This document shows, in pieces, positions 1-55,814 of a stretch of DNA of 55,814 nucleotides. Position numbers and translations under genes: made by a program. Positions within the stretch are counted from its first letter, which is position 1. Every line of letters starts with the position of its first letter. Source of the DNA: Chloroflexota bacterium (lineage in GTDB: Bacteria > Chloroflexota > Dormibacteria > CF-121). A model generated the notes under the pieces. The model was not told the origin of the DNA, searched no databases, and saw nothing but the letters and a program-made list of their open reading frames with translations. The stretch is taken from assembly GCA_005889345.1 (NCBI GenBank), contig VBFR01000185.1, positions 1 to 55,814 of the forward strand. The letters are read 5' to 3'.

Positions 1-311
1 ACATGACCGCGATCGCGCCCGAGCAGATCGAGTTTTTGAAGAAGGCGGGGATGCCGCTGACCACGCCGTCGCGCGTCACCTTCGTCGAGGTGGCGCCGAT
101 GAAGCGGCTGGCCTTCAACCAGGTTGCCGACTTCATCCCCGGCGTCAAGCCCTACGAGGTGAATCACTCGGTCGACTTCGAGACGAGCGGGCTGAGCGTG
201 CGGATGGTCCTGACCATGGACGCCATGCACGATGACTACTGGACGAAGATGGCGACGATGGGCTGGGAGAACGAGTTTGACCGGCTGGGGCGGCTTCTGC
301 AGAAGGCATGA
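1..311 (+). CDS. SRPBCC-family protein, C-terminal part (5' end outside window)
   Basis: The frame is open to the left edge. The visible 102 residues resemble the C-terminal two thirds of an SRPBCC/AHSA1-type START-like fold protein: the strand 'VRMVLTMDAM' followed by 'HDDYWTKMATMGWENEFDRL' matches the last beta strand and long C-terminal helix of that family. Family members are usually about 150-170 residues, so the ATG at position 3 is probably internal and the real start lies upstream. Such proteins bind small hydrophobic ligands in a cytoplasmic cavity; the ligand cannot be told from this piece. It ends in TGA with no downstream gene in the same direction. Confidence 0.6.
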   Translation, partial: MTAIAPEQIEFLKKAGMPLTTPSRVTFVEVAPMKRLAFNQVADFIPGVKPYEVNHSVDFETSGLSVRMVLTMDAMHDDYWTKMATMGWENEFDRLGRLLQKA

Positions 312-339
312 GCAGAACCAGTGCGATTACCGCCACCGA

Positions 340-609
340 CTAGCCCAGGTGGACGATCCCGATGATCCCGGGGTTCTGGAACCACCATAGCGATACGCCG
401 GTACTGGTCTCGAGACGGTGCGCATAGTCGACCGCCCAGGGCTGCCACAAGACCACGACCGTTAGCAGCGTCGCCCATGGAATCGTCCATCGGGTCGCGA
501 GCAGGTCGAAGATGACGGCTGCCAGCGCCGCCCCACCAATGTAGTAGGGGTTGTCTTTCGGGTCCATCGCGAGGCGGATCGCGACCGCGACGAGAAAGAG
601 TCCAGGCCA
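340..609 (-). pseudogene. C-terminal remnant of a polytopic membrane protein
   Basis: The ORF track gives a 75-residue ORF from ATG 567, but the same frame stays open and hydrophobic for 14 codons upstream (about to 609) before an in-frame TGA and with no start codon. The piece 'AMDPKDNPYYIGGAALA' followed by two hydrophobic segments looks like the tail of a multi-spanning membrane protein; GT87/DUF2029-type glycosyltransferases carry a similar D-P-x-D-N-P-Y-Y stretch, which is a weak family suggestion. Lack of a start, short length and the abrupt junction near 600-609 with a plus-strand remnant argue for a truncated gene rather than a functional small protein. Confidence 0.45.
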
Positions 610-803
610 TCACGCTCGACGATTGGGGTTTTCCGATCATCAGTCGCGAGCCCATCGGCTCCGACCTCGGAGAGCTTGCACGGCGGGCCGTCGCGCAGTG
701 TCCGCTGCTTGCACTGAAGTTGGAACGGCTCTCAGATCGCTCGACGGAGCCTAATTTTGTGCTAACGTCTCGCCCCAGAGGCATATCCCTCCGGGGTAGT
801 TGA
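600..803 (+). pseudogene. C-terminal remnant of a ferredoxin-like protein
   Basis: This frame is not in the ORF track because it lacks a start. It reads 'AITLDDWGFPII' and 'ELARRAVAQCPLLALKLER', which resembles the end of a small cluster-binding ferredoxin: the segment after the first cysteine group, then helix plus the last Cys-Pro. The N-terminal cysteine ligands are missing. The frame runs on to a TGA that overlaps the ATG of the next gene, but the last ~20 residues look non-native. The family call rests on a short pattern only. Confidence 0.35.
741..768 (+). promoter_or_regulatory. Candidate sigma-70-type promoter for the gene at 803
   Basis: TCGACG (741-746) and TAACGT (763-768) are separated by 16 bp. 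The same -10 hexamer TAACGT occurs in the candidate promoter at 5422-5450. Predicted transcript start is about 775, leaving a leader of roughly 28 nt. Confidence 0.4.
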
Positions 804-1333
804 TGAGCACATCGGGTCCGCCGAGCACACCGCCGCCGAGTCCCACCGGACAGCCAGCTCCCATCAGCGACCTGGCGAAGCAAACGCGGCTCGTCCGATC
901 CGGGGCGAACTGGTTCATCTGGATCGCCGGCTTGTCGCTGGTGAACTCCGTCCTCTTTGTGGCCGGGAGCAACTGGGCTTTTTTTCTCGGTCTTGGCGCC
1001 ACGCAGTTTTCCGATGCCTTCGGCAAGGAGATCATCACCGGGACGACGGGCGAGGTGGTGGCGCTGGCCGTCGACGTCGTGATTGCGGCCATCTTCGTCG
1101 GCCTTGGGCTGATGTCCCGTAACGGGGCGCTGTGGAGCTTCATCGTCGGCATGGTGCTGATCGTGCTCGATGCCTTGCTGCTGGTCTGGGTGCAGGACTG
1201 GGCAGCCGTTGCCTTCCACGCGCTGGCACTCTTCTTCGTCTTCCGCGGCTTCCAGGCCGCCCGCCAGCTTGCCGCTCTGCGCAGCGGCGTGGCGTTGGCC
1301 ACCGGGATCGTTCCTCCGATCACGCCTCGGTGA
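803..1333 (+). CDS. Small polytopic membrane protein of unknown function
   Basis: A 176-residue protein. The track starts at TTG 800; the adjacent ATG at 803 is preferred, with a G-rich stretch 'CCGGGGTAG' just upstream. Residues 1-25 are Pro/Ser/Thr-rich and probably cytoplasmic and disordered. Hydrophobic stretches follow at about residues 36-58, 78-100, 105-125 and 128-147, suggesting four membrane passes. The C-terminus 'FFVFRGFQAARQL' is basic. I recognise no family. The next gene's GTG overlaps its stop (GTGA), so the two are probably co-transcribed. Confidence 0.6.
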   Translation: MSTSGPPSTPPPSPTGQPAPISDLAKQTRLVRSGANWFIWIAGLSLVNSVLFVAGSNWAFFLGLGATQFSDAFGKEIITGTTGEVVALAVDVVIAAIFVGLGLMSRNGALWSFIVGMVLIVLDALLLVWVQDWAAVAFHALALFFVFRGFQAARQLAALRSGVALATGIVPPITPR

Positions 1334-1851
1334 TCCCCGCGCGCGTCGTCCCCCATCGCCGGCTCGACGTTCCGTTTGCGGGCGATGAGAAAGCGATGCT
1401 CAGCGCCTTCCTCGACCGTTACCGGGAAACGATCCTCTGGAAGCTCGAGGGCCTGACGAAGGGGCAGGCCTCGGCACGCCTGGTGCCATCCGCCACCACC
1501 CTGCTGGGAATCGTCAAACATCTGGCTTATGTCGAGCGCGGGTGGTTTCCAATCTACTTTGCCGGCGGTCCGGTGAGCTACCCCTGGGCCGAAGACGAGC
1601 CTGACCAGGACATCGATTTTCGGGTCTTGGCGAGCGACACCATCGAGAGTGTCAGCGCCCTTTACCAGCAGGAGATCGCTCGATCACGAGAAATCGTCGC
1701 CGGCGCCACGCTCGATGATCTCAGCAAGGAGCAGGACCGGGGACCGCGGACCCTGCGCTGGATCATGGTGCATATGATCGAAGAGACCGCACGGCACGCC
1801 GGCCACGCCGACATCCTGCGCGAGCTGACCGACGGGGCGATCGGCCAGTAG
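1330..1851 (+). CDS. DinB/DUF664-family protein
   Basis: A 173-residue four-helix-bundle protein of the DinB/DUF664 family. The start is taken at GTG 1330, overlapping the upstream stop, because family members begin just before the 'PFAGDEKAML' motif, which follows about 15 residues later; the track's 1132 start reads through another gene. Candidate metal-binding histidines lie in 'LLGIVKHLAYVERGW' (helix 2) and 'HMIEETARHAGHADILREL' near the end, matching the family's three-His site. These proteins act as metal-dependent thiol- or small-molecule-transferase-like enzymes in the cytosol; the substrate here is unknown. Confidence 0.75.
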   Translation: MIPARVVPHRRLDVPFAGDEKAMLSAFLDRYRETILWKLEGLTKGQASARLVPSATTLLGIVKHLAYVERGWFPIYFAGGPVSYPWAEDEPDQDIDFRVLASDTIESVSALYQQEIARSREIVAGATLDDLSKEQDRGPRTLRWIMVHMIEETARHAGHADILRELTDGAIGQ

Positions 1852-1854
1852 CGT

Positions 1855-3183
1855 CTAAGGACTCGGCTCGGACCGCGCCCCCGACGCTGCTCGAGCCTTC
1901 ATGTGCTGGTCGAGGTCACCGGCCATGGCACGCAGGTTGCCTTCTTGTTTCGTCATGACGTCAGGAACGACGTCCTTGGCGAGTCCGGCACAAATGCCCG
2001 CCAGCGTTTCGAGGCGCTCGCGCAGGATCTTCCAGGCGGCCTCGCGGTGGGGCAGGACGAAGAACGCAGGGCGCACGATCTCGAAAGCAGGGCCGGCGGT
2101 GTGACCCGGAAATGAGGGACCGACCGGCAGCGCCGTCAGGACCGGGCCCAGGCTGCGCATCACCCAGTTCATCAGGTGCTTGGCCGTTTTGGCCAGCGTC
2201 TCGAGCTCGTCGGGCGTCTCGCCATGATGGACGAAGTACCGGCTCTGGACCTGGAGGGTGACCTCGTACACGGCGTTGAACAGGTCGGCGACGCGTCGCG
2301 TCAACCGGTCCTCGATCAGTGTTACCTGGTCGACGTCGGGAGGCTGGCGCAGGTAGACGGGCAGTACCGGTCGCGCCGGCTCAAAGGCGGGGTCGAGCGT
2401 TCGCATCGCGAGAAAGTCCTCGAGGATGCCGACGAACTTGCCGAAGTGTGACTTCACCCAATCCCCACGCGCCCCCTCGCCCTGTTCGACGATCAGTTCG
2501 ATCGCCGCGCTCGCTGAGGCGAGGTCGGTGACGGCGGTCAACTCCGGCCACTCGAAGACCTGCGTCGTCGCCTGCGCCTTGGGCGGCCCGATGAAGACGG
2601 CGGCCTCGCCATGGCGATTGACCAGCTGGGTGAGCCCGGCCTCGATGCCGCGGTAGAGGTGGCCGACGGTGTGCCACTCCTCGGGTCCAGCGGTGATCTG
2701 CGGGTCGTCGACCGTCAGCGGCTGCATCGGTCCGACCGAGCTGAAGCCCTCGGCATCGTGGAGCGACATGCCCTCCGGACGTTCGAGGTACATGAAGTGG
2801 CGAAGGGCGCGCTCCCCGAAGGGGACGAGGGCGATCTGGACGTCCGGCGGGTACCACCGAGACAGGATCGGGAAGTTGGGTCGCTCGAAATGGGGCGCGG
2901 CGCCCAGCGCGCTCAAGATGTTGGTGGCCAGCGCCAGGTGCAGCATCTCCTGCTTGATCACATCGATGAGGGTCAGTTCCCAGGCCTGGACGCGGGCCAG
3001 TTGCTCCCTGGTCAGGCCCTCCTCGACGCCCCGCTTCAGCGAAAACTGCGCGTAGAGGTACTCGCAGAGCAGGCCGTGCTCGAGTTCGCAGGCCTCTCCC
3101 AGGAGGTAGACGAGCTCCTCACGGCTGTCAACCCTCAGGGGCGGTTCGGAGACGGGCCCGTTCGGTGGCCGGGATCCGACCAT
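1855..3183 (-). CDS. Ferritin-like domain protein (VioB/iminophenyl-pyruvate dimer synthase-like)
   Basis: A 442-residue protein read from ATG 3183; the track's 837-residue version includes about 400 residues of antisense shadow over the HD-GYP gene. Residues ~15-200 form the ferritin-like domain: 'ELEHGLLCEYLYAQFSL' supplies the first helix with Glu ligands and 'VIKQEMLHLALATNILSALG' the E-x-x-H helix. 'HFERPNFP' follows, as in the ferritin-like domain found in VioB and in stand-alone proteins. The C-terminal ~220 residues are helical and Pro-poor. A di-iron or mono-iron site is expected; a role in secondary metabolism or oxidative chemistry is inference. No violacein-type partners lie nearby. 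It is transcribed divergently from the gene at 3235. Confidence 0.7.
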   Translation of the reverse strand: MVGSRPPNGPVSEPPLRVDSREELVYLLGEACELEHGLLCEYLYAQFSLKRGVEEGLTREQLARVQAWELTLIDVIKQEMLHLALATNILSALGAAPHFERPNFPILSRWYPPDVQIALVPFGERALRHFMYLERPEGMSLHDAEGFSSVGPMQPLTVDDPQITAGPEEWHTVGHLYRGIEAGLTQLVNRHGEAAVFIGPPKAQATTQVFEWPELTAVTDLASASAAIELIVEQGEGARGDWVKSHFGKFVGILEDFLAMRTLDPAFEPARPVLPVYLRQPPDVDQVTLIEDRLTRRVADLFNAVYEVTLQVQSRYFVHHGETPDELETLAKTAKHLMNWVMRSLGPVLTALPVGPSFPGHTAGPAFEIVRPAFFVLPHREAAWKILRERLETLAGICAGLAKDVVPDVMTKQEGNLRAMAGDLDQHMKARAASGARSEPSP

Positions 3184-3234
3184 ACCCGCATTGTCGCTGG
3201 AAGGGGCCTGAAGACGCGTTGTATTTGGCGCGGT

Positions 3235-5361
3235 ATGCCTGAAAACGAGCGAATTCCGGCCGACTTCCACCAGGCCATGTTTCGCATCGCCGCGATCGCC
3301 TTTGTGACCGCGGCGACGGTCGATGTGGGCAGCAGCTACATCGGGGCGCCTCACCTCGACTTCGCCGGCATCTGGATCATCGGCATCCTCTCTTATGTCG
3401 GCGCCGTGGTGAGCTGGTTCTTCCCCTGGCACCGGCTGCCGGTGGAGCGATTCCTGGTGGTCATCGTCATGCCGGGCCTCGTGCTGCTCGGGTTCATGCT
3501 GATGGCCACGGGCGGCGTTCACTCGCACATCCTGCCGATCTTCATCGCTCCCGCCGTCTTCATGGCGGCGGCGTACGGGTTCCGCGCGGGGGCCGCGATC
3601 GCGATCCTGACGGCCGCGACGGGAACGCTGCCGCTCTTCATCAACGGCTGGGACAGCAACTACGGCCGGACCCTGGTCGTGCTGGCGGTCGCGACCATGC
3701 TGTGCGCCTACATCTCGGCCCGCGTCCGACAATCGCTGCTCAACGAGTACGAAACGCGGCGCCGGCAACAGGAAGAGAGCTACGTGGCCACCATCGGCGC
3801 CCTGGCGGCTGCCCTGGACGCGAAAGACCGCTACACGGAGGCGCATTCGCGGGAGACCGCCGAGTTCGCCGTCAACGTCGGCAAGCGCCTCCACCTGCCG
3901 GCCGACCAGCTGCGCCTGCTCGAATACGGCGCTCTGCTTCACGACATCGGCAAGATCGGCATTCCCGGCTACATCCTGCAGAAGCCCGGGGCGCTGACGC
4001 CCGAAGAATTTGCCATCATGCGCGAGCACCCGGTGATCGGCGAACGGATCCTCGCCTCGGTGCCGTTCCTTGCCCCGCTCGGCCCCATCGTTCGGGCTGA
4101 ACACGAGCGATGGAATGGCACGGGGTACCCCGATGGCCTCAAGGGAGAGGAGATTCCGATCGAGGCGCGCATCATCCACGCTTGCGACGCGTTCCACGCG
4201 ATGGCCTCGGACCGTGCCTACCGCAAGGCATTGCCGATGGCGTCGATCGTGGCGGAGTTTCAGAAGGAAACCGGCCAGCAGTTCGACCCCCGAGTGGTCG
4301 ACGTGCTGCTGGAGCTGATCGAGAGCGAACCGCCGCACATCTCGGCACCCGCCCAGGCGTCCGGCCAACCGATGCCGGACACGAGCGTGTCAGGTCCGCG
4401 CGGCTGGGCCCAGCACATGCAGACCGTGGAGGCGCTCGGACAACAGCTTGCCCGCGCGACCAGCATCGAGGATATCAGCAGCCGGATCGGGGCGACGATT
4501 TCTACGCTGGTGCCGCACGACCAGTGCCGAGTGCTGTTGATGAACGAAGACCGCACCCAGCTCAAGGTCGTCTACCTGAAGGGGACCGATCGCGAAGAAT
4601 ACCGCGCCGTGACGCGGGAAAACGCGGCGGTGGAAGTGGGGGAGGGCATTACCGGCTGGGTGGCGGAGTCGCGTCGCGGCGTCGTGCTGGGTGATACCGA
4701 GCACCATCCGAAGGCGAAGCACGTCCCTGGCACCGCGATGATCGATGAGTCGATGCTCGCCGTGCCGGTGGTCTTCGAGGACGAGATCCTCGCGGTCATC
4801 GTCGTCACCAAGCTGGGACTGAATCAGTACTCGCTCGACCAGCTCCGGTTGCTGACGATTCTCGCCAACCAGGCGGCGGTGGCGATGGCGAACGCCCGGC
4901 TGATCGAGCGACTCGCCTCGGCAGCGACGATCGATGCCTTGACCGGCTTGATGAACCGCGCCGCGTTTGAGGAGGCGGTCAACAAACTCATGCTGCGCCC
5001 GCAGTCGTGGGGGACGTTGCTGATGCTCGACGTGGAGAAGCTTCGCGACGTGAACGAGGCCTACGGTCACCGCGCCGGCGACGCCGTGCTCAAGCGGATC
5101 GCCCGGGCGATTCGCGCCTCGATCCGCAGCGACGACGTGGCGGCCCGCTGGATCGGCGACAACTTCGCCATCCTTGCCCCGGGCTTCTACGCCAGCCAGG
5201 CGGACGTCCTCGCCAAGCGGATCGAAACTGCGCTGCAATCCGACCGGGTTTCGATTCGGTGGGGGACCGCCGAATACCACGGGGATGCGCTGACCGCTCA
5301 GGACCTGCTGGCGGCGGCGCTCAAGTCGCTGGCCGGCAAGCGCGACGACGTCGCCGCCTGA
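3235..5361 (+). CDS. Membrane HD-GYP phosphodiesterase with GAF and degenerate GGDEF domains
   Basis: A 708-residue c-di-GMP-signalling protein. ATG 3235 is chosen because upstream sequence is the antisense of the ferritin-like gene. N-terminal residues ~15-165 hold five or six membrane segments forming a sensor-like unit. The HD-GYP domain follows with 'HDIGKIGIP' (HD at ~236-237) and 'HERWNGTGYPDGL' (GYP at ~297-299), so its metal-binding and phosphodiesterase residues look intact. A GAF domain spans ~395-550, then a diguanylate-cyclase fold whose signature is 'WIGDNF' (~639-644) instead of GGDEF. It probably degrades c-di-GMP, with the GAF and inactive cyclase domain acting as sensors or nucleotide-binding regulators. 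Domain order HD-GYP-GAF-GGDEF in one chain is unusual. Confidence 0.85.
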   Translation: MPENERIPADFHQAMFRIAAIAFVTAATVDVGSSYIGAPHLDFAGIWIIGILSYVGAVVSWFFPWHRLPVERFLVVIVMPGLVLLGFMLMATGGVHSHILPIFIAPAVFMAAAYGFRAGAAIAILTAATGTLPLFINGWDSNYGRTLVVLAVATMLCAYISARVRQSLLNEYETRRRQQEESYVATIGALAAALDAKDRYTEAHSRETAEFAVNVGKRLHLPADQLRLLEYGALLHDIGKIGIPGYILQKPGALTPEEFAIMREHPVIGERILASVPFLAPLGPIVRAEHERWNGTGYPDGLKGEEIPIEARIIHACDAFHAMASDRAYRKALPMASIVAEFQKETGQQFDPRVVDVLLELIESEPPHISAPAQASGQPMPDTSVSGPRGWAQHMQTVEALGQQLARATSIEDISSRIGATISTLVPHDQCRVLLMNEDRTQLKVVYLKGTDREEYRAVTRENAAVEVGEGITGWVAESRRGVVLGDTEHHPKAKHVPGTAMIDESMLAVPVVFEDEILAVIVVTKLGLNQYSLDQLRLLTILANQAAVAMANARLIERLASAATIDALTGLMNRAAFEEAVNKLMLRPQSWGTLLMLDVEKLRDVNEAYGHRAGDAVLKRIARAIRASIRSDDVAARWIGDNFAILAPGFYASQADVLAKRIETALQSDRVSIRWGTAEYHGDALTAQDLLAAALKSLAGKRDDVAA

Positions 5362-5363
5362 CG

Positions 5364-5388
5364 TTTGGGGCAAGGCGCTGCGCCCAAA
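5364..5388 (+). terminator. Weak inverted repeat after the HD-GYP gene
   Basis: TTTGGG and CCCAAA pair across a 13-nt GC-rich loop immediately after the stop codon. There is no U-tract, so termination is only a possibility. Confidence 0.2.
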
Positions 5389-5421
5389 TGGGCAGGATGC
5401 TCGGAGTTTCGCGCAATTTGC

Positions 5422-5450
5422 TTGACGGTCCAAAACCCGTCGCCTAACGT
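5422..5450 (+). promoter_or_regulatory. Promoter for the giant secreted protein
   Basis: TTGACG (5422-5427) and TAACGT (5445-5450) are spaced by exactly 17 bp, a good sigma-70/SigA-type match. Transcription would begin near 5457, giving a leader of about 58 nt before the GTG at 5515. Confidence 0.6.
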
Positions 5451-5514
5451 CAAAACTCGCCGCTGAAACCGACCGTCCGCCTGCGGGCGGAATGATCCCG
5501 TGCCGAGGGAGGGT

Positions 5515-8500
5515 GTGAGGCTACACGTACGTCGCCGGCTCGAGCTGCCGGCTTGTACCCCGAGTTTTCTGCTGCGCGCCGCCTTGAAGTACGGGGTCGG
5601 CCTGGGCGTGGCTGCCGCCGTGCTCACGGCCGGCGGCGTCGACCGGGTTCAGCCGAACGGGCACGCGCTGGCGCTGAACGTCCTGCCCACCAACGTCCCC
5701 TGCGGTCCGATCGCCACCGATGCCGGTGACCCGCACACCGCCACCTGGACGGCCGTCAGCAGCCCCTATGGGACGGGTAGCACCTACAACTTGCCGGTGA
5801 ACGCCACGAACAATCCCGACCCCAACGTGGTCTCCTGCACGGCGATCATCGTGCCGGCGGACGTCACGCTCAAGATCGATGCCAGCCAGGGTCCTGTGCA
5901 CATCTCCTCGCATGGCGCAGCCATCAAGGTCGACGGGGGCCATCTTCTCGTGCTGGGCGCGAGTGAAACCAACTCGGTCCTTTTCGACGCGGAAGCCGAC
6001 GTTTCATCGTGGGACGGCATCGTCATCGACGCCAGCGACCCCAGCCATCGTGGCAATGCGTCGGTCGCCTATGCCAGCATCCAAAACGCGGTCAACTCGA
6101 TCACGATCAACAGCGGTGCGACCTCTACGCCTGACCCGACCAACCTGAGCTCGCAGCTGCCCTACGGTCTCGCGCTGGTCAATAGCGGCATTGGCCCTTC
6201 TTACTTCGACGGCATCGACGCCATCAACACGCCCGTGATCGTCAAGGGGCGGACTGACCTCTTAACGGGTCGGGCGGACGGCAAGTTTGGAACCGTGAAC
6301 AACATCGGCTCCCAGGGCATCAAGGTGACGTTCGACGCGGCCGCACCCGCCGTCACGGCAAATGCCCTCGACATCGAGAGCGTCACTTTCGGGAGTTCGG
6401 TGCCATTCGCCGCGACCGGCTGTTTGCCGTTACAGCTGCCGTGCTCGGCCGGCTTCATCGGGAATGACGCGATCCTCGCCGCCTTTACCACGTCGAATCC
6501 ACCGCCGGTGCTCATCAGCCAGAGCCGCTTCTATCGGGCCGGCTCTTTTGGCGTCGAGCTGAACGGCCCCCACGGCCCGGTCATCACCGACAACAACTTC
6601 GACTGCAACGGCACCGGTTCCCCCAAGCCGACACAAACCTGCGTGGGGGCCGGCCTCAAGTACTCGGCGATCTACCTCAACGGCGCAACCGTCGACCTGG
6701 AGAACAGCGTCACCAACAACGTTGGCCACGAGGACGGCCTCGATGCCATCGTCCTCAACGGCACCGTCGCGTTCGGCCCCAGCACGAGCCAGAAACTGAA
6801 CTGGAAAAACGCGACGAATGACGCAACGACCGATCACCTGCTCGGCTGCCTCTTGAACGGCGACCTCAACCTCAATAGCGGAACCTTGGTCGTGCCCGGT
6901 GGCAGTTTCGTGAAGTCGAAGGGGACGATCAATCTCACGGGAGCGGCGCTCAGTGCTGGTGATTCAGGCGCCAAGGTCTTTACCAGCCTTCGCGACAACG
7001 TCAACATCGCGAGCTGCCCATCCGTCTTCGTCCAGTCGTGTCCCGCGCCATTGCCGGCAGGCGAATGGGGCGGCATCAACCTCGTTGGTTCGCAGACCGA
7101 CGCGGCCATGCGGAACGCGACCACGGGCACTATCAACAACGCCTCCATCCTTTACGCGACCACCGGCGTCCATATCGTCAACGGCAATTCGCTGACCATC
7201 AGCGGCAGCAACAACCTCAGCGCCATCGGACCGACCTTCGCCGACGGTGTGCTCGCCGAGGGCACGCCGCTTGCCGTCACCGGTACGACGTTTGGCTGCC
7301 CGACGGGCGTCTGCAGTGGACCGAGCAGTGGCAACCACGGCATCCTCGCGGACTACCGCAATAGCGGACCCCCGACCACCGGACTGACGATCGGCGGGCC
7401 GAATGCCGCGACCGACCGGAACACCTTCCAGGGCAGCGTCAACGAAGCCATCCGCGGTGTGGGTCTTGCCGGCCAGCCGGTCGACATCGAGAACAATGCG
7501 ATCCAGAACGCGGGCGGGGCTGGGACGGCGGGCAGTGCCGGCGTCTACCTGCAGGGTGCCGACAACCTGACCCTCAAGAACAACGATGTCGTCGGGAGTG
7601 GCACGGGAAACCTGCATTACCCCGCCATCTGGCTGGACGGGGTCAGCCATGCCGACTTCAACGGCCCGATCGGCGGCAACACCGGCTTCGCCGACGGTCT
7701 CAACGCGATCGCGTTCCACGGCGACAGCAAGGCACTCGCCTGGCAAACGGTCGCCGCCGGCGGCCCGCTGGGTTACATCCTCGACGGCAACCTGCTGGTC
7801 GCGGGGAATCTGACGCTGGCCAATGGTGACTACGCCACGGTTCTGGCCGGCACGGTCACCGTCCAGGGCACCCTGACGTCGACCGGCGCCGTCTTGACCA
7901 GTCTCAAGGAGATGACCGTGCCGGCCCCGAGCTGCGGATCGGTCTTTGTCCAAAGAGCCTCCGGGGTCTGCCCGGCTACGACCGCGGGCGATTGGGGCGG
8001 CCTCGTCCTCAATCCCGGGAGCACCAACCGCATGACGAATTCCGGGATTCGGTACGCCGCGACCGGGATCTCGATGGGCATGCCAACCGGGACCCGCCTG
8101 GCACAAAACCTGACGCTGACCAACACCAGCATCAGCAACGCCGCGGCTGACGGGGTCAGCACGCGCTCCCCGGTGTCGATCACCGGCGGTGCCTTTACGA
8201 ATAACGCGTCCCACGGGATCAACATCGACCTGAGAAACGTCACCGCGAGCGCTTCCCAACCGGTCTCGATTTCGGGTACGACGATCGCCAGCAGCGGGCA
8301 GGACGGCATCATTGCCGTCGGGCTCACCGGCCAGACGGTGCAGATCGATCAGGCGAGTATCGACCACGCCGGCGCCTTCGGCATCAACCTGAAAGACGCG
8401 GATCATCTCACGCTGACGAACAACACCGTCACGAATTCTGCGGCCTCCTTCCCGGCGATCTACCTGAATGGATTCTCCGGGCTAATGGCCAACGTCGACG

Positions 8501-11500
8501 GCAACAAAGGCGCCTTCAATGGCGTTGACGCGATTGCCTTCCACGGCGCGGTCACCGGCGACCTGCCCTGGATCACGGCGCGCAAGACCAGCGACCCGGC
8601 GACGCCGCTCGGCTACATCCTCGACAACACGCTGACGATGCAGTCACCCCACACCCTGACGGTGAAGGCTGGTGACATCGTGAAGGTTGGCAACGGCGGC
8701 GTCCTCAACCTTGTGGGGGCCAACCTTCGTGCCGACGATACCGGTGGGAGCAGTCAGAAAGTCTTCACCAGCCTGACGGACGACAGCGTGGGTGTCGCCA
8801 CCTGCCACTCGGTCATCGTCAACACCTGTCCGGCCGCGGCCCAACCCGGCGACTGGGGCGGCATCACGCTGACGGGTGGTACGGCGAACGGGGCGCTCGT
8901 CAACGCCGCGGTTCGCTACGCCTCCACGGGCATTCTGATCACGAGCGGGGCGTCATCGACGTCGGGATCGTCGGTCTTCGGCCTCGTAGTGTCGGGGAGC
9001 AGCATCGGGCCCAGCGCCGTCGATGGCATCAATGCCGTGAAGACGGCCATCGCGGTCACGACCTCATCGATCAGCGGTGGCGCGCACGGCATCAGCGTCG
9101 ACTTCAGCGGCGGAGTGCCGAGCACGCCGGTGCGTCTCAGCGGCAACCGGTTCGCGTCCACGAGCGCCGAGGCCATCGTCGGCCGGGCGCTCGCTGGACA
9201 GCCGGTCTGGATCAGCGATAACCGGATTCGGGCCGCCGGTACCTACGGGATCCGGCTGCTCAATGCCGACCAGCTCGTCCTGCGAAACAACAACGTTACC
9301 GCCAGCGGCGGTGGCCCTGCCGCGGGAGCCGGCCGTTATCCCGCCATCTACCTGCCGGCGGTCTCAGCAGATTTCGCCACGAACATTCGAGGCAACATGG
9401 GGAGCGGAAACGGCCTGGATGCCCTCGTGTTTGACGGCAAGGTCAACCGCGACCTGGCCTGGATCACCGCGAGCAACACGGCATCGACGCATCCACTCGG
9501 ATACCTGTTGGACGGCGGCTTGACCCTCCAGGGAGGAAACCTGCTGGTCGGTGCAGGTGACGTCGTCAAGTCGCTCGGTGGACCGATCACGATCAATGGG
9601 GGCAAGCTGATCGCGAATGGCACGGTAACCGGCGGATCGCCGACCAGCCGCAGCGCCATCTTCACCAGCCTGAAAGACAATCCCATCGCGCCGGTCTTGC
9701 CGGTTGACACCTCGGATGCCGCTGCCGTCTCGTGTCCTTCCGTTCTGGTCGCCGTCTGCAATCCCGGACCCGGCGATTGGGGCGGGTTGGTGATCACCAG
9801 CAATGCCGCCGGCGATAAAGGGCGCGCCGACATCACCTACGGCGTCATCAATTACGCCAACACCGGGATCTCCCTGGATAGTGGGCCCATTCCCGCCAAT
9901 CCAGAGCAGGTGCCCGCCAACTTCAGGCTGTCCGTCGCCAATACGACGATCAGCAATGCGAGCAAGGACGGCATCAATAGTCTCGATACGCCGTTTTCGG
10001 TGACCAATTCCAGCCTGGTCCAAAACGTTGGCGCCAACGGGATCATCGCCAGCTTCTTTAGCCCGGCGAACTGTTCGTCGACGATAACCGTGGGCACGTG
10101 CATCCGGCTCAACGTCACGACGACCACGGTCACTGGCGCCGGCAAGGATGGCATCATCGCCAACGGCCTCTCCGGACAACCGACGGTCGTCACTGGCAAC
10201 ACGGTCACCGATGCCGGGACCTACGGCATTCGCCTCGTCGGCGCCGATAAGCTCACACTGACGACCAACCACGTGCGCAAATCGGCTCTACCGCCGTCGA
10301 CGGCATTGCGCTACCCGGCCATCTATCTGAGCAGTGTCAAGGCCGATTTCGAGGTCAGCGGCGCGGGAAGCGTCATTCAGGGCAACGACGGAAAGTGGAA
10401 CGGGCTCGACGCGATCGTGTTCCACGGCGAGGCGACGAACAACCTGACGTGGATCACCGCCGTCGCCTCGGCCGGGACCGACGTGGCGTTTGGGTATCTC
10501 CTGGACGGGCCGCTGACCGTGGATGGTGACCTGACGACCAATGAAGGCGACATCGTCAAGATCATGAACGGCGGAATCAAGATCAACGGCGGCAGCTTGC
10601 AAGCCCTGGGCACGTACCTGGGTACGACCTTTACCAGCCTGAAGGACAATCCGGGGCTGCCCGCCTGTCATTCCGTCTTCATCCCGGACCCGTGCCCAGT
10701 GCTGCCGGCAACGCTGGCGACGAACACCGACTGGAATGGGATCAACATCGACGCGTCGAATAGCGTGTTCAACAAGGGCAGGCTGCTCTACGCAACTGCC
10801 GGCCTGAGCATCACCAACGCGAAGCTCGATGTGAGTGGGGCAACGTTCTACAAGCTGAACGGAACGGCGCTTTCGAGCACAGGAATTCAGCCACTGACAG
10901 TCACGTGTTCGAGCATCCGGGGGAACGGCACGGGGGTCGCCGCTGACTACGGAACGATCAGCCAGAGCGATGTCTACGGCAATTCCGTCGCTGATCTCGC
11001 CGGAAATGCGAACCTTCACGCCGACGCCGACTGGCTTGCCGCCTCGCCGAAGATCACCGGAGCGGTTGCAGTAAGCGGCGCACTCGCCGCCCAACGCCCA
11101 GTGGCGACTTTGACCCTGACGGGTGACAACCAGCTGGCGAACGACCAGTTCGGAAACAAGGCCTTCGGCATCGGCCACATGACGCTGACAGCCGACATGA
11201 ACCGCCAGGCGAACACCTCGGTTGCGCCGCTCGTCGAGTTCACTCCTCCGCCTGGCCCGCCGACGACGCTGACGGGTTTGCTCAACAATGGCTGGACGAC
11301 GGGCCAGGAGTGGTCGCCCAACCCGTACGCGCTCGACCTCGCGCATGCGAGTGCCGGGCTGGACAGTGTCAAAGTGAGCGGAGCCCGCGGCTGTGTCCCG
11401 CCCGAGATCGACGATCCGGTTGCCAACCTCAACAACCCGGACAGCAACCTCGTGACGCCCGCAAGCAAGCCATTCAGCGCATCCATCCTGCCGACGACGC

Positions 11501-12747
11501 TGGTTCCGTCGGCGGCCAACGGCACCTATGGTGGCAAGGCGACGCTTGTGGCTCATCTCACCTCCAACGGCGTCGACCTGGCAAACCAAACCGTCAGCTT
11601 CAAGCTCAACGGATCGACGGCCGGCACCGCCACCACGGGAGGCAACGGTATCGCGACCGTGCTCGCCAGCCTCGGAACGATCAATGCCGGGTCGTACCCT
11701 GTCGGTTTCCAGGCGAGTTATGCCGGCGACCCCAACCTCTTCTACACACCCGCGCCCGCCGCTCTGGGGACCCCGATAGCCACGACGCTGACGGTAGCCC
11801 AAGCACCCACCGCAACCACGCAGGCCGCCACAACGGCGAGCTCGACCGTCTACGGCCAGTCGATCACCTTGAGTGCCAAGGTGACGACGACCGTCGCCGG
11901 CGGCATCGACCCCGGTGTCGCTGATGGGACGGTGGCGTTCACCGAGGGCGCCACCACGATCTGCTCGGCCGCGCTGGGGACGGGGACCACGACCAACGAG
12001 GCGGCCTGCACCCTGAAGACGGTGCCGGTTGGCGCGCACAGCATCACGGCCGTCTTCACCGCGACGCTCGCCGGCAATTTCCAGGGCAGCACCGCCGCCA
12101 GTACCCTGAGCCAGACCGTCAGCATTGCGCCCACAACGACATCGACCGCCGCCAGCGACCATAACGCGAGTACCTATGGCCAGTTGGTCACGCTCAGCGC
12201 CACGCTGACGTCGGCAAACCTGAACCCTGGAGCGGGTGAAGGGGCGGTGGCCTTCAAAGAAGGAGCTACGACCATCTGCAGCGCCGGCCTGGGGACCGGG
12301 GGTGCGCTGAACAAGGCGGCCTGCGCGGTGAGCACGCTAAATGTGGCGACCCACACGATCACCGCCGTCTATACGGCGACCGGCGGTAACTTCCAGGACA
12401 GCACCGCGGCGGCGACGCTGAGCCAGGTGGTCAACGCGGCGGCGACGCAAACAGCGACCGCCAGTAGCGACATCAACCCGAGCGCGTTCGGCCAGATGAT
12501 CACGCTCAGCACCACCGTGACGTCGGTATTCGCCGATCCGGGCGTTGGTGACGGCACGGTCACTTTCATGGAGGGCGCCACGACGCTCTGCACCGCTGGC
12601 CTTGGATCGGGAGCCGCAAGCAACCAGGCGGCCTGCGGCATCAACACCCTGAGCGCGGGGAGTCACACCATCAGTGCTGTCTTCACTGCTGCGGGTGCCA
12701 ACTACAACGGCAGCGCCGCCGGCAACCTGACCCAGACCGTGAACTAG
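5515..12747 (+). CDS. Giant secreted parallel beta-helix / Ig-like repeat protein
   Basis: About 2,410 residues. GTG 5515 is preferred over the track's GTG 5500 because 'GAGGGAGG' sits just before it. An Arg-rich start then a hydrophobic stretch (~30-45, 'YGVGLGVAAAVLTAGG') forms a signal sequence. Residues to ~1,900 are right-handed beta-helix repeats rich in Asn, Gly, Thr ('LTLTNNTVTNS'-type rungs), organised in five modules of about 280-330 residues, each with 'GLDAI.FHG', 'PLGYILD', a 'GDIVK' motif and a C-x-S-V...C-P pair. Four Ig-like domains close the protein, the last three near-identical in plan with 'YGQ.ITLS' and one Cys pair each. No LPXTG or C-terminal membrane anchor is seen. 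Likely extracellular adhesin or carbohydrate-active surface protein; no catalytic motif was recognised. Confidence 0.8.
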   Translation: MRLHVRRRLELPACTPSFLLRAALKYGVGLGVAAAVLTAGGVDRVQPNGHALALNVLPTNVPCGPIATDAGDPHTATWTAVSSPYGTGSTYNLPVNATNNPDPNVVSCTAIIVPADVTLKIDASQGPVHISSHGAAIKVDGGHLLVLGASETNSVLFDAEADVSSWDGIVIDASDPSHRGNASVAYASIQNAVNSITINSGATSTPDPTNLSSQLPYGLALVNSGIGPSYFDGIDAINTPVIVKGRTDLLTGRADGKFGTVNNIGSQGIKVTFDAAAPAVTANALDIESVTFGSSVPFAATGCLPLQLPCSAGFIGNDAILAAFTTSNPPPVLISQSRFYRAGSFGVELNGPHGPVITDNNFDCNGTGSPKPTQTCVGAGLKYSAIYLNGATVDLENSVTNNVGHEDGLDAIVLNGTVAFGPSTSQKLNWKNATNDATTDHLLGCLLNGDLNLNSGTLVVPGGSFVKSKGTINLTGAALSAGDSGAKVFTSLRDNVNIASCPSVFVQSCPAPLPAGEWGGINLVGSQTDAAMRNATTGTINNASILYATTGVHIVNGNSLTISGSNNLSAIGPTFADGVLAEGTPLAVTGTTFGCPTGVCSGPSSGNHGILADYRNSGPPTTGLTIGGPNAATDRNTFQGSVNEAIRGVGLAGQPVDIENNAIQNAGGAGTAGSAGVYLQGADNLTLKNNDVVGSGTGNLHYPAIWLDGVSHADFNGPIGGNTGFADGLNAIAFHGDSKALAWQTVAAGGPLGYILDGNLLVAGNLTLANGDYATVLAGTVTVQGTLTSTGAVLTSLKEMTVPAPSCGSVFVQRASGVCPATTAGDWGGLVLNPGSTNRMTNSGIRYAATGISMGMPTGTRLAQNLTLTNTSISNAAADGVSTRSPVSITGGAFTNNASHGINIDLRNVTASASQPVSISGTTIASSGQDGIIAVGLTGQTVQIDQASIDHAGAFGINLKDADHLTLTNNTVTNSAASFPAIYLNGFSGLMANVDGNKGAFNGVDAIAFHGAVTGDLPWITARKTSDPATPLGYILDNTLTMQSPHTLTVKAGDIVKVGNGGVLNLVGANLRADDTGGSSQKVFTSLTDDSVGVATCHSVIVNTCPAAAQPGDWGGITLTGGTANGALVNAAVRYASTGILITSGASSTSGSSVFGLVVSGSSIGPSAVDGINAVKTAIAVTTSSISGGAHGISVDFSGGVPSTPVRLSGNRFASTSAEAIVGRALAGQPVWISDNRIRAAGTYGIRLLNADQLVLRNNNVTASGGGPAAGAGRYPAIYLPAVSADFATNIRGNMGSGNGLDALVFDGKVNRDLAWITASNTASTHPLGYLLDGGLTLQGGNLLVGAGDVVKSLGGPITINGGKLIANGTVTGGSPTSRSAIFTSLKDNPIAPVLPVDTSDAAAVSCPSVLVAVCNPGPGDWGGLVITSNAAGDKGRADITYGVINYANTGISLDSGPIPANPEQVPANFRLSVANTTISNASKDGINSLDTPFSVTNSSLVQNVGANGIIASFFSPANCSSTITVGTCIRLNVTTTTVTGAGKDGIIANGLSGQPTVVTGNTVTDAGTYGIRLVGADKLTLTTNHVRKSALPPSTALRYPAIYLSSVKADFEVSGAGSVIQGNDGKWNGLDAIVFHGEATNNLTWITAVASAGTDVAFGYLLDGPLTVDGDLTTNEGDIVKIMNGGIKINGGSLQALGTYLGTTFTSLKDNPGLPACHSVFIPDPCPVLPATLATNTDWNGINIDASNSVFNKGRLLYATAGLSITNAKLDVSGATFYKLNGTALSSTGIQPLTVTCSSIRGNGTGVAADYGTISQSDVYGNSVADLAGNANLHADADWLAASPKITGAVAVSGALAAQRPVATLTLTGDNQLANDQFGNKAFGIGHMTLTADMNRQANTSVAPLVEFTPPPGPPTTLTGLLNNGWTTGQEWSPNPYALDLAHASAGLDSVKVSGARGCVPPEIDDPVANLNNPDSNLVTPASKPFSASILPTTLVPSAANGTYGGKATLVAHLTSNGVDLANQTVSFKLNGSTAGTATTGGNGIATVLASLGTINAGSYPVGFQASYAGDPNLFYTPAPAALGTPIATTLTVAQAPTATTQAATTASSTVYGQSITLSAKVTTTVAGGIDPGVADGTVAFTEGATTICSAALGTGTTTNEAACTLKTVPVGAHSITAVFTATLAGNFQGSTAASTLSQTVSIAPTTTSTAASDHNASTYGQLVTLSATLTSANLNPGAGEGAVAFKEGATTICSAGLGTGGALNKAACAVSTLNVATHTITAVYTATGGNFQDSTAAATLSQVVNAAATQTATASSDINPSAFGQMITLSTTVTSVFADPGVGDGTVTFMEGATTLCTAGLGSGAASNQAACGINTLSAGSHTISAVFTAAGANYNGSAAGNLTQTVN
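6736..10760 (+). repeat. Five diverged beta-helix modules within the giant protein
   Basis: The 'GLDAI/GLNAI/GVDAI' motif recurs at about 6736, 7696, 8521, 9412 and 10399, each followed by 'LGYILD' or a variant, 'FTSL.D', and a cysteine pair before 'GDWGGI'. Spacing is about 825-990 bp. Divergence is high, so the duplications are old. Confidence 0.7.
11811..12744 (+). repeat. Three tandem Ig-like domains (about 315 bp each)
   Basis: Units begin near 11811, 12131 and 12445. Each reads 'YGQ..TLS', 'PG.G.G.V.F.EGATT.C', 'AAC' and 'HTI.AV.TA', with two Cys expected to form one disulfide per unit. A fourth, more distant Ig-like unit (11490-11800) precedes them. Confidence 0.7.
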
Positions 12748-13244
12748 TCGATTTGCATCGGTCGCCACAACAGCGCGTAAACGCCCGGCGTCATCCAATC
12801 CCGAACGACGAGCGCGCCGGCGGCGACCATGCAGGCGTTCATCACGCGGCGCCAGGACTCCTCTTCATAGGCAGTCGACATCAGCCGGATGATGGCCTCG
12901 GCCTCGGCGTCAGGGGGCAGCCGGTCATCGACGACCGCGGAGCTCGCGGGTTCCGGCCGGGTCGACGGTTGAAAGGCGCTCGCGTCGGCGACCAGCTGGG
13001 CCGTGCGCATGGCATCGTAAAAGGCGGACTCCGATCCGGGGAAGACGTCGCTCTTGGCAATGCGGGTCGCGACCTCGAGTGCGCTGAAATATTCCGGCGA
13101 CTGCCTGACCTCCAGGTCAGGGACACTGCCGATTCCGGGGGCGGCCTTCGCCACTCGCTCCCACTCCTCGGGCGTCAGCCGGCGGAGGCGATCGAGCAGC
13201 GCCTCGACCTCGGAGGTGTTCGGCCCGAACCTCTGAACGGCCAC
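12744..13244 (-). CDS. Hypothetical helical protein
   Basis: A 166-residue soluble protein starting at GTG 13244. Its N-terminal half includes 'EALLDRLRRLTPEEWERVAKAAPG', a helical motif common in uncharacterised actinobacterial-type proteins, and a C-terminal helix 'EESWRRVMNACMVAAGALVVRDW'. There are no Cys clusters or signal peptide. Its stop overlaps the stop of the giant protein by 4 nt (convergent). A -10-like TATTGT ends 7 nt before the GTG, suggesting a leaderless message. Function unknown. Confidence 0.6.
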   Translation of the reverse strand: MAVQRFGPNTSEVEALLDRLRRLTPEEWERVAKAAPGIGSVPDLEVRQSPEYFSALEVATRIAKSDVFPGSESAFYDAMRTAQLVADASAFQPSTRPEPASSAVVDDRLPPDAEAEAIIRLMSTAYEEESWRRVMNACMVAAGALVVRDWMTPGVYALLWRPMQID

Positions 13245-13250
13245 CTCACT

Positions 13251-13257
13251 TACAATA
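13251..13257. promoter_or_regulatory. Overlapping divergent -10 elements
   Basis: The same 7 bp read as TACAAT on the plus strand (toward 13289) and TATTGT on the minus strand (toward GTG 13244). The minus element leaves 7 nt to the GTG, the spacing expected of a leaderless transcript. No convincing -35 was found on either side. Confidence 0.45.
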
Positions 13258-13288
13258 CGCGCGGTTCCATGACCGTGCGAGTTTCTCC

Positions 13289-13900
13289 ATGCCCGTAATC
13301 GAGTGGGTCGTCAGGATGGGCGACACGGTGGAAGCGCGCGATGGCGAGCTCGGTGTCGTGAAGGAGATCTTCGAGGGGCCGCCCCAGTCAGCCCAAAGTC
13401 TTTTCGTGTCGAGCGAGCCCTACATGCGGGTGGTCAATCCGGGCCAGCCCGACCTCTTCATCCCCTTCGAGGAGATCGTCGACGTCGGCGACGTCAAGCA
13501 GCGCGTCTATCTGAAGCGCTGGCTGCGGGAGGTCAATGCGCTGGGCTGGACGCGCGATCCCCGCAAACCGGGGACGGCGGCGTCGCCGTACTTTCCAAAA
13601 CCGCCAGCACCAGCCCGAGTCAAACCGGATGCCAACGGAGGCGTCCCCCCGCGACCCCTGGTGGGCAGCGGTGCCTGGTCACCGGGTGAGGCCGCGCCAC
13701 GGCCCGAGCCGGGCCGGCAGTATCGGATTGGCGACCGGTTCAAGCCCGGCGACCCGATCCCGGTGGAAGGCCAGTACACGTGCACCGTGTGCGGGTTTCG
13801 CAAGCACTCCAGCCAGTTTCGGGAAGAAAATCCCGATGGTCGCTTTCCGCCGCCACACCACCCGGGCGCACTCTGGGAACTCGAGGACCTGCGGCCATAG
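13289..13900 (+). CDS. Hypothetical protein with PRC-barrel-like N-terminus and CxxC C-terminus
   Basis: A 203-residue protein. Residues 1-75 ('MGDTVEARDGELGVVKEIF', 'FIPFEEIVDV') resemble a small beta-barrel of the PRC-barrel/DUF2171 type. A Pro-rich linker follows, then a C-terminal segment beginning 'YTCTVCGFRKHS' with His residues in 'PPHHPG', which could form a partial zinc knuckle though a second Cys pair is absent. An upstream in-frame alternative start was not found; ATG 13289 lies about 33 nt after the TACAAT element. Soluble and cytoplasmic by appearance; function unknown. Confidence 0.6.
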   Translation: MPVIEWVVRMGDTVEARDGELGVVKEIFEGPPQSAQSLFVSSEPYMRVVNPGQPDLFIPFEEIVDVGDVKQRVYLKRWLREVNALGWTRDPRKPGTAASPYFPKPPAPARVKPDANGGVPPRPLVGSGAWSPGEAAPRPEPGRQYRIGDRFKPGDPIPVEGQYTCTVCGFRKHSSQFREENPDGRFPPPHHPGALWELEDLRP

Positions 13901-13914
13901 GGCGCTGACCTGAT

Positions 13915-13932
13915 TCGAGCGCAAGCGCTCGA
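13915..13932. promoter_or_regulatory. Perfect inverted repeat upstream of nuoA
   Basis: TCGAGCGC-AA-GCGCTCGA is an 8-bp perfect inverted repeat between the hypothetical gene and nuoA, about 30 bp upstream of the nuoA -10. It lacks a T-run. It could be an operator for the nuo operon or a hairpin ending the upstream transcript. Confidence 0.35.
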
Positions 13933-13959
13933 TCGCTGGTCTGTATTCGGAAACCTCTT

Positions 13960-13968
13960 TGTTAGACT
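13960..13968 (+). promoter_or_regulatory. Extended -10 promoter of the nuo operon
   Basis: TG-T-TAGACT fits the extended -10 pattern TGnTAnnnT; no good -35 is visible. The start codon is only 11 nt further, so the nuo transcript would have a very short leader. Confidence 0.4.
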
Positions 13969-13979
13969 AGCCGCGTACC

Positions 13980-14339
13980 GTGCTGAGCGATTATTTTCCC
14001 TTGCTCATTTTCCTCGCCGCGGTCTTCGTTTTTGGCCTCATCGCTCTCTTTTTTCCGCCCTGGTTGGCGGGCCACCGGCATTCAGCCGCTAAGGACCTCC
14101 CCTATGAGTCGGGCATCGTGCCCCGCTCGGGCGCCCGGCGGAAGTTCGCAGTCAGCTTCTATCTGACCGCGATGCTCTTCATCATCTTCGACGTCGAGGC
14201 GATCTTCATCTACCCCTGGGCGGTCATCCTCAAGGGCCTGCGCTGGTTCGGCGTCGTCGAGATGGGCATCTTCGCCGCCATCCTGCTCGTCGCCCTCATC
14301 TACGTCTGGCGGAAGGGAGCGCTGGAATGGGGGAGCTGA
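13980..14339 (+). CDS. nuoA: NADH-quinone oxidoreductase subunit A
   Basis: A 119-residue subunit with three membrane helices starting at GTG 13980. The loop '[34 protein letters not shown]' contains the conserved Glu-Ser-Gly and the FDVE motif of NuoA, part of the region next to the quinone cavity. It is the first gene of a 14-gene cluster in canonical order; nuoB starts inside its last codons. Confidence 0.95.
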
Positions 14340-14863
14340 CGCTTCGCCCCGGCCCCATGCCGACGGGCCGCGCGGCCGGACCCACCCCGCTCAACGCCCT
14401 GGGCGACAACGTGCTCACCACCACGCTCGACAGGGTGATCAACTGGGGCCGATCGAGCGCGATCTGGCCGGCGCTCTTCGGGCTCGCCTGCTGCGCGATC
14501 GAGATGATGGGAACGGTCGGCCCGCGGCACGACCTGTCGCGCTTTGGTTCGGAGCTCTTCCGTGCCTCGCCGCGGCAGGCGGACCTGATGATCGTTTCGG
14601 GACGGGTGTCGATCAAGATGGCGCCGGTGCTCCGTCAGATCTACGACCAGATGCCCGAGCCCAAATGGGTGATCGCGATGGGCGCCTGCGCGTCCTCCGC
14701 CGGGATGTTCAACAACTACGCGATCGTCCAGAGCGTGGACAAGATCGTGCCGGTCGACATCTATCTCCCCGGCTGCCCGCCCCGGCCGGAGGCTCTGATC
14801 GATGCCGTCGTCAAGCTGCAGCGCAAGATCCGCGGTGAGCCGCTGGTCAAGCGCCCTGGCTGA
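14327..14863 (+). CDS. nuoB: NADH-quinone oxidoreductase subunit B (N2 cluster)
   Basis: A 178-residue peripheral-arm subunit. The ligands of the N2 4Fe-4S cluster are all present: tandem Cys in '[10 protein letters not shown]', one in '[14 protein letters not shown]' and one in '[10 protein letters not shown]'. The ATG overlaps nuoA by 13 nt. The ~25-residue N-terminal extension before 'DRVINWGR' is Pro/Gly-rich. N2 hands electrons to quinone. Confidence 0.95.
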
Positions 14864-14871
14864 CTGCCGCT

Positions 14872-15369
14872 GTGCTCGTCGAGCGTTTGGGCAACCGCTT
14901 CAAGCAAGCGTTGCAAGAGAGCTCGGACTTTCGCGGCGACCTGAGCATCGTGGTCGAGCCCGACGCCGTCGTTGATGTCGCCCGCTACCTGCGGGATGAA
15001 GAGGGATTCGACTACTTCCTCTACGCGACGGCCGTCGACTGGCCCGCGCGCGAGCCGCGCTTCACGGTCGTGTGGGAGGTGCGGTCGCTTAAGAACAAGA
15101 CCCGCATCCGCATCAAGACCACGGCCGCCATGCCCGAGCCGCACGTGCCAACCTTGACCGATGTCTGGCCGGCTGCCAACTGGCACGAACGGGAGACCTG
15201 GGACCTGCTCGGGATCAAGTTCGACGGGCACCCCGACCTGCGCCGGCTGCTGATGCCGCAGAGCTGGGAAGGCCATCCGCTGCGCAAGGATTACGTCTCC
15301 TTCGGCGAGCCGGTCATCTTCAGCGACCAGAAGCTCGAAGGGCTGGAGCCCGACGCGATCCGTGGCTGA
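14872..15369 (+). CDS. nuoC: NADH-quinone oxidoreductase subunit C
   Basis: A 165-residue 30-kDa-type subunit of the hydrogenase-like module starting at GTG 14872. It carries the family signature 'HERETWDLLGIKFDGHPDLRRLLMP' in pieces, with 'HPLRKDY' close to the end. It is a separate polypeptide, not fused to NuoD as in E. coli. Its end overlaps the GTG of nuoD by 8 nt. Confidence 0.95.
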   Translation: MLVERLGNRFKQALQESSDFRGDLSIVVEPDAVVDVARYLRDEEGFDYFLYATAVDWPAREPRFTVVWEVRSLKNKTRIRIKTTAAMPEPHVPTLTDVWPAANWHERETWDLLGIKFDGHPDLRRLLMPQSWEGHPLRKDYVSFGEPVIFSDQKLEGLEPDAIRG

Positions 15370-16633
15370 GACGCGCATCGCGCAGGAACCGTTTGGCCCG
15401 GGCCCCGCGCAGGAGCCGTTTGGCCCCGGCCCCACGCAGGAGCCGTTCGGCCCCGAGCACGAGTCGCCGACCGATTGGATCGAGCTCAACATGGGACCCC
15501 AGCATCCGAGCACGCACGGTGTTCTGCGGGTGCGGCTGAAGCTGGACGGCGAGCGCGTCCGCGATGCCGACCCGGACGTCGGCTATCTCCACACCGGGTT
15601 CGAGAAATCCTTCGAGGAGAAGACCTACACCCAGGGCATCACCTTCAGCGACCGGATGGATTACCTGGCGCCACCCATCAACAACGTGGGGTTTGTGATG
15701 TCGGTCGAAAAGTTGATCGGCGTCGACGTTCCGGCTCGGGCGCAGGCGATCCGGGTGATGATGATGGAGCTGGCGCGAATCGCCAGCCACGAGCTGTGGC
15801 TCGGCACCGCCGGCCTCGACCTCGGCGTCTATTCCGGCTTCTTCTATGCCTGGCGCGACCGCGAGTTGGTGCTCGACCTCAACGAGTCCTACTCGGGCGT
15901 TCGGATGATGACCTCCTTCACCCGGGTTGGCGGCGTCGCCTGGGATCTGCCCGAGGGCTGGATCGACCAGCTACAGCGCTTCATCGACGTCATGCCGGGG
16001 CGGATCGACGACTTCGAGGCGATGCTGACCGACAACCCGATCTGGCATCAGCGCCTCCAGGGGATTGGGGCCCTGTCGGCGCAGGAAGCGATCGAGACGG
16101 GCGTGACCGGTCCGATGCTGCGCGCCTCCGGCGTCGACTACGACGTCCGCAAGGCTTTCCCCTATGCCGGCTATGAGCAGTACGACTTCCAGGTCCCCCT
16201 GGGCACCAACGGCGATTGCTTTGACCGCTACCGTGTCCGCGTCCAGGAGATGCGCGAGAGCTTGAAGATCCTGCAGCAGGTTGTCGATACGCTCCCTGCC
16301 GGCCCGTGGATGACGACCGATCGCAAGGTCGCGCTGCCGCCGCGGAGCGAGCTCAGCACCAGCATGGAGTCGGTTATTCACCACTTCCGGCTCGTGAGCG
16401 AGGGTTTCAAGGGGCCGATCGGTGACGTCTATGCCTTCGTCGAGAGCCCGCGCGGCGAGCTCGGCTTCTACCTGGTCTCCGACGGGACGAACAAGCCGTA
16501 CCGGATGAAGGTCCGCCCGCCCTCCTTCTGCAATCTCCAGCCACTCAAGAAACTGGTGCAGGGCGTCCTGCTGGCGGATGTCATCGCCATCATGGGCAGC
16601 ATGGACTTCATCCTGGGCGACGTGGACCGCTGA
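15362..16633 (+). CDS. nuoD: NADH-quinone oxidoreductase subunit D with a repeat-bearing N-terminus
   Basis: A 423-residue 49-kDa-type subunit that lines the quinone site. The conserved 'NMGPQHPSTHGVLR' lies near residue 43 and the C-terminal 'ESPRGELGFYLVSDG' and 'KVRPPSFCNLQ' are intact. Before the conserved core is an unusual ~30-residue extension of three tandem 'QEPFGPGP' units encoded by a 27-bp minisatellite. The start GTG 15362 overlaps nuoC; a start within the core would exclude the repeats, but no good alternative with an RBS is visible. Confidence 0.95.
   Translation: MAETRIAQEPFGPGPAQEPFGPGPTQEPFGPEHESPTDWIELNMGPQHPSTHGVLRVRLKLDGERVRDADPDVGYLHTGFEKSFEEKTYTQGITFSDRMDYLAPPINNVGFVMSVEKLIGVDVPARAQAIRVMMMELARIASHELWLGTAGLDLGVYSGFFYAWRDRELVLDLNESYSGVRMMTSFTRVGGVAWDLPEGWIDQLQRFIDVMPGRIDDFEAMLTDNPIWHQRLQGIGALSAQEAIETGVTGPMLRASGVDYDVRKAFPYAGYEQYDFQVPLGTNGDCFDRYRVRVQEMRESLKILQQVVDTLPAGPWMTTDRKVALPPRSELSTSMESVIHHFRLVSEGFKGPIGDVYAFVESPRGELGFYLVSDGTNKPYRMKVRPPSFCNLQPLKKLVQGVLLADVIAIMGSMDFILGDVDR
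15380..15457 (+). repeat. 27-bp tandem repeat in nuoD
   Basis: Three near-identical copies beginning GCGCAGGA(A/G)CCGTTTGG at 15380 and 15407, and ACGCAGGAGCCGTTCGG at 15434. They encode repeated QEPFGPGP(A/T); the third is partial and ends QEPFGPEHES. Confidence 0.85.
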
Positions 16634-17181
16634 TGGCACTCGCCAAGCCCACCGTCGAGGAAATCAAAACCCGCGCAGCCCGCTACCCGTCGAGGCAATC
16701 GGCCATCATCCCGGCGCTCTGGGCGGTCCAGCACGAGCAGGGCTATGTCACCAAAGAGTCGATGGGGGAGATCGCGCAGATCCTCGGCCTGCCGCCCTCG
16801 CTGATCGAGGCGACCGCATCCTTCTACTCGATGTTCCTCGCCCGCCCGGAGGGGCGGCACGATGTCGTGATCTGCGTCAACGCGCCCTGCATGCTGCGCG
16901 GCGCCGACGAGATGGCCGCCTACCTCGGGCAGCAACTGGGCGTCCGCGATGGCGAGACCACGACGGATGGCGCCATCACCTGGCATTCGACGATCGAGTG
17001 CCTGGGCGCCTGCGGCGGCGCGCCGATGATGCAGGTCGATCATCACTTCGAGGAGAACCTGACGCCGGAGCGGATCGACTCGATCATCGAGCGGCTCCGA
17101 ACCGAGCCCGCGCCACACGGCCCGAAGCCGGAGAAGGCCGCAGCGGTCGCGCGGCCGAGAGCGAAGAGGACCCAGAACTGA
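16633..17181 (+). CDS. nuoE: NADH-quinone oxidoreductase subunit E
   Basis: A 182-residue thioredoxin-like subunit with the N1a 2Fe-2S ligands in 'CVNAPCMLRG' and 'CLGACGGAP'. N-terminal helices 'SAIIPALWAVQHEQGYV' are typical. The last ~25 residues form a Lys/Arg/Ala/Pro-rich tail not needed for cluster binding. Start and stop overlap neighbours by one nucleotide each (TGATG). Confidence 0.95.
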   Translation: MALAKPTVEEIKTRAARYPSRQSAIIPALWAVQHEQGYVTKESMGEIAQILGLPPSLIEATASFYSMFLARPEGRHDVVICVNAPCMLRGADEMAAYLGQQLGVRDGETTTDGAITWHSTIECLGACGGAPMMQVDHHFEENLTPERIDSIIERLRTEPAPHGPKPEKAAAVARPRAKRTQN

Positions 17182-18467
17182 TGGGACTCAAGCCGGTCCT
17201 GACTAAGGACTTTCACACGGAAAACCTCGAGCAGCTGTCGGTTTACGAGCGGACGGGCGGCTACGCCGGCTTCAAGAAAGCGCTCGAGATGCAACCCGAC
17301 GAGCTGGTGGAACTGGTGAAGAAGAGCGGGCTCCGCGGCCGCGGCGGGGCCGGTTTCCCCACCGGCAACAAGTGGAGCTTCCTGCCCAAGGGCGTCTACC
17401 CGCGCTACCTCGTTTGCAACGCCGACGAGAGCGAGCCCGGCTGCTTCAAGGACCGCTACCTGATCGAAAAGAGCCCACACCAGGTGTTGGAGGGGATTCT
17501 GATCGCCAGCTACGCGATCGGCTGCAACCTCGCCTTCATCTATATCCGCGGTGAGTACCTGCCTCAGCACGAGGCGCTGGAGTCTGCGATCGAGGAAGCG
17601 CGCCAGGCGGGATACCTGGGCAAGAACGTGCTCGGCAAGGGGTACGAGATCGACGTCATCCTGCACCGCGGCGCGGGTGCCTACATCTGCGGGGAGGAGA
17701 CCGCCCTGCTGACCTCGCTCGAGGGGTATCGCGGCGAGCCACGGCTCAAGCCGCCCTTTCCGGCGATCAAGGGCCTGTACGGGAAGCCGACGGTCGTCAA
17801 CAACGTCGAGACCGTGGCCAACCTGCCGCACATCGTGATCAACGGCGCCGACTGGTTCGGTGCGATGGGGACACCGACGGGGAAGGGGACCCGCGTCTGG
17901 TGCATGAGCGGGCACGTCAACCGGCCGGGTAATTACGAGCTGGAGAACGGCACCCCGATCCGCGAGCTGATCGAGGAGCACGGCGGCGGCGTCTGGAAGA
18001 ACCGCAAGCTCAAGGCGTTCCAGCCTGGAGGCGCCTCGATGATGGTGCTGCTGCCCGAGCATCTCGACGTCGGCCTGGACTTCGACGCGATCCAGAAGGC
18101 CGGCTCGCTCGCCGGCGCCGGCGCCATGGTCGTGATGGACGAGACGACCTGCATGGTCGACGCCGCGCGGCGCTACGTGAAGTTCTTCCACCACGAGAGT
18201 TGTGGCAAGTGCACGCCATGCCGCGAAGGCACCTTCTGGATGTCGAACCTCTTCGACCGCTTCGAAGCCGGTGAGGCCAAGGCCACGGACGTCGACCTGC
18301 TCCTCGACATCGGGTACAGCATCGACGGGCGCTCATTCTGTCCGCTCGGCGATGCCTCGACCTGGTTCCCGCGCAGCGTCATCAAGTTCTTCCGCGACGA
18401 GTTCCTGGAGCACGTCTCGGAAAAAGGCTGCCCGTTCAAGAAGATGGCGCAGGAGGCGGTCGCCTAG
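17181..18467 (+). CDS. nuoF: NADH-quinone oxidoreductase subunit F (NADH and FMN site)
   Basis: A 428-residue flavoprotein that oxidises NADH. The FMN/NADH-binding glycine-rich stretches 'GLRGRGGAGFPTG' and 'GAGAYICGEETALL' are intact, as are the N3 4Fe-4S ligands 'SCGKCTPCREG' and the distal Cys in 'RSFCPLGD'. It ends at TAG, overlapping the GTG of nuoG by one base. Confidence 0.97.
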   Translation: MGLKPVLTKDFHTENLEQLSVYERTGGYAGFKKALEMQPDELVELVKKSGLRGRGGAGFPTGNKWSFLPKGVYPRYLVCNADESEPGCFKDRYLIEKSPHQVLEGILIASYAIGCNLAFIYIRGEYLPQHEALESAIEEARQAGYLGKNVLGKGYEIDVILHRGAGAYICGEETALLTSLEGYRGEPRLKPPFPAIKGLYGKPTVVNNVETVANLPHIVINGADWFGAMGTPTGKGTRVWCMSGHVNRPGNYELENGTPIRELIEEHGGGVWKNRKLKAFQPGGASMMVLLPEHLDVGLDFDAIQKAGSLAGAGAMVVMDETTCMVDAARRYVKFFHHESCGKCTPCREGTFWMSNLFDRFEAGEAKATDVDLLLDIGYSIDGRSFCPLGDASTWFPRSVIKFFRDEFLEHVSEKGCPFKKMAQEAVA

Positions 18468-20344
18468 TGGCGACGGTGCAAACCGACCAGGTCACGCTGA
18501 CGATCGACGGGCAGTCCGTCACCGTGCCGAAGGGTACTCTGATCCTCGACGCCGCCAAGGCGATCAACATCGACATCCCGATCTTCTGCTCGCACCCGAA
18601 GATGGCGCCGGTCGCCGTCTGCCGCATGTGCCTCGTCGAGGTCGAGAAGATGCCGAAGCTGCAACCAGCCTGCGCCGTCTACGTGGCCGAGGGCATGGTC
18701 GTCAAGACCACGACCGAACAGGTCGCCAAGTACCAGAAGGGTGTGCTCGAGTTTCTGCTCATCAACCATCCCCTCGACTGCCCGATCTGCGACAAGGGCG
18801 GCGAGTGCCCGCTGCAGGACCAGACCTTTCAGTACGGCCCCGGCGCCAGCCGCTTCGAGTTTCAGAAGGCCCACTTCGACAAGGGGGTGCCCCTCTCCGA
18901 CAAGATTGTCCTGGACCGCGAGCGCTGCATCCTCTGCTGGCGCTGCACGCGCTTCAGCGAGGAGATCTCGGGGGAGCGAGAGCTCGCGCTGATCCAGCGC
19001 GGCGTCCACACCATCATTGGCACCTTCAATGACGAACCCGCCCAGTCGAACTACCAGGGCAACTGGACGGAGATCTGCCCGGTCGGCGCGCTGACCTCGC
19101 GGCAGTACCGCTTCGTCAGCCGCCCCTGGGACCTGGACCGCACCGCCAGCGTCTGCCCCGGCTGCAGCATGGGCTGCAACATCCAGCTCGATGCCCGCAG
19201 CAACAAGATCGGGCGCTTTCAATCGCGCGAAAACCTCGCGGTCGATGACGGCTGGCTCTGCGATACCGGCCGCTACAGCTTCCCCAACTTCCAGCGCTTA
19301 ACGCAGGACCGCCCGCAGATCCGGCGGGACGGCAGGCTCGAGCGCGTGACCTACGACGAGGTGATCGCATTCACGGCCGACGCCCTGAAAGCGTCGGGCC
19401 AGCTCGCGGGCTGGGTATCACCGGCCGCCAGCAACGAGGAGCTCTTCCTCTTCCAGCGCCTCTTCCGCGAGGTGCTCGCGTCGCCGAACCTCGATCACCG
19501 AAGCGCGGTCCTCGAGGACGCGGAGCCGGATGACATGACGCTGCCGATCGCCGACATCGAGCACTGCGACCAGGTCGTGGTGCTGGGCGGCCAGGACGTC
19601 ATCGACGCCGCGCCCGTGCTTCACCTCCGCCTCTTCAAGAGCCAGCGCAAGGGCGTCAATGTGCTGAAGGTCGGCGCCGCCGATGTCAAGAAGGCGCTCG
19701 ACGCCGTCCCGGCCGAGGCGCAGGGGGTTGGAATCCTCGCGACCGAGGCGAACAAGAAGGCGGCGGTCGAGCTCCAAGGGAAGCTGCAAAAGAAAGTCAA
19801 GGGCAGCGTCCGGCGGCTGATCGTGACCACCGGCCCCAACGGGCGCGGTGCCAAGGACCTCGGCATCCTGCCGCATCGCGGACCCGGCTACGTCTCCCTC
19901 AATGGGAAGTCGGGGAAGGGGAGAGTGGAGTGGCCGGGCGCCGGCGTCAAGGCGCTCTACGTGCACGAGTCCAGCCCGCTGCACGGCTTTGTTCCGACCG
20001 ATGCCGAGTCGATGTGGCTGTCCGCGCTGCCGCTGGTCGTATTCCACCGCTTCAAGCCGTCGCCCCTGGACGAGGTCGCCCACGTCATCATCCCGGGCCA
20101 CGCCTTCACCGAGAAGGACGGCACCGTGACCAGCATGGAGGGTCGGGTGCAGCGGATTCGCAAGGGCATCGACGCCGCCTGGGTCCGCGAGGACTGGCGC
20201 GTCTTCCAGGAGATCGCGAACCACCTGGGGGCCGACTGGGAATACGAGAGCGTGGAGGCGATCACGGGCGACCTGGTGCGGGCACTGCCACCGTATCGCG
20301 CCGTCAACGAGGGCGCGCGGGTGCTCTGGAGCGAGTCGCGATGA
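18467..20344 (+). CDS. nuoG: NADH-quinone oxidoreductase subunit G (compact form)
   Basis: A 625-residue subunit, shorter than the ~780-900 residues of many NuoG proteins. N-terminal ferredoxin domain carries N1b ('CSHPKMAPVAVCRMC' plus a later Cys). N5 is seen in 'HPLDCPICDKGGEC', N4 in 'CILCWRC' plus 'CPVGAL', and the N7-type motif 'CPGCSMGC' with distal Cys in 'WLCDTGRY'. The molybdopterin-oxidoreductase-like part is reduced, but the 'EKDGTVTSMEGRVQRI' segment remains. Confidence 0.95.
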   Translation: MATVQTDQVTLTIDGQSVTVPKGTLILDAAKAINIDIPIFCSHPKMAPVAVCRMCLVEVEKMPKLQPACAVYVAEGMVVKTTTEQVAKYQKGVLEFLLINHPLDCPICDKGGECPLQDQTFQYGPGASRFEFQKAHFDKGVPLSDKIVLDRERCILCWRCTRFSEEISGERELALIQRGVHTIIGTFNDEPAQSNYQGNWTEICPVGALTSRQYRFVSRPWDLDRTASVCPGCSMGCNIQLDARSNKIGRFQSRENLAVDDGWLCDTGRYSFPNFQRLTQDRPQIRRDGRLERVTYDEVIAFTADALKASGQLAGWVSPAASNEELFLFQRLFREVLASPNLDHRSAVLEDAEPDDMTLPIADIEHCDQVVVLGGQDVIDAAPVLHLRLFKSQRKGVNVLKVGAADVKKALDAVPAEAQGVGILATEANKKAAVELQGKLQKKVKGSVRRLIVTTGPNGRGAKDLGILPHRGPGYVSLNGKSGKGRVEWPGAGVKALYVHESSPLHGFVPTDAESMWLSALPLVVFHRFKPSPLDEVAHVIIPGHAFTEKDGTVTSMEGRVQRIRKGIDAAWVREDWRVFQEIANHLGADWEYESVEAITGDLVRALPPYRAVNEGARVLWSESR

Positions 20345-21348
20345 CCCTCGAGGTCGTCGTCGAGACGCTGATCAAGGCGGTGATCGTAATCGGCGCGCTG
20401 CTGACGGGCTTTGCCTACCTCACGCTGTTCGAGCGCAAAGTGCAGGCACGCATGCAGCAGCGGCCGGGGCCGAACCGCGTCGGCCCCTGGGGACTGCTGC
20501 AGCCGGCCGCCGACGGCTTGAAGCTGTTCTTCAAGTCGAGCAGCGCCCCATCGAGCCGCGATCGCTTTCTCTACCTGCTCGCGCCCATGATCTCGATCAT
20601 GGCGTCCCTCGCCAGCTTCGCCATCATTCCGATCAGTGGGCCCGGGACGCTGAACCTCTTCGGCCACTCGATCGGCTGGTACGTGATGAACGTCAACATC
20701 GGCGTCCTCTGGTACTTCGCGGTGACCTCGGTGGGCGTCTACGGCATCTTCCTGGCCGGGTACGCATCGAATAGCAAATACTCGATGCTGGGCGCGCTGC
20801 GCTCGTCCGCGCAGATGATCAGCTACGAGATGGCGCTCGGCCTCTCCCTGGTCCCCGTCTTCATCCTGGCGGGCTCGGTCAAGCTCGTCGATATCGTCAA
20901 TGCCCAGCACACCTGGTGGTTCGTGCTCCCGCTGCTTCCCGCCTTCTTCCTCTACCTGATTGCCGGCATTGCCGAGACGAACCGCGCGCCGTTCGACCTT
21001 CCCGAAGCGGAGACCGAGCTGGTCGCGGGTTATCACACGGAATACTCGGGCTTGCGGTTCGCGCTCTTCTTCATGGCCGAGTACATCAACATGATCATCG
21101 TCAGCTCGGTCGCCACCATCGTCTTCCTCGGCGGGTGGTGGGGCCCGTTCGGGATCCTTCCGGGCCCGTGGTGGTTCATCGTGAAAGTCGTGGCGCTCCT
21201 CTACATCTATGTGTGGTTGCGGGCCACGCTGCCACGCATGCGCTATGACCGCCTGATGGCGCTCAGCTGGAAATCGCTGTTCCCGCTGTCACTGGCGATG
21301 ATGATGGTGACGGCCATCGTGGTCGTGGCCGCCCAGGGAACGCTCTGA
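20341..21348 (+). CDS. nuoH: NADH-quinone oxidoreductase subunit H
   Basis: A 335-residue membrane subunit with about eight helices that forms the quinone entry and the link between arms. Signatures 'ERKVQARMQQRPGPNRVGPWG' (first loop) and 'ETNRAPFDLPEAE' (Glu-rich loop) are complete. ATG 20341 overlaps the nuoG stop by 4 nt; the track's longer version starts inside nuoG. Confidence 0.96.
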   Translation: MTLEVVVETLIKAVIVIGALLTGFAYLTLFERKVQARMQQRPGPNRVGPWGLLQPAADGLKLFFKSSSAPSSRDRFLYLLAPMISIMASLASFAIIPISGPGTLNLFGHSIGWYVMNVNIGVLWYFAVTSVGVYGIFLAGYASNSKYSMLGALRSSAQMISYEMALGLSLVPVFILAGSVKLVDIVNAQHTWWFVLPLLPAFFLYLIAGIAETNRAPFDLPEAETELVAGYHTEYSGLRFALFFMAEYINMIIVSSVATIVFLGGWWGPFGILPGPWWFIVKVVALLYIYVWLRATLPRMRYDRLMALSWKSLFPLSLAMMMVTAIVVVAAQGTL

Positions 21349-21860
21349 TGGCGCTGCGCGAGATCCTGCTCGGCCCCATCTACATCGCCCGTGCCCTGGC
21401 GACGACCTTCAAGCACAACACCAAGCCGATCGTCACTATCGAATATCCGGAACGGCAGAAGCCCGTCCCCCCGCGCGAGCGCGGCCGCCACATCCTGCAC
21501 CGCTACGCCAACGGCCTCGAAAAATGCGTCGGCTGCGAGCTCTGCGCCATCGCCTGCCCGGTGGGCTGCATCGTGGTGGAAGCGGCCGAGAACACGCCCG
21601 AGCATCGCGTTTCACCCGGGGAGCGCTATGCGAAGCGCTACGAGATCAACCTGCTGCGCTGCATCTACTGCGGGATGTGCGAGGAAGCCTGCCCGTACGA
21701 CGCCATCACGATGGGCCCGCGCTACGACCTCGCGGACGACCACCCGGACAAGTTCATCGCCGTCAAGGAGGACATGCTGGAGCCGCTCTCGGCCAGCCTG
21801 CAGGACACGGCGCGGCCGTCCGGTGCGCCGTCCGCCCAAGCGGTGCCCCGCAAGTGGTAA
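21348..21860 (+). CDS. nuoI: NADH-quinone oxidoreductase subunit I
   Basis: A 170-residue 8Fe ferredoxin-type subunit. Two C-x2-C-x2-C-x3-C-P motifs, 'CVGCELCAIACPVGC' and 'CIYCGMCEEACP', bind N6a and N6b. A membrane-attaching helix lies at the N-terminus. The C-terminal tail is Ser/Pro/Ala-rich. Confidence 0.96.
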   Translation: MALREILLGPIYIARALATTFKHNTKPIVTIEYPERQKPVPPRERGRHILHRYANGLEKCVGCELCAIACPVGCIVVEAAENTPEHRVSPGERYAKRYEINLLRCIYCGMCEEACPYDAITMGPRYDLADDHPDKFIAVKEDMLEPLSASLQDTARPSGAPSAQAVPRKW

Positions 21861-22360
21861 TCGGGTTCGCCATCGTGGCGGCCTGGGAACTCGTGACGGC
21901 AATCGGCGTGGTGGCGTTTCGAAGGCCGATGTACAACGCCCTCTCGCTGGTCGCCAACATGCTCGGTCTGGCGGTGCTGTTCCTGATGTTGAACGCGCAG
22001 TTCCTCTTTGCGGCCCAGATCATCGTCTACGCCGGCGCGGTGATGGTGCTCTTCGTTTTCATCATCGCGCTGATGAACCCGCAGGCCGACATCAGCTTCC
22101 GGCCTCGTGGCACGGAGTGGATCTATGGCGTCGTGTTCGGGGTGATCTTCGCGGCACTGCTCGGCACGCTGCTCTTCAACCATGGGCTGACCGGCCGACT
22201 CGGGGCCTTCACCCCTGAGGTGATCGCCGCGGCGGGCAACGTGCAGACGATTGGCATCGCGCTCTACACGCGCTTCCTCTTCCCGGTCGAGGTGACGTCG
22301 GTGCTGCTGCTGGTGGCGGCAGTGGGGGCCGTCTACCTGGCGATGCGGAGAATCCGCTGA
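21854..22360 (+). CDS. nuoJ: NADH-quinone oxidoreductase subunit J
   Basis: A 168-residue membrane subunit with five helices. GTG 21854 is chosen because it overlaps the nuoI stop and is followed directly by the first helix '[14 protein letters not shown]'; the track's 21524 start runs through nuoI. The conserved '[22 protein letters not shown]' helix with its pi-bulge region is intact. Confidence 0.93.
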
Positions 22361-22665
22361 TGCCGGTTCCCGCCTATACCTTTCTGCTCCTGAGCGGCGC
22401 CGTCTTCACGCTCGGGGCGATCGGCTTCATGGTGCGGCGCAACCCGCTCGTCGTCTTCATGTGCATCGAGCTGATGCTCAATGCCGTCAACCTTGCCTTC
22501 GCCACCATGAGTCGCTACCTGAACTCGCTCGACGGCGTGGTGTTCGCCTTCCTCGTCATCACGGTCGCGGCGGCTGAGGTGGTGGTGGGGATCGCCATCA
22601 TCGTGCAGGTCTACCGGGCCGGCCGGCAGATGGATGTCGACGAGCTCGACCTCATGAAGGAGTAA
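22360..22665 (+). CDS. nuoK: NADH-quinone oxidoreductase subunit K
   Basis: A 101-residue three-helix subunit with the two conserved membrane glutamates in '[11 protein letters not shown]' and 'VAAAEVVVG', both needed for proton translocation in the family. Start overlaps the nuoJ stop (TGATG). Confidence 0.96.
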
Positions 22666-22672
22666 GGAAGCG

Positions 22673-24559
22673 ATGGACATCCTCGCGCCGCTGGTCCTCC
22701 TTACGCCGCTCGCGGGCTTCCTCGTCAACGCCCTCTTCGGCCGGCTGCTGCCCCGGCGGGTGGTGGGATGGGTTGGCGCGGGCAGCATCGGCTTGGCGTT
22801 CGTCTTTGCCCTCCTGACCCTGTCCCAGGTGCTCGGCGGTCAGAAGCTCGACCAGAGCTACTTCACCTGGTGGCAGAGCGCCGACTTCAACGTTCCCTTC
22901 AACCTCTACGTCGACGCCCTTTCGACGCTGATGATCCTCGTGATCACGGGCGTCGGTTTCTTGATCCACCTCTACTCGATCGGCTACATGCGAGAGGACG
23001 CCGGCTTCTCGCGCTTCTTCGCCTACATGAACCTCTTCGTGTTCTCGATGCTGCTCCTCGTCCTCTCCGGCAACCTCGTCTTTTTGATCATCGGCTGGGC
23101 CTTGGTCGGCCTCAGCTCCTATCTGTTGATCGGCTTCTGGTTCGAGCGACGCTCGGCCGTGCTGGCGGCGCGCAAGGCGTTCGTCATGAACACGATCGGC
23201 GACGTCGGTATGGTCTTCGCGGCCTTTTTGATCTTCCTCAACCTGCGCGTCCTCGATTTCCAGGGACTCTTCAGCCGGGTCCATGACCTGCCAAAAGGCG
23301 GAATGGTCATCACTTCCATCTGCCTCCTCCTGCTGGTCGGGGCGGTGGCGAAATCCGCGCAGCTCCCCCTCCATACCTGGCTTCCCGATGCGATGGAGGG
23401 CCCGACACCGGTCTCTGCCCTGATTCACGCTGCCACCATGGTGACGGCCGGCGTCTACCTCGTCGCCCGCATGCACCTGCTCTACGATTGGGCGCCGACC
23501 GCCGCCGCGACCGTCGCGGTCATCGGCGGCGTAACCGCGCTCTTCGCGGCCACCATCGGGACGGCGCAGGTCGACATCAAGCGGATCCTCGCCTACTCGA
23601 CGATGAGCCAGATCGGCTACATGTTCCTTGCGGTAGGCATCGGCGCCTACACCGCGGGCATGTTCCATTTCATGACTCACGCCTTCTTCAAAGCCCTCCT
23701 CTTCCTCGCGGCGGGCAACGTTATCCACGCCTTCCACGAGGACCAGGACATCCGGCACATGGGCAATCTCCGCGCCGGGTTGCCCGTGACCTTCTGGACG
23801 TTTCTGATCGGCACCCTTTCGATCAGCGGCTTCCCCATTGTGACCGCCGGCTTCTGGAGCAAAGACGAGATCATCCGCGCGGCGCTGACGGCGGCCGGCA
23901 GTGAGTACCTCCTCGGCATCCTGGCACTCCTCACGGCCGGGCTCACCGCCTTCTATATGTTCCGGCTCTTCATCATCGCCTTCGGTTGGGAGTGGATGGC
24001 GCACGACGACCGTCACCTCCACGAGGCGCCGCCTATCCAGACGATTCCGATCATCGTCCTGGCGGCCGGCGCCGTCGTCGCCGGCTACATTCCGGTCGCG
24101 AGCTTCCTCTCGCCGGTGTTCGGCCAACCGGTCGAGGTGGGCACGCTGGCGTTCTGGGGCCTGGCGGGATTGACGCTCGCCGCCTCGGCGGTCGGCTTCG
24201 CGATCGCCTACGTGATGTACGCGCGCCGTCCGCAACTGGCGGTCGCCTGGCGGACCCGGTTCGCGCCGATCCACGCGCTGGTCGAGCACAAGTACTACGT
24301 CGACGAGCTCTACGACCGGGTCTTCGTCCGGCCCGGGCTGGCGCTCGCCCGCTTCTTCAACGACGTGGTGGAACCGCGCGTGATCGATGGCGCGGTCAAC
24401 GGGGTCGCGGCTTTCTTCCTGGTGGAGGCGCGTGAGTTCCGCGGCATCCAGACTGGCCGGGTGCGCAGCTACGCGCTCGTGACCCTGGGCGGCGCGGTTG
24501 GCGTGCTCCTCATCGTCGCCCTGTATCTGGGGTATTTGCCCTGGAAGTTGGGCGCATGA
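22673..24559 (+). CDS. nuoL: NADH-quinone oxidoreductase subunit L
   Basis: A 628-residue antiporter-like proton-pumping subunit. 'GPTPVSALIHAATMVTAGVYL' is the family signature, and the C-terminal lateral amphipathic helix plus final membrane helix ('YALVTLGGAVGVLLIVALYLGYL') are present. It follows nuoK by 7 nt with 'AAGGA' before the ATG. The 545-residue minus-strand ORF over this gene is an antisense shadow. Confidence 0.96.
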   Translation: MDILAPLVLLTPLAGFLVNALFGRLLPRRVVGWVGAGSIGLAFVFALLTLSQVLGGQKLDQSYFTWWQSADFNVPFNLYVDALSTLMILVITGVGFLIHLYSIGYMREDAGFSRFFAYMNLFVFSMLLLVLSGNLVFLIIGWALVGLSSYLLIGFWFERRSAVLAARKAFVMNTIGDVGMVFAAFLIFLNLRVLDFQGLFSRVHDLPKGGMVITSICLLLLVGAVAKSAQLPLHTWLPDAMEGPTPVSALIHAATMVTAGVYLVARMHLLYDWAPTAAATVAVIGGVTALFAATIGTAQVDIKRILAYSTMSQIGYMFLAVGIGAYTAGMFHFMTHAFFKALLFLAAGNVIHAFHEDQDIRHMGNLRAGLPVTFWTFLIGTLSISGFPIVTAGFWSKDEIIRAALTAAGSEYLLGILALLTAGLTAFYMFRLFIIAFGWEWMAHDDRHLHEAPPIQTIPIIVLAAGAVVAGYIPVASFLSPVFGQPVEVGTLAFWGLAGLTLAASAVGFAIAYVMYARRPQLAVAWRTRFAPIHALVEHKYYVDELYDRVFVRPGLALARFFNDVVEPRVIDGAVNGVAAFFLVEAREFRGIQTGRVRSYALVTLGGAVGVLLIVALYLGYLPWKLGA

Positions 24560-26085
24560 GCTGGTACACGCTGCCCACCAACGTGCCGTGGTTGTCCCTG
24601 GTCCTGGTGGTTCCCCTGGTTGGTGCCCTCCTCGTCGTGCTGACGCCCTCGGTCGCCGGCCGCGTCATCAAACAGCTGGGGATCCTGACCGCGGTGATCA
24701 CGCTCGCCCTGGTGCTGGCGATCATCGGGGGATTCCAGCAGGGCGTCGGCGGCCTCCACCTCCAGTTCGAGGAGGTGCTTCGGTGGATCCCCTCGCTCGG
24801 GATCAGCTATCACCTCGGCATCGATGGCTTGAGTCTCTTCCTACTCGGCCTCAACGCGCTGCTCTTCCTGATCGCGATCATCGTGACCGACTCGGCGACC
24901 CCCCGCCTCAAGGAATTCATCCTCCTGCTTCTGATCCTGGAAGCCGCCACCGCGGGCATTCTCCTGGCGCTCGACCTCATCCTCTTCTATGTCTTCTGGG
25001 AGGCGATGCTGGTTCCGCTCTACTTCCTGATCGGGGTCTGGGGCGAGGGCCGCCGCATCTACGCCGCCTTCAAATTCCTGATCTACACGGTCATCGGCAG
25101 CTTCGCGATGCTGATCGCGATCCTCGCCGTCGCCGGGATCAACTTCTCGCAGACGGGGCAGTTGAGCTTCGACTGGACCGTCCTGGTGCAGCATCCCGCG
25201 GCCGGGGTGTGGCATCTCCCGGGCAGCCTGGGAAGCGTTGGCATCCCCCAACTGCTCTTTGTCGGCTTCGCCCTGGCCTTCGCCATCAAGATGCCGATCT
25301 GGCCGCTGCACACCTGGCTGCCGCCTGCCTACACCGCCTCACCGGTTCCCGTGGTCATCGTCTTCGCCGGCCTGGTCTCGAAGCTTGGCGCTTACGGGTT
25401 CATTCGCTTCAACCTGTCGCTCTTCCCGGATGCGGCGCATAGCCTTGGTGGCCCGCTGGCGGTGCTGGCGACGATCGGCATCCTCTACGGCGCCGTCATG
25501 GCGCTCGCCCAGACCGATCTCAAGCGGCTGGTCGCCTACGCGTCGATGAGCCACCTCGGCTTCATCGGGCTGGGCATCTTCGCCGGCAACTTGCTGGGCA
25601 TCGAGGGCGCCTTGGTGCAAATGATCAACCACGGCGTGATCATTGCCGCGCTCTTCCTGGTGGTCGGCATGATCGAGCGGCGCGCCGGCACGCGCCTGCG
25701 TGGCGAGCTTCGCGGGCTGGGCGCGACCGCGCCCCTCTTTGCGGCGCTCTTCCTGGTCGTGTCGCTGGCCGCGCTCGGCCTGCCCGGGCTCAACGGATTC
25801 GTCGGCGAGTTCCTCATCATGCTCGGTGCCTGGTCGTCGTTCCTGCCCCTGGCGGTCGGCGCGGGCATCGGCGTCGTGCTGGCGGCATGGTACGTGCTCC
25901 GCTTCTACCAGGGGAGTACGCAGGACGCGCCGCCCCATCCGGCGAGCTTTCCTGAGTTGCGCATTCTCGACGTGGGCGTCCTGGCGCCGCTGCTCGCCCT
26001 GATGGTGGTGATCGGGATCAGCCCCGGCTTCTTCCCGGCCGCGGTCGATGCGACGGTCAAGGCCCTGCCGGTGATCCTGCGATGA
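24556..26085 (+). CDS. nuoM: NADH-quinone oxidoreductase subunit M
   Basis: A 509-residue antiporter-like subunit. The key Glu of helix 5 is in 'LFYVFWEAMLVPLYFLIGVWG' and the Lys of helix 7 in 'SKLGAYGFIRF'. The usual 'DAHTEAPT' loop reads 'PAYTASPV', a local variation. ATG overlaps nuoL by 4 nt. Confidence 0.95.
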   Translation: MSWYTLPTNVPWLSLVLVVPLVGALLVVLTPSVAGRVIKQLGILTAVITLALVLAIIGGFQQGVGGLHLQFEEVLRWIPSLGISYHLGIDGLSLFLLGLNALLFLIAIIVTDSATPRLKEFILLLLILEAATAGILLALDLILFYVFWEAMLVPLYFLIGVWGEGRRIYAAFKFLIYTVIGSFAMLIAILAVAGINFSQTGQLSFDWTVLVQHPAAGVWHLPGSLGSVGIPQLLFVGFALAFAIKMPIWPLHTWLPPAYTASPVPVVIVFAGLVSKLGAYGFIRFNLSLFPDAAHSLGGPLAVLATIGILYGAVMALAQTDLKRLVAYASMSHLGFIGLGIFAGNLLGIEGALVQMINHGVIIAALFLVVGMIERRAGTRLRGELRGLGATAPLFAALFLVVSLAALGLPGLNGFVGEFLIMLGAWSSFLPLAVGAGIGVVLAAWYVLRFYQGSTQDAPPHPASFPELRILDVGVLAPLLALMVVIGISPGFFPAAVDATVKALPVILR

Positions 26086-27536
26086 CGATCAACCTGAGCG
26101 GCCTCGGCATCGACTACGGGGCGATCCTGCCCGAGCTGATCGTGGTCGGCACGGCGATCGTCGTCCTCTTTTTGGACCTGGTCGTGCCCGCCGACCGGCG
26201 CGGATGGCTCGCGGGCGTGACCGTGGTCGGGCTGCTCGCCGCGCTCGCCGCCAGCTTTCCGCTCTGGGGGCAGGACCGTGCCGCCTTCGGCGACACCGTG
26301 ATTGCCGACAGCCTGGCCGCGTTCTTCAACGTGCTGCTGATCGCGATCACGATTCTCACCGCCCTGATCTCGCCGCGCTTCCTGCGCGCGCTCGATCTCG
26401 ACTACGGCGAGTACTACATCCTTCTATTGGGAGCGACCGCCGGCATGATGCTGCTGGCCGCCGCCACCAGCCTGATGACGATCTTCCTCGGCATCGAGCT
26501 GCTCTCGGTCTGCCTCTATGTGCTCTCCGGGTTCGCGCGGACCGCGTTGCGCTCGCAGGAGGCGGCCCTCAAGTACCTGCTGCTGGGCGGCTTCGCCACC
26601 GGCTTCCTGCTCTACGGCATGGCCCTCATCTACGGCGCCACCGGCAGCACGACGCTGCGGGCGATCGCAGCGGCCACCACCACGGCAGCCGCCAGCAACG
26701 TCTTGCTCCTGGTCGGCATCGCCTTGCTCTCGGTCGGGCTCGCCTTCAAAGTGTCGGCGGCGCCCTTCCACATGTGGACGCCGGACGTCTACGAGGGCGC
26801 GCCCACCGTCGTCACGACCTTCATGTCAGTGGCAACCAAGGCGGCAGCCTTTGCCGCCATCGGTCGCATCTTCATCGCGACATTCCCCTCGATCTCGAGC
26901 CGCTGGTACTTCCCGCTGGCGCTGATCGCCATCTTCTCGCTCTTCATTGGCAACCTGGTCGCAATCACCCAGGACAACATCAAGCGCATGCTCGCTTACT
27001 CGGGAATCGCGCATGCTGGGTACATCCTGCTCGGGATCCTTCCGGGCACGACCCAGGGTTTCACGGCAACGCTGTTCTACATTGCCGCCTACGCCGTCAT
27101 GAACTTCGGCGCCTTCGCGGTCGTCACCGCGATCGGCGCCGGCGGCGAGCAGACCGCCGACCTCAGCTACTGGCGCGGTCTGTTCTACCGACGTCCCTTC
27201 CTGGCGACGGTGATGACGATCTTCATGCTCTCCCTGGCGGGCATCCCGCCGACCGTGGGGTTCTTCGCCAAGCTCTTCGTCTTCCAGTCGCTGGTAACGG
27301 CGCAGATCTGGGCGCCCCTCGTGGTGGCGGTGATCATGACGATCGTATCCTTCTATTACTACTTGCGGGTGATCGTGGTCATGCTCGCCCAACCCGATGG
27401 GGCGGTCGCCGAGAACCGCGTCGGGTTCTCGACCAGCACCGTGCTGGGCGCCGTGGCGGTCGCCACCGTCTTCCTCGGCCTCTTTCCGTCGGTGGTCCTC
27501 GACTGGGCAAGCCACGCGGCGTCTCTACACTTTTAG
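26082..27536 (+). CDS. nuoN: NADH-quinone oxidoreductase subunit N
   Basis: A 484-residue antiporter-like subunit, last of the operon. It has the family Glu in 'IFLGIELLSVCLYVL', and 'FKVSAAPFHMWTPDVYEGAPT' with the conserved Lys. ATG overlaps nuoM by 4 nt. The C-terminus is short, as is normal for NuoN. Confidence 0.96.
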   Translation: MTINLSGLGIDYGAILPELIVVGTAIVVLFLDLVVPADRRGWLAGVTVVGLLAALAASFPLWGQDRAAFGDTVIADSLAAFFNVLLIAITILTALISPRFLRALDLDYGEYYILLLGATAGMMLLAAATSLMTIFLGIELLSVCLYVLSGFARTALRSQEAALKYLLLGGFATGFLLYGMALIYGATGSTTLRAIAAATTTAAASNVLLLVGIALLSVGLAFKVSAAPFHMWTPDVYEGAPTVVTTFMSVATKAAAFAAIGRIFIATFPSISSRWYFPLALIAIFSLFIGNLVAITQDNIKRMLAYSGIAHAGYILLGILPGTTQGFTATLFYIAAYAVMNFGAFAVVTAIGAGGEQTADLSYWRGLFYRRPFLATVMTIFMLSLAGIPPTVGFFAKLFVFQSLVTAQIWAPLVVAVIMTIVSFYYYLRVIVVMLAQPDGAVAENRVGFSTSTVLGAVAVATVFLGLFPSVVLDWASHAASLHF

Positions 27537-27569
27537 GAATCCCATGAAGCTCGGTTGCACGGTGCACCC

Positions 27570-28847
27570 ATGATCGCTCCGTCGCCGGTGCGTCAGGCGA
27601 TCCGGCCGGCGGCCCGCCGCCCGATCACGCCGGTGCGCTGGCTCGGTCGAGCATGGCGCGAGCTGCGGAAGATGCGGACCGCGATCATCCTGCTCGCCAT
27701 CCTGGCGCTGTTGGCGGTCATCGGCACGCTCCTCCCGCAGCTGCCGCAGAACCCGCGCGGCGTGATGGGCTACGTCCTGCGCCATCCGGCGAGTGCTCCC
27801 TGGTTCGCCCGGCTTGGTCTCTTCGACATCTTCAGCTCCTGGCCGTTCATCATCACCGCGGTTCTCATGTACACCTCGATTGGGGCGAGCATGTTCATCC
27901 GCGTGCCCGCCGCCTGGCGGCGCGTGATGGACCCGGCGCAGCGCAACCGGGGGCTTTTTGCCGAGATCGCGAGCATCGTTTTCCACGCGAGCTTCTTCAT
28001 CCTGCTGGTGGGCGTCATCTACGGCAAGGCGGCCGGGTTCGTCGGCAATGCCGCGGTGGTGGAGGGGGACAGCTTCGTCGAAGCCCGCGCGAACTATGAC
28101 AACCTGAGTGAGGGGAAGCTGGCCAGCAAGCACGCGGGCTTTCAAGTCAAGGTCGATCGCTTCAGCGCCAGCTTCTGGCCCACGGGCGCGCCAAAGGACT
28201 TCACCTCCCAGGTCCGTATCTACGACGGCGGTCGGCTGGTCGACACGAAGAGCATCCAGGTCAACCACTACGTCGAGTACCGGGGCGTGAAGATCTACCA
28301 GGCGGGCTACGGCTGGGCGCCGACACTGCGCATCGAATCCCCCGACGGCCGGGTCCTCGAAGACGTGGCGACCATCTTCGTCGGCGATCCCCAGTTCGCG
28401 AACGGCGTGATCAAGGTCCCCTCCGCCGGACCACCCCCGGAGCAGCTGGGCGCGACGGCGATCTTCATGCCCGATCCGCAGATCGTCAACCAGTCGATCG
28501 CGCCGGGCACGCCCCAGCTCAAAAACCCGATCCTGCTGGTCCGGCTCTTCCGGGGTGACCTGCACCTGACCCAGCCCCAGAACGTCTTCGCGCTGGACAC
28601 CAGCAACATGGACCTCCGCTGGCGGGGGGCGCTCCGGGTCGGGGACAGCGTCGTCACCCCCGACGGCTACAAGCTGAGCTTCACCGGGTTGAAGGCCTAC
28701 ACCGATCTGACCCTCAACAAGGATCCGGGGATTCCCATCGTGCTGGCGGCCTTCGTGATCGGGCTCGGCGCCCTGCTTATCAGCCTCTACCTGCCCCTGA
28801 TGGGCCCGGAACAGCGGCTGTCGCCACCCCGGGAGCTCACCGGCTAA
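27570..28847 (+). CDS. resB: ResB-like cytochrome c biogenesis protein
   Basis: A 425-residue protein. ATG 27570 is preferred over the track's TTG 27555. Three N-terminal membrane helices (about 30-50, 75-95, 140-160) are followed by a large extracytoplasmic domain and a final helix ('VLAAFVIGLGALLISLYLPL'), the ResB/Ccs1 plan. The conserved 'YRGVKIYQAGYG' element is present. ResB works with ResC/CcsA to deliver and attach haem to cytochrome c outside the membrane. No ccsA-like partner follows; it sits 33 nt after nuoN, so it is probably the last gene of the nuo transcript. Confidence 0.8.
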   Translation: MIAPSPVRQAIRPAARRPITPVRWLGRAWRELRKMRTAIILLAILALLAVIGTLLPQLPQNPRGVMGYVLRHPASAPWFARLGLFDIFSSWPFIITAVLMYTSIGASMFIRVPAAWRRVMDPAQRNRGLFAEIASIVFHASFFILLVGVIYGKAAGFVGNAAVVEGDSFVEARANYDNLSEGKLASKHAGFQVKVDRFSASFWPTGAPKDFTSQVRIYDGGRLVDTKSIQVNHYVEYRGVKIYQAGYGWAPTLRIESPDGRVLEDVATIFVGDPQFANGVIKVPSAGPPPEQLGATAIFMPDPQIVNQSIAPGTPQLKNPILLVRLFRGDLHLTQPQNVFALDTSNMDLRWRGALRVGDSVVTPDGYKLSFTGLKAYTDLTLNKDPGIPIVLAAFVIGLGALLISLYLPLMGPEQRLSPPRELTG

Positions 28848-28886
28848 GTCTCAAGGTAACGGCCCCCGCAACGTTTCTGTCGTCGT

Positions 28887-29474
28887 ATGACCAGAGTGAA
28901 TGGTCCCAACGGCAGGGATCGGAAGCGCTGGCGCGGCCCCATGCTGGAAGGCGTGCCGGGCCACCGTTTTTCCTATTCCAAAGGGCAGGCGATCGTCGAA
29001 ACGGCGCTGCTGCTGCCGATCCTGATGTTGCTGGTTATGGGCAGCGCCGATTTGGGCCGGGTCTTCTACTACGCCATCGCCGTCACCAACTCCGCCCGCG
29101 AGGCGGCCCGGCAGGGGACGTATTGGGATCCGACTTCCAGCAGCAACGCCTACGATAGCTACGCTCAGGTTCTGGCCGCGGCACAGGAGGAGGTGCCGAG
29201 CGACGTGACGCTTAGCCTCCCCACGAGCACCCCCTCGCACTGCCTGACCGGCGCACCCGCGAGCTGGTCGATCTACTACCCCACGCAGCCAAACACCGGC
29301 TACGTGTTCATTTGCTTCGACGGCAACGACAGCCAGTCGACGGCCGCGACGCAGACGATTCAGGTGATCATCCTCTACAACTTCTCGCCGGTGACCCCGC
29401 TGGCACAGGTCGTCGGCGCCAGCCTCATCCAGGTCGAAGCGGCCACGACGATGCAGGTGCAAAAGCAACAATGA
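28887..29474 (+). CDS. TadE-like pseudopilin (cassette 1, first copy)
   Basis: A 195-residue protein with a basic N-terminus and the TadE signature 'KGQAIVETALLLPILMLLVMGSADLGRVFYY' in one transmembrane helix at ~32-55, followed by 'ITNSAREAARQGTY'-type sequence. The Glu five residues into the hydrophobic stretch is the conserved pseudopilin Glu. The outside domain has Cys in 'SHCLTG' and 'YVFICFDG'. Starts 39 nt after resB. Overlaps the next TadE gene by 4 nt (ATGA). Confidence 0.8.
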   Translation: MTRVNGPNGRDRKRWRGPMLEGVPGHRFSYSKGQAIVETALLLPILMLLVMGSADLGRVFYYAIAVTNSAREAARQGTYWDPTSSSNAYDSYAQVLAAAQEEVPSDVTLSLPTSTPSHCLTGAPASWSIYYPTQPNTGYVFICFDGNDSQSTAATQTIQVIILYNFSPVTPLAQVVGASLIQVEAATTMQVQKQQ

Positions 29475-29995
29475 AGCGCAGGCAGCGGGGTCAGACGCTG
29501 GTCGAGATGGCGATGATCGCGCCCTTCCTGATCATGATCCTGCTGGTGATGATCGACTGCGGCCGCGCCGCCTACGCCTATTCCACGCTGGCCGGCGCGA
29601 CGCGCGATGGCGCCCGGGCCGCGGTCACCACCGGCAGCAACCGGCCCGACAATTCCTGGGTCGTTGGGGCCGTCAAGCAGAATGCCTTCGGCGTTCAGCT
29701 CAGCCCGGCGACCTGTATCAATGACGCGCCGCCGGCGAGTCCCAGCATGGCGCCCAACACGGGGCTCGTCTACGTCGGGGCGGGGAGCGGCAACACGACC
29801 ACCAACGCCCCTGCCGGCCAGCCGCCGGCCGCTGCCCTGGGAAGCTGTGAGGCGGTGATTCCCAGCTACGCCGGTCACCACGCGCTGGCGGTCACCATCA
29901 AATACAATTTCCAGCCGCTGACGCCATTCGGCTCGCAGTTTTTCCCGGGTGGGATCGTCATGACTGTTACCAGCACCATGAGCACCGAGTATTGA
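29471..29995 (+). CDS. TadE-like pseudopilin (cassette 1, second copy)
   Basis: A 174-residue TadE-type protein: 'RGQTLVEMAMIAPFLIMILLVMIDCGRAAYAYS' then 'ATRDGARAAV'. The extracytoplasmic domain ends 'TPFGSQFFPGGIVMTVTSTMSTEY'; the same ending, in diverged form, closes the fourth TadE gene (32099-32644), which shows that the cassettes are duplicates. Confidence 0.8.
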   Translation: MKRRQRGQTLVEMAMIAPFLIMILLVMIDCGRAAYAYSTLAGATRDGARAAVTTGSNRPDNSWVVGAVKQNAFGVQLSPATCINDAPPASPSMAPNTGLVYVGAGSGNTTTNAPAGQPPAAALGSCEAVIPSYAGHHALAVTIKYNFQPLTPFGSQFFPGGIVMTVTSTMSTEY

Positions 29996-31455
29996 TGCAC
30001 GCATCCTGGTTGCGAAAGCAGTCAGGGCAGGCGGTTGTCCTCGTCGCCGTCGCGGTGGTGGTGCTGACCGCGATCCTGGCGCTCGCGTTGGACGGTGGGG
30101 GGATCTATCTCGATCGGCGACAGATCCAGAACGCCGCGGACTCGGCCGCGCTGGCGGGGGCGGAGCTGCTGATGGCGATACCGCCCAGTTATCCGGGCAT
30201 CCACAACCAGGCGATCGGGAACCTCGTCAAGAATCTCCCGGGCACGAGCACCGCGGGGACCGTGTGCAGCGCCTCGTGCCCGAACCAGCCGACGGTCGGC
30301 TTCCCGAGTGGCGGGCTCGGCACGCTCAATTTGGGCGCGGGCTACTACGCCGAGCTGTCCGTGACCAACTCATACACCTACCTCGCCGTCGTCTGGCACA
30401 TCCACCAGGTGGCGGTGGCCCCGATCCACGGCTTCCAGTCGACGATGACACTGCAGGCCCGCGCGGTGGCGCAGAACGCGAACCTGCCTTACGCGGTCGT
30501 GGCCTTGCAGGACAAGCCGGCGAATTCGCAATATCACAACCTCAACATCTCAGCATCGACCGCGGTCCTCGGGCTGCAGGGTGGTGGCGGCCCGAGCGCG
30601 CGCGGGGGTGTCTTTTCCAACGCGGGCATCGACCCGGGTAACGGCATCCCCGCGATCACCTTCAGTCCGGCGGGCAACGCCGGTGATCTCTGGGCGGTCA
30701 ACGAACCGAACGGCGACCAGTCCCTCTTGAACGCCGCCGGCCGGGTGACGGGGCAGCAGACAGCGGGAACCCTACCTCGGCTCGCATCGCACCTCGACTT
30801 GCCGAGCTATCCGGAGCCCGCACCGCCAGCGGCCAGCTTCAATGGCAGTACCGTGGTCAATGGAACGGCGTACCTGTGCCCCGGTCAATACACCAACCAG
30901 ATCAACGTGCAGAGCGCGGGGACGGCAATCCTGTTTCCCGGCGTCTACAAGGTGCAGGCAGGGGGGGTCAACGTCCAGGGGACGCTGCGGACGCTGACGA
31001 ACGCCGATCTGCCGATCTCCGGCTGCGGCCAGACGCTGACCTCGGGCGCGGACCTTGGCGCCATTGTCGAGATCAAACCGGACAACTTTGGCGGCAGCAC
31101 CCGCTGCGACAAGAACCCGTTCACGGTGGGGAGCAGCGCCACGTTCACGCTCACCCCGTCCCTCAACTACTTCAATATCAACGTCTACATCGAGACCTAC
31201 TCGGCAGCCTGGCAGACTGTTTGCACAACCCAGCCTCTCGGCACGAACGTCCTCCAATTTTCGTCGGGAGCCTGCTACAACATCAGCGGCGCAATCTATG
31301 GCCCGGCCGACAACATGATCATGGGCACGAGCAGCGCCTGCGGGACGACGGTCGGCCAGGTGATCGCCTGGACGCTGACGGTGAACGGCAGCGGCACGCT
31401 CAACGCCAACTTCAGCGCCAACCGGTTGCCCTACATCAAGGGCCTGACCCAGTAG
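29995..31455 (+). CDS. TadG-like protein (cassette 1)
   Basis: A 486-residue protein; ATG 29995 overlaps the stop before it and is preferred over TTG 29992. The N-terminus 'SGQAVVLVAVAVVVLTAILALALDGGGIYLDRRQIQNAADSAALAGA' (read in pieces) is the TadE/G-like (PF13400-type) membrane helix and signature. The ~430-residue outside domain is beta-rich with Gly/Asn turns, 'LCPGQY' and 'ISGAIYGPADNMI', and ends 'LPYIKGLTQ'. Membrane-anchored with an extracytoplasmic domain; probably works with the two TadE-like partners upstream. Confidence 0.8.
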   Translation: MHASWLRKQSGQAVVLVAVAVVVLTAILALALDGGGIYLDRRQIQNAADSAALAGAELLMAIPPSYPGIHNQAIGNLVKNLPGTSTAGTVCSASCPNQPTVGFPSGGLGTLNLGAGYYAELSVTNSYTYLAVVWHIHQVAVAPIHGFQSTMTLQARAVAQNANLPYAVVALQDKPANSQYHNLNISASTAVLGLQGGGGPSARGGVFSNAGIDPGNGIPAITFSPAGNAGDLWAVNEPNGDQSLLNAAGRVTGQQTAGTLPRLASHLDLPSYPEPAPPAASFNGSTVVNGTAYLCPGQYTNQINVQSAGTAILFPGVYKVQAGGVNVQGTLRTLTNADLPISGCGQTLTSGADLGAIVEIKPDNFGGSTRCDKNPFTVGSSATFTLTPSLNYFNINVYIETYSAAWQTVCTTQPLGTNVLQFSSGACYNISGAIYGPADNMIMGTSSACGTTVGQVIAWTLTVNGSGTLNANFSANRLPYIKGLTQ

Positions 31456-31559
31456 CAGTCACGGTCCCGTCACCCGTACAACGATCGCGTAACAAACGGG
31501 CGCGCCGCTTGAGGACGAGCCCGGCGTAAGAGTCGGCGTAGGAACCCGTCACTAAGGTT

Positions 31560-32099
31560 GTGACCGTGCGTCGTATCCTGCCAACCAAGCGTGCCCAGGC
31601 GATGGTCGAAATGGCGCTCATGGCACCGGTCCTGTTCTTGATGGTGCTTGGCGCCACCGACCTTTCGCAACTCTTTTACTACTCAACGTCGATCACGAAT
31701 GCGGCTCGAGAAGGCGCGCGCCAGGGTGCCTACTACGACCCGATGACCTTCCCCGGGGGAAACACGTACGCCACGGACGCAGCCGTCTACTCGGCCGTGA
31801 ACGCGGAAGCCTCCTACCTGAACTTGTCCGAGCCGTGCCATCCGAACACGATCTGCAGCGGAAGTCTGACGAACTGCCCCAGTTATCCCTATGCGAACGC
31901 GCTGTATCCGCCGACATCGGCGCCGAACACCGGCTACGTGTTCGTTTGCTTCAACAACTCGACGACCGCGACCACCGCGACGGTGGGCCAGCCGATTCGG
32001 ATCACGATCCTCTATAGCTTTCAGCCGGTGACACCGCTGATCGGCAGCATGGTCCACTCCGCCGCCAGCACTGAGATCCTGACCCAGGGGAACGGCTGA
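31560..32099 (+). CDS. TadE-like pseudopilin (cassette 2, first copy)
   Basis: A 179-residue protein from GTG 31560. TadE signature 'RAQAMVEMALMAPVLFLMVLGATDLSQLFYY' then 'ITNAAREGARQGAYYDP', closely matching the gene at 28887. 'APNTGYVFVCFNN' mirrors 'QPNTGYVFICFDG'. The 104-bp gap from cassette 1 shows no clear promoter. Confidence 0.8.
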   Translation: MTVRRILPTKRAQAMVEMALMAPVLFLMVLGATDLSQLFYYSTSITNAAREGARQGAYYDPMTFPGGNTYATDAAVYSAVNAEASYLNLSEPCHPNTICSGSLTNCPSYPYANALYPPTSAPNTGYVFVCFNNSTTATTATVGQPIRITILYSFQPVTPLIGSMVHSAASTEILTQGNG

Positions 32100-32644
32100 T
32101 GCGCCGGCCGAAGAAGCGGGCCCAGGCGATGATCGAGCTGGCGATGCTGGCGCCGATGATCTTCATGCTGCTGATCTTTGTCTTCGATCTCGCTCGAGCC
32201 GCAGCCACCTGGGCCGCGATTTCCGAAGCGGTACGAGAAGGATCGCGCACGTCCGTGACCATCGGCCAGACGACGGCAGCCACCGACTACGCCATCATCG
32301 GCAACACGCAGGCATTCGGCGTCAATCTGAGCATCAGCCCGGTGACCGGTTGTGTCCATGGCCACACTGCCGGCATGGTCACGCCGCCGCCGGCGATCGG
32401 AAACACCGGCTACATCTACATCCTGTCCACCGTGGCCGGGCAACCGAACGCGCCCTCGGGCGGGGCGGGCTACGCCGAGACCGTCAACGCCGGCTGCAAC
32501 GCGATCACGGCTGCCGGGCTCGGCCGATACCCGCTCAAAGTCGTGATCGCCTATAACTATCAGCCCTTTACGCCGTTTGCCTCGCAATTCATGCCGGGTG
32601 GCATCACGATGATCGCAAGCAGCACGATGAGCACGGAGTTCTAA
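32099..32644 (+). CDS. TadE-like pseudopilin (cassette 2, second copy)
   Basis: A 181-residue protein with 'RAQAMIELAMLAPMIFMLLIFVFDLARAA' and 'AVREGSRTSV'. Its ending 'TPFASQFMPGGITMIASSTMSTEF' is the counterpart of the 29471 gene. TGATG overlap with the gene before it. Confidence 0.8.
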   Translation: MRRPKKRAQAMIELAMLAPMIFMLLIFVFDLARAAATWAAISEAVREGSRTSVTIGQTTAATDYAIIGNTQAFGVNLSISPVTGCVHGHTAGMVTPPPAIGNTGYIYILSTVAGQPNAPSGGAGYAETVNAGCNAITAAGLGRYPLKVVIAYNYQPFTPFASQFMPGGITMIASSTMSTEF

Positions 32645-32646
32645 CC

Positions 32647-34167
32647 ATGATCATGTCCAGCTATCGCCGTCGCAAGCTCGCTGGTCAGGCGCTGGTCATC
32701 TTCGCCCTGGCGATCATGGCCATCACGGGCCTGCTCGTGATCGCGGTTGATGGCGGCTCGATCTACCTCGACAAGCGGCGGATGCAGAATGCCGCGGATG
32801 CCGGGGCGCTCGCCGGGGGCGACGCCGCCGAGGCGCTGCCCTTGCGGAGCTACTCCGTCCCGCACCAGGCGGCGCTCAACGAGATCTATCACAACCTGTT
32901 CCCGGGAACCACCGTGCCCACCGTGCCCGGCGCGGCCGGCGCGACCTACACGACCACGGCGTTCTCCGGCACCTATCAATTCATCCTGACGGCGGACGTG
33001 GCCAATGTCCAGCAGGACACCTACCTGGTGGTCATCAACCATGCCTACAACTTCTTTGCCGCCCAGGCGATTGGCTTCGGGTCGTCAACCTGCATTCTGG
33101 GTGGCACGACGACCACCAACGCCGTCTGCCTGCAGGCCCACGCCAAGGCGCTCGCCGCCACCTACCCGTTCGCGTTGATCCTGCTTAACGACGAAATCCT
33201 GAACTACGAAAACCTCTCGATGAACGGCTCGAACGCCAAGCTGGTGCTCCACGACGGCGGGAGCAAGGGTGGCGCCTTCTCCAACGAGAGCATGAACGCC
33301 GGTAACGGCAGCATTTACTTCAACCCCTGCGGCACGTCGGGCGACCTCTGGGCCGCCAACGAGAGTGTCGCTGGCACCGGCAATATCCCCGGCCACAGCT
33401 GGGGACACTACGGGGACGGCGCCACCTATCCGACGTGCACTGCAAACACTCTGTACACGCCCTATCCGAAGAACACCGTCAAGATCCCGTTCCCCAGCTA
33501 CCCCGAACCGGCCGTAACCGGCCCCACCTATTCGCCTGCCTTGACGGCGTCGGGTGGCACCTACTATCTCTGTCCGGGCACCTACCAGGGAACGCTGAGC
33601 GAGAGCAGCCCCGGATCGACGGTCATCATGTATCCCGGGGTCTATCGCTTCACGGCCCCGATCGCCATGACCCTGACGGGTGGGACCATTCGCGGGGCCG
33701 TCGCCACGGACTACCCGATCCCGGGAGCGGCGGTCGCGATCAACTGCACCGGTTACAACACCAGCAGCGCGCCGGCGGACCTGGGCTTGATCATCGAACT
33801 CAAGGCCGCGGACTGTACCACGAACACCTTCAAGGTGGCCGGCGGGTCGACCACCATCACCTTCCGGCCGTCGCCGAGATACAACAACATCAGCTTCTAC
33901 ATCGAGTTGCTCGCCCCCTACCCAGGGCTGGGATGCTCATCGTCCACGCCCAACGGAACCCACGTCGTCAACATCTCCGGCTCGGCCTCGCTCAATATCT
34001 ACGGCGCCTTCTACGGCCCGGGCGACAACATGTTCTTCTGCGGCAACGGCGCCGGATACGGAGTCGGCCAGATCGTCGCCTGGACGATGATCCTGTGTGG
34101 TAACGGCACCGTGGACGAGCATTACAACCCGGCCTACCTGCCCTACTTCCGTGGCCTGATCCAGTAG
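32647..34167 (+). CDS. TadG-like protein (cassette 2)
   Basis: A 506-residue counterpart of the 29995 gene: N-terminal 'AGQALVIFALAIMAITGLLVIAVDGGSIYLDKRRMQNAADAGALAGG' (in pieces), a beta-rich outside domain with 'LCPGTY', 'MYPGVYRF' and 'IYGAFYGPGDNMF', and the ending 'LPYFRGLIQ'. Tandem ATG codons at 32647 and 32653 leave a two-residue uncertainty in the start. Confidence 0.8.
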   Translation: MIMSSYRRRKLAGQALVIFALAIMAITGLLVIAVDGGSIYLDKRRMQNAADAGALAGGDAAEALPLRSYSVPHQAALNEIYHNLFPGTTVPTVPGAAGATYTTTAFSGTYQFILTADVANVQQDTYLVVINHAYNFFAAQAIGFGSSTCILGGTTTTNAVCLQAHAKALAATYPFALILLNDEILNYENLSMNGSNAKLVLHDGGSKGGAFSNESMNAGNGSIYFNPCGTSGDLWAANESVAGTGNIPGHSWGHYGDGATYPTCTANTLYTPYPKNTVKIPFPSYPEPAVTGPTYSPALTASGGTYYLCPGTYQGTLSESSPGSTVIMYPGVYRFTAPIAMTLTGGTIRGAVATDYPIPGAAVAINCTGYNTSSAPADLGLIIELKAADCTTNTFKVAGGSTTITFRPSPRYNNISFYIELLAPYPGLGCSSSTPNGTHVVNISGSASLNIYGAFYGPGDNMFFCGNGAGYGVGQIVAWTMILCGNGTVDEHYNPAYLPYFRGLIQ

Positions 34168-34178
34168 CGGTCCATCCT

Positions 34179-34184
34179 TAGAAT
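34179..34184 (+). promoter_or_regulatory. -10 element TAGAAT upstream of the DMT gene
   Basis: TAGAAT overlaps the annotated ATG 34183 and ends 7 nt before an in-frame GTG (34192). This is the same -10 to GTG spacing seen at 13244-13257, and suggests a leaderless GTG start. Confidence 0.35.
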
Positions 34185-35100
34185 GGCGGGCGTGCCCGCC
34201 AGTAATCGAAGTGCGGCGGGCGTGGCGCTCGTCATCGGCTCGGCATGTTGCTTCGGATCACTCGGCGTCTTCGGCAAGCTCGCCTACCGGCTCGGGCTGA
34301 CCACGCCGCAGCTGCTCAGTTATCGGTTCGCGCTGGCCGCGCTGATGCTCTGGTTGGCCACCGCGGTCACGCGACAGGGCTTGCCGCCGCGACGTAGTCT
34401 CGTCGGTCTCGCGATCATGGGCGGTGCCGGCTACGTCGGCCAGTCGGCGGCCTATTTCAGCGCCCTGCACTTCATCCCGGTGTCGACCACGGCCCTGCTG
34501 CTCTACACCTTTCCCGTGGTCGTCACCTTGCTGGCGACGCTTCTTTTCCAGGAGCCGCTCGGCTGGACAAGGATCGTAGCCGTGGCCCTGGCGTTCATCG
34601 GCACGATGCTCGTGGTGCAGGCGCAACTGACGGCTGCGCCGCCGATCGGCATCATCCTGGGACTGACGTCCGCGGCCGTCTACTCGGGCTACATCCTTCT
34701 TGGAAGCCGGCTGCTCCCCGGGATCCCGCCTGTTTCAGCGACCGCCACTATCGCGACCGCCGCCGCGATCGTGTGGAGCGGATTCGCGGCCGCAACCGGC
34801 CAGCTGATGGTGAATTGGACGCCCTCACGAGCGGCGCTCCTCATTGCCTTTGCGGTGATCGCGAGCACCATCCCGATCCTGGCATTCATCCTGGGTCTCC
34901 GGCTGATCGGGGCATCCCGCGCTGCCATTCTCAGCACCTTCGAGCCGGCGAGCAGCGTGCTGCTCGCGGTCCTCGTCCTGGGTGAAGCAGCCAATCCCAT
35001 CCAATATCTCGGCGGCGCATTCATCCTGGCATCCGTTGTGGTGCTCGAAGGCCAGGGCTGGCTCGCTTCGCGGGCGCTTGCGCAGGCGACGCGGGAGTAG
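34183..35100 (+). CDS. DMT-superfamily (EamA) transporter
   Basis: A 305-residue inner-membrane protein with ten predicted helices in two EamA halves. First half begins 'GVALVIGSACCFGSLGVFGKLAY', second half 'GIILGLTSAAVYSGYILLGSRLL'. 'STTALLLYTFPVVVTLLATLLFQEPLG' and 'RAAILSTFEPASSVLLAVLVLGE' are the helix 4/9 family signatures. Probably exports metabolites or amino acids; substrate not predictable. The start may be GTG 34192 rather than ATG 34183, shortening the protein by three residues. Confidence 0.85.
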   Translation: MAGVPASNRSAAGVALVIGSACCFGSLGVFGKLAYRLGLTTPQLLSYRFALAALMLWLATAVTRQGLPPRRSLVGLAIMGGAGYVGQSAAYFSALHFIPVSTTALLLYTFPVVVTLLATLLFQEPLGWTRIVAVALAFIGTMLVVQAQLTAAPPIGIILGLTSAAVYSGYILLGSRLLPGIPPVSATATIATAAAIVWSGFAAATGQLMVNWTPSRAALLIAFAVIASTIPILAFILGLRLIGASRAAILSTFEPASSVLLAVLVLGEAANPIQYLGGAFILASVVVLEGQGWLASRALAQATRE

Positions 35101-35149
35101 GCCGGGTCCGGCAGAAATCCCGGGCCGCACCGTTACTCCTGAGTCGGTG

Positions 35150-35713
35150 ATGGCTACCTCACACAAAGACGACACACTCTGGGGCGCGGTCGCCGAAGCG
35201 CTGGTCTCAGCCTATGCGTTGATCGGTGCCGCGGGAAAACTCACGGCCTACCGCCCGTTTAGCGATGTCGATGGAAAGGACATCATCATCGACCTTGCCG
35301 GAGGGTTCAAGGACATCTACCTCCAGGTCAAATGCGCCCTTGGCGTGAATCGCAACCGCTGCATCGGCGGGACCGTGCGGATGCGGCATGGTTACATTCC
35401 CTCTGATCCCAAACTCGTATACGTCTTCTGTCTCCTGAACAAACAGAAAATGGAGCTGACCAGACTCTGGGTAGTGCCGGCCGCCGCGTTCTACAAGCGG
35501 GCGTATCGGACCGCTCTCCCGAAGGGCATGATCCAGTTCAATTTCGATTGCCGACTCGCCGGGGATAAACGATGGGACGAATTCGAAGTCACGCGGGCCG
35601 AGCTCGGTCCGAGACTCGTCAAACTCATCAGGGCGGCCGCTAAAAGAGAACGTCGCGCCCGCATGAACAAACTAGAGCAGCTCGACGGCCGCTGGCTTCA
35701 GTTCGTCGCCTAG
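35150..35713 (+). CDS. Putative PD-(D/E)XK-like nuclease-fold protein
   Basis: A 187-residue protein from ATG 35150. 'DVDGKDIIIDLAGGFKDIYLQVKCAL' has the D-x(n)-(E/Q)-x-K spacing of restriction-endonuclease-like folds such as DUF4365-type and archaeal Holliday-resolvase-like domains, with Gln in place of the usual Glu. The C-terminus is strongly basic ('AAAKRERRARMNK'). No methylase or specificity partner is near. Codon use appears less GC-biased than neighbours, which with the adjacent tRNA and IS hints at acquired DNA. Nuclease activity is unproven. Confidence 0.45.
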   Translation: MATSHKDDTLWGAVAEALVSAYALIGAAGKLTAYRPFSDVDGKDIIIDLAGGFKDIYLQVKCALGVNRNRCIGGTVRMRHGYIPSDPKLVYVFCLLNKQKMELTRLWVVPAAAFYKRAYRTALPKGMIQFNFDCRLAGDKRWDEFEVTRAELGPRLVKLIRAAAKRERRARMNKLEQLDGRWLQFVA

Positions 35714-35745
35714 CGCTTCCGACGTGCGTAGGGGCGGTTCATCCT

Positions 35746-35751
35746 TATAAT
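35746..35751 (+). promoter_or_regulatory. Consensus -10 TATAAT of the tRNA-Arg gene
   Basis: A perfect TATAAT, 12 nt before the mature 5' end of the tRNA. No convincing -35 was found. Confidence 0.6.
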
Positions 35752-35763
35752 CCGCGGTGCCGC

Positions 35764-35840
35764 GCCCCCTTAGCTCAGTGGACCAGAGCGGGTGCCTTCT
35801 AAGCACTAGGCCGCAGGTTCGAATCCTGCAGGGGGCACCA
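35764..35840 (+). tRNA. trnR: tRNA-Arg (anticodon UCU), CCA encoded
   Basis: Folds into a complete cloverleaf of 77 nt: acceptor GCCCCCT/AGGGGGC, D stem GCTC/GAGC, anticodon stem GGTGC/GCACT with one G-T pair and loop CTTCTAA (anticodon TCT, reads AGA), T arm GCAGG-TTCGAAT-CCTGC, and a genomically encoded CCA. Its 3' end lies directly against the IS481-type element and its last 12 nt are repeated at 37204. Confidence 0.95.
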
Positions 35841-35847
35841 ACCCAGT
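35829..35847 (+). repeat. Left copy of the 19-bp tRNA-3'-end direct repeat
   Basis: CAGGGGGCACCAACCCAGT, covering the last 12 nt of the tRNA and 7 nt downstream. The identical sequence occurs at 37204-37222, on the far side of the transposase gene. It behaves like an attachment or target duplication. Confidence 0.85.
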
Positions 35848-35854
35848 GTACAAG

Positions 35855-35942
35855 TTCGGCTGACGTGTCCCATTGGGCCTTCGGCTGATGTGTCGCACGC
35901 CTTCGGCTGATGTGTCGCATCTACTTCGGCTGATGTGTCGCA
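35855..35942 (+). repeat. Left-end array of four 18-bp sites
   Basis: TTCGGCTGATGTGTCGCA or one/two-base variants start at 35855, 35880, 35902 and 35925 (spacing 25, 22, 23 bp). The array ends 9 bp before the transposase ATG. Probable transposase-binding sites forming the element's left end. Confidence 0.85.
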
Positions 35943-35951
35943 CCTTGGCCC

Positions 35952-37151
35952 ATGCTGGCCGGCATGAGGGACATGAGCGTGACTGAGCAGCGGTATCAGG
36001 CCGTGTTGGACGTGATCGGGCAGGGCCGGGCGGTGATGGAAGTGGCCAGCCAGTGGGGGGTGAGCCGGCGGACGGTGGAGCGCTGGTTGGCTCGCTACGA
36101 GGCCCAGGGACTGGAGGGCTTGCCCGACCGTTCGCATCGGCCGGAGCGGTGTCCGCACCAGATGCCCGCCGAAATGGAAGTCATGGTGCTCGAACTACGC
36201 CGGGCGCATCGCTACTGGGGCGCTCGGCGCCTGGTCCTGGAGCTGGTTCGCAAAGGGATCATGCCGACACCTTCGGAATCGGCAGTGTACCGGTGCCTGG
36301 TGCGCGCCGGCGTCATCGACCCGGTGAAACGTCACCGACGGAGGGAGATGTGGAAGCGGTGGGAGCGCGGTGGACCAATGGAGCTCTGGCAGCTGGACGT
36401 GGTGGGCGGCTTCCTGCTGGCGAACGGCACCTCGGCAAAGGCCCTGACCGGGGTCGACGACCATTCCCGGTTCTGCGTGTCGGCCCGCCTCATGCCGCGC
36501 GAAGGAACCCAGCTGGTTTGTGATGGTTTGCTGAGCGCACTACGTACCCATGGCGTGCCACAGCAGGTTCTCACTGACAACGGCAAGGTCTTCACCGGCA
36601 AATACTCGAAGCCGCCCGTCGACGTGCTCTTTGACCGGATCTGTCGCGAAAACGGCATCGACCATCTCCTCACCCAGCCGGCCTGTCCCACCACCACTGG
36701 CAAGATTGAGCGCTTTCACCGTACCCTGCGTCTCGAGTTCGACACACGGCGGGCATTCGCCAGCCTGGCGGTGGCCCAGCAGGCGCTCGACGAGTGGGTG
36801 ACGTACTACAACACCGAGCGGCCCCATCAGGCCTGCGGTGACAAGGCCCCCGTCAGCCGTTTTCATGTCGCGGCACGCACCCCGACGGAACCGGAGCCTC
36901 GGCCGGACCGCACCGGTGAGCACTGGGTCACGCGCAAGGTCAGTACCGTCGGCGTGGTCTGCGTCGGCTACCAGCAGGTTTGTATCGGCCAGAGCTATGC
37001 CGGCAGCGCCTGCGATGTCCTGCTCACTGATGGGACGCTGCAGTACTGGGTTGGCAATGAGCTGGTGAAGACGGTGGCCCGGGAAACGAAAGGCGAGATC
37101 CGCAAGAAGTACGCCGACGGAACCGCGCCCACCAGGGGAAGATCGCTTTGA
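35952..37151 (+). CDS. IS481-family DDE transposase
   Basis: A 399-residue protein. An N-terminal helix-turn-helix region ('GRAVMEVASQWGVSRRTVERWLARY') and a second HTH are followed by the rve integrase core: Asp in 'LWQLDVVGG', Asp in 'VLTDNGKVF' and Glu in 'TGKIERFHRTLR', so the DDE triad is complete. 'YYNTERPHQA' is the family C-terminal signature. ATG 35952 is taken; ATG 35964 is possible. The gene is uninterrupted and likely active. Confidence 0.93.
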   Translation: MLAGMRDMSVTEQRYQAVLDVIGQGRAVMEVASQWGVSRRTVERWLARYEAQGLEGLPDRSHRPERCPHQMPAEMEVMVLELRRAHRYWGARRLVLELVRKGIMPTPSESAVYRCLVRAGVIDPVKRHRRREMWKRWERGGPMELWQLDVVGGFLLANGTSAKALTGVDDHSRFCVSARLMPREGTQLVCDGLLSALRTHGVPQQVLTDNGKVFTGKYSKPPVDVLFDRICRENGIDHLLTQPACPTTTGKIERFHRTLRLEFDTRRAFASLAVAQQALDEWVTYYNTERPHQACGDKAPVSRFHVAARTPTEPEPRPDRTGEHWVTRKVSTVGVVCVGYQQVCIGQSYAGSACDVLLTDGTLQYWVGNELVKTVARETKGEIRKKYADGTAPTRGRSL

Positions 37152-37154
37152 GGG

Positions 37155-37197
37155 TGCGACAGATCAACCGAACTAGACTTGCGACAGATCAACCGAA
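37155..37197 (-). repeat. Right-end pair of inverted 18-bp sites
   Basis: TGCGACAGATCAACCGAA at 37155-37172 and 37180-37197, spaced 25 bp. The reverse complement TTCGGTTGATCTGTCGCA differs from the left-type site at two fixed positions, so left- and right-end sites are distinguishable. Confidence 0.85.
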
Positions 37198-37203
37198 GGT
37201 GCT

Positions 37204-37318
37204 CAGGGGGCACCAACCCAGTTGTAGGGATTCGGCTGAGGTGTCCCATTGGAGCTTCGGCTGATGTGTCTCACAGCTTCGGGTGATGTGTCCCAGCTGG
37301 TTCGGCTGACGCGTCGCA
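37204..37318 (+). repeat. Second tRNA-3'-end copy plus orphan left-end array
   Basis: CAGGGGGCACCAACCCAGT at 37204-37222 is followed by four left-type sites starting at 37231, 37256, 37278 and 37301. Spacing 25, 22, 23 bp equals that of the array at 35855, and the spacers are related, so 35829-35942 and 37204-37318 form a ~115-bp imperfect direct repeat. No transposase follows this copy. Confidence 0.85.
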
Positions 37319-37394
37319 CTTTCCGGGGGGCTGATCGTTGGCGAACAGACGTGTGTGTCCGATGCTGTGGACTGGACTATTAGCGACAACCATA

Positions 37395-37422
37395 TTGACA
37401 AATGCGAACGTGCGAGTAGTGT
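37395..37422 (+). promoter_or_regulatory. Promoter for the SARP/MalT-type regulator
   Basis: A perfect TTGACA (37395-37400) and TAGTGT (37417-37422) with 16 bp between. The predicted leader to GTG 37539 is about 110 nt. Apart from the repeat array and this promoter, I see nothing in the 387-bp stretch between the transposase and the regulator; the 62-residue ORF there looks spurious. Confidence 0.65.
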
Positions 37423-37538
37423 GGCGAAGTACCGAGCGAGGCGGCGAAGGGTGCAGGCAGGACGTTGAAGGGATAAGCGCAGGCATCGCGCTCGCGAAGC
37501 ATGCGCGGGGCGGCCCGATGGGGTGAGGGGAAGCCAGG

Positions 37539-40436
37539 GTGAGGGAAGCGTCGACGGCGGTCGTGTCAGCAAAGGTGCTGATTCCCCAGGTGCATTCCCT
37601 TGCCCGCGAGCGCGTCGATGCCGTCCTCGCCCGAATCTGGCAGCATCGCGTCGGGCTCGTCGTCGCACCGGCGGGATCGGGCAAGAGCACGCTGCTGGCC
37701 GGCTTCGCCGCCTCGGCCAACGTGCCCGTCGCCTGGTACCGAGCCGAGAGCTGGGACGCGAAGACCACCACCCTGCTGAGCCATTTGCATTCCGCGTTCA
37801 CCGCGGCCCTGGGCTCCATCCCGGATGGCTGGGACTCCGTCGAGGCGGCGGCCCGAGCGCTCGAGTCCTGGTCGGGACGGCGCGCCGTGCTGATCATCGA
37901 TGACCTTCACACGCTCGAGGACAGCCCGGCCGAGCGCACGCTCGAACGCCTCATCGACTACGCCCCGCCAAGCATCGCCTTCTTGATCGGTTCGCGCGCG
38001 CTGCCCGGCTTCAATCTGTCGCGTCTGCGCGTCTCGGGATCGCTGCTCGAAATCGGCAGCGAGGACCTGCGCTTTCGTTCGTGGGAGGTCGAGCGCCTCT
38101 TCCGCGATTTCTATCGCGCTCCGTTGCCCCCCGAAGAGCTCGCTGAGCTCGCGCGCCGCACCGAGGGCTGGGCGGCCGGCCTGCAGCTGTTCCACCTCGC
38201 GACCCGCGGCAAGTCGCCCCAAGAGCGACGGCGCATTCTCACCGCCCTCGGCAGCCGGTCGCGGCTGACCCGCGAGTATCTGACCCGCAACGTCCTCGAC
38301 CAGCTGCCCGCCGAGCTGCGCTGGTTCCTGGTCCGGACCTGCGTCCTGACCCGGCTGACCGGGTCAATTTGTGACACATTCCTCGATCGCAGCAGCAGCC
38401 AGCAGGTGCTCGAGGAGCTCGAGCGTCGGCAGATCTTCACGACGGCGACCGACGATCGTGGCGGCTACCGCTATCACGAAGTGCTGCGCTCGCATCTCGA
38501 ACAAGTGCTCGTGGAAGAGCTCGGTGAGGTGCAGGCCCGGGCCGCCTACCGGAAGGCCGCGAGGCTGCTCGAGGCGAGCGGCGCCTTCCCCGATGCGGTG
38601 CAGGCGTATTCGCGCGGCGAAGACTGGGAGGCGGTGGACCGAATGCTCCATCACCAGGGGGGCGAGCTGCTCGAGGGACCGGACACCTGGATCGATGCGC
38701 TGCCGCCCGCGCTCCTCCGCCAGGATCCCTGGCTGATGCTCGGCAGCGCGCGGCGTCACCGGGCCGAGGGGCGCTGGCGTGAGGCGATCGACGCCTACCA
38801 CCGGGCCGAGCGCGTGTTCGGGTCGAGCGAGGCCGGGCTCATCTGCGCCGCCGAGCGCAAAGCGCTGGCCGGCTGGCTGGAGCCCGCCCCGATGCCGGGT
38901 AATGACTGGGCCGGTCTTTTGCGCAAGGCCGTGGCGCATGACCCGCTCGCCGCCAAGCAATTCGCTGGCCAGTTGCCCGAGGCGACCGGCAAGCTGAGCA
39001 TTGGGGTCATCTGCCTGTTGGCCGGACAAATGGATCAGGCGCGGCGCCACCTGAACGCGGCGGCCGACAGCCGCGACGCCACGGCGGCACTGGCGACGGC
39101 AGCCCGGCTCTGGGCCGGGGTCGCCGCGCTGCTCAGTGGTGACCTACAGGGGGTCTTCGACGTCGAGGAAGCGGCCGAGCGCGCCGAGGCGCTCGGGCTC
39201 GGCTGGGTGGCGCGGCTCGCGCGCGCCGCCCTGGTATTGAGTCAGCGGCCGGGGAGTGCGCGGGAGGCCGAGGGCCTGCGAGCCGCCAGCGATCGCGACG
39301 GCGATCGCTGGGGGAGTGCGCTGATCGGCTTGATGATCGGATGGGCGGCGATCTACGCCGGCGACAACGCGGTGGCGGCCCTCGAGCAGGCGACCGACAG
39401 CTTCCGGCAGTTGGGTGCTGGTGTCCTGGAGGCCTGGTCGCGCGCGCTGATCTCACTGGCCCTCGCCCGCATCGGTGCCCCCGAGGCGCGAGACGCGGCG
39501 CTGCAGGCGGAGAATCTCGCTCGCTATAGCGGCACGCCCGGCGCGCGCTACTTCCCCTACCTCGCCCTCGCCGAAATCGAGCCTGAGCGCGGGGCCGAGT
39601 ACCAGAGCCTCGCGGCCTCCGTGCAAGAGGAGTGCAGCCTCGCGCCCCTGGCCGCCCCCACGCCCGCGCCGGAGAACGTGATTCCCCTGGGTGTCGGTCG
39701 CTCGGTGCCGTCGCTGAGCATTCGGTGCTTCGGCGGCTTCAGCATCGCCATCAAGGGACGCCCGGTCGACCTGACCACCATCAAGCCGCGCGCGCGCGCG
39801 GTGCTGCGGCTGCTGGCCATCCACGCGGGCAATCCCGTGCACCGCGAGGTCCTGCAAACGGCGTTCTGGCCGGACGCCGATGCCGACACCGGCGCGCGCA
39901 ACCTTCATGTCGCTGTCTCCTCCCTGCGGTCGTGGCTCGAGCCGGGTGTCGGCCGGGGCGGGTCATCGCTCGTGCTGCGGGAGGGCGATGCGTATCGCCT
40001 CGCGATCCAGGCTGACGCCGAGGTTGATCTGGTGCAGTTTTCCAGGGCGCTCGCCGCCGCGAGGGTGGCGCGGCTACGCGGCGGGGTGGACGCGGTCATC
40101 ACGCACTTCCAGCAGGCGCTCGATCTTTATGCCGGCGAGCTGTTGCCCGAGGATGGGCCGGCCGAGTGGGCGATCGAACCGCGCGAACGGTTTCGCGCCG
40201 GCGCGCTCGAGGCCGCGCAGGGTCTCGCCGAATTGTTGCTCAAGCAGGGCGATCCCGCGGCGGCGGCCAACGCCTGCGCGACCGGGCTGTGGGTTGATCG
40301 GCTCCACGATCCGCTCTGGAAGCTCTTGATCCAGGCGCGCGAGCAGGCGGGCGATCCCGGCGCCGCCAGCCGAGCACGCCGCGATTACGCGCGCGTGCTC
40401 GAAGAGCTCGGCCTTACCGCCAGCTCGCGCGCTTAG
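37539..40436 (+). CDS. MalT-like NTPase / SARP-type transcriptional regulator with BTAD domain
   Basis: A 965-residue signal-transduction regulator from GTG 37539. N-terminal STAND-type NTPase: Walker A 'APAGSGKST' (~43-51) and Walker B 'RAVLIIDDLHTL' (~125). The middle is TPR-like helical repeats (~330-690). A winged-helix DNA-binding domain starts at ~726 ('LSIRCFGGFSIAIKGRPVDL', 'RAVLRLLAIH', 'ARNLHVAVSSLRSWL') and a BTAD domain closes the protein. Such proteins bind a ligand, hydrolyse ATP and activate large operons. Its position convergent to the CIS operon makes CIS control likely but not shown. Stop overlaps the zinc-ribbon gene's stop by 4 nt. Confidence 0.85.
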   Translation: MREASTAVVSAKVLIPQVHSLARERVDAVLARIWQHRVGLVVAPAGSGKSTLLAGFAASANVPVAWYRAESWDAKTTTLLSHLHSAFTAALGSIPDGWDSVEAAARALESWSGRRAVLIIDDLHTLEDSPAERTLERLIDYAPPSIAFLIGSRALPGFNLSRLRVSGSLLEIGSEDLRFRSWEVERLFRDFYRAPLPPEELAELARRTEGWAAGLQLFHLATRGKSPQERRRILTALGSRSRLTREYLTRNVLDQLPAELRWFLVRTCVLTRLTGSICDTFLDRSSSQQVLEELERRQIFTTATDDRGGYRYHEVLRSHLEQVLVEELGEVQARAAYRKAARLLEASGAFPDAVQAYSRGEDWEAVDRMLHHQGGELLEGPDTWIDALPPALLRQDPWLMLGSARRHRAEGRWREAIDAYHRAERVFGSSEAGLICAAERKALAGWLEPAPMPGNDWAGLLRKAVAHDPLAAKQFAGQLPEATGKLSIGVICLLAGQMDQARRHLNAAADSRDATAALATAARLWAGVAALLSGDLQGVFDVEEAAERAEALGLGWVARLARAALVLSQRPGSAREAEGLRAASDRDGDRWGSALIGLMIGWAAIYAGDNAVAALEQATDSFRQLGAGVLEAWSRALISLALARIGAPEARDAALQAENLARYSGTPGARYFPYLALAEIEPERGAEYQSLAASVQEECSLAPLAAPTPAPENVIPLGVGRSVPSLSIRCFGGFSIAIKGRPVDLTTIKPRARAVLRLLAIHAGNPVHREVLQTAFWPDADADTGARNLHVAVSSLRSWLEPGVGRGGSSLVLREGDAYRLAIQADAEVDLVQFSRALAAARVARLRGGVDAVITHFQQALDLYAGELLPEDGPAEWAIEPRERFRAGALEAAQGLAELLLKQGDPAAAANACATGLWVDRLHDPLWKLLIQAREQAGDPGAASRARRDYARVLEELGLTASSRA

Positions 40437-41770
40437 TCCCGGACGCGAAACTCGACTTCGGCGAGTGCCACCGATGATGGCGATGCGCCGGCTGGCGCGT
40501 ATACCGACATGATGTGGATCTCGACGAAGGTCACCTGCTTGGCGTCGATCGCATAGAACTGCGCGTTCTTCGCGACCTTGGGATCCTCATCCTTCAGCGT
40601 CAGGTCGGTGGTGGTGCCGTTGGAGAAGACCAGGTGGACGTTGTGGGGCCGCGGCTGCGTGAGGAAATCGTCGGCTGCGGCGGTACCCGCGGCTCCCGCG
40701 TCGAAGCCGATCTGTGCCAGGTCGACCGGATCGTGAAAGGTCACCTTCAGGTACGGTCCGTGGTCGCTGGCCGCCGCCGCCCAGTAGGTATTGATGAACT
40801 TGTCGATCGCGAGGTTCGGGAGATGCCCGGCCGTCGAGGTGCTGGCCGAGGCGCCGGTCGCGTAGACGGCATCGTAATGCGGAAAGATCGCCTTGCGAAC
40901 CGTCGTGACGGCGCTCGTCACGCGATTGACGACCAGGTTGTGGAACGAGGGGACCAGGAGGAAGGCCAGCAGCCCGACGACGATGAGGGCGCCGAGCGCG
41001 AGGCGGACGATCCGCCAGACCATGCCCATGACGTTGGGCGGGCCCACCCGACGCGGCCGCCATCCGGCCTCGCGGGTGCGAACGCCGAAGAGCCTGCTGA
41101 AGAAGCGGCGGTACCACGGCAACCGGACCGCGATCGCCTCATCCAACGAGTTGCCGCAGCGTCGGCAGAAGTGCCGGACCGGATCGTTGCCCTCGCCGCA
41201 CTGGCCGCAGATGAGGTCGCCGGGATGCCGGCGGGTCGGCGGCTCCAGGGTGCGCGGCGCTTGACGTGGACGGGTCACCGACGGCGCCACGGACGTTGGA
41301 CGGCGTGAGATCGGCTCGTCCGCCTGGACGAGCGAAATGGGGGGCGGGTTCCCGGGAGAGACGGGGGCGGCAGGAGCCGCAACGCCGGCGAGGACGGGCG
41401 CCGGTGCGGGGGCGGCAGCAGGGGCCGGCGCGGCGGGTGCGGCAGAGGTCACCGGAACCGTCCACACGACCCGCGGTTCAGGGGCCGGGGCTCCCGCTGT
41501 GACGGGCGCTGGCGCGGCAACCGGGGCGGGCGCCGCATCGGCGTAGGCCGGCGGTGCCGTCTGTTGCGCCTCCTCGATCCCTACCGCGTGCTTGACCCTG
41601 TCGATCAGGCCGACATGGGCCGGCTCCGGTACCGGCTCGGGGGCGGGCGGTTCGGGCTCCGGCTGGGCGACCACGACGCGTTCCCCGGTCCATTCCAGGA
41701 ACTTCCCGCACGACCCGCAGAACGTGTCGCTGTCTTCGTTATGGTGCCCGCACTGCTTGCAGACGATCAC
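40433..41770 (-). CDS. Zinc-ribbon / transmembrane / discoidin-like protein ending the CIS operon
   Basis: A 445-residue protein. N-terminal zinc ribbon 'CKQCGHHNEDSDTFCGSC' (C4, C7, C18, C21), then ~130 residues of Pro/Ala-rich disorder, a second ribbon 'CGQCGEGNDPVRHFCRRC' and a basic patch. One transmembrane helix follows ('IVRLALGALIVVGLLAFLLV'), then an extracytoplasmic beta domain with 'YDAVYATGASAST', 'AIDKFINTYWAA' and 'YLKVTFHDPVDL', resembling the discoidin/NADase-type glycan-binding fold. Topology: cytosolic ribbons, outside carbohydrate-binding-like domain. The plan resembles the membrane protein CisA described for Streptomyces CIS (from memory). Inferred role: membrane docking site for the injection particle. 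Confidence 0.7.
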   Translation of the reverse strand: MIVCKQCGHHNEDSDTFCGSCGKFLEWTGERVVVAQPEPEPPAPEPVPEPAHVGLIDRVKHAVGIEEAQQTAPPAYADAAPAPVAAPAPVTAGAPAPEPRVVWTVPVTSAAPAAPAPAAAPAPAPVLAGVAAPAAPVSPGNPPPISLVQADEPISRRPTSVAPSVTRPRQAPRTLEPPTRRHPGDLICGQCGEGNDPVRHFCRRCGNSLDEAIAVRLPWYRRFFSRLFGVRTREAGWRPRRVGPPNVMGMVWRIVRLALGALIVVGLLAFLLVPSFHNLVVNRVTSAVTTVRKAIFPHYDAVYATGASASTSTAGHLPNLAIDKFINTYWAAAASDHGPYLKVTFHDPVDLAQIGFDAGAAGTAAADDFLTQPRPHNVHLVFSNGTTTDLTLKDEDPKVAKNAQFYAIDAKQVTFVEIHIMSVYAPAGASPSSVALAEVEFRVRD

Positions 41771-42372
41771 GCGCTAGTCACCTCCACAGCATCCGGTACT
41801 TTCGATCGTTTGACAAGCTGGACTTTGTGCGTCACGTGCGCCGGCTTCGCCGCCGCGACCAGCGCGTCGAGCCTCGTGGCGTTGATCGCGGCCGGATCGT
41901 CGACGGCGACCCGAACCATGAGGGCAAAATTCGGCGACCCGGGGAGCGCCTCGCCCGCGGTCGTCGAGGTTGCAATCCCACCGGTATCGATGATCTCGAC
42001 GGTGCCGCCGGTGAGGGTCTCGATCTGCGCCTTGAGTCCCTTGACGGTTCCGCGCATTCGATAAAACTCGAAAGCAGCCGCCAGCACCGCGCGACGGCGC
42101 TCGACCGACCACGAGTCGTCGAGGGCGAGCCCGAACCAGCTCCCCAGCCATTCCAGGAAGTCGGGCGGGGTCAGCCAGGGATCGAAGTAGGTGGGCAGGT
42201 TATCCATCGTGGCAAAGATCGGCGCCAGTGCCGCATCGAAGGCGGACATGAAGCGCTGGGTGAAGCCGTCTTCCTGGAAGAGGGCCGGCAGCGACTCGCC
42301 CAGCGGGTGCGGGCTGATCAGCGTCCGCACCAGGCCGCGCCGATGGTTGAGCGTCGGAGCCTCCGCGATCAT
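41767..42372 (-). CDS. CIS baseplate wedge protein, phage tail protein I-like
   Basis: A 201-residue protein from ATG 42372; the track's 648-residue form contains antisense sequence of the baseplate J gene. 'SLPALFQEDGFTQRFMSAFDAALAPIFATMDNLPTYFDPWLTP' followed by 'FLEWLGSWFGLALDDSW' and 'RRRAVLAAAFEFYRMRGTVKGL' is typical of the P2 gpI/Afp12-type tail proteins that sit between baseplate and fibres. Overlaps both neighbours by 4 nt. Confidence 0.8.
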   Translation of the reverse strand: MIAEAPTLNHRRGLVRTLISPHPLGESLPALFQEDGFTQRFMSAFDAALAPIFATMDNLPTYFDPWLTPPDFLEWLGSWFGLALDDSWSVERRRAVLAAAFEFYRMRGTVKGLKAQIETLTGGTVEIIDTGGIATSTTAGEALPGSPNFALMVRVAVDDPAAINATRLDALVAAAKPAHVTHKVQLVKRSKVPDAVEVTSA

Positions 42373-44258
42373 GCGCCCTCCACCAGCACCTGGTGCTCGT
42401 ACGAGTAGACGAGGGCGTGTGGCTCGATGACGAGCCGCTGGACCGCCTGGCCCCGCTGGCCCGTCACCGGATCGGCCCCGAACAACCGGGCGTCCTCGAC
42501 GAGCTCGGTGCCGCGCAGGCCCTGCAGGACGGAGTAGACCTCGCCGACGTGGACCGGCCGGCCGAAGGGCCAGCCATTGCGGTCCGGTCCGCCGGTGACC
42601 GGATGAAAGTAGTGGAAGAGCGCGTCGAGCGCTTCCGCCTGCAACCGTGACGGGTTCGCACTCGCGCGCGGCCGCAGCTTGGCGACCACCGTCACGCCGC
42701 GGTAGACCGGCGGCTCGACGAGGACTCGCGTGCCGATCACGCGGGAGTCCTCGAGGCGGTGGGCGATGCGCTGCAGCGTCTCTTCGGCGGGCACGAGCTG
42801 CTCGAAGCGCAGCCGGCCGTCGGTGCTCCCCGCCGCCGGCACCACCAGAATGCGCACGCCACCGGCGTCTGCGCCGTCGCCCGCGGTGACACATCGGACG
42901 CGCGCCACTTCCGGCGCCGCCTCGCGCGCCAGGTGCTCGTAGTCTTCCATCGTCACGGCTCGATCGCGGGTGCGCAGCACGATGGGGCCGCGCACTTTGG
43001 CCCCCTCGATGTCTTCGCCGTCGACGCCGCCCTCCGCGGCCCGGCGATTTTGCACCCTGGACACGTACGGGATCGATGACTTGAGGACGGTGACGGTGTT
43101 GCGCGCGACGTTCCCTTTCTGGCCGCCCCCGATGAGGTAGGAGCGCAGGCGGAGGCGCGAACCCTTGGATGGCACCGCGCCGTAGTTCCGGAAGGCGCCG
43201 TCGGGCTCGCGGACGCCTGGGCCGAGCTGCACCTCGCCGCTGACAGCGTCGAGCACAAAGTGGCGATCCTCCGCGGTGCTGTCGACGAAATGCTGCGCCT
43301 GCTTCCACTCCTGCCAGCCATCGATGCCGCTCACCTCGAGGACGTTCGCGGCGCCCCCGGGGACGACCGGCCGGTGCTTGAGGGCGAATCGTTGGCCCGG
43401 GACTCCTTCCGACGCCCCAAGGAGTTCGTTCTCCACCAGCTCGGCGTTGACCGCCTCGGCCGTGCCGCCGATGGTGAACGCCGTGAGGCCTTTGATGATG
43501 GGCGAAGCACTGTAAGTCGGTTGATCGGGTTCCGGCTTCAGGACGCGCGCCCGCAGCCACCCGGCGCGTTGCTGCTGGATGACGGATACCGCGTGGCTCT
43601 TCGGGACGTGCAGCACGACGTCGCCATCCCGGTTGAGGCCGCCGGTGCCATCCCGATCGACTTCGCATGGTGACCAGGCGTAGCCATCCCAGGTTTCCCA
43701 GACCACGGCGCACGATGGTACGGCCTCCGAGAGGCCGACCAGGAGCACGTCATCCGGCTTTGGCACCTTGTCGAAGCAGAAGAACGACGTGCGGGCCTCG
43801 AGGGCCTCGGTGTGGTCGCTGACCTCTTTCTCGCCGGCTAGCGACGAGGCGAGACGCGAGAGGGTGCAGGGGACGATCGGCAGGTCACCGATCGTGGTGA
43901 AGACGATCGCCTCGTCGGTCTCGGTGCGAACCGTGGCGGCCTGCGTTCCGGGACGGATATGGATGGTCCCTGGTTGCGGGCCGGCCAGCCAGAAGGTGAT
44001 CGCCGCGCGCGCCGCGGTCGGCGGAAAGAGCCGCACGCCGATCAGTTCGAGAAATTTGATGTAGTTGCGCTCGGGGACACGATTCAGCCGGTACAGCACC
44101 TGGTCGGTCATCCAGGCGAAGGTCTCGATCAGCGTGACACCGGGGTCCGACACGTTGTGGTCGGTCCACTCCGGGCAGCGCTGCTGCACGAGGCGCTTGG
44201 CATCGTCGACGAGGTCCTGGAATCGCCGATCGTCGAGGTTCGGGACCGGAAGTGCCAT
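42369..44258 (-). CDS. CIS baseplate assembly protein (baseplate J-like)
   Basis: A 629-residue wedge protein of the Afp11/Pvc11 class. N-terminal 'CPEWTDHNVSDPGVTLIETFAWMTDQVLYRLNRVPERNYIKFLELIG' is the hallmark of the long baseplate J family in CIS. The C-terminal part includes 'RDRAVTMEDYEHLAREAAPEVARVRC'. Preceded by a strong RBS 'GGAGGAGG'. Only one such gene is present. Confidence 0.88.
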   Translation of the reverse strand: MALPVPNLDDRRFQDLVDDAKRLVQQRCPEWTDHNVSDPGVTLIETFAWMTDQVLYRLNRVPERNYIKFLELIGVRLFPPTAARAAITFWLAGPQPGTIHIRPGTQAATVRTETDEAIVFTTIGDLPIVPCTLSRLASSLAGEKEVSDHTEALEARTSFFCFDKVPKPDDVLLVGLSEAVPSCAVVWETWDGYAWSPCEVDRDGTGGLNRDGDVVLHVPKSHAVSVIQQQRAGWLRARVLKPEPDQPTYSASPIIKGLTAFTIGGTAEAVNAELVENELLGASEGVPGQRFALKHRPVVPGGAANVLEVSGIDGWQEWKQAQHFVDSTAEDRHFVLDAVSGEVQLGPGVREPDGAFRNYGAVPSKGSRLRLRSYLIGGGQKGNVARNTVTVLKSSIPYVSRVQNRRAAEGGVDGEDIEGAKVRGPIVLRTRDRAVTMEDYEHLAREAAPEVARVRCVTAGDGADAGGVRILVVPAAGSTDGRLRFEQLVPAEETLQRIAHRLEDSRVIGTRVLVEPPVYRGVTVVAKLRPRASANPSRLQAEALDALFHYFHPVTGGPDRNGWPFGRPVHVGEVYSVLQGLRGTELVEDARLFGADPVTGQRGQAVQRLVIEPHALVYSYEHQVLVEGA

Positions 44259-44290
44259 CGCTCAGCCTCCTCCTGCAGATTTGTTGTTCG

Positions 44291-44692
44291 TCATGCCGTC
44301 TCCGCCGGGATCACGTAAAAGGGGAATACGAGGTTGCGGGGATCGTTGGTCTCGCCGAGCGCGTAGCGGATGTCGATGTAGATGATGCTCGAGTCCTCGG
44401 TGTCGAAACTCACCAGGACGTCGCGAACCTCGATGCGAGGCTCCCAGCGACGAAGCGCGGCCCGGACGGCCGCGGCCACGCGGGCGGCGGTCTCCGTGTC
44501 GGCGCTGTCGAAGACGTAGTCATGAATGGCGCAGCCGAACTCGGGCCGCATCGGCCGCTCGCCGATGGCGGTGCCCAGGATCAGGCGGATGCTCTCCTCG
44601 ATTTCCTGCTCGCGTGACACCAGTGCGATCCGTCCGGTCGGGTCGGTCCGCAGGGGAAACGCCCAGCCGGAGCCGATGAATTCTTCGCTCAT
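44291..44692 (-). CDS. CIS baseplate protein, gp25/GPW-like
   Basis: A 133-residue protein from ATG 44692. 'GWAFPLRTDPTGRIALV', 'EIEESIRLILGTAIGERPMRPEFGC' and 'RRWEPRIEVRDV' form the gp25-like lysozyme-fold signature (including the E-R-x(n)-P-E-F-G motif) of sheath-initiating wedge proteins. Overlaps the PAAR-like gene by 4 nt. Confidence 0.88.
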   Translation of the reverse strand: MSEEFIGSGWAFPLRTDPTGRIALVSREQEIEESIRLILGTAIGERPMRPEFGCAIHDYVFDSADTETAARVAAAVRAALRRWEPRIEVRDVLVSFDTEDSSIIYIDIRYALGETNDPRNLVFPFYVIPAETA

Positions 44693-45021
44693 TGCGCGAT
44701 TACCTTCGTCTGGCCCGCCGACCCGATCATCATGGGCGTGCCGGTCGGCACGCAGGTCCCGGCCACCGGAGGCAAGGCGAGCAACACCGGCATCCCACCA
44801 ACGAGGACCTTCGTGCTGCCGGACGGGATGATGCCGCTGACGCACGGACCATTCGCAACCGGCGGTGGGGGAAAGGCGCAGCCGGCCACCACGTAAGACG
44901 CGGGGATGGTCACCACCGGCTGACTGCCGACCATCACCTTCGGACTGACGGTCGTGCACTGTCCCTGCCCGCCGTGCATGCAGGTCACCGTGCCGCCCAT
45001 GTTGACGATTGGTCCGGGCAT
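44689..45021 (-). CDS. PAAR-like spike-tip protein
   Basis: A 110-residue protein from ATG 45021, which overlaps the VgrG stop (TGATG). 'GPIVNMGGTVTCMHGGQGQ' and 'KVLVGGMPVLLALPPVAGTC' with short Gly/Pro-rich turns, plus Cys and His, resemble the PAAR-like tip proteins of Afp10 type that sharpen the spike. Cys pairs could bind metal. Confidence 0.75.
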   Translation of the reverse strand: MPGPIVNMGGTVTCMHGGQGQCTTVSPKVMVGSQPVVTIPASYVVAGCAFPPPPVANGPCVSGIIPSGSTKVLVGGMPVLLALPPVAGTCVPTGTPMMIGSAGQTKVIAQ

Positions 45022-46820
45022 CACATCACCTGCAGGGCGCCGCTGTTGACGTCAACCATTGCCCCGGTAATCTTGAGTTGTCCGCTGGCCTTGACCTCGA
45101 CCTGCGATCCACCTTCGAGCGAGGCTCCGGAGGACCCCTTCATCTTGAGGTCGGTCCCGGCCTCGAGCTTGAGCCCTTGCCCTGCCTTGAGGTTGATATT
45201 GGCCTGGGACTCGAGCGTCATGTCCTGCTGGCTCTCGACGTGAACTTTTCCTTGCGAGGAGATGTGAATCTCGGAGTTGGTCTCGTTGAGCGAGATCTTC
45301 AACTTGCCGTCGCTGCTGATGAAGGCCAGCCCGGCTTTGCTGGCGTCGTCGAAGAAGATGAATTGGTGGCCCTTGCGCGAGATGAAGCCGCGTCGCTTGA
45401 CCTTGCCGTTGTCGAAGAGTCCGTTGCCGAGTTTGGGTTTGTCCTGCCCGTTATGGAGGCTGCCGACGACGTAGGGCCGCCGGATGTCGCCGAACTCGAA
45501 GGCCACCAGGACTTCGTCGTTTACCTCGGGGATGAAATGCGCGCCGCTGTCCGGCCCGGCGCCCAGCTGGGTGATGCGAGCCCAATCCGACTCGTAGTCG
45601 TCGTCAAGCCAGGGAAACTTGAGCTTGACGCGCGCCGCGTTGTTGGGGTCGTTGTTGTCGGTGACGAGCGCCACCACCACGCCGTTGATGGGCGCGCCGC
45701 CGGCGGACGCGTGGCCGTTTGATGAGCCCAACGACGCGAGGCCAAGCAGCGACCGGTCCTGCCGGCCGCTGATCACGAACTGCGTGCGATAGCCCTGCTC
45801 GCCGAACACGTGGCGGGCGCTGGTGAGGGTGTACTTGCCCGAGAACGTATCGCCCACGACGCCCACGCTGACAGTCGTCCCGGCCTTGAGCTTGGGGTTA
45901 CCGTTCGCAAGGCCGTCGGCCTCGGCAAAGGCGCTGGAGATCAACTCGGCGATCGACCCCGCCGCCCCGTCGACCTGGGCCTGCTGGGTGAGCGGCCGGT
46001 TGACGGCGGTAAAGGTCGGACCGCCAAATTTGTTCGCCAGGCTCGAGGGGGTGTCCTGCAGCGAATCGGTCGCTACGGTGGCCGCGTTGGCCGAGCCGAT
46101 CACCGCCTGCTTCTGGACGGGGTCCCAGCCGCGCACCTTGACGTCGTTGACTTGCTCGGCCGACGTGACCCGCGGTCGGAACTCGATCAGGTCATCGCCG
46201 AAGACGAGTTGCAGGGGATCGCTGTGGTTCTGATAGGTCCCGTGCTGGGGCGCGCCCGATGCCTGGATCGGCTGGCGGAAGTTGAACTTTCCATTTTCCA
46301 TCGCGAGCTCAAAGCCGATCTCTCGCGCCCGCGACTTCAAGAAGTCCCAGTCGGACTGATTCGCCTGCGAGACATGATCGAAGGTTCCCGAGGTCGAATC
46401 GATCTGTCCGACACTGAGACCGGCGCGGTTGGCGACCTTTCGCGCGATGTCGGAATCGGTCACGTTCTTGTAGGTCTCGGTCCGGCGTCCGCGGTGCAGT
46501 CGGTGCGACATGTCGTAGCCACGCAGCACGGTGCGAAGGCGGGTCGCGCCATATTCCGCCTCGAAGCCGGTCACCTCACCCTTGATCAGGGTTTCCGGCG
46601 ATCCGCCCGGTGGGGTCACCTTGATGGTGACGGTGTCGCCGATCGTGGCGTTGAGCCTTCCCAGGACGTCGCGATCGGGATCGTGGAAGGTGATCGCAAA
46701 CATATCGGGAAGGTGCTGGTGATGATCGACGACAACCTGCTCCAACAGCCCCTCCATCTCATCGGATAGGGCCGATCCGTTGAGCTGGATATCCGGCCAG
46801 ACATGGAAGGACTGCGCCAC
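45021..46820 (-). CDS. VgrG-like spike/hub protein
   Basis: A 599-residue protein from GTG 46820. Hub domains of gp27 type at ~1-350 ('ANQSDWDFLKSRAREIGFELAMENGKF'), an OB-fold needle base ('GVVVALVTDNNDPNNAARVKLKFPWL') and 'FIPEVNDEVLVAFEFGDIRRPYVVGSLHNG'. The final ~120 residues ('VESQQDMTLESQANINLKAG'-type repeats) form the beta-helical needle. No extra effector domain is fused to the C-terminus. Confidence 0.92.
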   Translation of the reverse strand: MAQSFHVWPDIQLNGSALSDEMEGLLEQVVVDHHQHLPDMFAITFHDPDRDVLGRLNATIGDTVTIKVTPPGGSPETLIKGEVTGFEAEYGATRLRTVLRGYDMSHRLHRGRRTETYKNVTDSDIARKVANRAGLSVGQIDSTSGTFDHVSQANQSDWDFLKSRAREIGFELAMENGKFNFRQPIQASGAPQHGTYQNHSDPLQLVFGDDLIEFRPRVTSAEQVNDVKVRGWDPVQKQAVIGSANAATVATDSLQDTPSSLANKFGGPTFTAVNRPLTQQAQVDGAAGSIAELISSAFAEADGLANGNPKLKAGTTVSVGVVGDTFSGKYTLTSARHVFGEQGYRTQFVISGRQDRSLLGLASLGSSNGHASAGGAPINGVVVALVTDNNDPNNAARVKLKFPWLDDDYESDWARITQLGAGPDSGAHFIPEVNDEVLVAFEFGDIRRPYVVGSLHNGQDKPKLGNGLFDNGKVKRRGFISRKGHQFIFFDDASKAGLAFISSDGKLKISLNETNSEIHISSQGKVHVESQQDMTLESQANINLKAGQGLKLEAGTDLKMKGSSGASLEGGSQVEVKASGQLKITGAMVDVNSGALQVM

Positions 46821-46823
46821 CTG

Positions 46824-47507
46824 TCAGCTCTCCTTCTTCGTGCCGTCGGTGGCTTCGTCGCGGCTGGGGATCAGGATGCGGCTGCCGAGATCCAGGCGCA
46901 GCGGGTCATCGATGTCGTTGAAAATGGCTAGCCCGCGCCACAGCCCGGGGTTGCCGTACTCCTCGTTGGCGATCGACTGCAGCGTGTCACCTTCGGAGAT
47001 CAGGTGGGTTGCGCGCGCGTGGATCGACCCCGACGTCGGATTCTGGGCACCGGGCGGATCGGGCGACTCCTTCAGGCTGATGTCTGCGGTCGCTCGCAGC
47101 GGGTTGCCCGTGCGTCCGAACATCGTGTACTTCGCGTTCACCGAGGCCAGGTAGAACTTGCGCTCGGCGAGGTGGAGGTTGCTGCCCCAAACGAGTCGGA
47201 GCAGTGGGGGATGGGGGGTGTCCTGCCCGATCGATTTGCGGCTTGGCGTGCACCACTTGAAGAGTTTCTCGACATCTTTGGTCACGTCGCCGACGGCGGT
47301 TTCCCAGTCATCGAAGAAGATCTGCATGTTGACCGTCTGCGGACTGGTGCCGATGAACTCCGGCTTGGCACCGGCCTTGGTGCTCATGCTGCGTTTCGGC
47401 GCGTCCCATTGCGCGCTCTTCTGCACGGAGTACTCGCTCGGGTTGAATTTGAACTCGAGCTTTCCCGCGCCGTCGACTTCTTCGAGTTTCGCTTTGACCA
47501 TCTTCAT
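46824..47507 (-). CDS. LysM-containing tube-baseplate adaptor (Afp7-like)
   Basis: A 227-residue protein. The N-terminal 150 residues ('KLEFKFNPSEYSVQKSAQW', 'RTGNPLRATADISLKE') are the tube-linked domain; the C-terminal LysM domain ('HLISEGDTLQSIANEEYGNPGLWRGLAIFN.I') is typical of CIS and phage hub adaptors, where it binds other baseplate parts rather than peptidoglycan. ATG 47507 or 47501. Confidence 0.88.
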   Translation of the reverse strand: MKMVKAKLEEVDGAGKLEFKFNPSEYSVQKSAQWDAPKRSMSTKAGAKPEFIGTSPQTVNMQIFFDDWETAVGDVTKDVEKLFKWCTPSRKSIGQDTPHPPLLRLVWGSNLHLAERKFYLASVNAKYTMFGRTGNPLRATADISLKESPDPPGAQNPTSGSIHARATHLISEGDTLQSIANEEYGNPGLWRGLAIFNDIDDPLRLDLGSRILIPSRDEATDGTKKES

Positions 47508-47522
47508 CGCTTGCCGTTGCTC

Positions 47523-47951
47523 CTATTCCGCGAGAAATCCGTTGTGGGCGAGCTCGAGGGTTTCCGTGGCCACCTGGTTGGCGCCAATGTCGAGCGAGGG
47601 TCCATTCCATTTGACCGGGAAGACGCCTTCGAGGTTCCAGGTCGCGACGGGATTGCCCTCGGTGTCGAGCGCGGCGATCTCCGCGGTCTGCCGCTTGACT
47701 TCGATCTTGAGCTTGGCCATCCAGTTGGCAACTTTCTTGGAATCCTTGTTGACCGGCCGTGTGAGCTTGATGTTCTGGTACTTGGCGCGCCCTGGGATGC
47801 GGTGGACGAAGGCGTTCTCGCCGCCCTCCTTGTACTCAAAGACGTCGTACTCGACCGCGAGCCCGTCGCACTTCGACCAGTTTCCAAGGTCGCCGTGGCC
47901 ATCGATCTTCACTCGGAACCGCAGGCTTTGGGCGTGGGGACTGTCAGCCAT
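47523..47951 (-). CDS. CIS tube-initiator protein (second tube protein)
   Basis: A 142-residue gp19-type tube-family protein. 'FRVKIDGHGDLGNWSKCDGLAVEYDVFEYKEGGENAFVHRIPGR' shows the tube fold; it differs from the main tube protein (50525-50986) and lies next to the LysM adaptor, as Afp5-type initiators do. Strong RBS 'GAGGAGAC'. Confidence 0.85.
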   Translation of the reverse strand: MADSPHAQSLRFRVKIDGHGDLGNWSKCDGLAVEYDVFEYKEGGENAFVHRIPGRAKYQNIKLTRPVNKDSKKVANWMAKLKIEVKRQTAEIAALDTEGNPVATWNLEGVFPVKWNGPSLDIGANQVATETLELAHNGFLAE

Positions 47952-47961
47952 CGTCTCCTCC

Positions 47962-49944
47962 TCAGCGCAGGTCGGTCAGGAAGCCCGCGCGCTCCCGATC
48001 GACCAGTAGTTCTGTTTTCAGCCGGGTGCGGATCCGGTCGTAGAGCTTGCCGGCGAGCTCGTCCATGTCCGTCTCGGCGGAGGAGTGGCTGCCCAGGGGT
48101 GAGGCGACGCCGCTTATCGTGGAGCCGGCCGCGCTGGCGGCCGATGAGCCTGCGGACGAGGCCATGCTCCTCGCACCGGATGAAATCGAGTCGTACCAGG
48201 CGCCCTGGACGGTAGACGCCCCACCATCCGTGGGAGATTCGGTGGACTCCGACTCCGCTTCGCCAGCGGTCTGCGTTGTGCGCTGCACCGCGACGACGCG
48301 TGATGGCGCCAGCGGGAGCCTCGCTGATGTCCCTCGCTCCCCCTGCGGGGGTGAGTCGGCGTAGGGGGTGTCTTCGCTCGCTCTCATGACATGAAGCTCA
48401 CGCCCTCCTTGCTGCGGTTGGTCGAGGTCGGGAGCATCGCTCGTCCGCTGCACGAAGCCCGGGCTCGCCAACGGAAGCGCCATACCCTCGACCTGCGGCG
48501 GTTCCGCGAAGGCGCCGTCGCTCGCCCTCATCACCGGGACTGCCTGCGGGTGATAGGGCTGCTTGCTCTCCGTGGAAGGAACCGCCCGTTCCCCTTGCGC
48601 CGAAGGCTCGGCATAGGGCATAGAGGCACTGGTCGACGCCGCTCGTTGGGCCGTCACCGTCGGCCGTAGCGGCCGGGCGCCGACGAGCGGGGCGATCACA
48701 GTGTCTCGACTGGATGCTGGTGAGGCGGTGGCGACGCGGCCCGGTGATTCTGACACCAGCGGCCACGTCGACGGTGAGAGATTCGCAAGGGCGACCGGCG
48801 GCGAGGACGGCAAGGCCGGCGCAAGACGCTGCAGGGCCGACGGCTCGGACGGCGACGCATCATCGGCGGCCTCTGCCAGGGACGTCGCGCTCAGCTGGAC
48901 CGACGGTGCTCGCGCCGGGATCGATGGGCGGGCGAGCGGCAAGGCCAGGCGGGGACCATCAACGGCGTCAGTCGAGGGCGGGGGCGGCGCGCCCGGCAGC
49001 GACGCTCTCCATTCCGTGACGCCAGACGAGAGCTCCACCGGAGCCGTCGGAGCTGTCGGAGCCGTCGGAGCCGTCGGAGCCATCGGAGCCAGGGGTAGTC
49101 CGATTGCCACCCGCTGCGCCACCGCGTGCGTCGGCAGTGGTCCAACCGGGGATGCGTCGATCGGCGCCGGCGTCACGGAGGAGGCGTCGATCGAATCGCG
49201 GCTGCCGGCGGAGACGTCAATCGGGTCCTTCTCCCTCTGGGGTGCCGGAGCGAGGGGGAGTTCCGCGCGCTGCACGCTGTGGTCCGGAACCTGCCTGATG
49301 GGGGCTCCGAGGCCCATCCGTCGCGACTGACCCAGCGTGAGACGCTGGGCCGGCACCAGCGCCGGCGCGGCGTCGGATGGCTCATCGGTCGGGGTCGAGG
49401 TGGCAAGAGCAGCCGACACGGCTTTTGACCGCTGTGCCACGGGAGCGATCGGCGCCGGATCGGCGCCTGGGGGCAGGCTGGTCAGTCGCTGCGTCACGGG
49501 CTCCGGTGCAACTACCGGAAGCTCGACGGCGGCGGCCGGAGGTGCGCTCATGGGAACAGGGGTGGGCCGCGCCAGGTCGGGCGCGGCCTCATCCCCATCC
49601 CACTCCCCCGACTCCGTTACCGCGCCGGCCACGCTGCGCTGCAGGCGTGGGCGCGGGATCATGGCCGGGCCGTCGCTGCGTGTCGTCGGCCGGGCCAGGG
49701 CCAGGACCAGACCTGGTGGTGCGTCGGCGCTGACCTGATGGCCCATCGTGCCAGTCGTAACCGATGGATCCTGATGGGTCGCCAGGTCATCGCTGAACTC
49801 ATCACTCGGTGCGGTGAGCGGGTGCGCGCCAACGAACCGCTGGATGGGCGGCAATCCCGCCCAGTCCCGGCGGATGACGGGCGCCGGCACCGGGCGCGGT
49901 CCCTCCGCCGCCGGTGCCTCAACCTTCCGTCGAAACGGCCACAT
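47962..49944 (-). CDS. Long disordered QR-motif protein of the CIS operon
   Basis: A 660-residue protein, Pro/Ala/Ser-rich and mostly without predicted fold. Twelve QR dipeptides, mostly as (V/A/L/I)QR, are spread along the chain. The N-terminus 'MWPFRRK' is basic. The last ~40 residues are ordered: 'DMDELAGKLYDRIRTRLKTELLVDRERAGFL', an amphipathic helix pair often seen at the end of actinobacterial CIS-linked proteins. It occupies the position between tube genes where a length-control or scaffold role is possible; this is inference. Contains a 9-bp minisatellite and one REP-like insert. Confidence 0.55.
   Translation of the reverse strand: MWPFRRKVEAPAAEGPRPVPAPVIRRDWAGLPPIQRFVGAHPLTAPSDEFSDDLATHQDPSVTTGTMGHQVSADAPPGLVLALARPTTRSDGPAMIPRPRLQRSVAGAVTESGEWDGDEAAPDLARPTPVPMSAPPAAAVELPVVAPEPVTQRLTSLPPGADPAPIAPVAQRSKAVSAALATSTPTDEPSDAAPALVPAQRLTLGQSRRMGLGAPIRQVPDHSVQRAELPLAPAPQREKDPIDVSAGSRDSIDASSVTPAPIDASPVGPLPTHAVAQRVAIGLPLAPMAPTAPTAPTAPTAPVELSSGVTEWRASLPGAPPPPSTDAVDGPRLALPLARPSIPARAPSVQLSATSLAEAADDASPSEPSALQRLAPALPSSPPVALANLSPSTWPLVSESPGRVATASPASSRDTVIAPLVGARPLRPTVTAQRAASTSASMPYAEPSAQGERAVPSTESKQPYHPQAVPVMRASDGAFAEPPQVEGMALPLASPGFVQRTSDAPDLDQPQQGGRELHVMRASEDTPYADSPPQGERGTSARLPLAPSRVVAVQRTTQTAGEAESESTESPTDGGASTVQGAWYDSISSGARSMASSAGSSAASAAGSTISGVASPLGSHSSAETDMDELAGKLYDRIRTRLKTELLVDRERAGFLTDLR
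48331..48367 (-). repeat. REP-like palindromic element in the disordered gene
   Basis: CTCCCCCTGCGGGGGTGAG followed by a G-rich tail. It resembles the two elements in the AAA+ gene. It is in frame and encodes 'TPYADSPPQGERGTS'; a related protein segment 'MPYAEPSAQGERAVP' occurs elsewhere in the same protein. Confidence 0.4.
49040..49090 (-). repeat. 9-bp minisatellite GGAGCCGTC (about 5.7 copies)
   Basis: Near-perfect copies GGAGCCGTC/GGAGCTGTC/GGAGCCATC read on the plus strand. On the coding strand they encode 'APMAPTAPTAPTAPTAP'. Copy number is likely variable between strains. Confidence 0.8.
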
Positions 49945-49947
49945 ATC

Positions 49948-50112
49948 CTACGACTCCTGCTCTTCCGCGAGGCGCCGATTGATGCCGGCGATCTCTTCGA
50001 CGACGCGCTGGCGGACCGGATGCTCTAGATCGAGAATCTCTTCGAACGACCAGTGCAGGTGATACGCCACGTACGCGATCTCCTCGAAGAGGCGGTCGGT
50101 CGCGTACGTCAC
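49948..50112 (-). CDS. Small CIS-operon protein, DUF6760-like (missing from the ORF track)
   Basis: A 54-residue ORF too short for the track: GTG 50112 overlaps the stop of the upstream gene (GTGA) and TAG at 49948 is 3 nt from the next ATG. It reads 'TDRLFEEIAYVAYHLHWSFEEILDLEH' and then 'RQRVVEEIAGINRRLAEE', a two-to-three-helix protein matching the small DUF6760 proteins that occur between tube and hub genes of actinobacterial-type CIS. The exact role is unknown; such short helical proteins resemble phage tail chaperone partners. Confidence 0.75.
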   Translation of the reverse strand: MTYATDRLFEEIAYVAYHLHWSFEEILDLEHPVRQRVVEEIAGINRRLAEEQES

Positions 50113-50528
50113 AACCCCCCCAGGCGACCACCTGCCATGTCTACGGTGAACTGGTGCTTGCAGTCCGGACAGGTGACGGCCGCCTGCGTGTGCCCCTCCT
50201 GGTTGATCCTGCGATAGAGGTCCTGGAGGAACGCGAGGTCGGAGGCGAAGAGCCCTTCGATGGTCCCGGAGGTCACCTGCGGCACGGTGCCGAGCCTGGT
50301 GACCACCCGGGACAGCAGCAGGACCGTCAGGTAAGCCTCGTTGTCGCGCACCCGTGGGTCGCGCTGGGGGAGGATCTCGTCACGAGCGGTCGCCAGCCGC
50401 ATCACACCCTCGCGATGCACCGTCCCGGCCTCGTCGACGTAGCCGCGCGGCAGAGCGAAGGCGAATTCGGTGTGAAGTGGAGCGGAGGTCGAACGCTCGA
50501 CCTCCGCCATGCTGGATACCGGACTCAC
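50109..50528 (-). CDS. Small CIS protein with CxxC zinc motif (T4 gp28-like position)
   Basis: A 139-residue protein from GTG 50528, overlapping the tube gene stop (GTGA). 'FAFALPRGYVDEAGTVHREGVMRLATARDEI' at the N-terminus and 'SDLAFLQDLYRRINQ' are typical of the tail-assembly-chaperone/gp28-like proteins encoded after tube genes. The end 'VTCPDCKHQFTVDM' supplies C-x2-C-x-H, a half zinc finger. Confidence 0.65.
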   Translation of the reverse strand: MSPVSSMAEVERSTSAPLHTEFAFALPRGYVDEAGTVHREGVMRLATARDEILPQRDPRVRDNEAYLTVLLLSRVVTRLGTVPQVTSGTIEGLFASDLAFLQDLYRRINQEGHTQAAVTCPDCKHQFTVDMAGGRLGGL

Positions 50529-50986
50529 TTGACCCGCTCGAAGCCTTCCATGACGATCGTGGCTTCCTCAGTGACAACCTCGTTGGACCCCGCCTTGAGC
50601 GCCCCGGTCGTGAGCTTGGAGGGCCAGGCGTTGACGAAGTTCCAGCGTGCGATCTCGCCGGCTTCGTAGTCGTAGAGGATCACCGACCCGTTCTTGCGGG
50701 CTTCCTTGACCTTGCCGTCCAGCGCCGCCTTGTGCCACTTGTAGAGGTCCATCGAGACGTTCTTGGCTCGCTTCAGCGTCAGCGTCGGCGTCTTGTGCGC
50801 GCCCGGGATCTTCTTGATGATCAGCTTGCCGTCGGGGCCGTTCTCCTTCAGCTCGGTGACATCCATCTCGGAGGTCAAGCCGCCAACCTCGGTGAACTGT
50901 GCGATGGTGGTGCCGTCGATCTCGATCGCGAAGTTACGTGCGGCGATTGCGTCGTTGTTCGAAACATTCGGAACGCCTGCTGCCAT
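50525..50986 (-). CDS. CIS inner tube protein
   Basis: A 153-residue gp19-like tube protein (Afp1/Cis1 class). 'ARNFAIEIDGTTIAQFTEVGGLTSEMDV', 'KIPGAHKTPTLTLKRAKN' and 'ARWNFVNAWPSKLTTGALKAGSNEV' are the full family pattern. Preceded by the best ribosome site in the window, AAGGAGGG 6 nt before ATG, in keeping with high copy number. Follows the sheath gene by 10 nt. Confidence 0.93.
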   Translation of the reverse strand: MAAGVPNVSNNDAIAARNFAIEIDGTTIAQFTEVGGLTSEMDVTELKENGPDGKLIIKKIPGAHKTPTLTLKRAKNVSMDLYKWHKAALDGKVKEARKNGSVILYDYEAGEIARWNFVNAWPSKLTTGALKAGSNEVVTEEATIVMEGFERVK

Positions 50987-50996
50987 CTATCCCTCC

Positions 50997-52520
50997 TTAT
51001 TCGCTGAGCGATGTGCCGCCCGAGAACTGGGCGATCTTGAAGACGACGAACTCCGCGGGTTTGACCGGGGCGATCCCGATCTCGACGATGAGCTGGCCCG
51101 CGTCGATCGTCTCCGCGGTGTTCACCTCGCCGTCGCATTTGACGTAGAACGCTTCGCTGGGCGTGGCTCCGAAGAGCGCGCCGTCGCGCCAGACGCGGAC
51201 CAGGAAGGCGCTGATGGTGCGCTTGACCCGTTCCCAGAGCGCCATGTCGTTGGGCTCGAAGACCACCCACTGGGTGCCCAGCAGGATGGAACCCTCGATG
51301 TAGTTGAAGAGCCGGCGGACGTTGATGTACCGCCACGCCGGATCGCTGGAGAGGGTGCGCGCGCCCCAGACCCGGATGCCGCGACCGGGGAAGGCGCGAA
51401 TGACGTTGATCCCCTGCGGGTTCAGCAGGTCGTGCTCGCTCTTGGTGACCTGCAGCTCGAGGGAGATGGCGCCGCGGACGACTTCATTCGCCGGTGCCTT
51501 GTGCACGCCGCGGGTGTCGTCGCTGCGCGCCCAGATGCCGGCCATGTGGCCGCTCGGCGGAACGAAATTCGCCTGGCCCGCGAGCGGATCGAAGACCTTG
51601 ACCCACGGCCAGTAGAGGGTGGCGTACTTCGAGTCGTAGCCCGCCTTGTCGACCCGCCACTCGCGGATCTGCTGCGCGTTCAGCCCGGGCGGGGCATCGA
51701 GAATGGCGACCCGGTCGCCCATCAGCTCGCAGTGGGCGATCATCGCCAGCTGTACGGCCTTGACCTGGTCGGCGTCGATCATGCCGCGCTGGTACGCGGC
51801 CATCAGGTCGGGGACGCTGAGCATCGTGACGGTGTCGACGGCTTCGAGACCGGCAAATCCGGTGCGGTCGGCAGAGTTGCCCACGTACTCGTCCGGGGTG
51901 ACCCGGGCGGGCATCGTGGCGCCGCCGCCCTGAAGCGTAACCTTGCCCGGGGCGGGGACCTTCTCCAGTGCGCCGGCGGTCCCGATCTCCTCGAGCTGGA
52001 TTAGCTTCGACGCGGTCTTGACAGCAGTGACGACGTTGTTCTTGCCTTTGCGCGTCGTGACGTTGTCGTACTCTTCGCGATCCTTGCCGCGCGTGATGAT
52101 CAGCTTGAAGGTGTCTTCCGCGGCCTGCGAGGCCTCAGCGACCTCGACCTGGATGTCGTTGCCGGGCTGACCGCCCTCCAACGCCAGGACGCGATATCCG
52201 GCCAGCGACTTGTCCTTCGCGCTCGCCAGCTCCGCCTGGGCTGCGGGGGCGTGGCCGTCCGCGCCGATGCGAACGATGTACGCGGACCCACCGCCGTTCA
52301 GGAAGTAGCCATAGACGGAGTGCGCGAGGTACGACCCTTCAAGGAAGCCACCAAACGCCTGCGAGAACTGGCTCCAGTTGGTGACCAACGTTGGGCTGTT
52401 GACGGGACCCTTCTCGGCGAGACCGACGAAGGCCGCCGTTGCGGTCCCAACACCCTCGATCGGGCGTGAGCCGGCTTCGACCTCCTCTACGTATACACCG
52501 GGCGATAAGTAATTGGGCAT
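50997..52520 (-). CDS. CIS contractile sheath protein
   Basis: A 507-residue sheath protein; ATG 52520 with GGGAGGAG upstream is preferred over TTG 52526. 'YLSPGVYVEEVEAGSRPIEGVGTATAAFVG' is the N-terminal sheath signature, and 'RVWGARTLSSDPAWRYINVRRLFNYIEGSI' with 'FYVKCDGEVN' and 'PVKPAEFVVFKI' the conserved C-terminal core. Only one sheath gene is present, against three in Afp. First gene of the minus-strand operon. Confidence 0.95.
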   Translation of the reverse strand: MPNYLSPGVYVEEVEAGSRPIEGVGTATAAFVGLAEKGPVNSPTLVTNWSQFSQAFGGFLEGSYLAHSVYGYFLNGGGSAYIVRIGADGHAPAAQAELASAKDKSLAGYRVLALEGGQPGNDIQVEVAEASQAAEDTFKLIITRGKDREEYDNVTTRKGKNNVVTAVKTASKLIQLEEIGTAGALEKVPAPGKVTLQGGGATMPARVTPDEYVGNSADRTGFAGLEAVDTVTMLSVPDLMAAYQRGMIDADQVKAVQLAMIAHCELMGDRVAILDAPPGLNAQQIREWRVDKAGYDSKYATLYWPWVKVFDPLAGQANFVPPSGHMAGIWARSDDTRGVHKAPANEVVRGAISLELQVTKSEHDLLNPQGINVIRAFPGRGIRVWGARTLSSDPAWRYINVRRLFNYIEGSILLGTQWVVFEPNDMALWERVKRTISAFLVRVWRDGALFGATPSEAFYVKCDGEVNTAETIDAGQLIVEIGIAPVKPAEFVVFKIAQFSGGTSLSE

Positions 52521-52740
52521 GGGCAATCTCCTCCCTGTTGATGGCCGTCAGGTACGGTCCGAGCGTCGCATCGGCGCTCGTTCGCCACAAGGGACGAGCG
52601 GGCCAGTGAACGGGTAAGCAGCGATGCCCGAAGGGACGGCCGGCCGTGCTCGAGGCTGCCCGTTCAGGCAGGAACTTGACCCCAAGGGCTGCCCGCAGGC
52701 GACTTGTGAGGCGCCGCCGCAACCGCAAATCTAGAGGGCG
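52521..52740. promoter_or_regulatory. Divergent regulatory region of the CIS locus
   Basis: 220 bp between sheath (minus) and DUF4255 (plus). It contains a perfect 12-bp palindrome ACGGCCGGCCGT (52636-52647), inverted TGAACGGG (52607-52614) / CCCGTTCA (52659-52666) around it, and a hairpin CGAGCG-N9-CGCTCG (52560-52580) in the sheath leader. TTGACC at 52676 has no good -10. Likely operator and promoter region for both arms. Confidence 0.5.
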
Positions 52741-53571
52741 ATGATCCAGGACGTGGATGAGTCCCTGCGCGCCCTCGTAAAACGAGATGCCCTCAATGGA
52801 TCAAAGGCCGACATCGCCTTCGATGCGCCCAATAAAGAGTGGTCGTCGCGGCGCAATACGCCCACAGTCGATCTGTATCTCTACGACATCCGCGAGGACC
52901 TCGAGCAGCGTGAGGTGATGTGGGAGGACATTCGCGGCGATAGCCGAGATTCCCGATTGATCACCGAGCGCCGGCCGCCGCCACGTCGCTTCAAGCTCTC
53001 CTACCTCGTCACGGCGTGGACGCAGCGGCCTGAGGACGAGCACCGGCTCCTCTCGTCGCTGCTCGCGTGCTTTTTGCGCAATCCCATCATTCCGGCCGAC
53101 GCGTTGAGCGGGGTACTCGCCCAGGCGCGGCAGCCGATCCTCCTCAACATCGCGCTCCCACCACCACAGGACCGGTCGATCTCCGACGTCTGGTCGGCAC
53201 TGGGCGGCGAGCTCAAGGCCTCCCTCGATCTAGTTGTGAATGCGCCGTTCGAGGTCAACCTGGCGATTCCCGCCGGTCCGCCGGTCCTGGAAGAGCCCCG
53301 TTTCAGCTTCGCGGGTCCCGATGGCGAGAGCGAGGACGCGACCACGCCGGCGGCGCGTGGCGGCAGAGCTCGTCGAGGCGCGGTTGCTGCCGGTGCCGCG
53401 AAGCCGGTGGGTGCCCCTGGACCCGGCGGGCCAAAAGCCTCCGGGCGGCTGCAGCCCGGCGAGCCGGCCAACAAGCCTGGTGTGCCGCCCGACCAGGAAG
53501 AGATGGTTCGCTCGGGGAAAGAGAAGCAGCCCGGCCGCATTCTGCGCATTCGCGGCGTCAACCGCTCGTAG
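52741..53571 (+). CDS. DUF4255-family CIS tail terminator/cap protein
   Basis: A 276-residue protein. Residues 1-185 are the DUF4255 (Afp16/Pvc16 N-terminal) domain: 'RNTPTVDLYLYDIREDLEQRE', 'RRFKLSYLVTAWTQRPEDEHRLLSSLLACFL' and 'SISDVWSALGGELKASLDLVV'. The protein caps sheath and tube at the far end. The C-terminal ~90 residues are Pro/Gly/Ala-rich and disordered, with a basic tail. ATG lies 5 nt after AGAGGG. The ATPase gene starts 4 nt downstream. Confidence 0.88.
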   Translation: MIQDVDESLRALVKRDALNGSKADIAFDAPNKEWSSRRNTPTVDLYLYDIREDLEQREVMWEDIRGDSRDSRLITERRPPPRRFKLSYLVTAWTQRPEDEHRLLSSLLACFLRNPIIPADALSGVLAQARQPILLNIALPPPQDRSISDVWSALGGELKASLDLVVNAPFEVNLAIPAGPPVLEEPRFSFAGPDGESEDATTPAARGGRARRGAVAAGAAKPVGAPGPGGPKASGRLQPGEPANKPGVPPDQEEMVRSGKEKQPGRILRIRGVNRS

Positions 53572-53575
53572 GCGA

Positions 53576-55726
53576 ATGAGCGTACATTCGGGCGTTCTCC
53601 CTCCACCGCTTGCGGGGGAGGGTCGGGCTGGGGGTCTCGATGAGTCACTGACCCATGTGCTTCGGCGTCTCGAGTTAATCGAGGCGCGCGTCCGGGCCGC
53701 CGTCGCTCGCCGCCGTGCGACCGATCCGGAGACCGACGATCGTTTCCGCGGGCTTTACATCTCGCAGGGTCATGTCGACCGACTACTCGCGGACAAATCG
53801 GTCCCGGCGCCACCCGACGCTGGCGCAGCGAAGGCGCGCGACGAGGCCGAGGCCGCGGCTGACGCCGCCGAGCAAAACGGTGCCGACCTTCGGCTGCGCC
53901 GCCTGGCCCGCACCTTCAATCTGGACGAAATCGACGTCGAGCTGCTCTTGATCGCGATGGCCCCGGACGTCGACGCGCGCTTCGAGCGCCTCTACGGCTA
54001 TCTGCAAGATGACGTCTCCCGGCGCCGCGCCAGCGTCGGACTCGGGCTCGAGTTGTGCGGTTTGCCATCGAGCAGCGCCTATGCACGGAGCCGTCTCGCG
54101 GCGGGCGCTCCCCTGGTGGACGAGTACCTGGTGCAGGTCGAAGAGAACGAACGGCCGGTGCTGACGCGGCCGCTGCGCGTCCCGGACCGCGTGGCGGCAC
54201 ATCTGCTCGGGAGCGATATTCCGGATCCTGTTGTCGCCGCCCTGGCGTACCAATGCGAACAAGCCAAGCCCGACCAGGCGGCAACCCTGGTTCGCTGGAT
54301 GACGGAAGAATCTCCCTCCCCCTCTGGGGGAGGGCAGGGTGGGGGCAGGCTTGCCTACATCCGTGAACGCCCCGGCGCATCCGGAGCGGCGCTCGCCTCG
54401 AGTGCTTTCGCACAGCTAGGCCGTCCGACGCTTGCGTTGGATCTCGAGCGCCTGCGGAGCGAAGATGACGTGCCGCTCGTGGCCGCCTTAGCGGCTCGCG
54501 AAGCCGGTCTCACGGGAGCCGGCATTGTGGCGGGTCCGGTTGAGGTCCTGATCGCCAGGGGACTCCCCGCAGTCCGCGCCTTTTCTGAGATGCCGGCGCT
54601 CGTGGTCCTGGTGGGCGCGCGAAGCTGGGACCCGGGCTGGGCGCGCGACGTCCCCTTCATCTGCGAGGCTCCCATCCCCGACGCCCTCCAGCGCGCCGAG
54701 CTCTGGCGCCGGAATCTCAACGGCGACACACCGCCTGACCTCGACCTGGCCGGCACGATGGCGCAGTTTCGCCTGACCGCTGAGCAGGTCCATCGCGCGG
54801 CGCGGGCGGCGCGGATGGACGCCCACGCTCGCGAGATCCCGCTCAACGAAGAGGAGCTCAAGGCCGGCGCCCGCGCCCAGAACGCCGCCGGCCTCGAGCG
54901 GTTGGCGCGCCGCATCCAGCCCGCAGTCGACTTTGCCGACCTGGTTCTGCCCCCCGATACGATGGCACAGCTCAAGGAGCTCCTGACGCGGGCGCGCTAT
55001 CGCGAGCAGGTGCTCGATGTCTGGAAGATGGGCGGCCCGTCCGCGCGGCGGCGTGGGCTAACGGCGTTGTTCGCCGGGCCCTCGGGCACTGGTAAGACGA
55101 TGGCGGCCGAGGTGCTCGCCAGCGAGCTCGGTCTTGACCTGTATACAGTCGACCTGGCGACCGTTGTCGACAAGTACGTCGGCGAGACCGAAAAGAACCT
55201 CGACCGCATCTTCGCCGAAGCGGAGCGTATCAACGGCGTGATCCTCTTCGACGAGGCCGATGCGCTGTTTGGCAAGCGTTCCGAGGTCAGCGACGCGCAT
55301 GACCGCTATGCCAACGTCGAAGTGGCCTACCTGTTGCAGCGGATGGAGCTGTTCGACGGCATCGCGATCCTGGCGACCAACCTTCGGGCCAATCTGGATG
55401 AGGCATTCACGCGCCGGTTGGATTCCCTGGTCGATTTTCCAGAGCCCGAAGCGGAATATCGTCGGCGGCTCTGGGAGCGCAGCCTGGGGAGCGACATGCC
55501 TCGGGCCGCCGAACTCGACCTGGATTTTCTCGCAGAATCGTTCAAGCTCTCTGGCGGCGCGATCCGCAACATCGCGGTGGCGGCCGCCTATGCAGCTGCC
55601 GAGGCCAAGCACCCGCTTGATATGGGCGACCTGGTGCGGGCTACCCAGCGCGAGTATCTGAAGCTTGGCCGGATGGTCGTCGAATCAGAGTTCGGGCCCT
55701 ACTACGGGTTCCTGATCCAGGCCTAA
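53576..55726 (+). CDS. CIS-associated AAA+ ATPase (Afp15-like)
   Basis: A 716-residue ATPase from ATG 53576; the track's longer form starts inside DUF4255. The N-terminal half is helical with a winged-helix-like region. The AAA+ module has Walker A 'GPSGTGKTMAAE' (~501-512), Walker B 'VILFDEADALFG' (~555-566), sensor-1 'ILATNLRANLDEAF' and Arg-finger segment 'TRRLDSLVDFPEP'. In CIS loci this ATPase is needed for assembly. Two REP-like palindromes lie in frame, one at the very N-terminus ('LPPPLAGEGRAGG') and one in the middle ('SPSPSGGGQGGGR'). Confidence 0.9.
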   Translation: MSVHSGVLPPPLAGEGRAGGLDESLTHVLRRLELIEARVRAAVARRRATDPETDDRFRGLYISQGHVDRLLADKSVPAPPDAGAAKARDEAEAAADAAEQNGADLRLRRLARTFNLDEIDVELLLIAMAPDVDARFERLYGYLQDDVSRRRASVGLGLELCGLPSSSAYARSRLAAGAPLVDEYLVQVEENERPVLTRPLRVPDRVAAHLLGSDIPDPVVAALAYQCEQAKPDQAATLVRWMTEESPSPSGGGQGGGRLAYIRERPGASGAALASSAFAQLGRPTLALDLERLRSEDDVPLVAALAAREAGLTGAGIVAGPVEVLIARGLPAVRAFSEMPALVVLVGARSWDPGWARDVPFICEAPIPDALQRAELWRRNLNGDTPPDLDLAGTMAQFRLTAEQVHRAARAARMDAHAREIPLNEEELKAGARAQNAAGLERLARRIQPAVDFADLVLPPDTMAQLKELLTRARYREQVLDVWKMGGPSARRRGLTALFAGPSGTGKTMAAEVLASELGLDLYTVDLATVVDKYVGETEKNLDRIFAEAERINGVILFDEADALFGKRSEVSDAHDRYANVEVAYLLQRMELFDGIAILATNLRANLDEAFTRRLDSLVDFPEPEAEYRRRLWERSLGSDMPRAAELDLDFLAESFKLSGGAIRNIAVAAAYAAAEAKHPLDMGDLVRATQREYLKLGRMVVESEFGPYYGFLIQA
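53597..53635 (+). repeat. REP-like palindromic element, copy in ATPase N-terminus
   Basis: CCCTCCACC-GCTTGC-GGGGGAGGG stem, then a G-rich tail. Translated in frame. The short stem-loop plus G-rich tail matches the element at 54312. Confidence 0.6.
54312..54349 (+). repeat. REP-like palindromic element, copy inside the ATPase
   Basis: CCCTCCCCC-TC-TGGGGGAGGG stem followed by CAGGGTGGGGGCAGG. It adds about 13 residues between 'VRWMTEE' and 'LAYIRERPG', in frame. Confidence 0.65.
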
Positions 55727-55814
55727 GCCTCTTCGTCGGTCGGGGCCTCTTCCTCCTCGGAGGCACGCTGAACGAATGCGCCTTGGACTGACTCGTCCGC
55801 CTCGTCCTCCTCGG
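55723..55814 (-). CDS. C-terminal end of an acidic protein (rest beyond the window)
   Basis: On the minus strand the right edge reads 'GAFVQRASEEEEAPTDEEA' and TAG at 55723-55725, overlapping the ATPase stop. Only ~30 residues are visible. Glu/Asp-rich and with a VQR motif like those of the disordered protein at 47962-49944. Family not identifiable from this piece. Confidence 0.5.
   Translation of the reverse strand, partial: EEDEADESVQGAFVQRASEEEEAPTDEEA

Follow-up and report, generated by a model that had tools for sequence, protein, structure and literature searches.

The window analysed here, contig C155 at its full length of 55,814 bp, belongs to a soil Chloroflexota MAG and encodes two consecutive TadE-TadE-TadG cassettes, which probably provide a single Tad machine, in trans, with alternative tip complexes of minor pilins. 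The genome contains seven such cassettes, five of them outside the window. Our reading draws on the gene content of the cassettes, on their prepilin motifs, on the correlated divergence of the three genes, on the lack of a local motor, on a motor locus that is devoid of tip genes, and on the occurrence of the same triplet inside complete tad loci of class relatives.

The two cassettes and their products

All six open reading frames (ORFs) were found where the preliminary description had placed them. They are listed below by position in the window, with the two genes that flank them; a slash marks the prepilin site.

27555-28847, + strand: ResB-like gene (assigned by eye), outside the tip; bounds the variable cassette array on its left in relatives
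28887-29474, + strand: TadE-A1, 195 aa, TadE/TadF-type minor pilin, prepilin motif KG/QAIVE
29471-29995, + strand: TadE-A2, 174 aa, second TadE/TadF-type minor pilin, RG/QTLVE
29995-31455, + strand: TadG-A, 486 aa, large minor pilin, SG/QAVVL, without Glu+5
31560-32099, + strand: TadE-B1, 179 aa, RA/QAMVE
32099-32644, + strand: TadE-B2, 181 aa, RA/QAMIE; TadF match weak (E 0.063)
32647-34167, + strand: TadG-B, 506 aa, AG/QALVI, without Glu+5
34183-35100, + strand: EamA-type transporter gene, outside the tip; bounds the array on its right in relatives

Cassette A (28887-31455) and cassette B (31560-34167) are both tightly spaced internally, with an ATGA overlap at 29471 and stop/start overlaps at 29995 and 32099; a scan for promoters and terminators returned nothing above chance. 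Matches to PF07811 (TadE) in the four short ORFs (E 8.7e-14, 5.4e-15, 8.2e-14 and 2.7e-8) and to PF13400 (TadE/G-like N-terminus) in both long ORFs (E 2.5e-11 and 1.6e-10) exceed the gathering cut-offs in all six proteins. The cassettes had been described as matching one another gene by gene, and pairwise BLASTP bears this out, in order, with 42% identity between A1 and B1 (8e-37), 37% between A2 and B2 (7e-33) and 36% over 532 columns between TadG-A and TadG-B (1e-73); the shared endings STMSTEY/STMSTEF and GLTQ/GLIQ are likewise present. The best match of A1 is B1 (112 bits) and that of A2 is B2 (97 bits), while A1 and A2 match each other at only 38 bits. Because genes in the same position match far better than neighbours within a cassette, the triplet was evidently duplicated as one unit. 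To call the pair duplicated is therefore correct for the unit, but understates the case, since the pair belongs to a genome-wide and class-wide family. The reported absence of a motor, prepilin or secretin nearby was confirmed: genome-wide searches for T2SSE, T2SSF, Flp, prepilin-peptidase and secretin produced no match on the window contig.

Elsewhere in the window, positions 5500-12747 encode a protein of 2415 aa with a right-handed beta-helix, NosD-like, and four Big_3_5 (bacterial Ig-like) matches, which is probably a large surface or secreted protein. An IS481-type transposase (35952-37151) lies just downstream of tRNA-Arg(TCT) (35764-35840), and a congener, G003, has a related fragment at the corresponding place (L065, 5013-5231).

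Around the prepilin site, Gln+1 and Glu+5 are present in all 75 TadE proteins checked, and TadG has Gln+1 with a residue other than Glu at +5 in 39 of 39 copies. In type 4 filaments, the subunit that caps the tip complex has no Glu5 (review, PMC10191384), and the missing Glu+5 of TadG is, judged from the motif, a putative signature of a tip-capping minor pilin. Pairwise distances for TadE1, TadE2 and the TadG N-terminus correlate across ten cassettes (Mantel r 0.73-0.77, p<0.001), and the three co-diversify from cassette to cassette. The AlphaFold2 model of TadE-A2 (pLDDT 69.5) has a long N-terminal helix followed by antiparallel strands. That of TadG-A is poor overall (mean pLDDT 54.6), with a pilin-like N-terminus and a better-predicted block of short strands at approximately residues 282-360 (pLDDT 84-91), a distal region that the model suggests to be beta-solenoid-like. 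Foldseek searches with the TadE and TadG models gave nothing significant, TadG returning just weak matches to beta-helix proteins (best E 0.6), and the TadG profile had no match among PDB sequences.

Cassettes, pilins and motor genes across the genome

The genome comprises 3.23 Mb in 306 contigs and is 88% complete; the close relatives found for it in the named collection are Chloroflexi MAGs from soil. Beyond the window, cassettes occur on C285, C249, C271 (in the order E-G-E), C194 and C185/C233. The last is very probably one cassette in two parts, because C185 starts with the end of a TadE1 gene (by eye) and C233 holds the matching start. Two diverged cassettes had earlier been taken to suggest alternative versions, and the total of seven lends weight to that suggestion.

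TadG proteins of different cassette types are alignable mostly over their N-terminal 45-90 residues, although B also aligns with the C type (a third type found in relatives, see below) at the C-terminus and A aligns weakly with C over the full length. Within the window genome, full-length alignment was obtained only for A with B, C285 with C249 and C194 with C185, the others sharing mainly the N-terminus. Distal hypervariability of TadG between A and B was looked for and not observed; identity is 50% in the N-terminal helix and 37-45% in the distal region, against 30-33% in the pilin-strand and mid regions, and since pilin and distal parts have diverged about equally there is no sign of fast tip-domain diversification between these two.

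A single canonical tad locus, flp-cpaB-tadZ-tadA-tadB-tadC, extends over two contigs joined by a 53-bp exact overlap. C38 carries genes for an Flp pilin, RcpC/CpaB, a response-regulator-TadZ, TadA, TadB and the start of TadC, which continues onto C287; past TadC, C287 encodes DUF192, ComF, a second TadA, HPF and SecA (named by eye). The same tad gene order is found on a single contig of G003 (L084), and there is no TadE or TadG gene in the main tad locus of either genome. The genome-wide search for tadABC thus places the motor elsewhere, as the preliminary description had thought possible. An assembly of this completeness and fragmentation could fail to show a further full tad locus; G003 argues against it.

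A T4a pilus is encoded on C82. A hybrid locus on C115 (L045, 2641-12289) encodes a PrgI-TadZ fusion, a TraG/VirB4-like ATPase, TadA, TadB, TadC and RcpC, together with a 50-aa pilin-like ORF and its own TadE and TadG, and by gene content it mixes parts of a Tad pilus and of type IV secretion. One prepilin peptidase was found in the genome (C148). The search for secretin (PF00263) found none in the genome, and was positive in six of 14 control genomes.

Lone Flp-type pilin genes stand in unrelated neighbourhoods on C28, C226 and C32 (two identical copies), and matches below the curated cut-off occur on C89 and C181. Corresponding lone pilins are present in G003 on its contigs C14, C9, C34 and C37, and neighbouring genes match between the congeners for C28/C14 and C32/C34. 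Pilin genes, like the putative tip genes, are therefore dispersed around one main motor. On a 5.9-kb contig (L091), two Flp genes encoding an identical protein are inverted with respect to one another (4161-4340, + strand; 4697-4876, - strand), which may be a genuine inverted duplication or may come from the assembly; G003 has one copy.

Cassettes in related genomes

TadE is present in 41 of 41 sampled genomes of the class and in 95 of 151 genomes of the phylum. In a set of 13 genomes (the window genome and 12 of its better-assembled relatives), a T2SSF gene is found within 10 kb of 18 of the 59 TadE clusters. In G039 and G025, from two other genera of the class, a TadE-TadE-TadG triplet, encoded on the opposite strand, separates TadA from CpaB-TadB-TadC, the G025 locus being read by similarity only. 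The customary adjacency to a tad motor, which is lacking in the window, is therefore found in these genomes. The preliminary description had named a complete tad locus adjoining an orthologous cassette in relatives, a sign of ordinary pilus accessory genes, as the result that would refute it; the G039 and G025 loci largely supply that result, although their cassette is homologous rather than strictly orthologous.

These loci bear directly on whether the cassettes encode a motor-independent envelope or surface layer, made of Sec-exported, membrane-anchored TadE/TadG-like proteins with beta-rich ectodomains. Such a layer would agree with the absence of a motor from the contig and with the long, beta-rich ectodomains of TadG; we nevertheless regard it as unlikely, given that the cleavage motif with Glu+5 is universal among the TadE proteins checked, that Pfam and NCBIfam contain no surface-layer or anchoring domain matching any of the six proteins, that the same triplet lies with TadA, CpaB, TadB and TadC in tad loci of the class, and that co-diversification of three genes suits a small complex. 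The prepilin-type N-termini and the G039 and G025 loci leave both the cell-surface layer and the separate kind of surface assembly, as first proposed for the pair, without support.

Beside the tadEEG genes of G039 (C7; L081, 1630-6408), an ORF of 1592 aa joins a class III nucleotide cyclase domain and an AAA_16 ATPase to a TadA-type ATPase (T2SSE); TadA matches fall in similarly long frames of 1708 and 1691 aa in G025 (C20) and G019 (C31), which represent two other genera. From its domains, this fusion is a possible direct link between the pilus motor and cyclic-nucleotide signalling. At two further loci (L079, 9347-12651; L082, 4064-8202) one TadE pair is followed by two tandem TadG genes, so duplication can affect the large pilin alone.

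The tips might instead be driven by another motor, that of the T4a pilus or of the hybrid Tad/T4SS locus, since both loci are present in this genome. The comparison of relatives makes this improbable. The hybrid locus is already provided with its own TadE and TadG. In G003 (95% complete, 50 contigs), none of the contigs that carry the four TadE clusters (five cassettes) has a T2SSF match, and T2SSF genes occur only in the T4a and main Tad loci. G036 has five TadE clusters, its sole T2SSF pair is of the Tad type and it has no T2SSE match of PilB strength, leaving the Tad motor as the common denominator. By elimination, we infer that the Tad motor is shared among the cassettes.

The history of the array was followed through those genus and family loci that could be read across the ResB end. 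In these, cassette A comes after the nuo genes and ResB wherever the contig includes them. Between A and the EamA transporter or a BTAD regulator there is nothing in G003; cassette B in the window genome and G010; a third type, C, in G001, G002, G008 and, from another genus, G016; C and then B in G004 and G012; and B with a further TadE pair in G011. Cassette A is thus fixed beside ResB in the genus, and the neighbouring B and C come and go. TadG-A identity is 63-87% in most congener loci, and cassette A also occurs in two further genera of the family, with TadG-A at 46% and 43%. TadG-A and TadG-B (36%) have diverged more than TadG-A has across genera, so the A-B pair is old and both members have been kept, and cassette B predates the genus.

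It is very unlikely that the cassettes are decaying or redundant remnants of former tad loci without a present role, for although they are dispersed and motor-less, and TadG-A is broken in G010 and fused to TadE2 in G013, the six window ORFs are intact and closely spaced, A keeps its position in all congener loci read across the ResB end and persists in other genera, and B is older than the genus. In G010 the TadG-A frame is broken (L072, 4037-4954) and cassette B is retained. In G013, TadE2 and TadG-A form one ORF from which the N-terminal helix of TadG is missing (L060, 6676-8457; L075, 1492-3273), either a natural fusion or a misassembly. We set this fusion (L060) aside as a sign of physical contact, given that it comes from one MAG contig and may be misassembled.

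Proposed alternative tips and known Tad systems

We propose that the products of each cassette, TadE1 and TadE2 (in the TadE/TadF role) with the large TadG, would assemble as a heterotrimer after processing by the prepilin peptidase, and that this trimer would start the Tad (Flp) filament and sit at its tip, where TadG, lacking Glu+5, would cap the filament and expose its distal beta-rich domain. TadA, TadB, TadC, TadZ, CpaB and the major pilin would be provided by the separate locus; because that locus has no tip genes, tips would be supplied in trans by the dispersed cassettes, and trans supply best explains the puzzle of cassettes with no pilus motor. The cassettes would then offer alternative tips, mutually exclusive or combinatorial, and their different TadG distal domains may make different contacts, perhaps by binding a ligand.

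In Myxococcus xanthus, the Kil Tips (KilLMN 1-4) are four paralogous three-gene minor-pilin clusters, shown genetically to work in the arrangement proposed here, as interchangeable tips on one Tad-like pilus, and reported to be restricted to Myxococcota (Herrou et al. 2025, PMC12075869). The window genome resembles this system in having several paralogous, co-diversifying three-gene minor-pilin clusters with a large third member of variable distal domain, in the position of most clusters away from the core machinery, and in possessing several Flp-type pilins. It differs in phylum, in having seven rather than four cassettes, in that no secretin (PF00263) was found, and in the predicted beta-solenoid-like distal region; the likeness proposed is one of function and not of membership.

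Chloroflexales possess rcpC-tadZABC, tadEEG and flp genes (PMC7332563), and so the tadEEG order itself is already known. The window genome shares that order and the rcpC-tadZABC core set, but its tadEEG genes are multiplied and dispersed and its core locus lacks them. The Caulobacter proteins CpaJ-CpaK-CpaL, a predicted trimer at the Tad pilus tip (PMC12607857), are likewise two small and one large minor pilin, although CpaL has a vWA domain and Pfam detects none in TadG-A or TadG-B. A full-text search of open-licence PMC papers brought up no description of dispersed tadEEG cassettes from Chloroflexota, and the scale seen here, with seven dispersed cassettes, several lone pilins, one main motor and a site of gain and loss, appears to be unreported in that literature.

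More tentatively, one motor may draw on single-gene Flp pilins and on tip cassettes, at least seven in number, that are spread over the genome, such that both filament and tip composition could be switched or mixed, in a larger and apparently separate counterpart of the Myxococcus system with a hotspot of gain and loss between ResB and EamA. Interchangeable Tad tips were shown only in 2025, in myxobacteria; if our proposal is true, their presence in a separate Chloroflexota lineage would make modular tip exchange a general design. In this class, surveys of tad loci that depend on genes being adjacent will overlook most tip genes, and the cassettes would provide a natural collection of tip domains for probing what Tad pili recognise.
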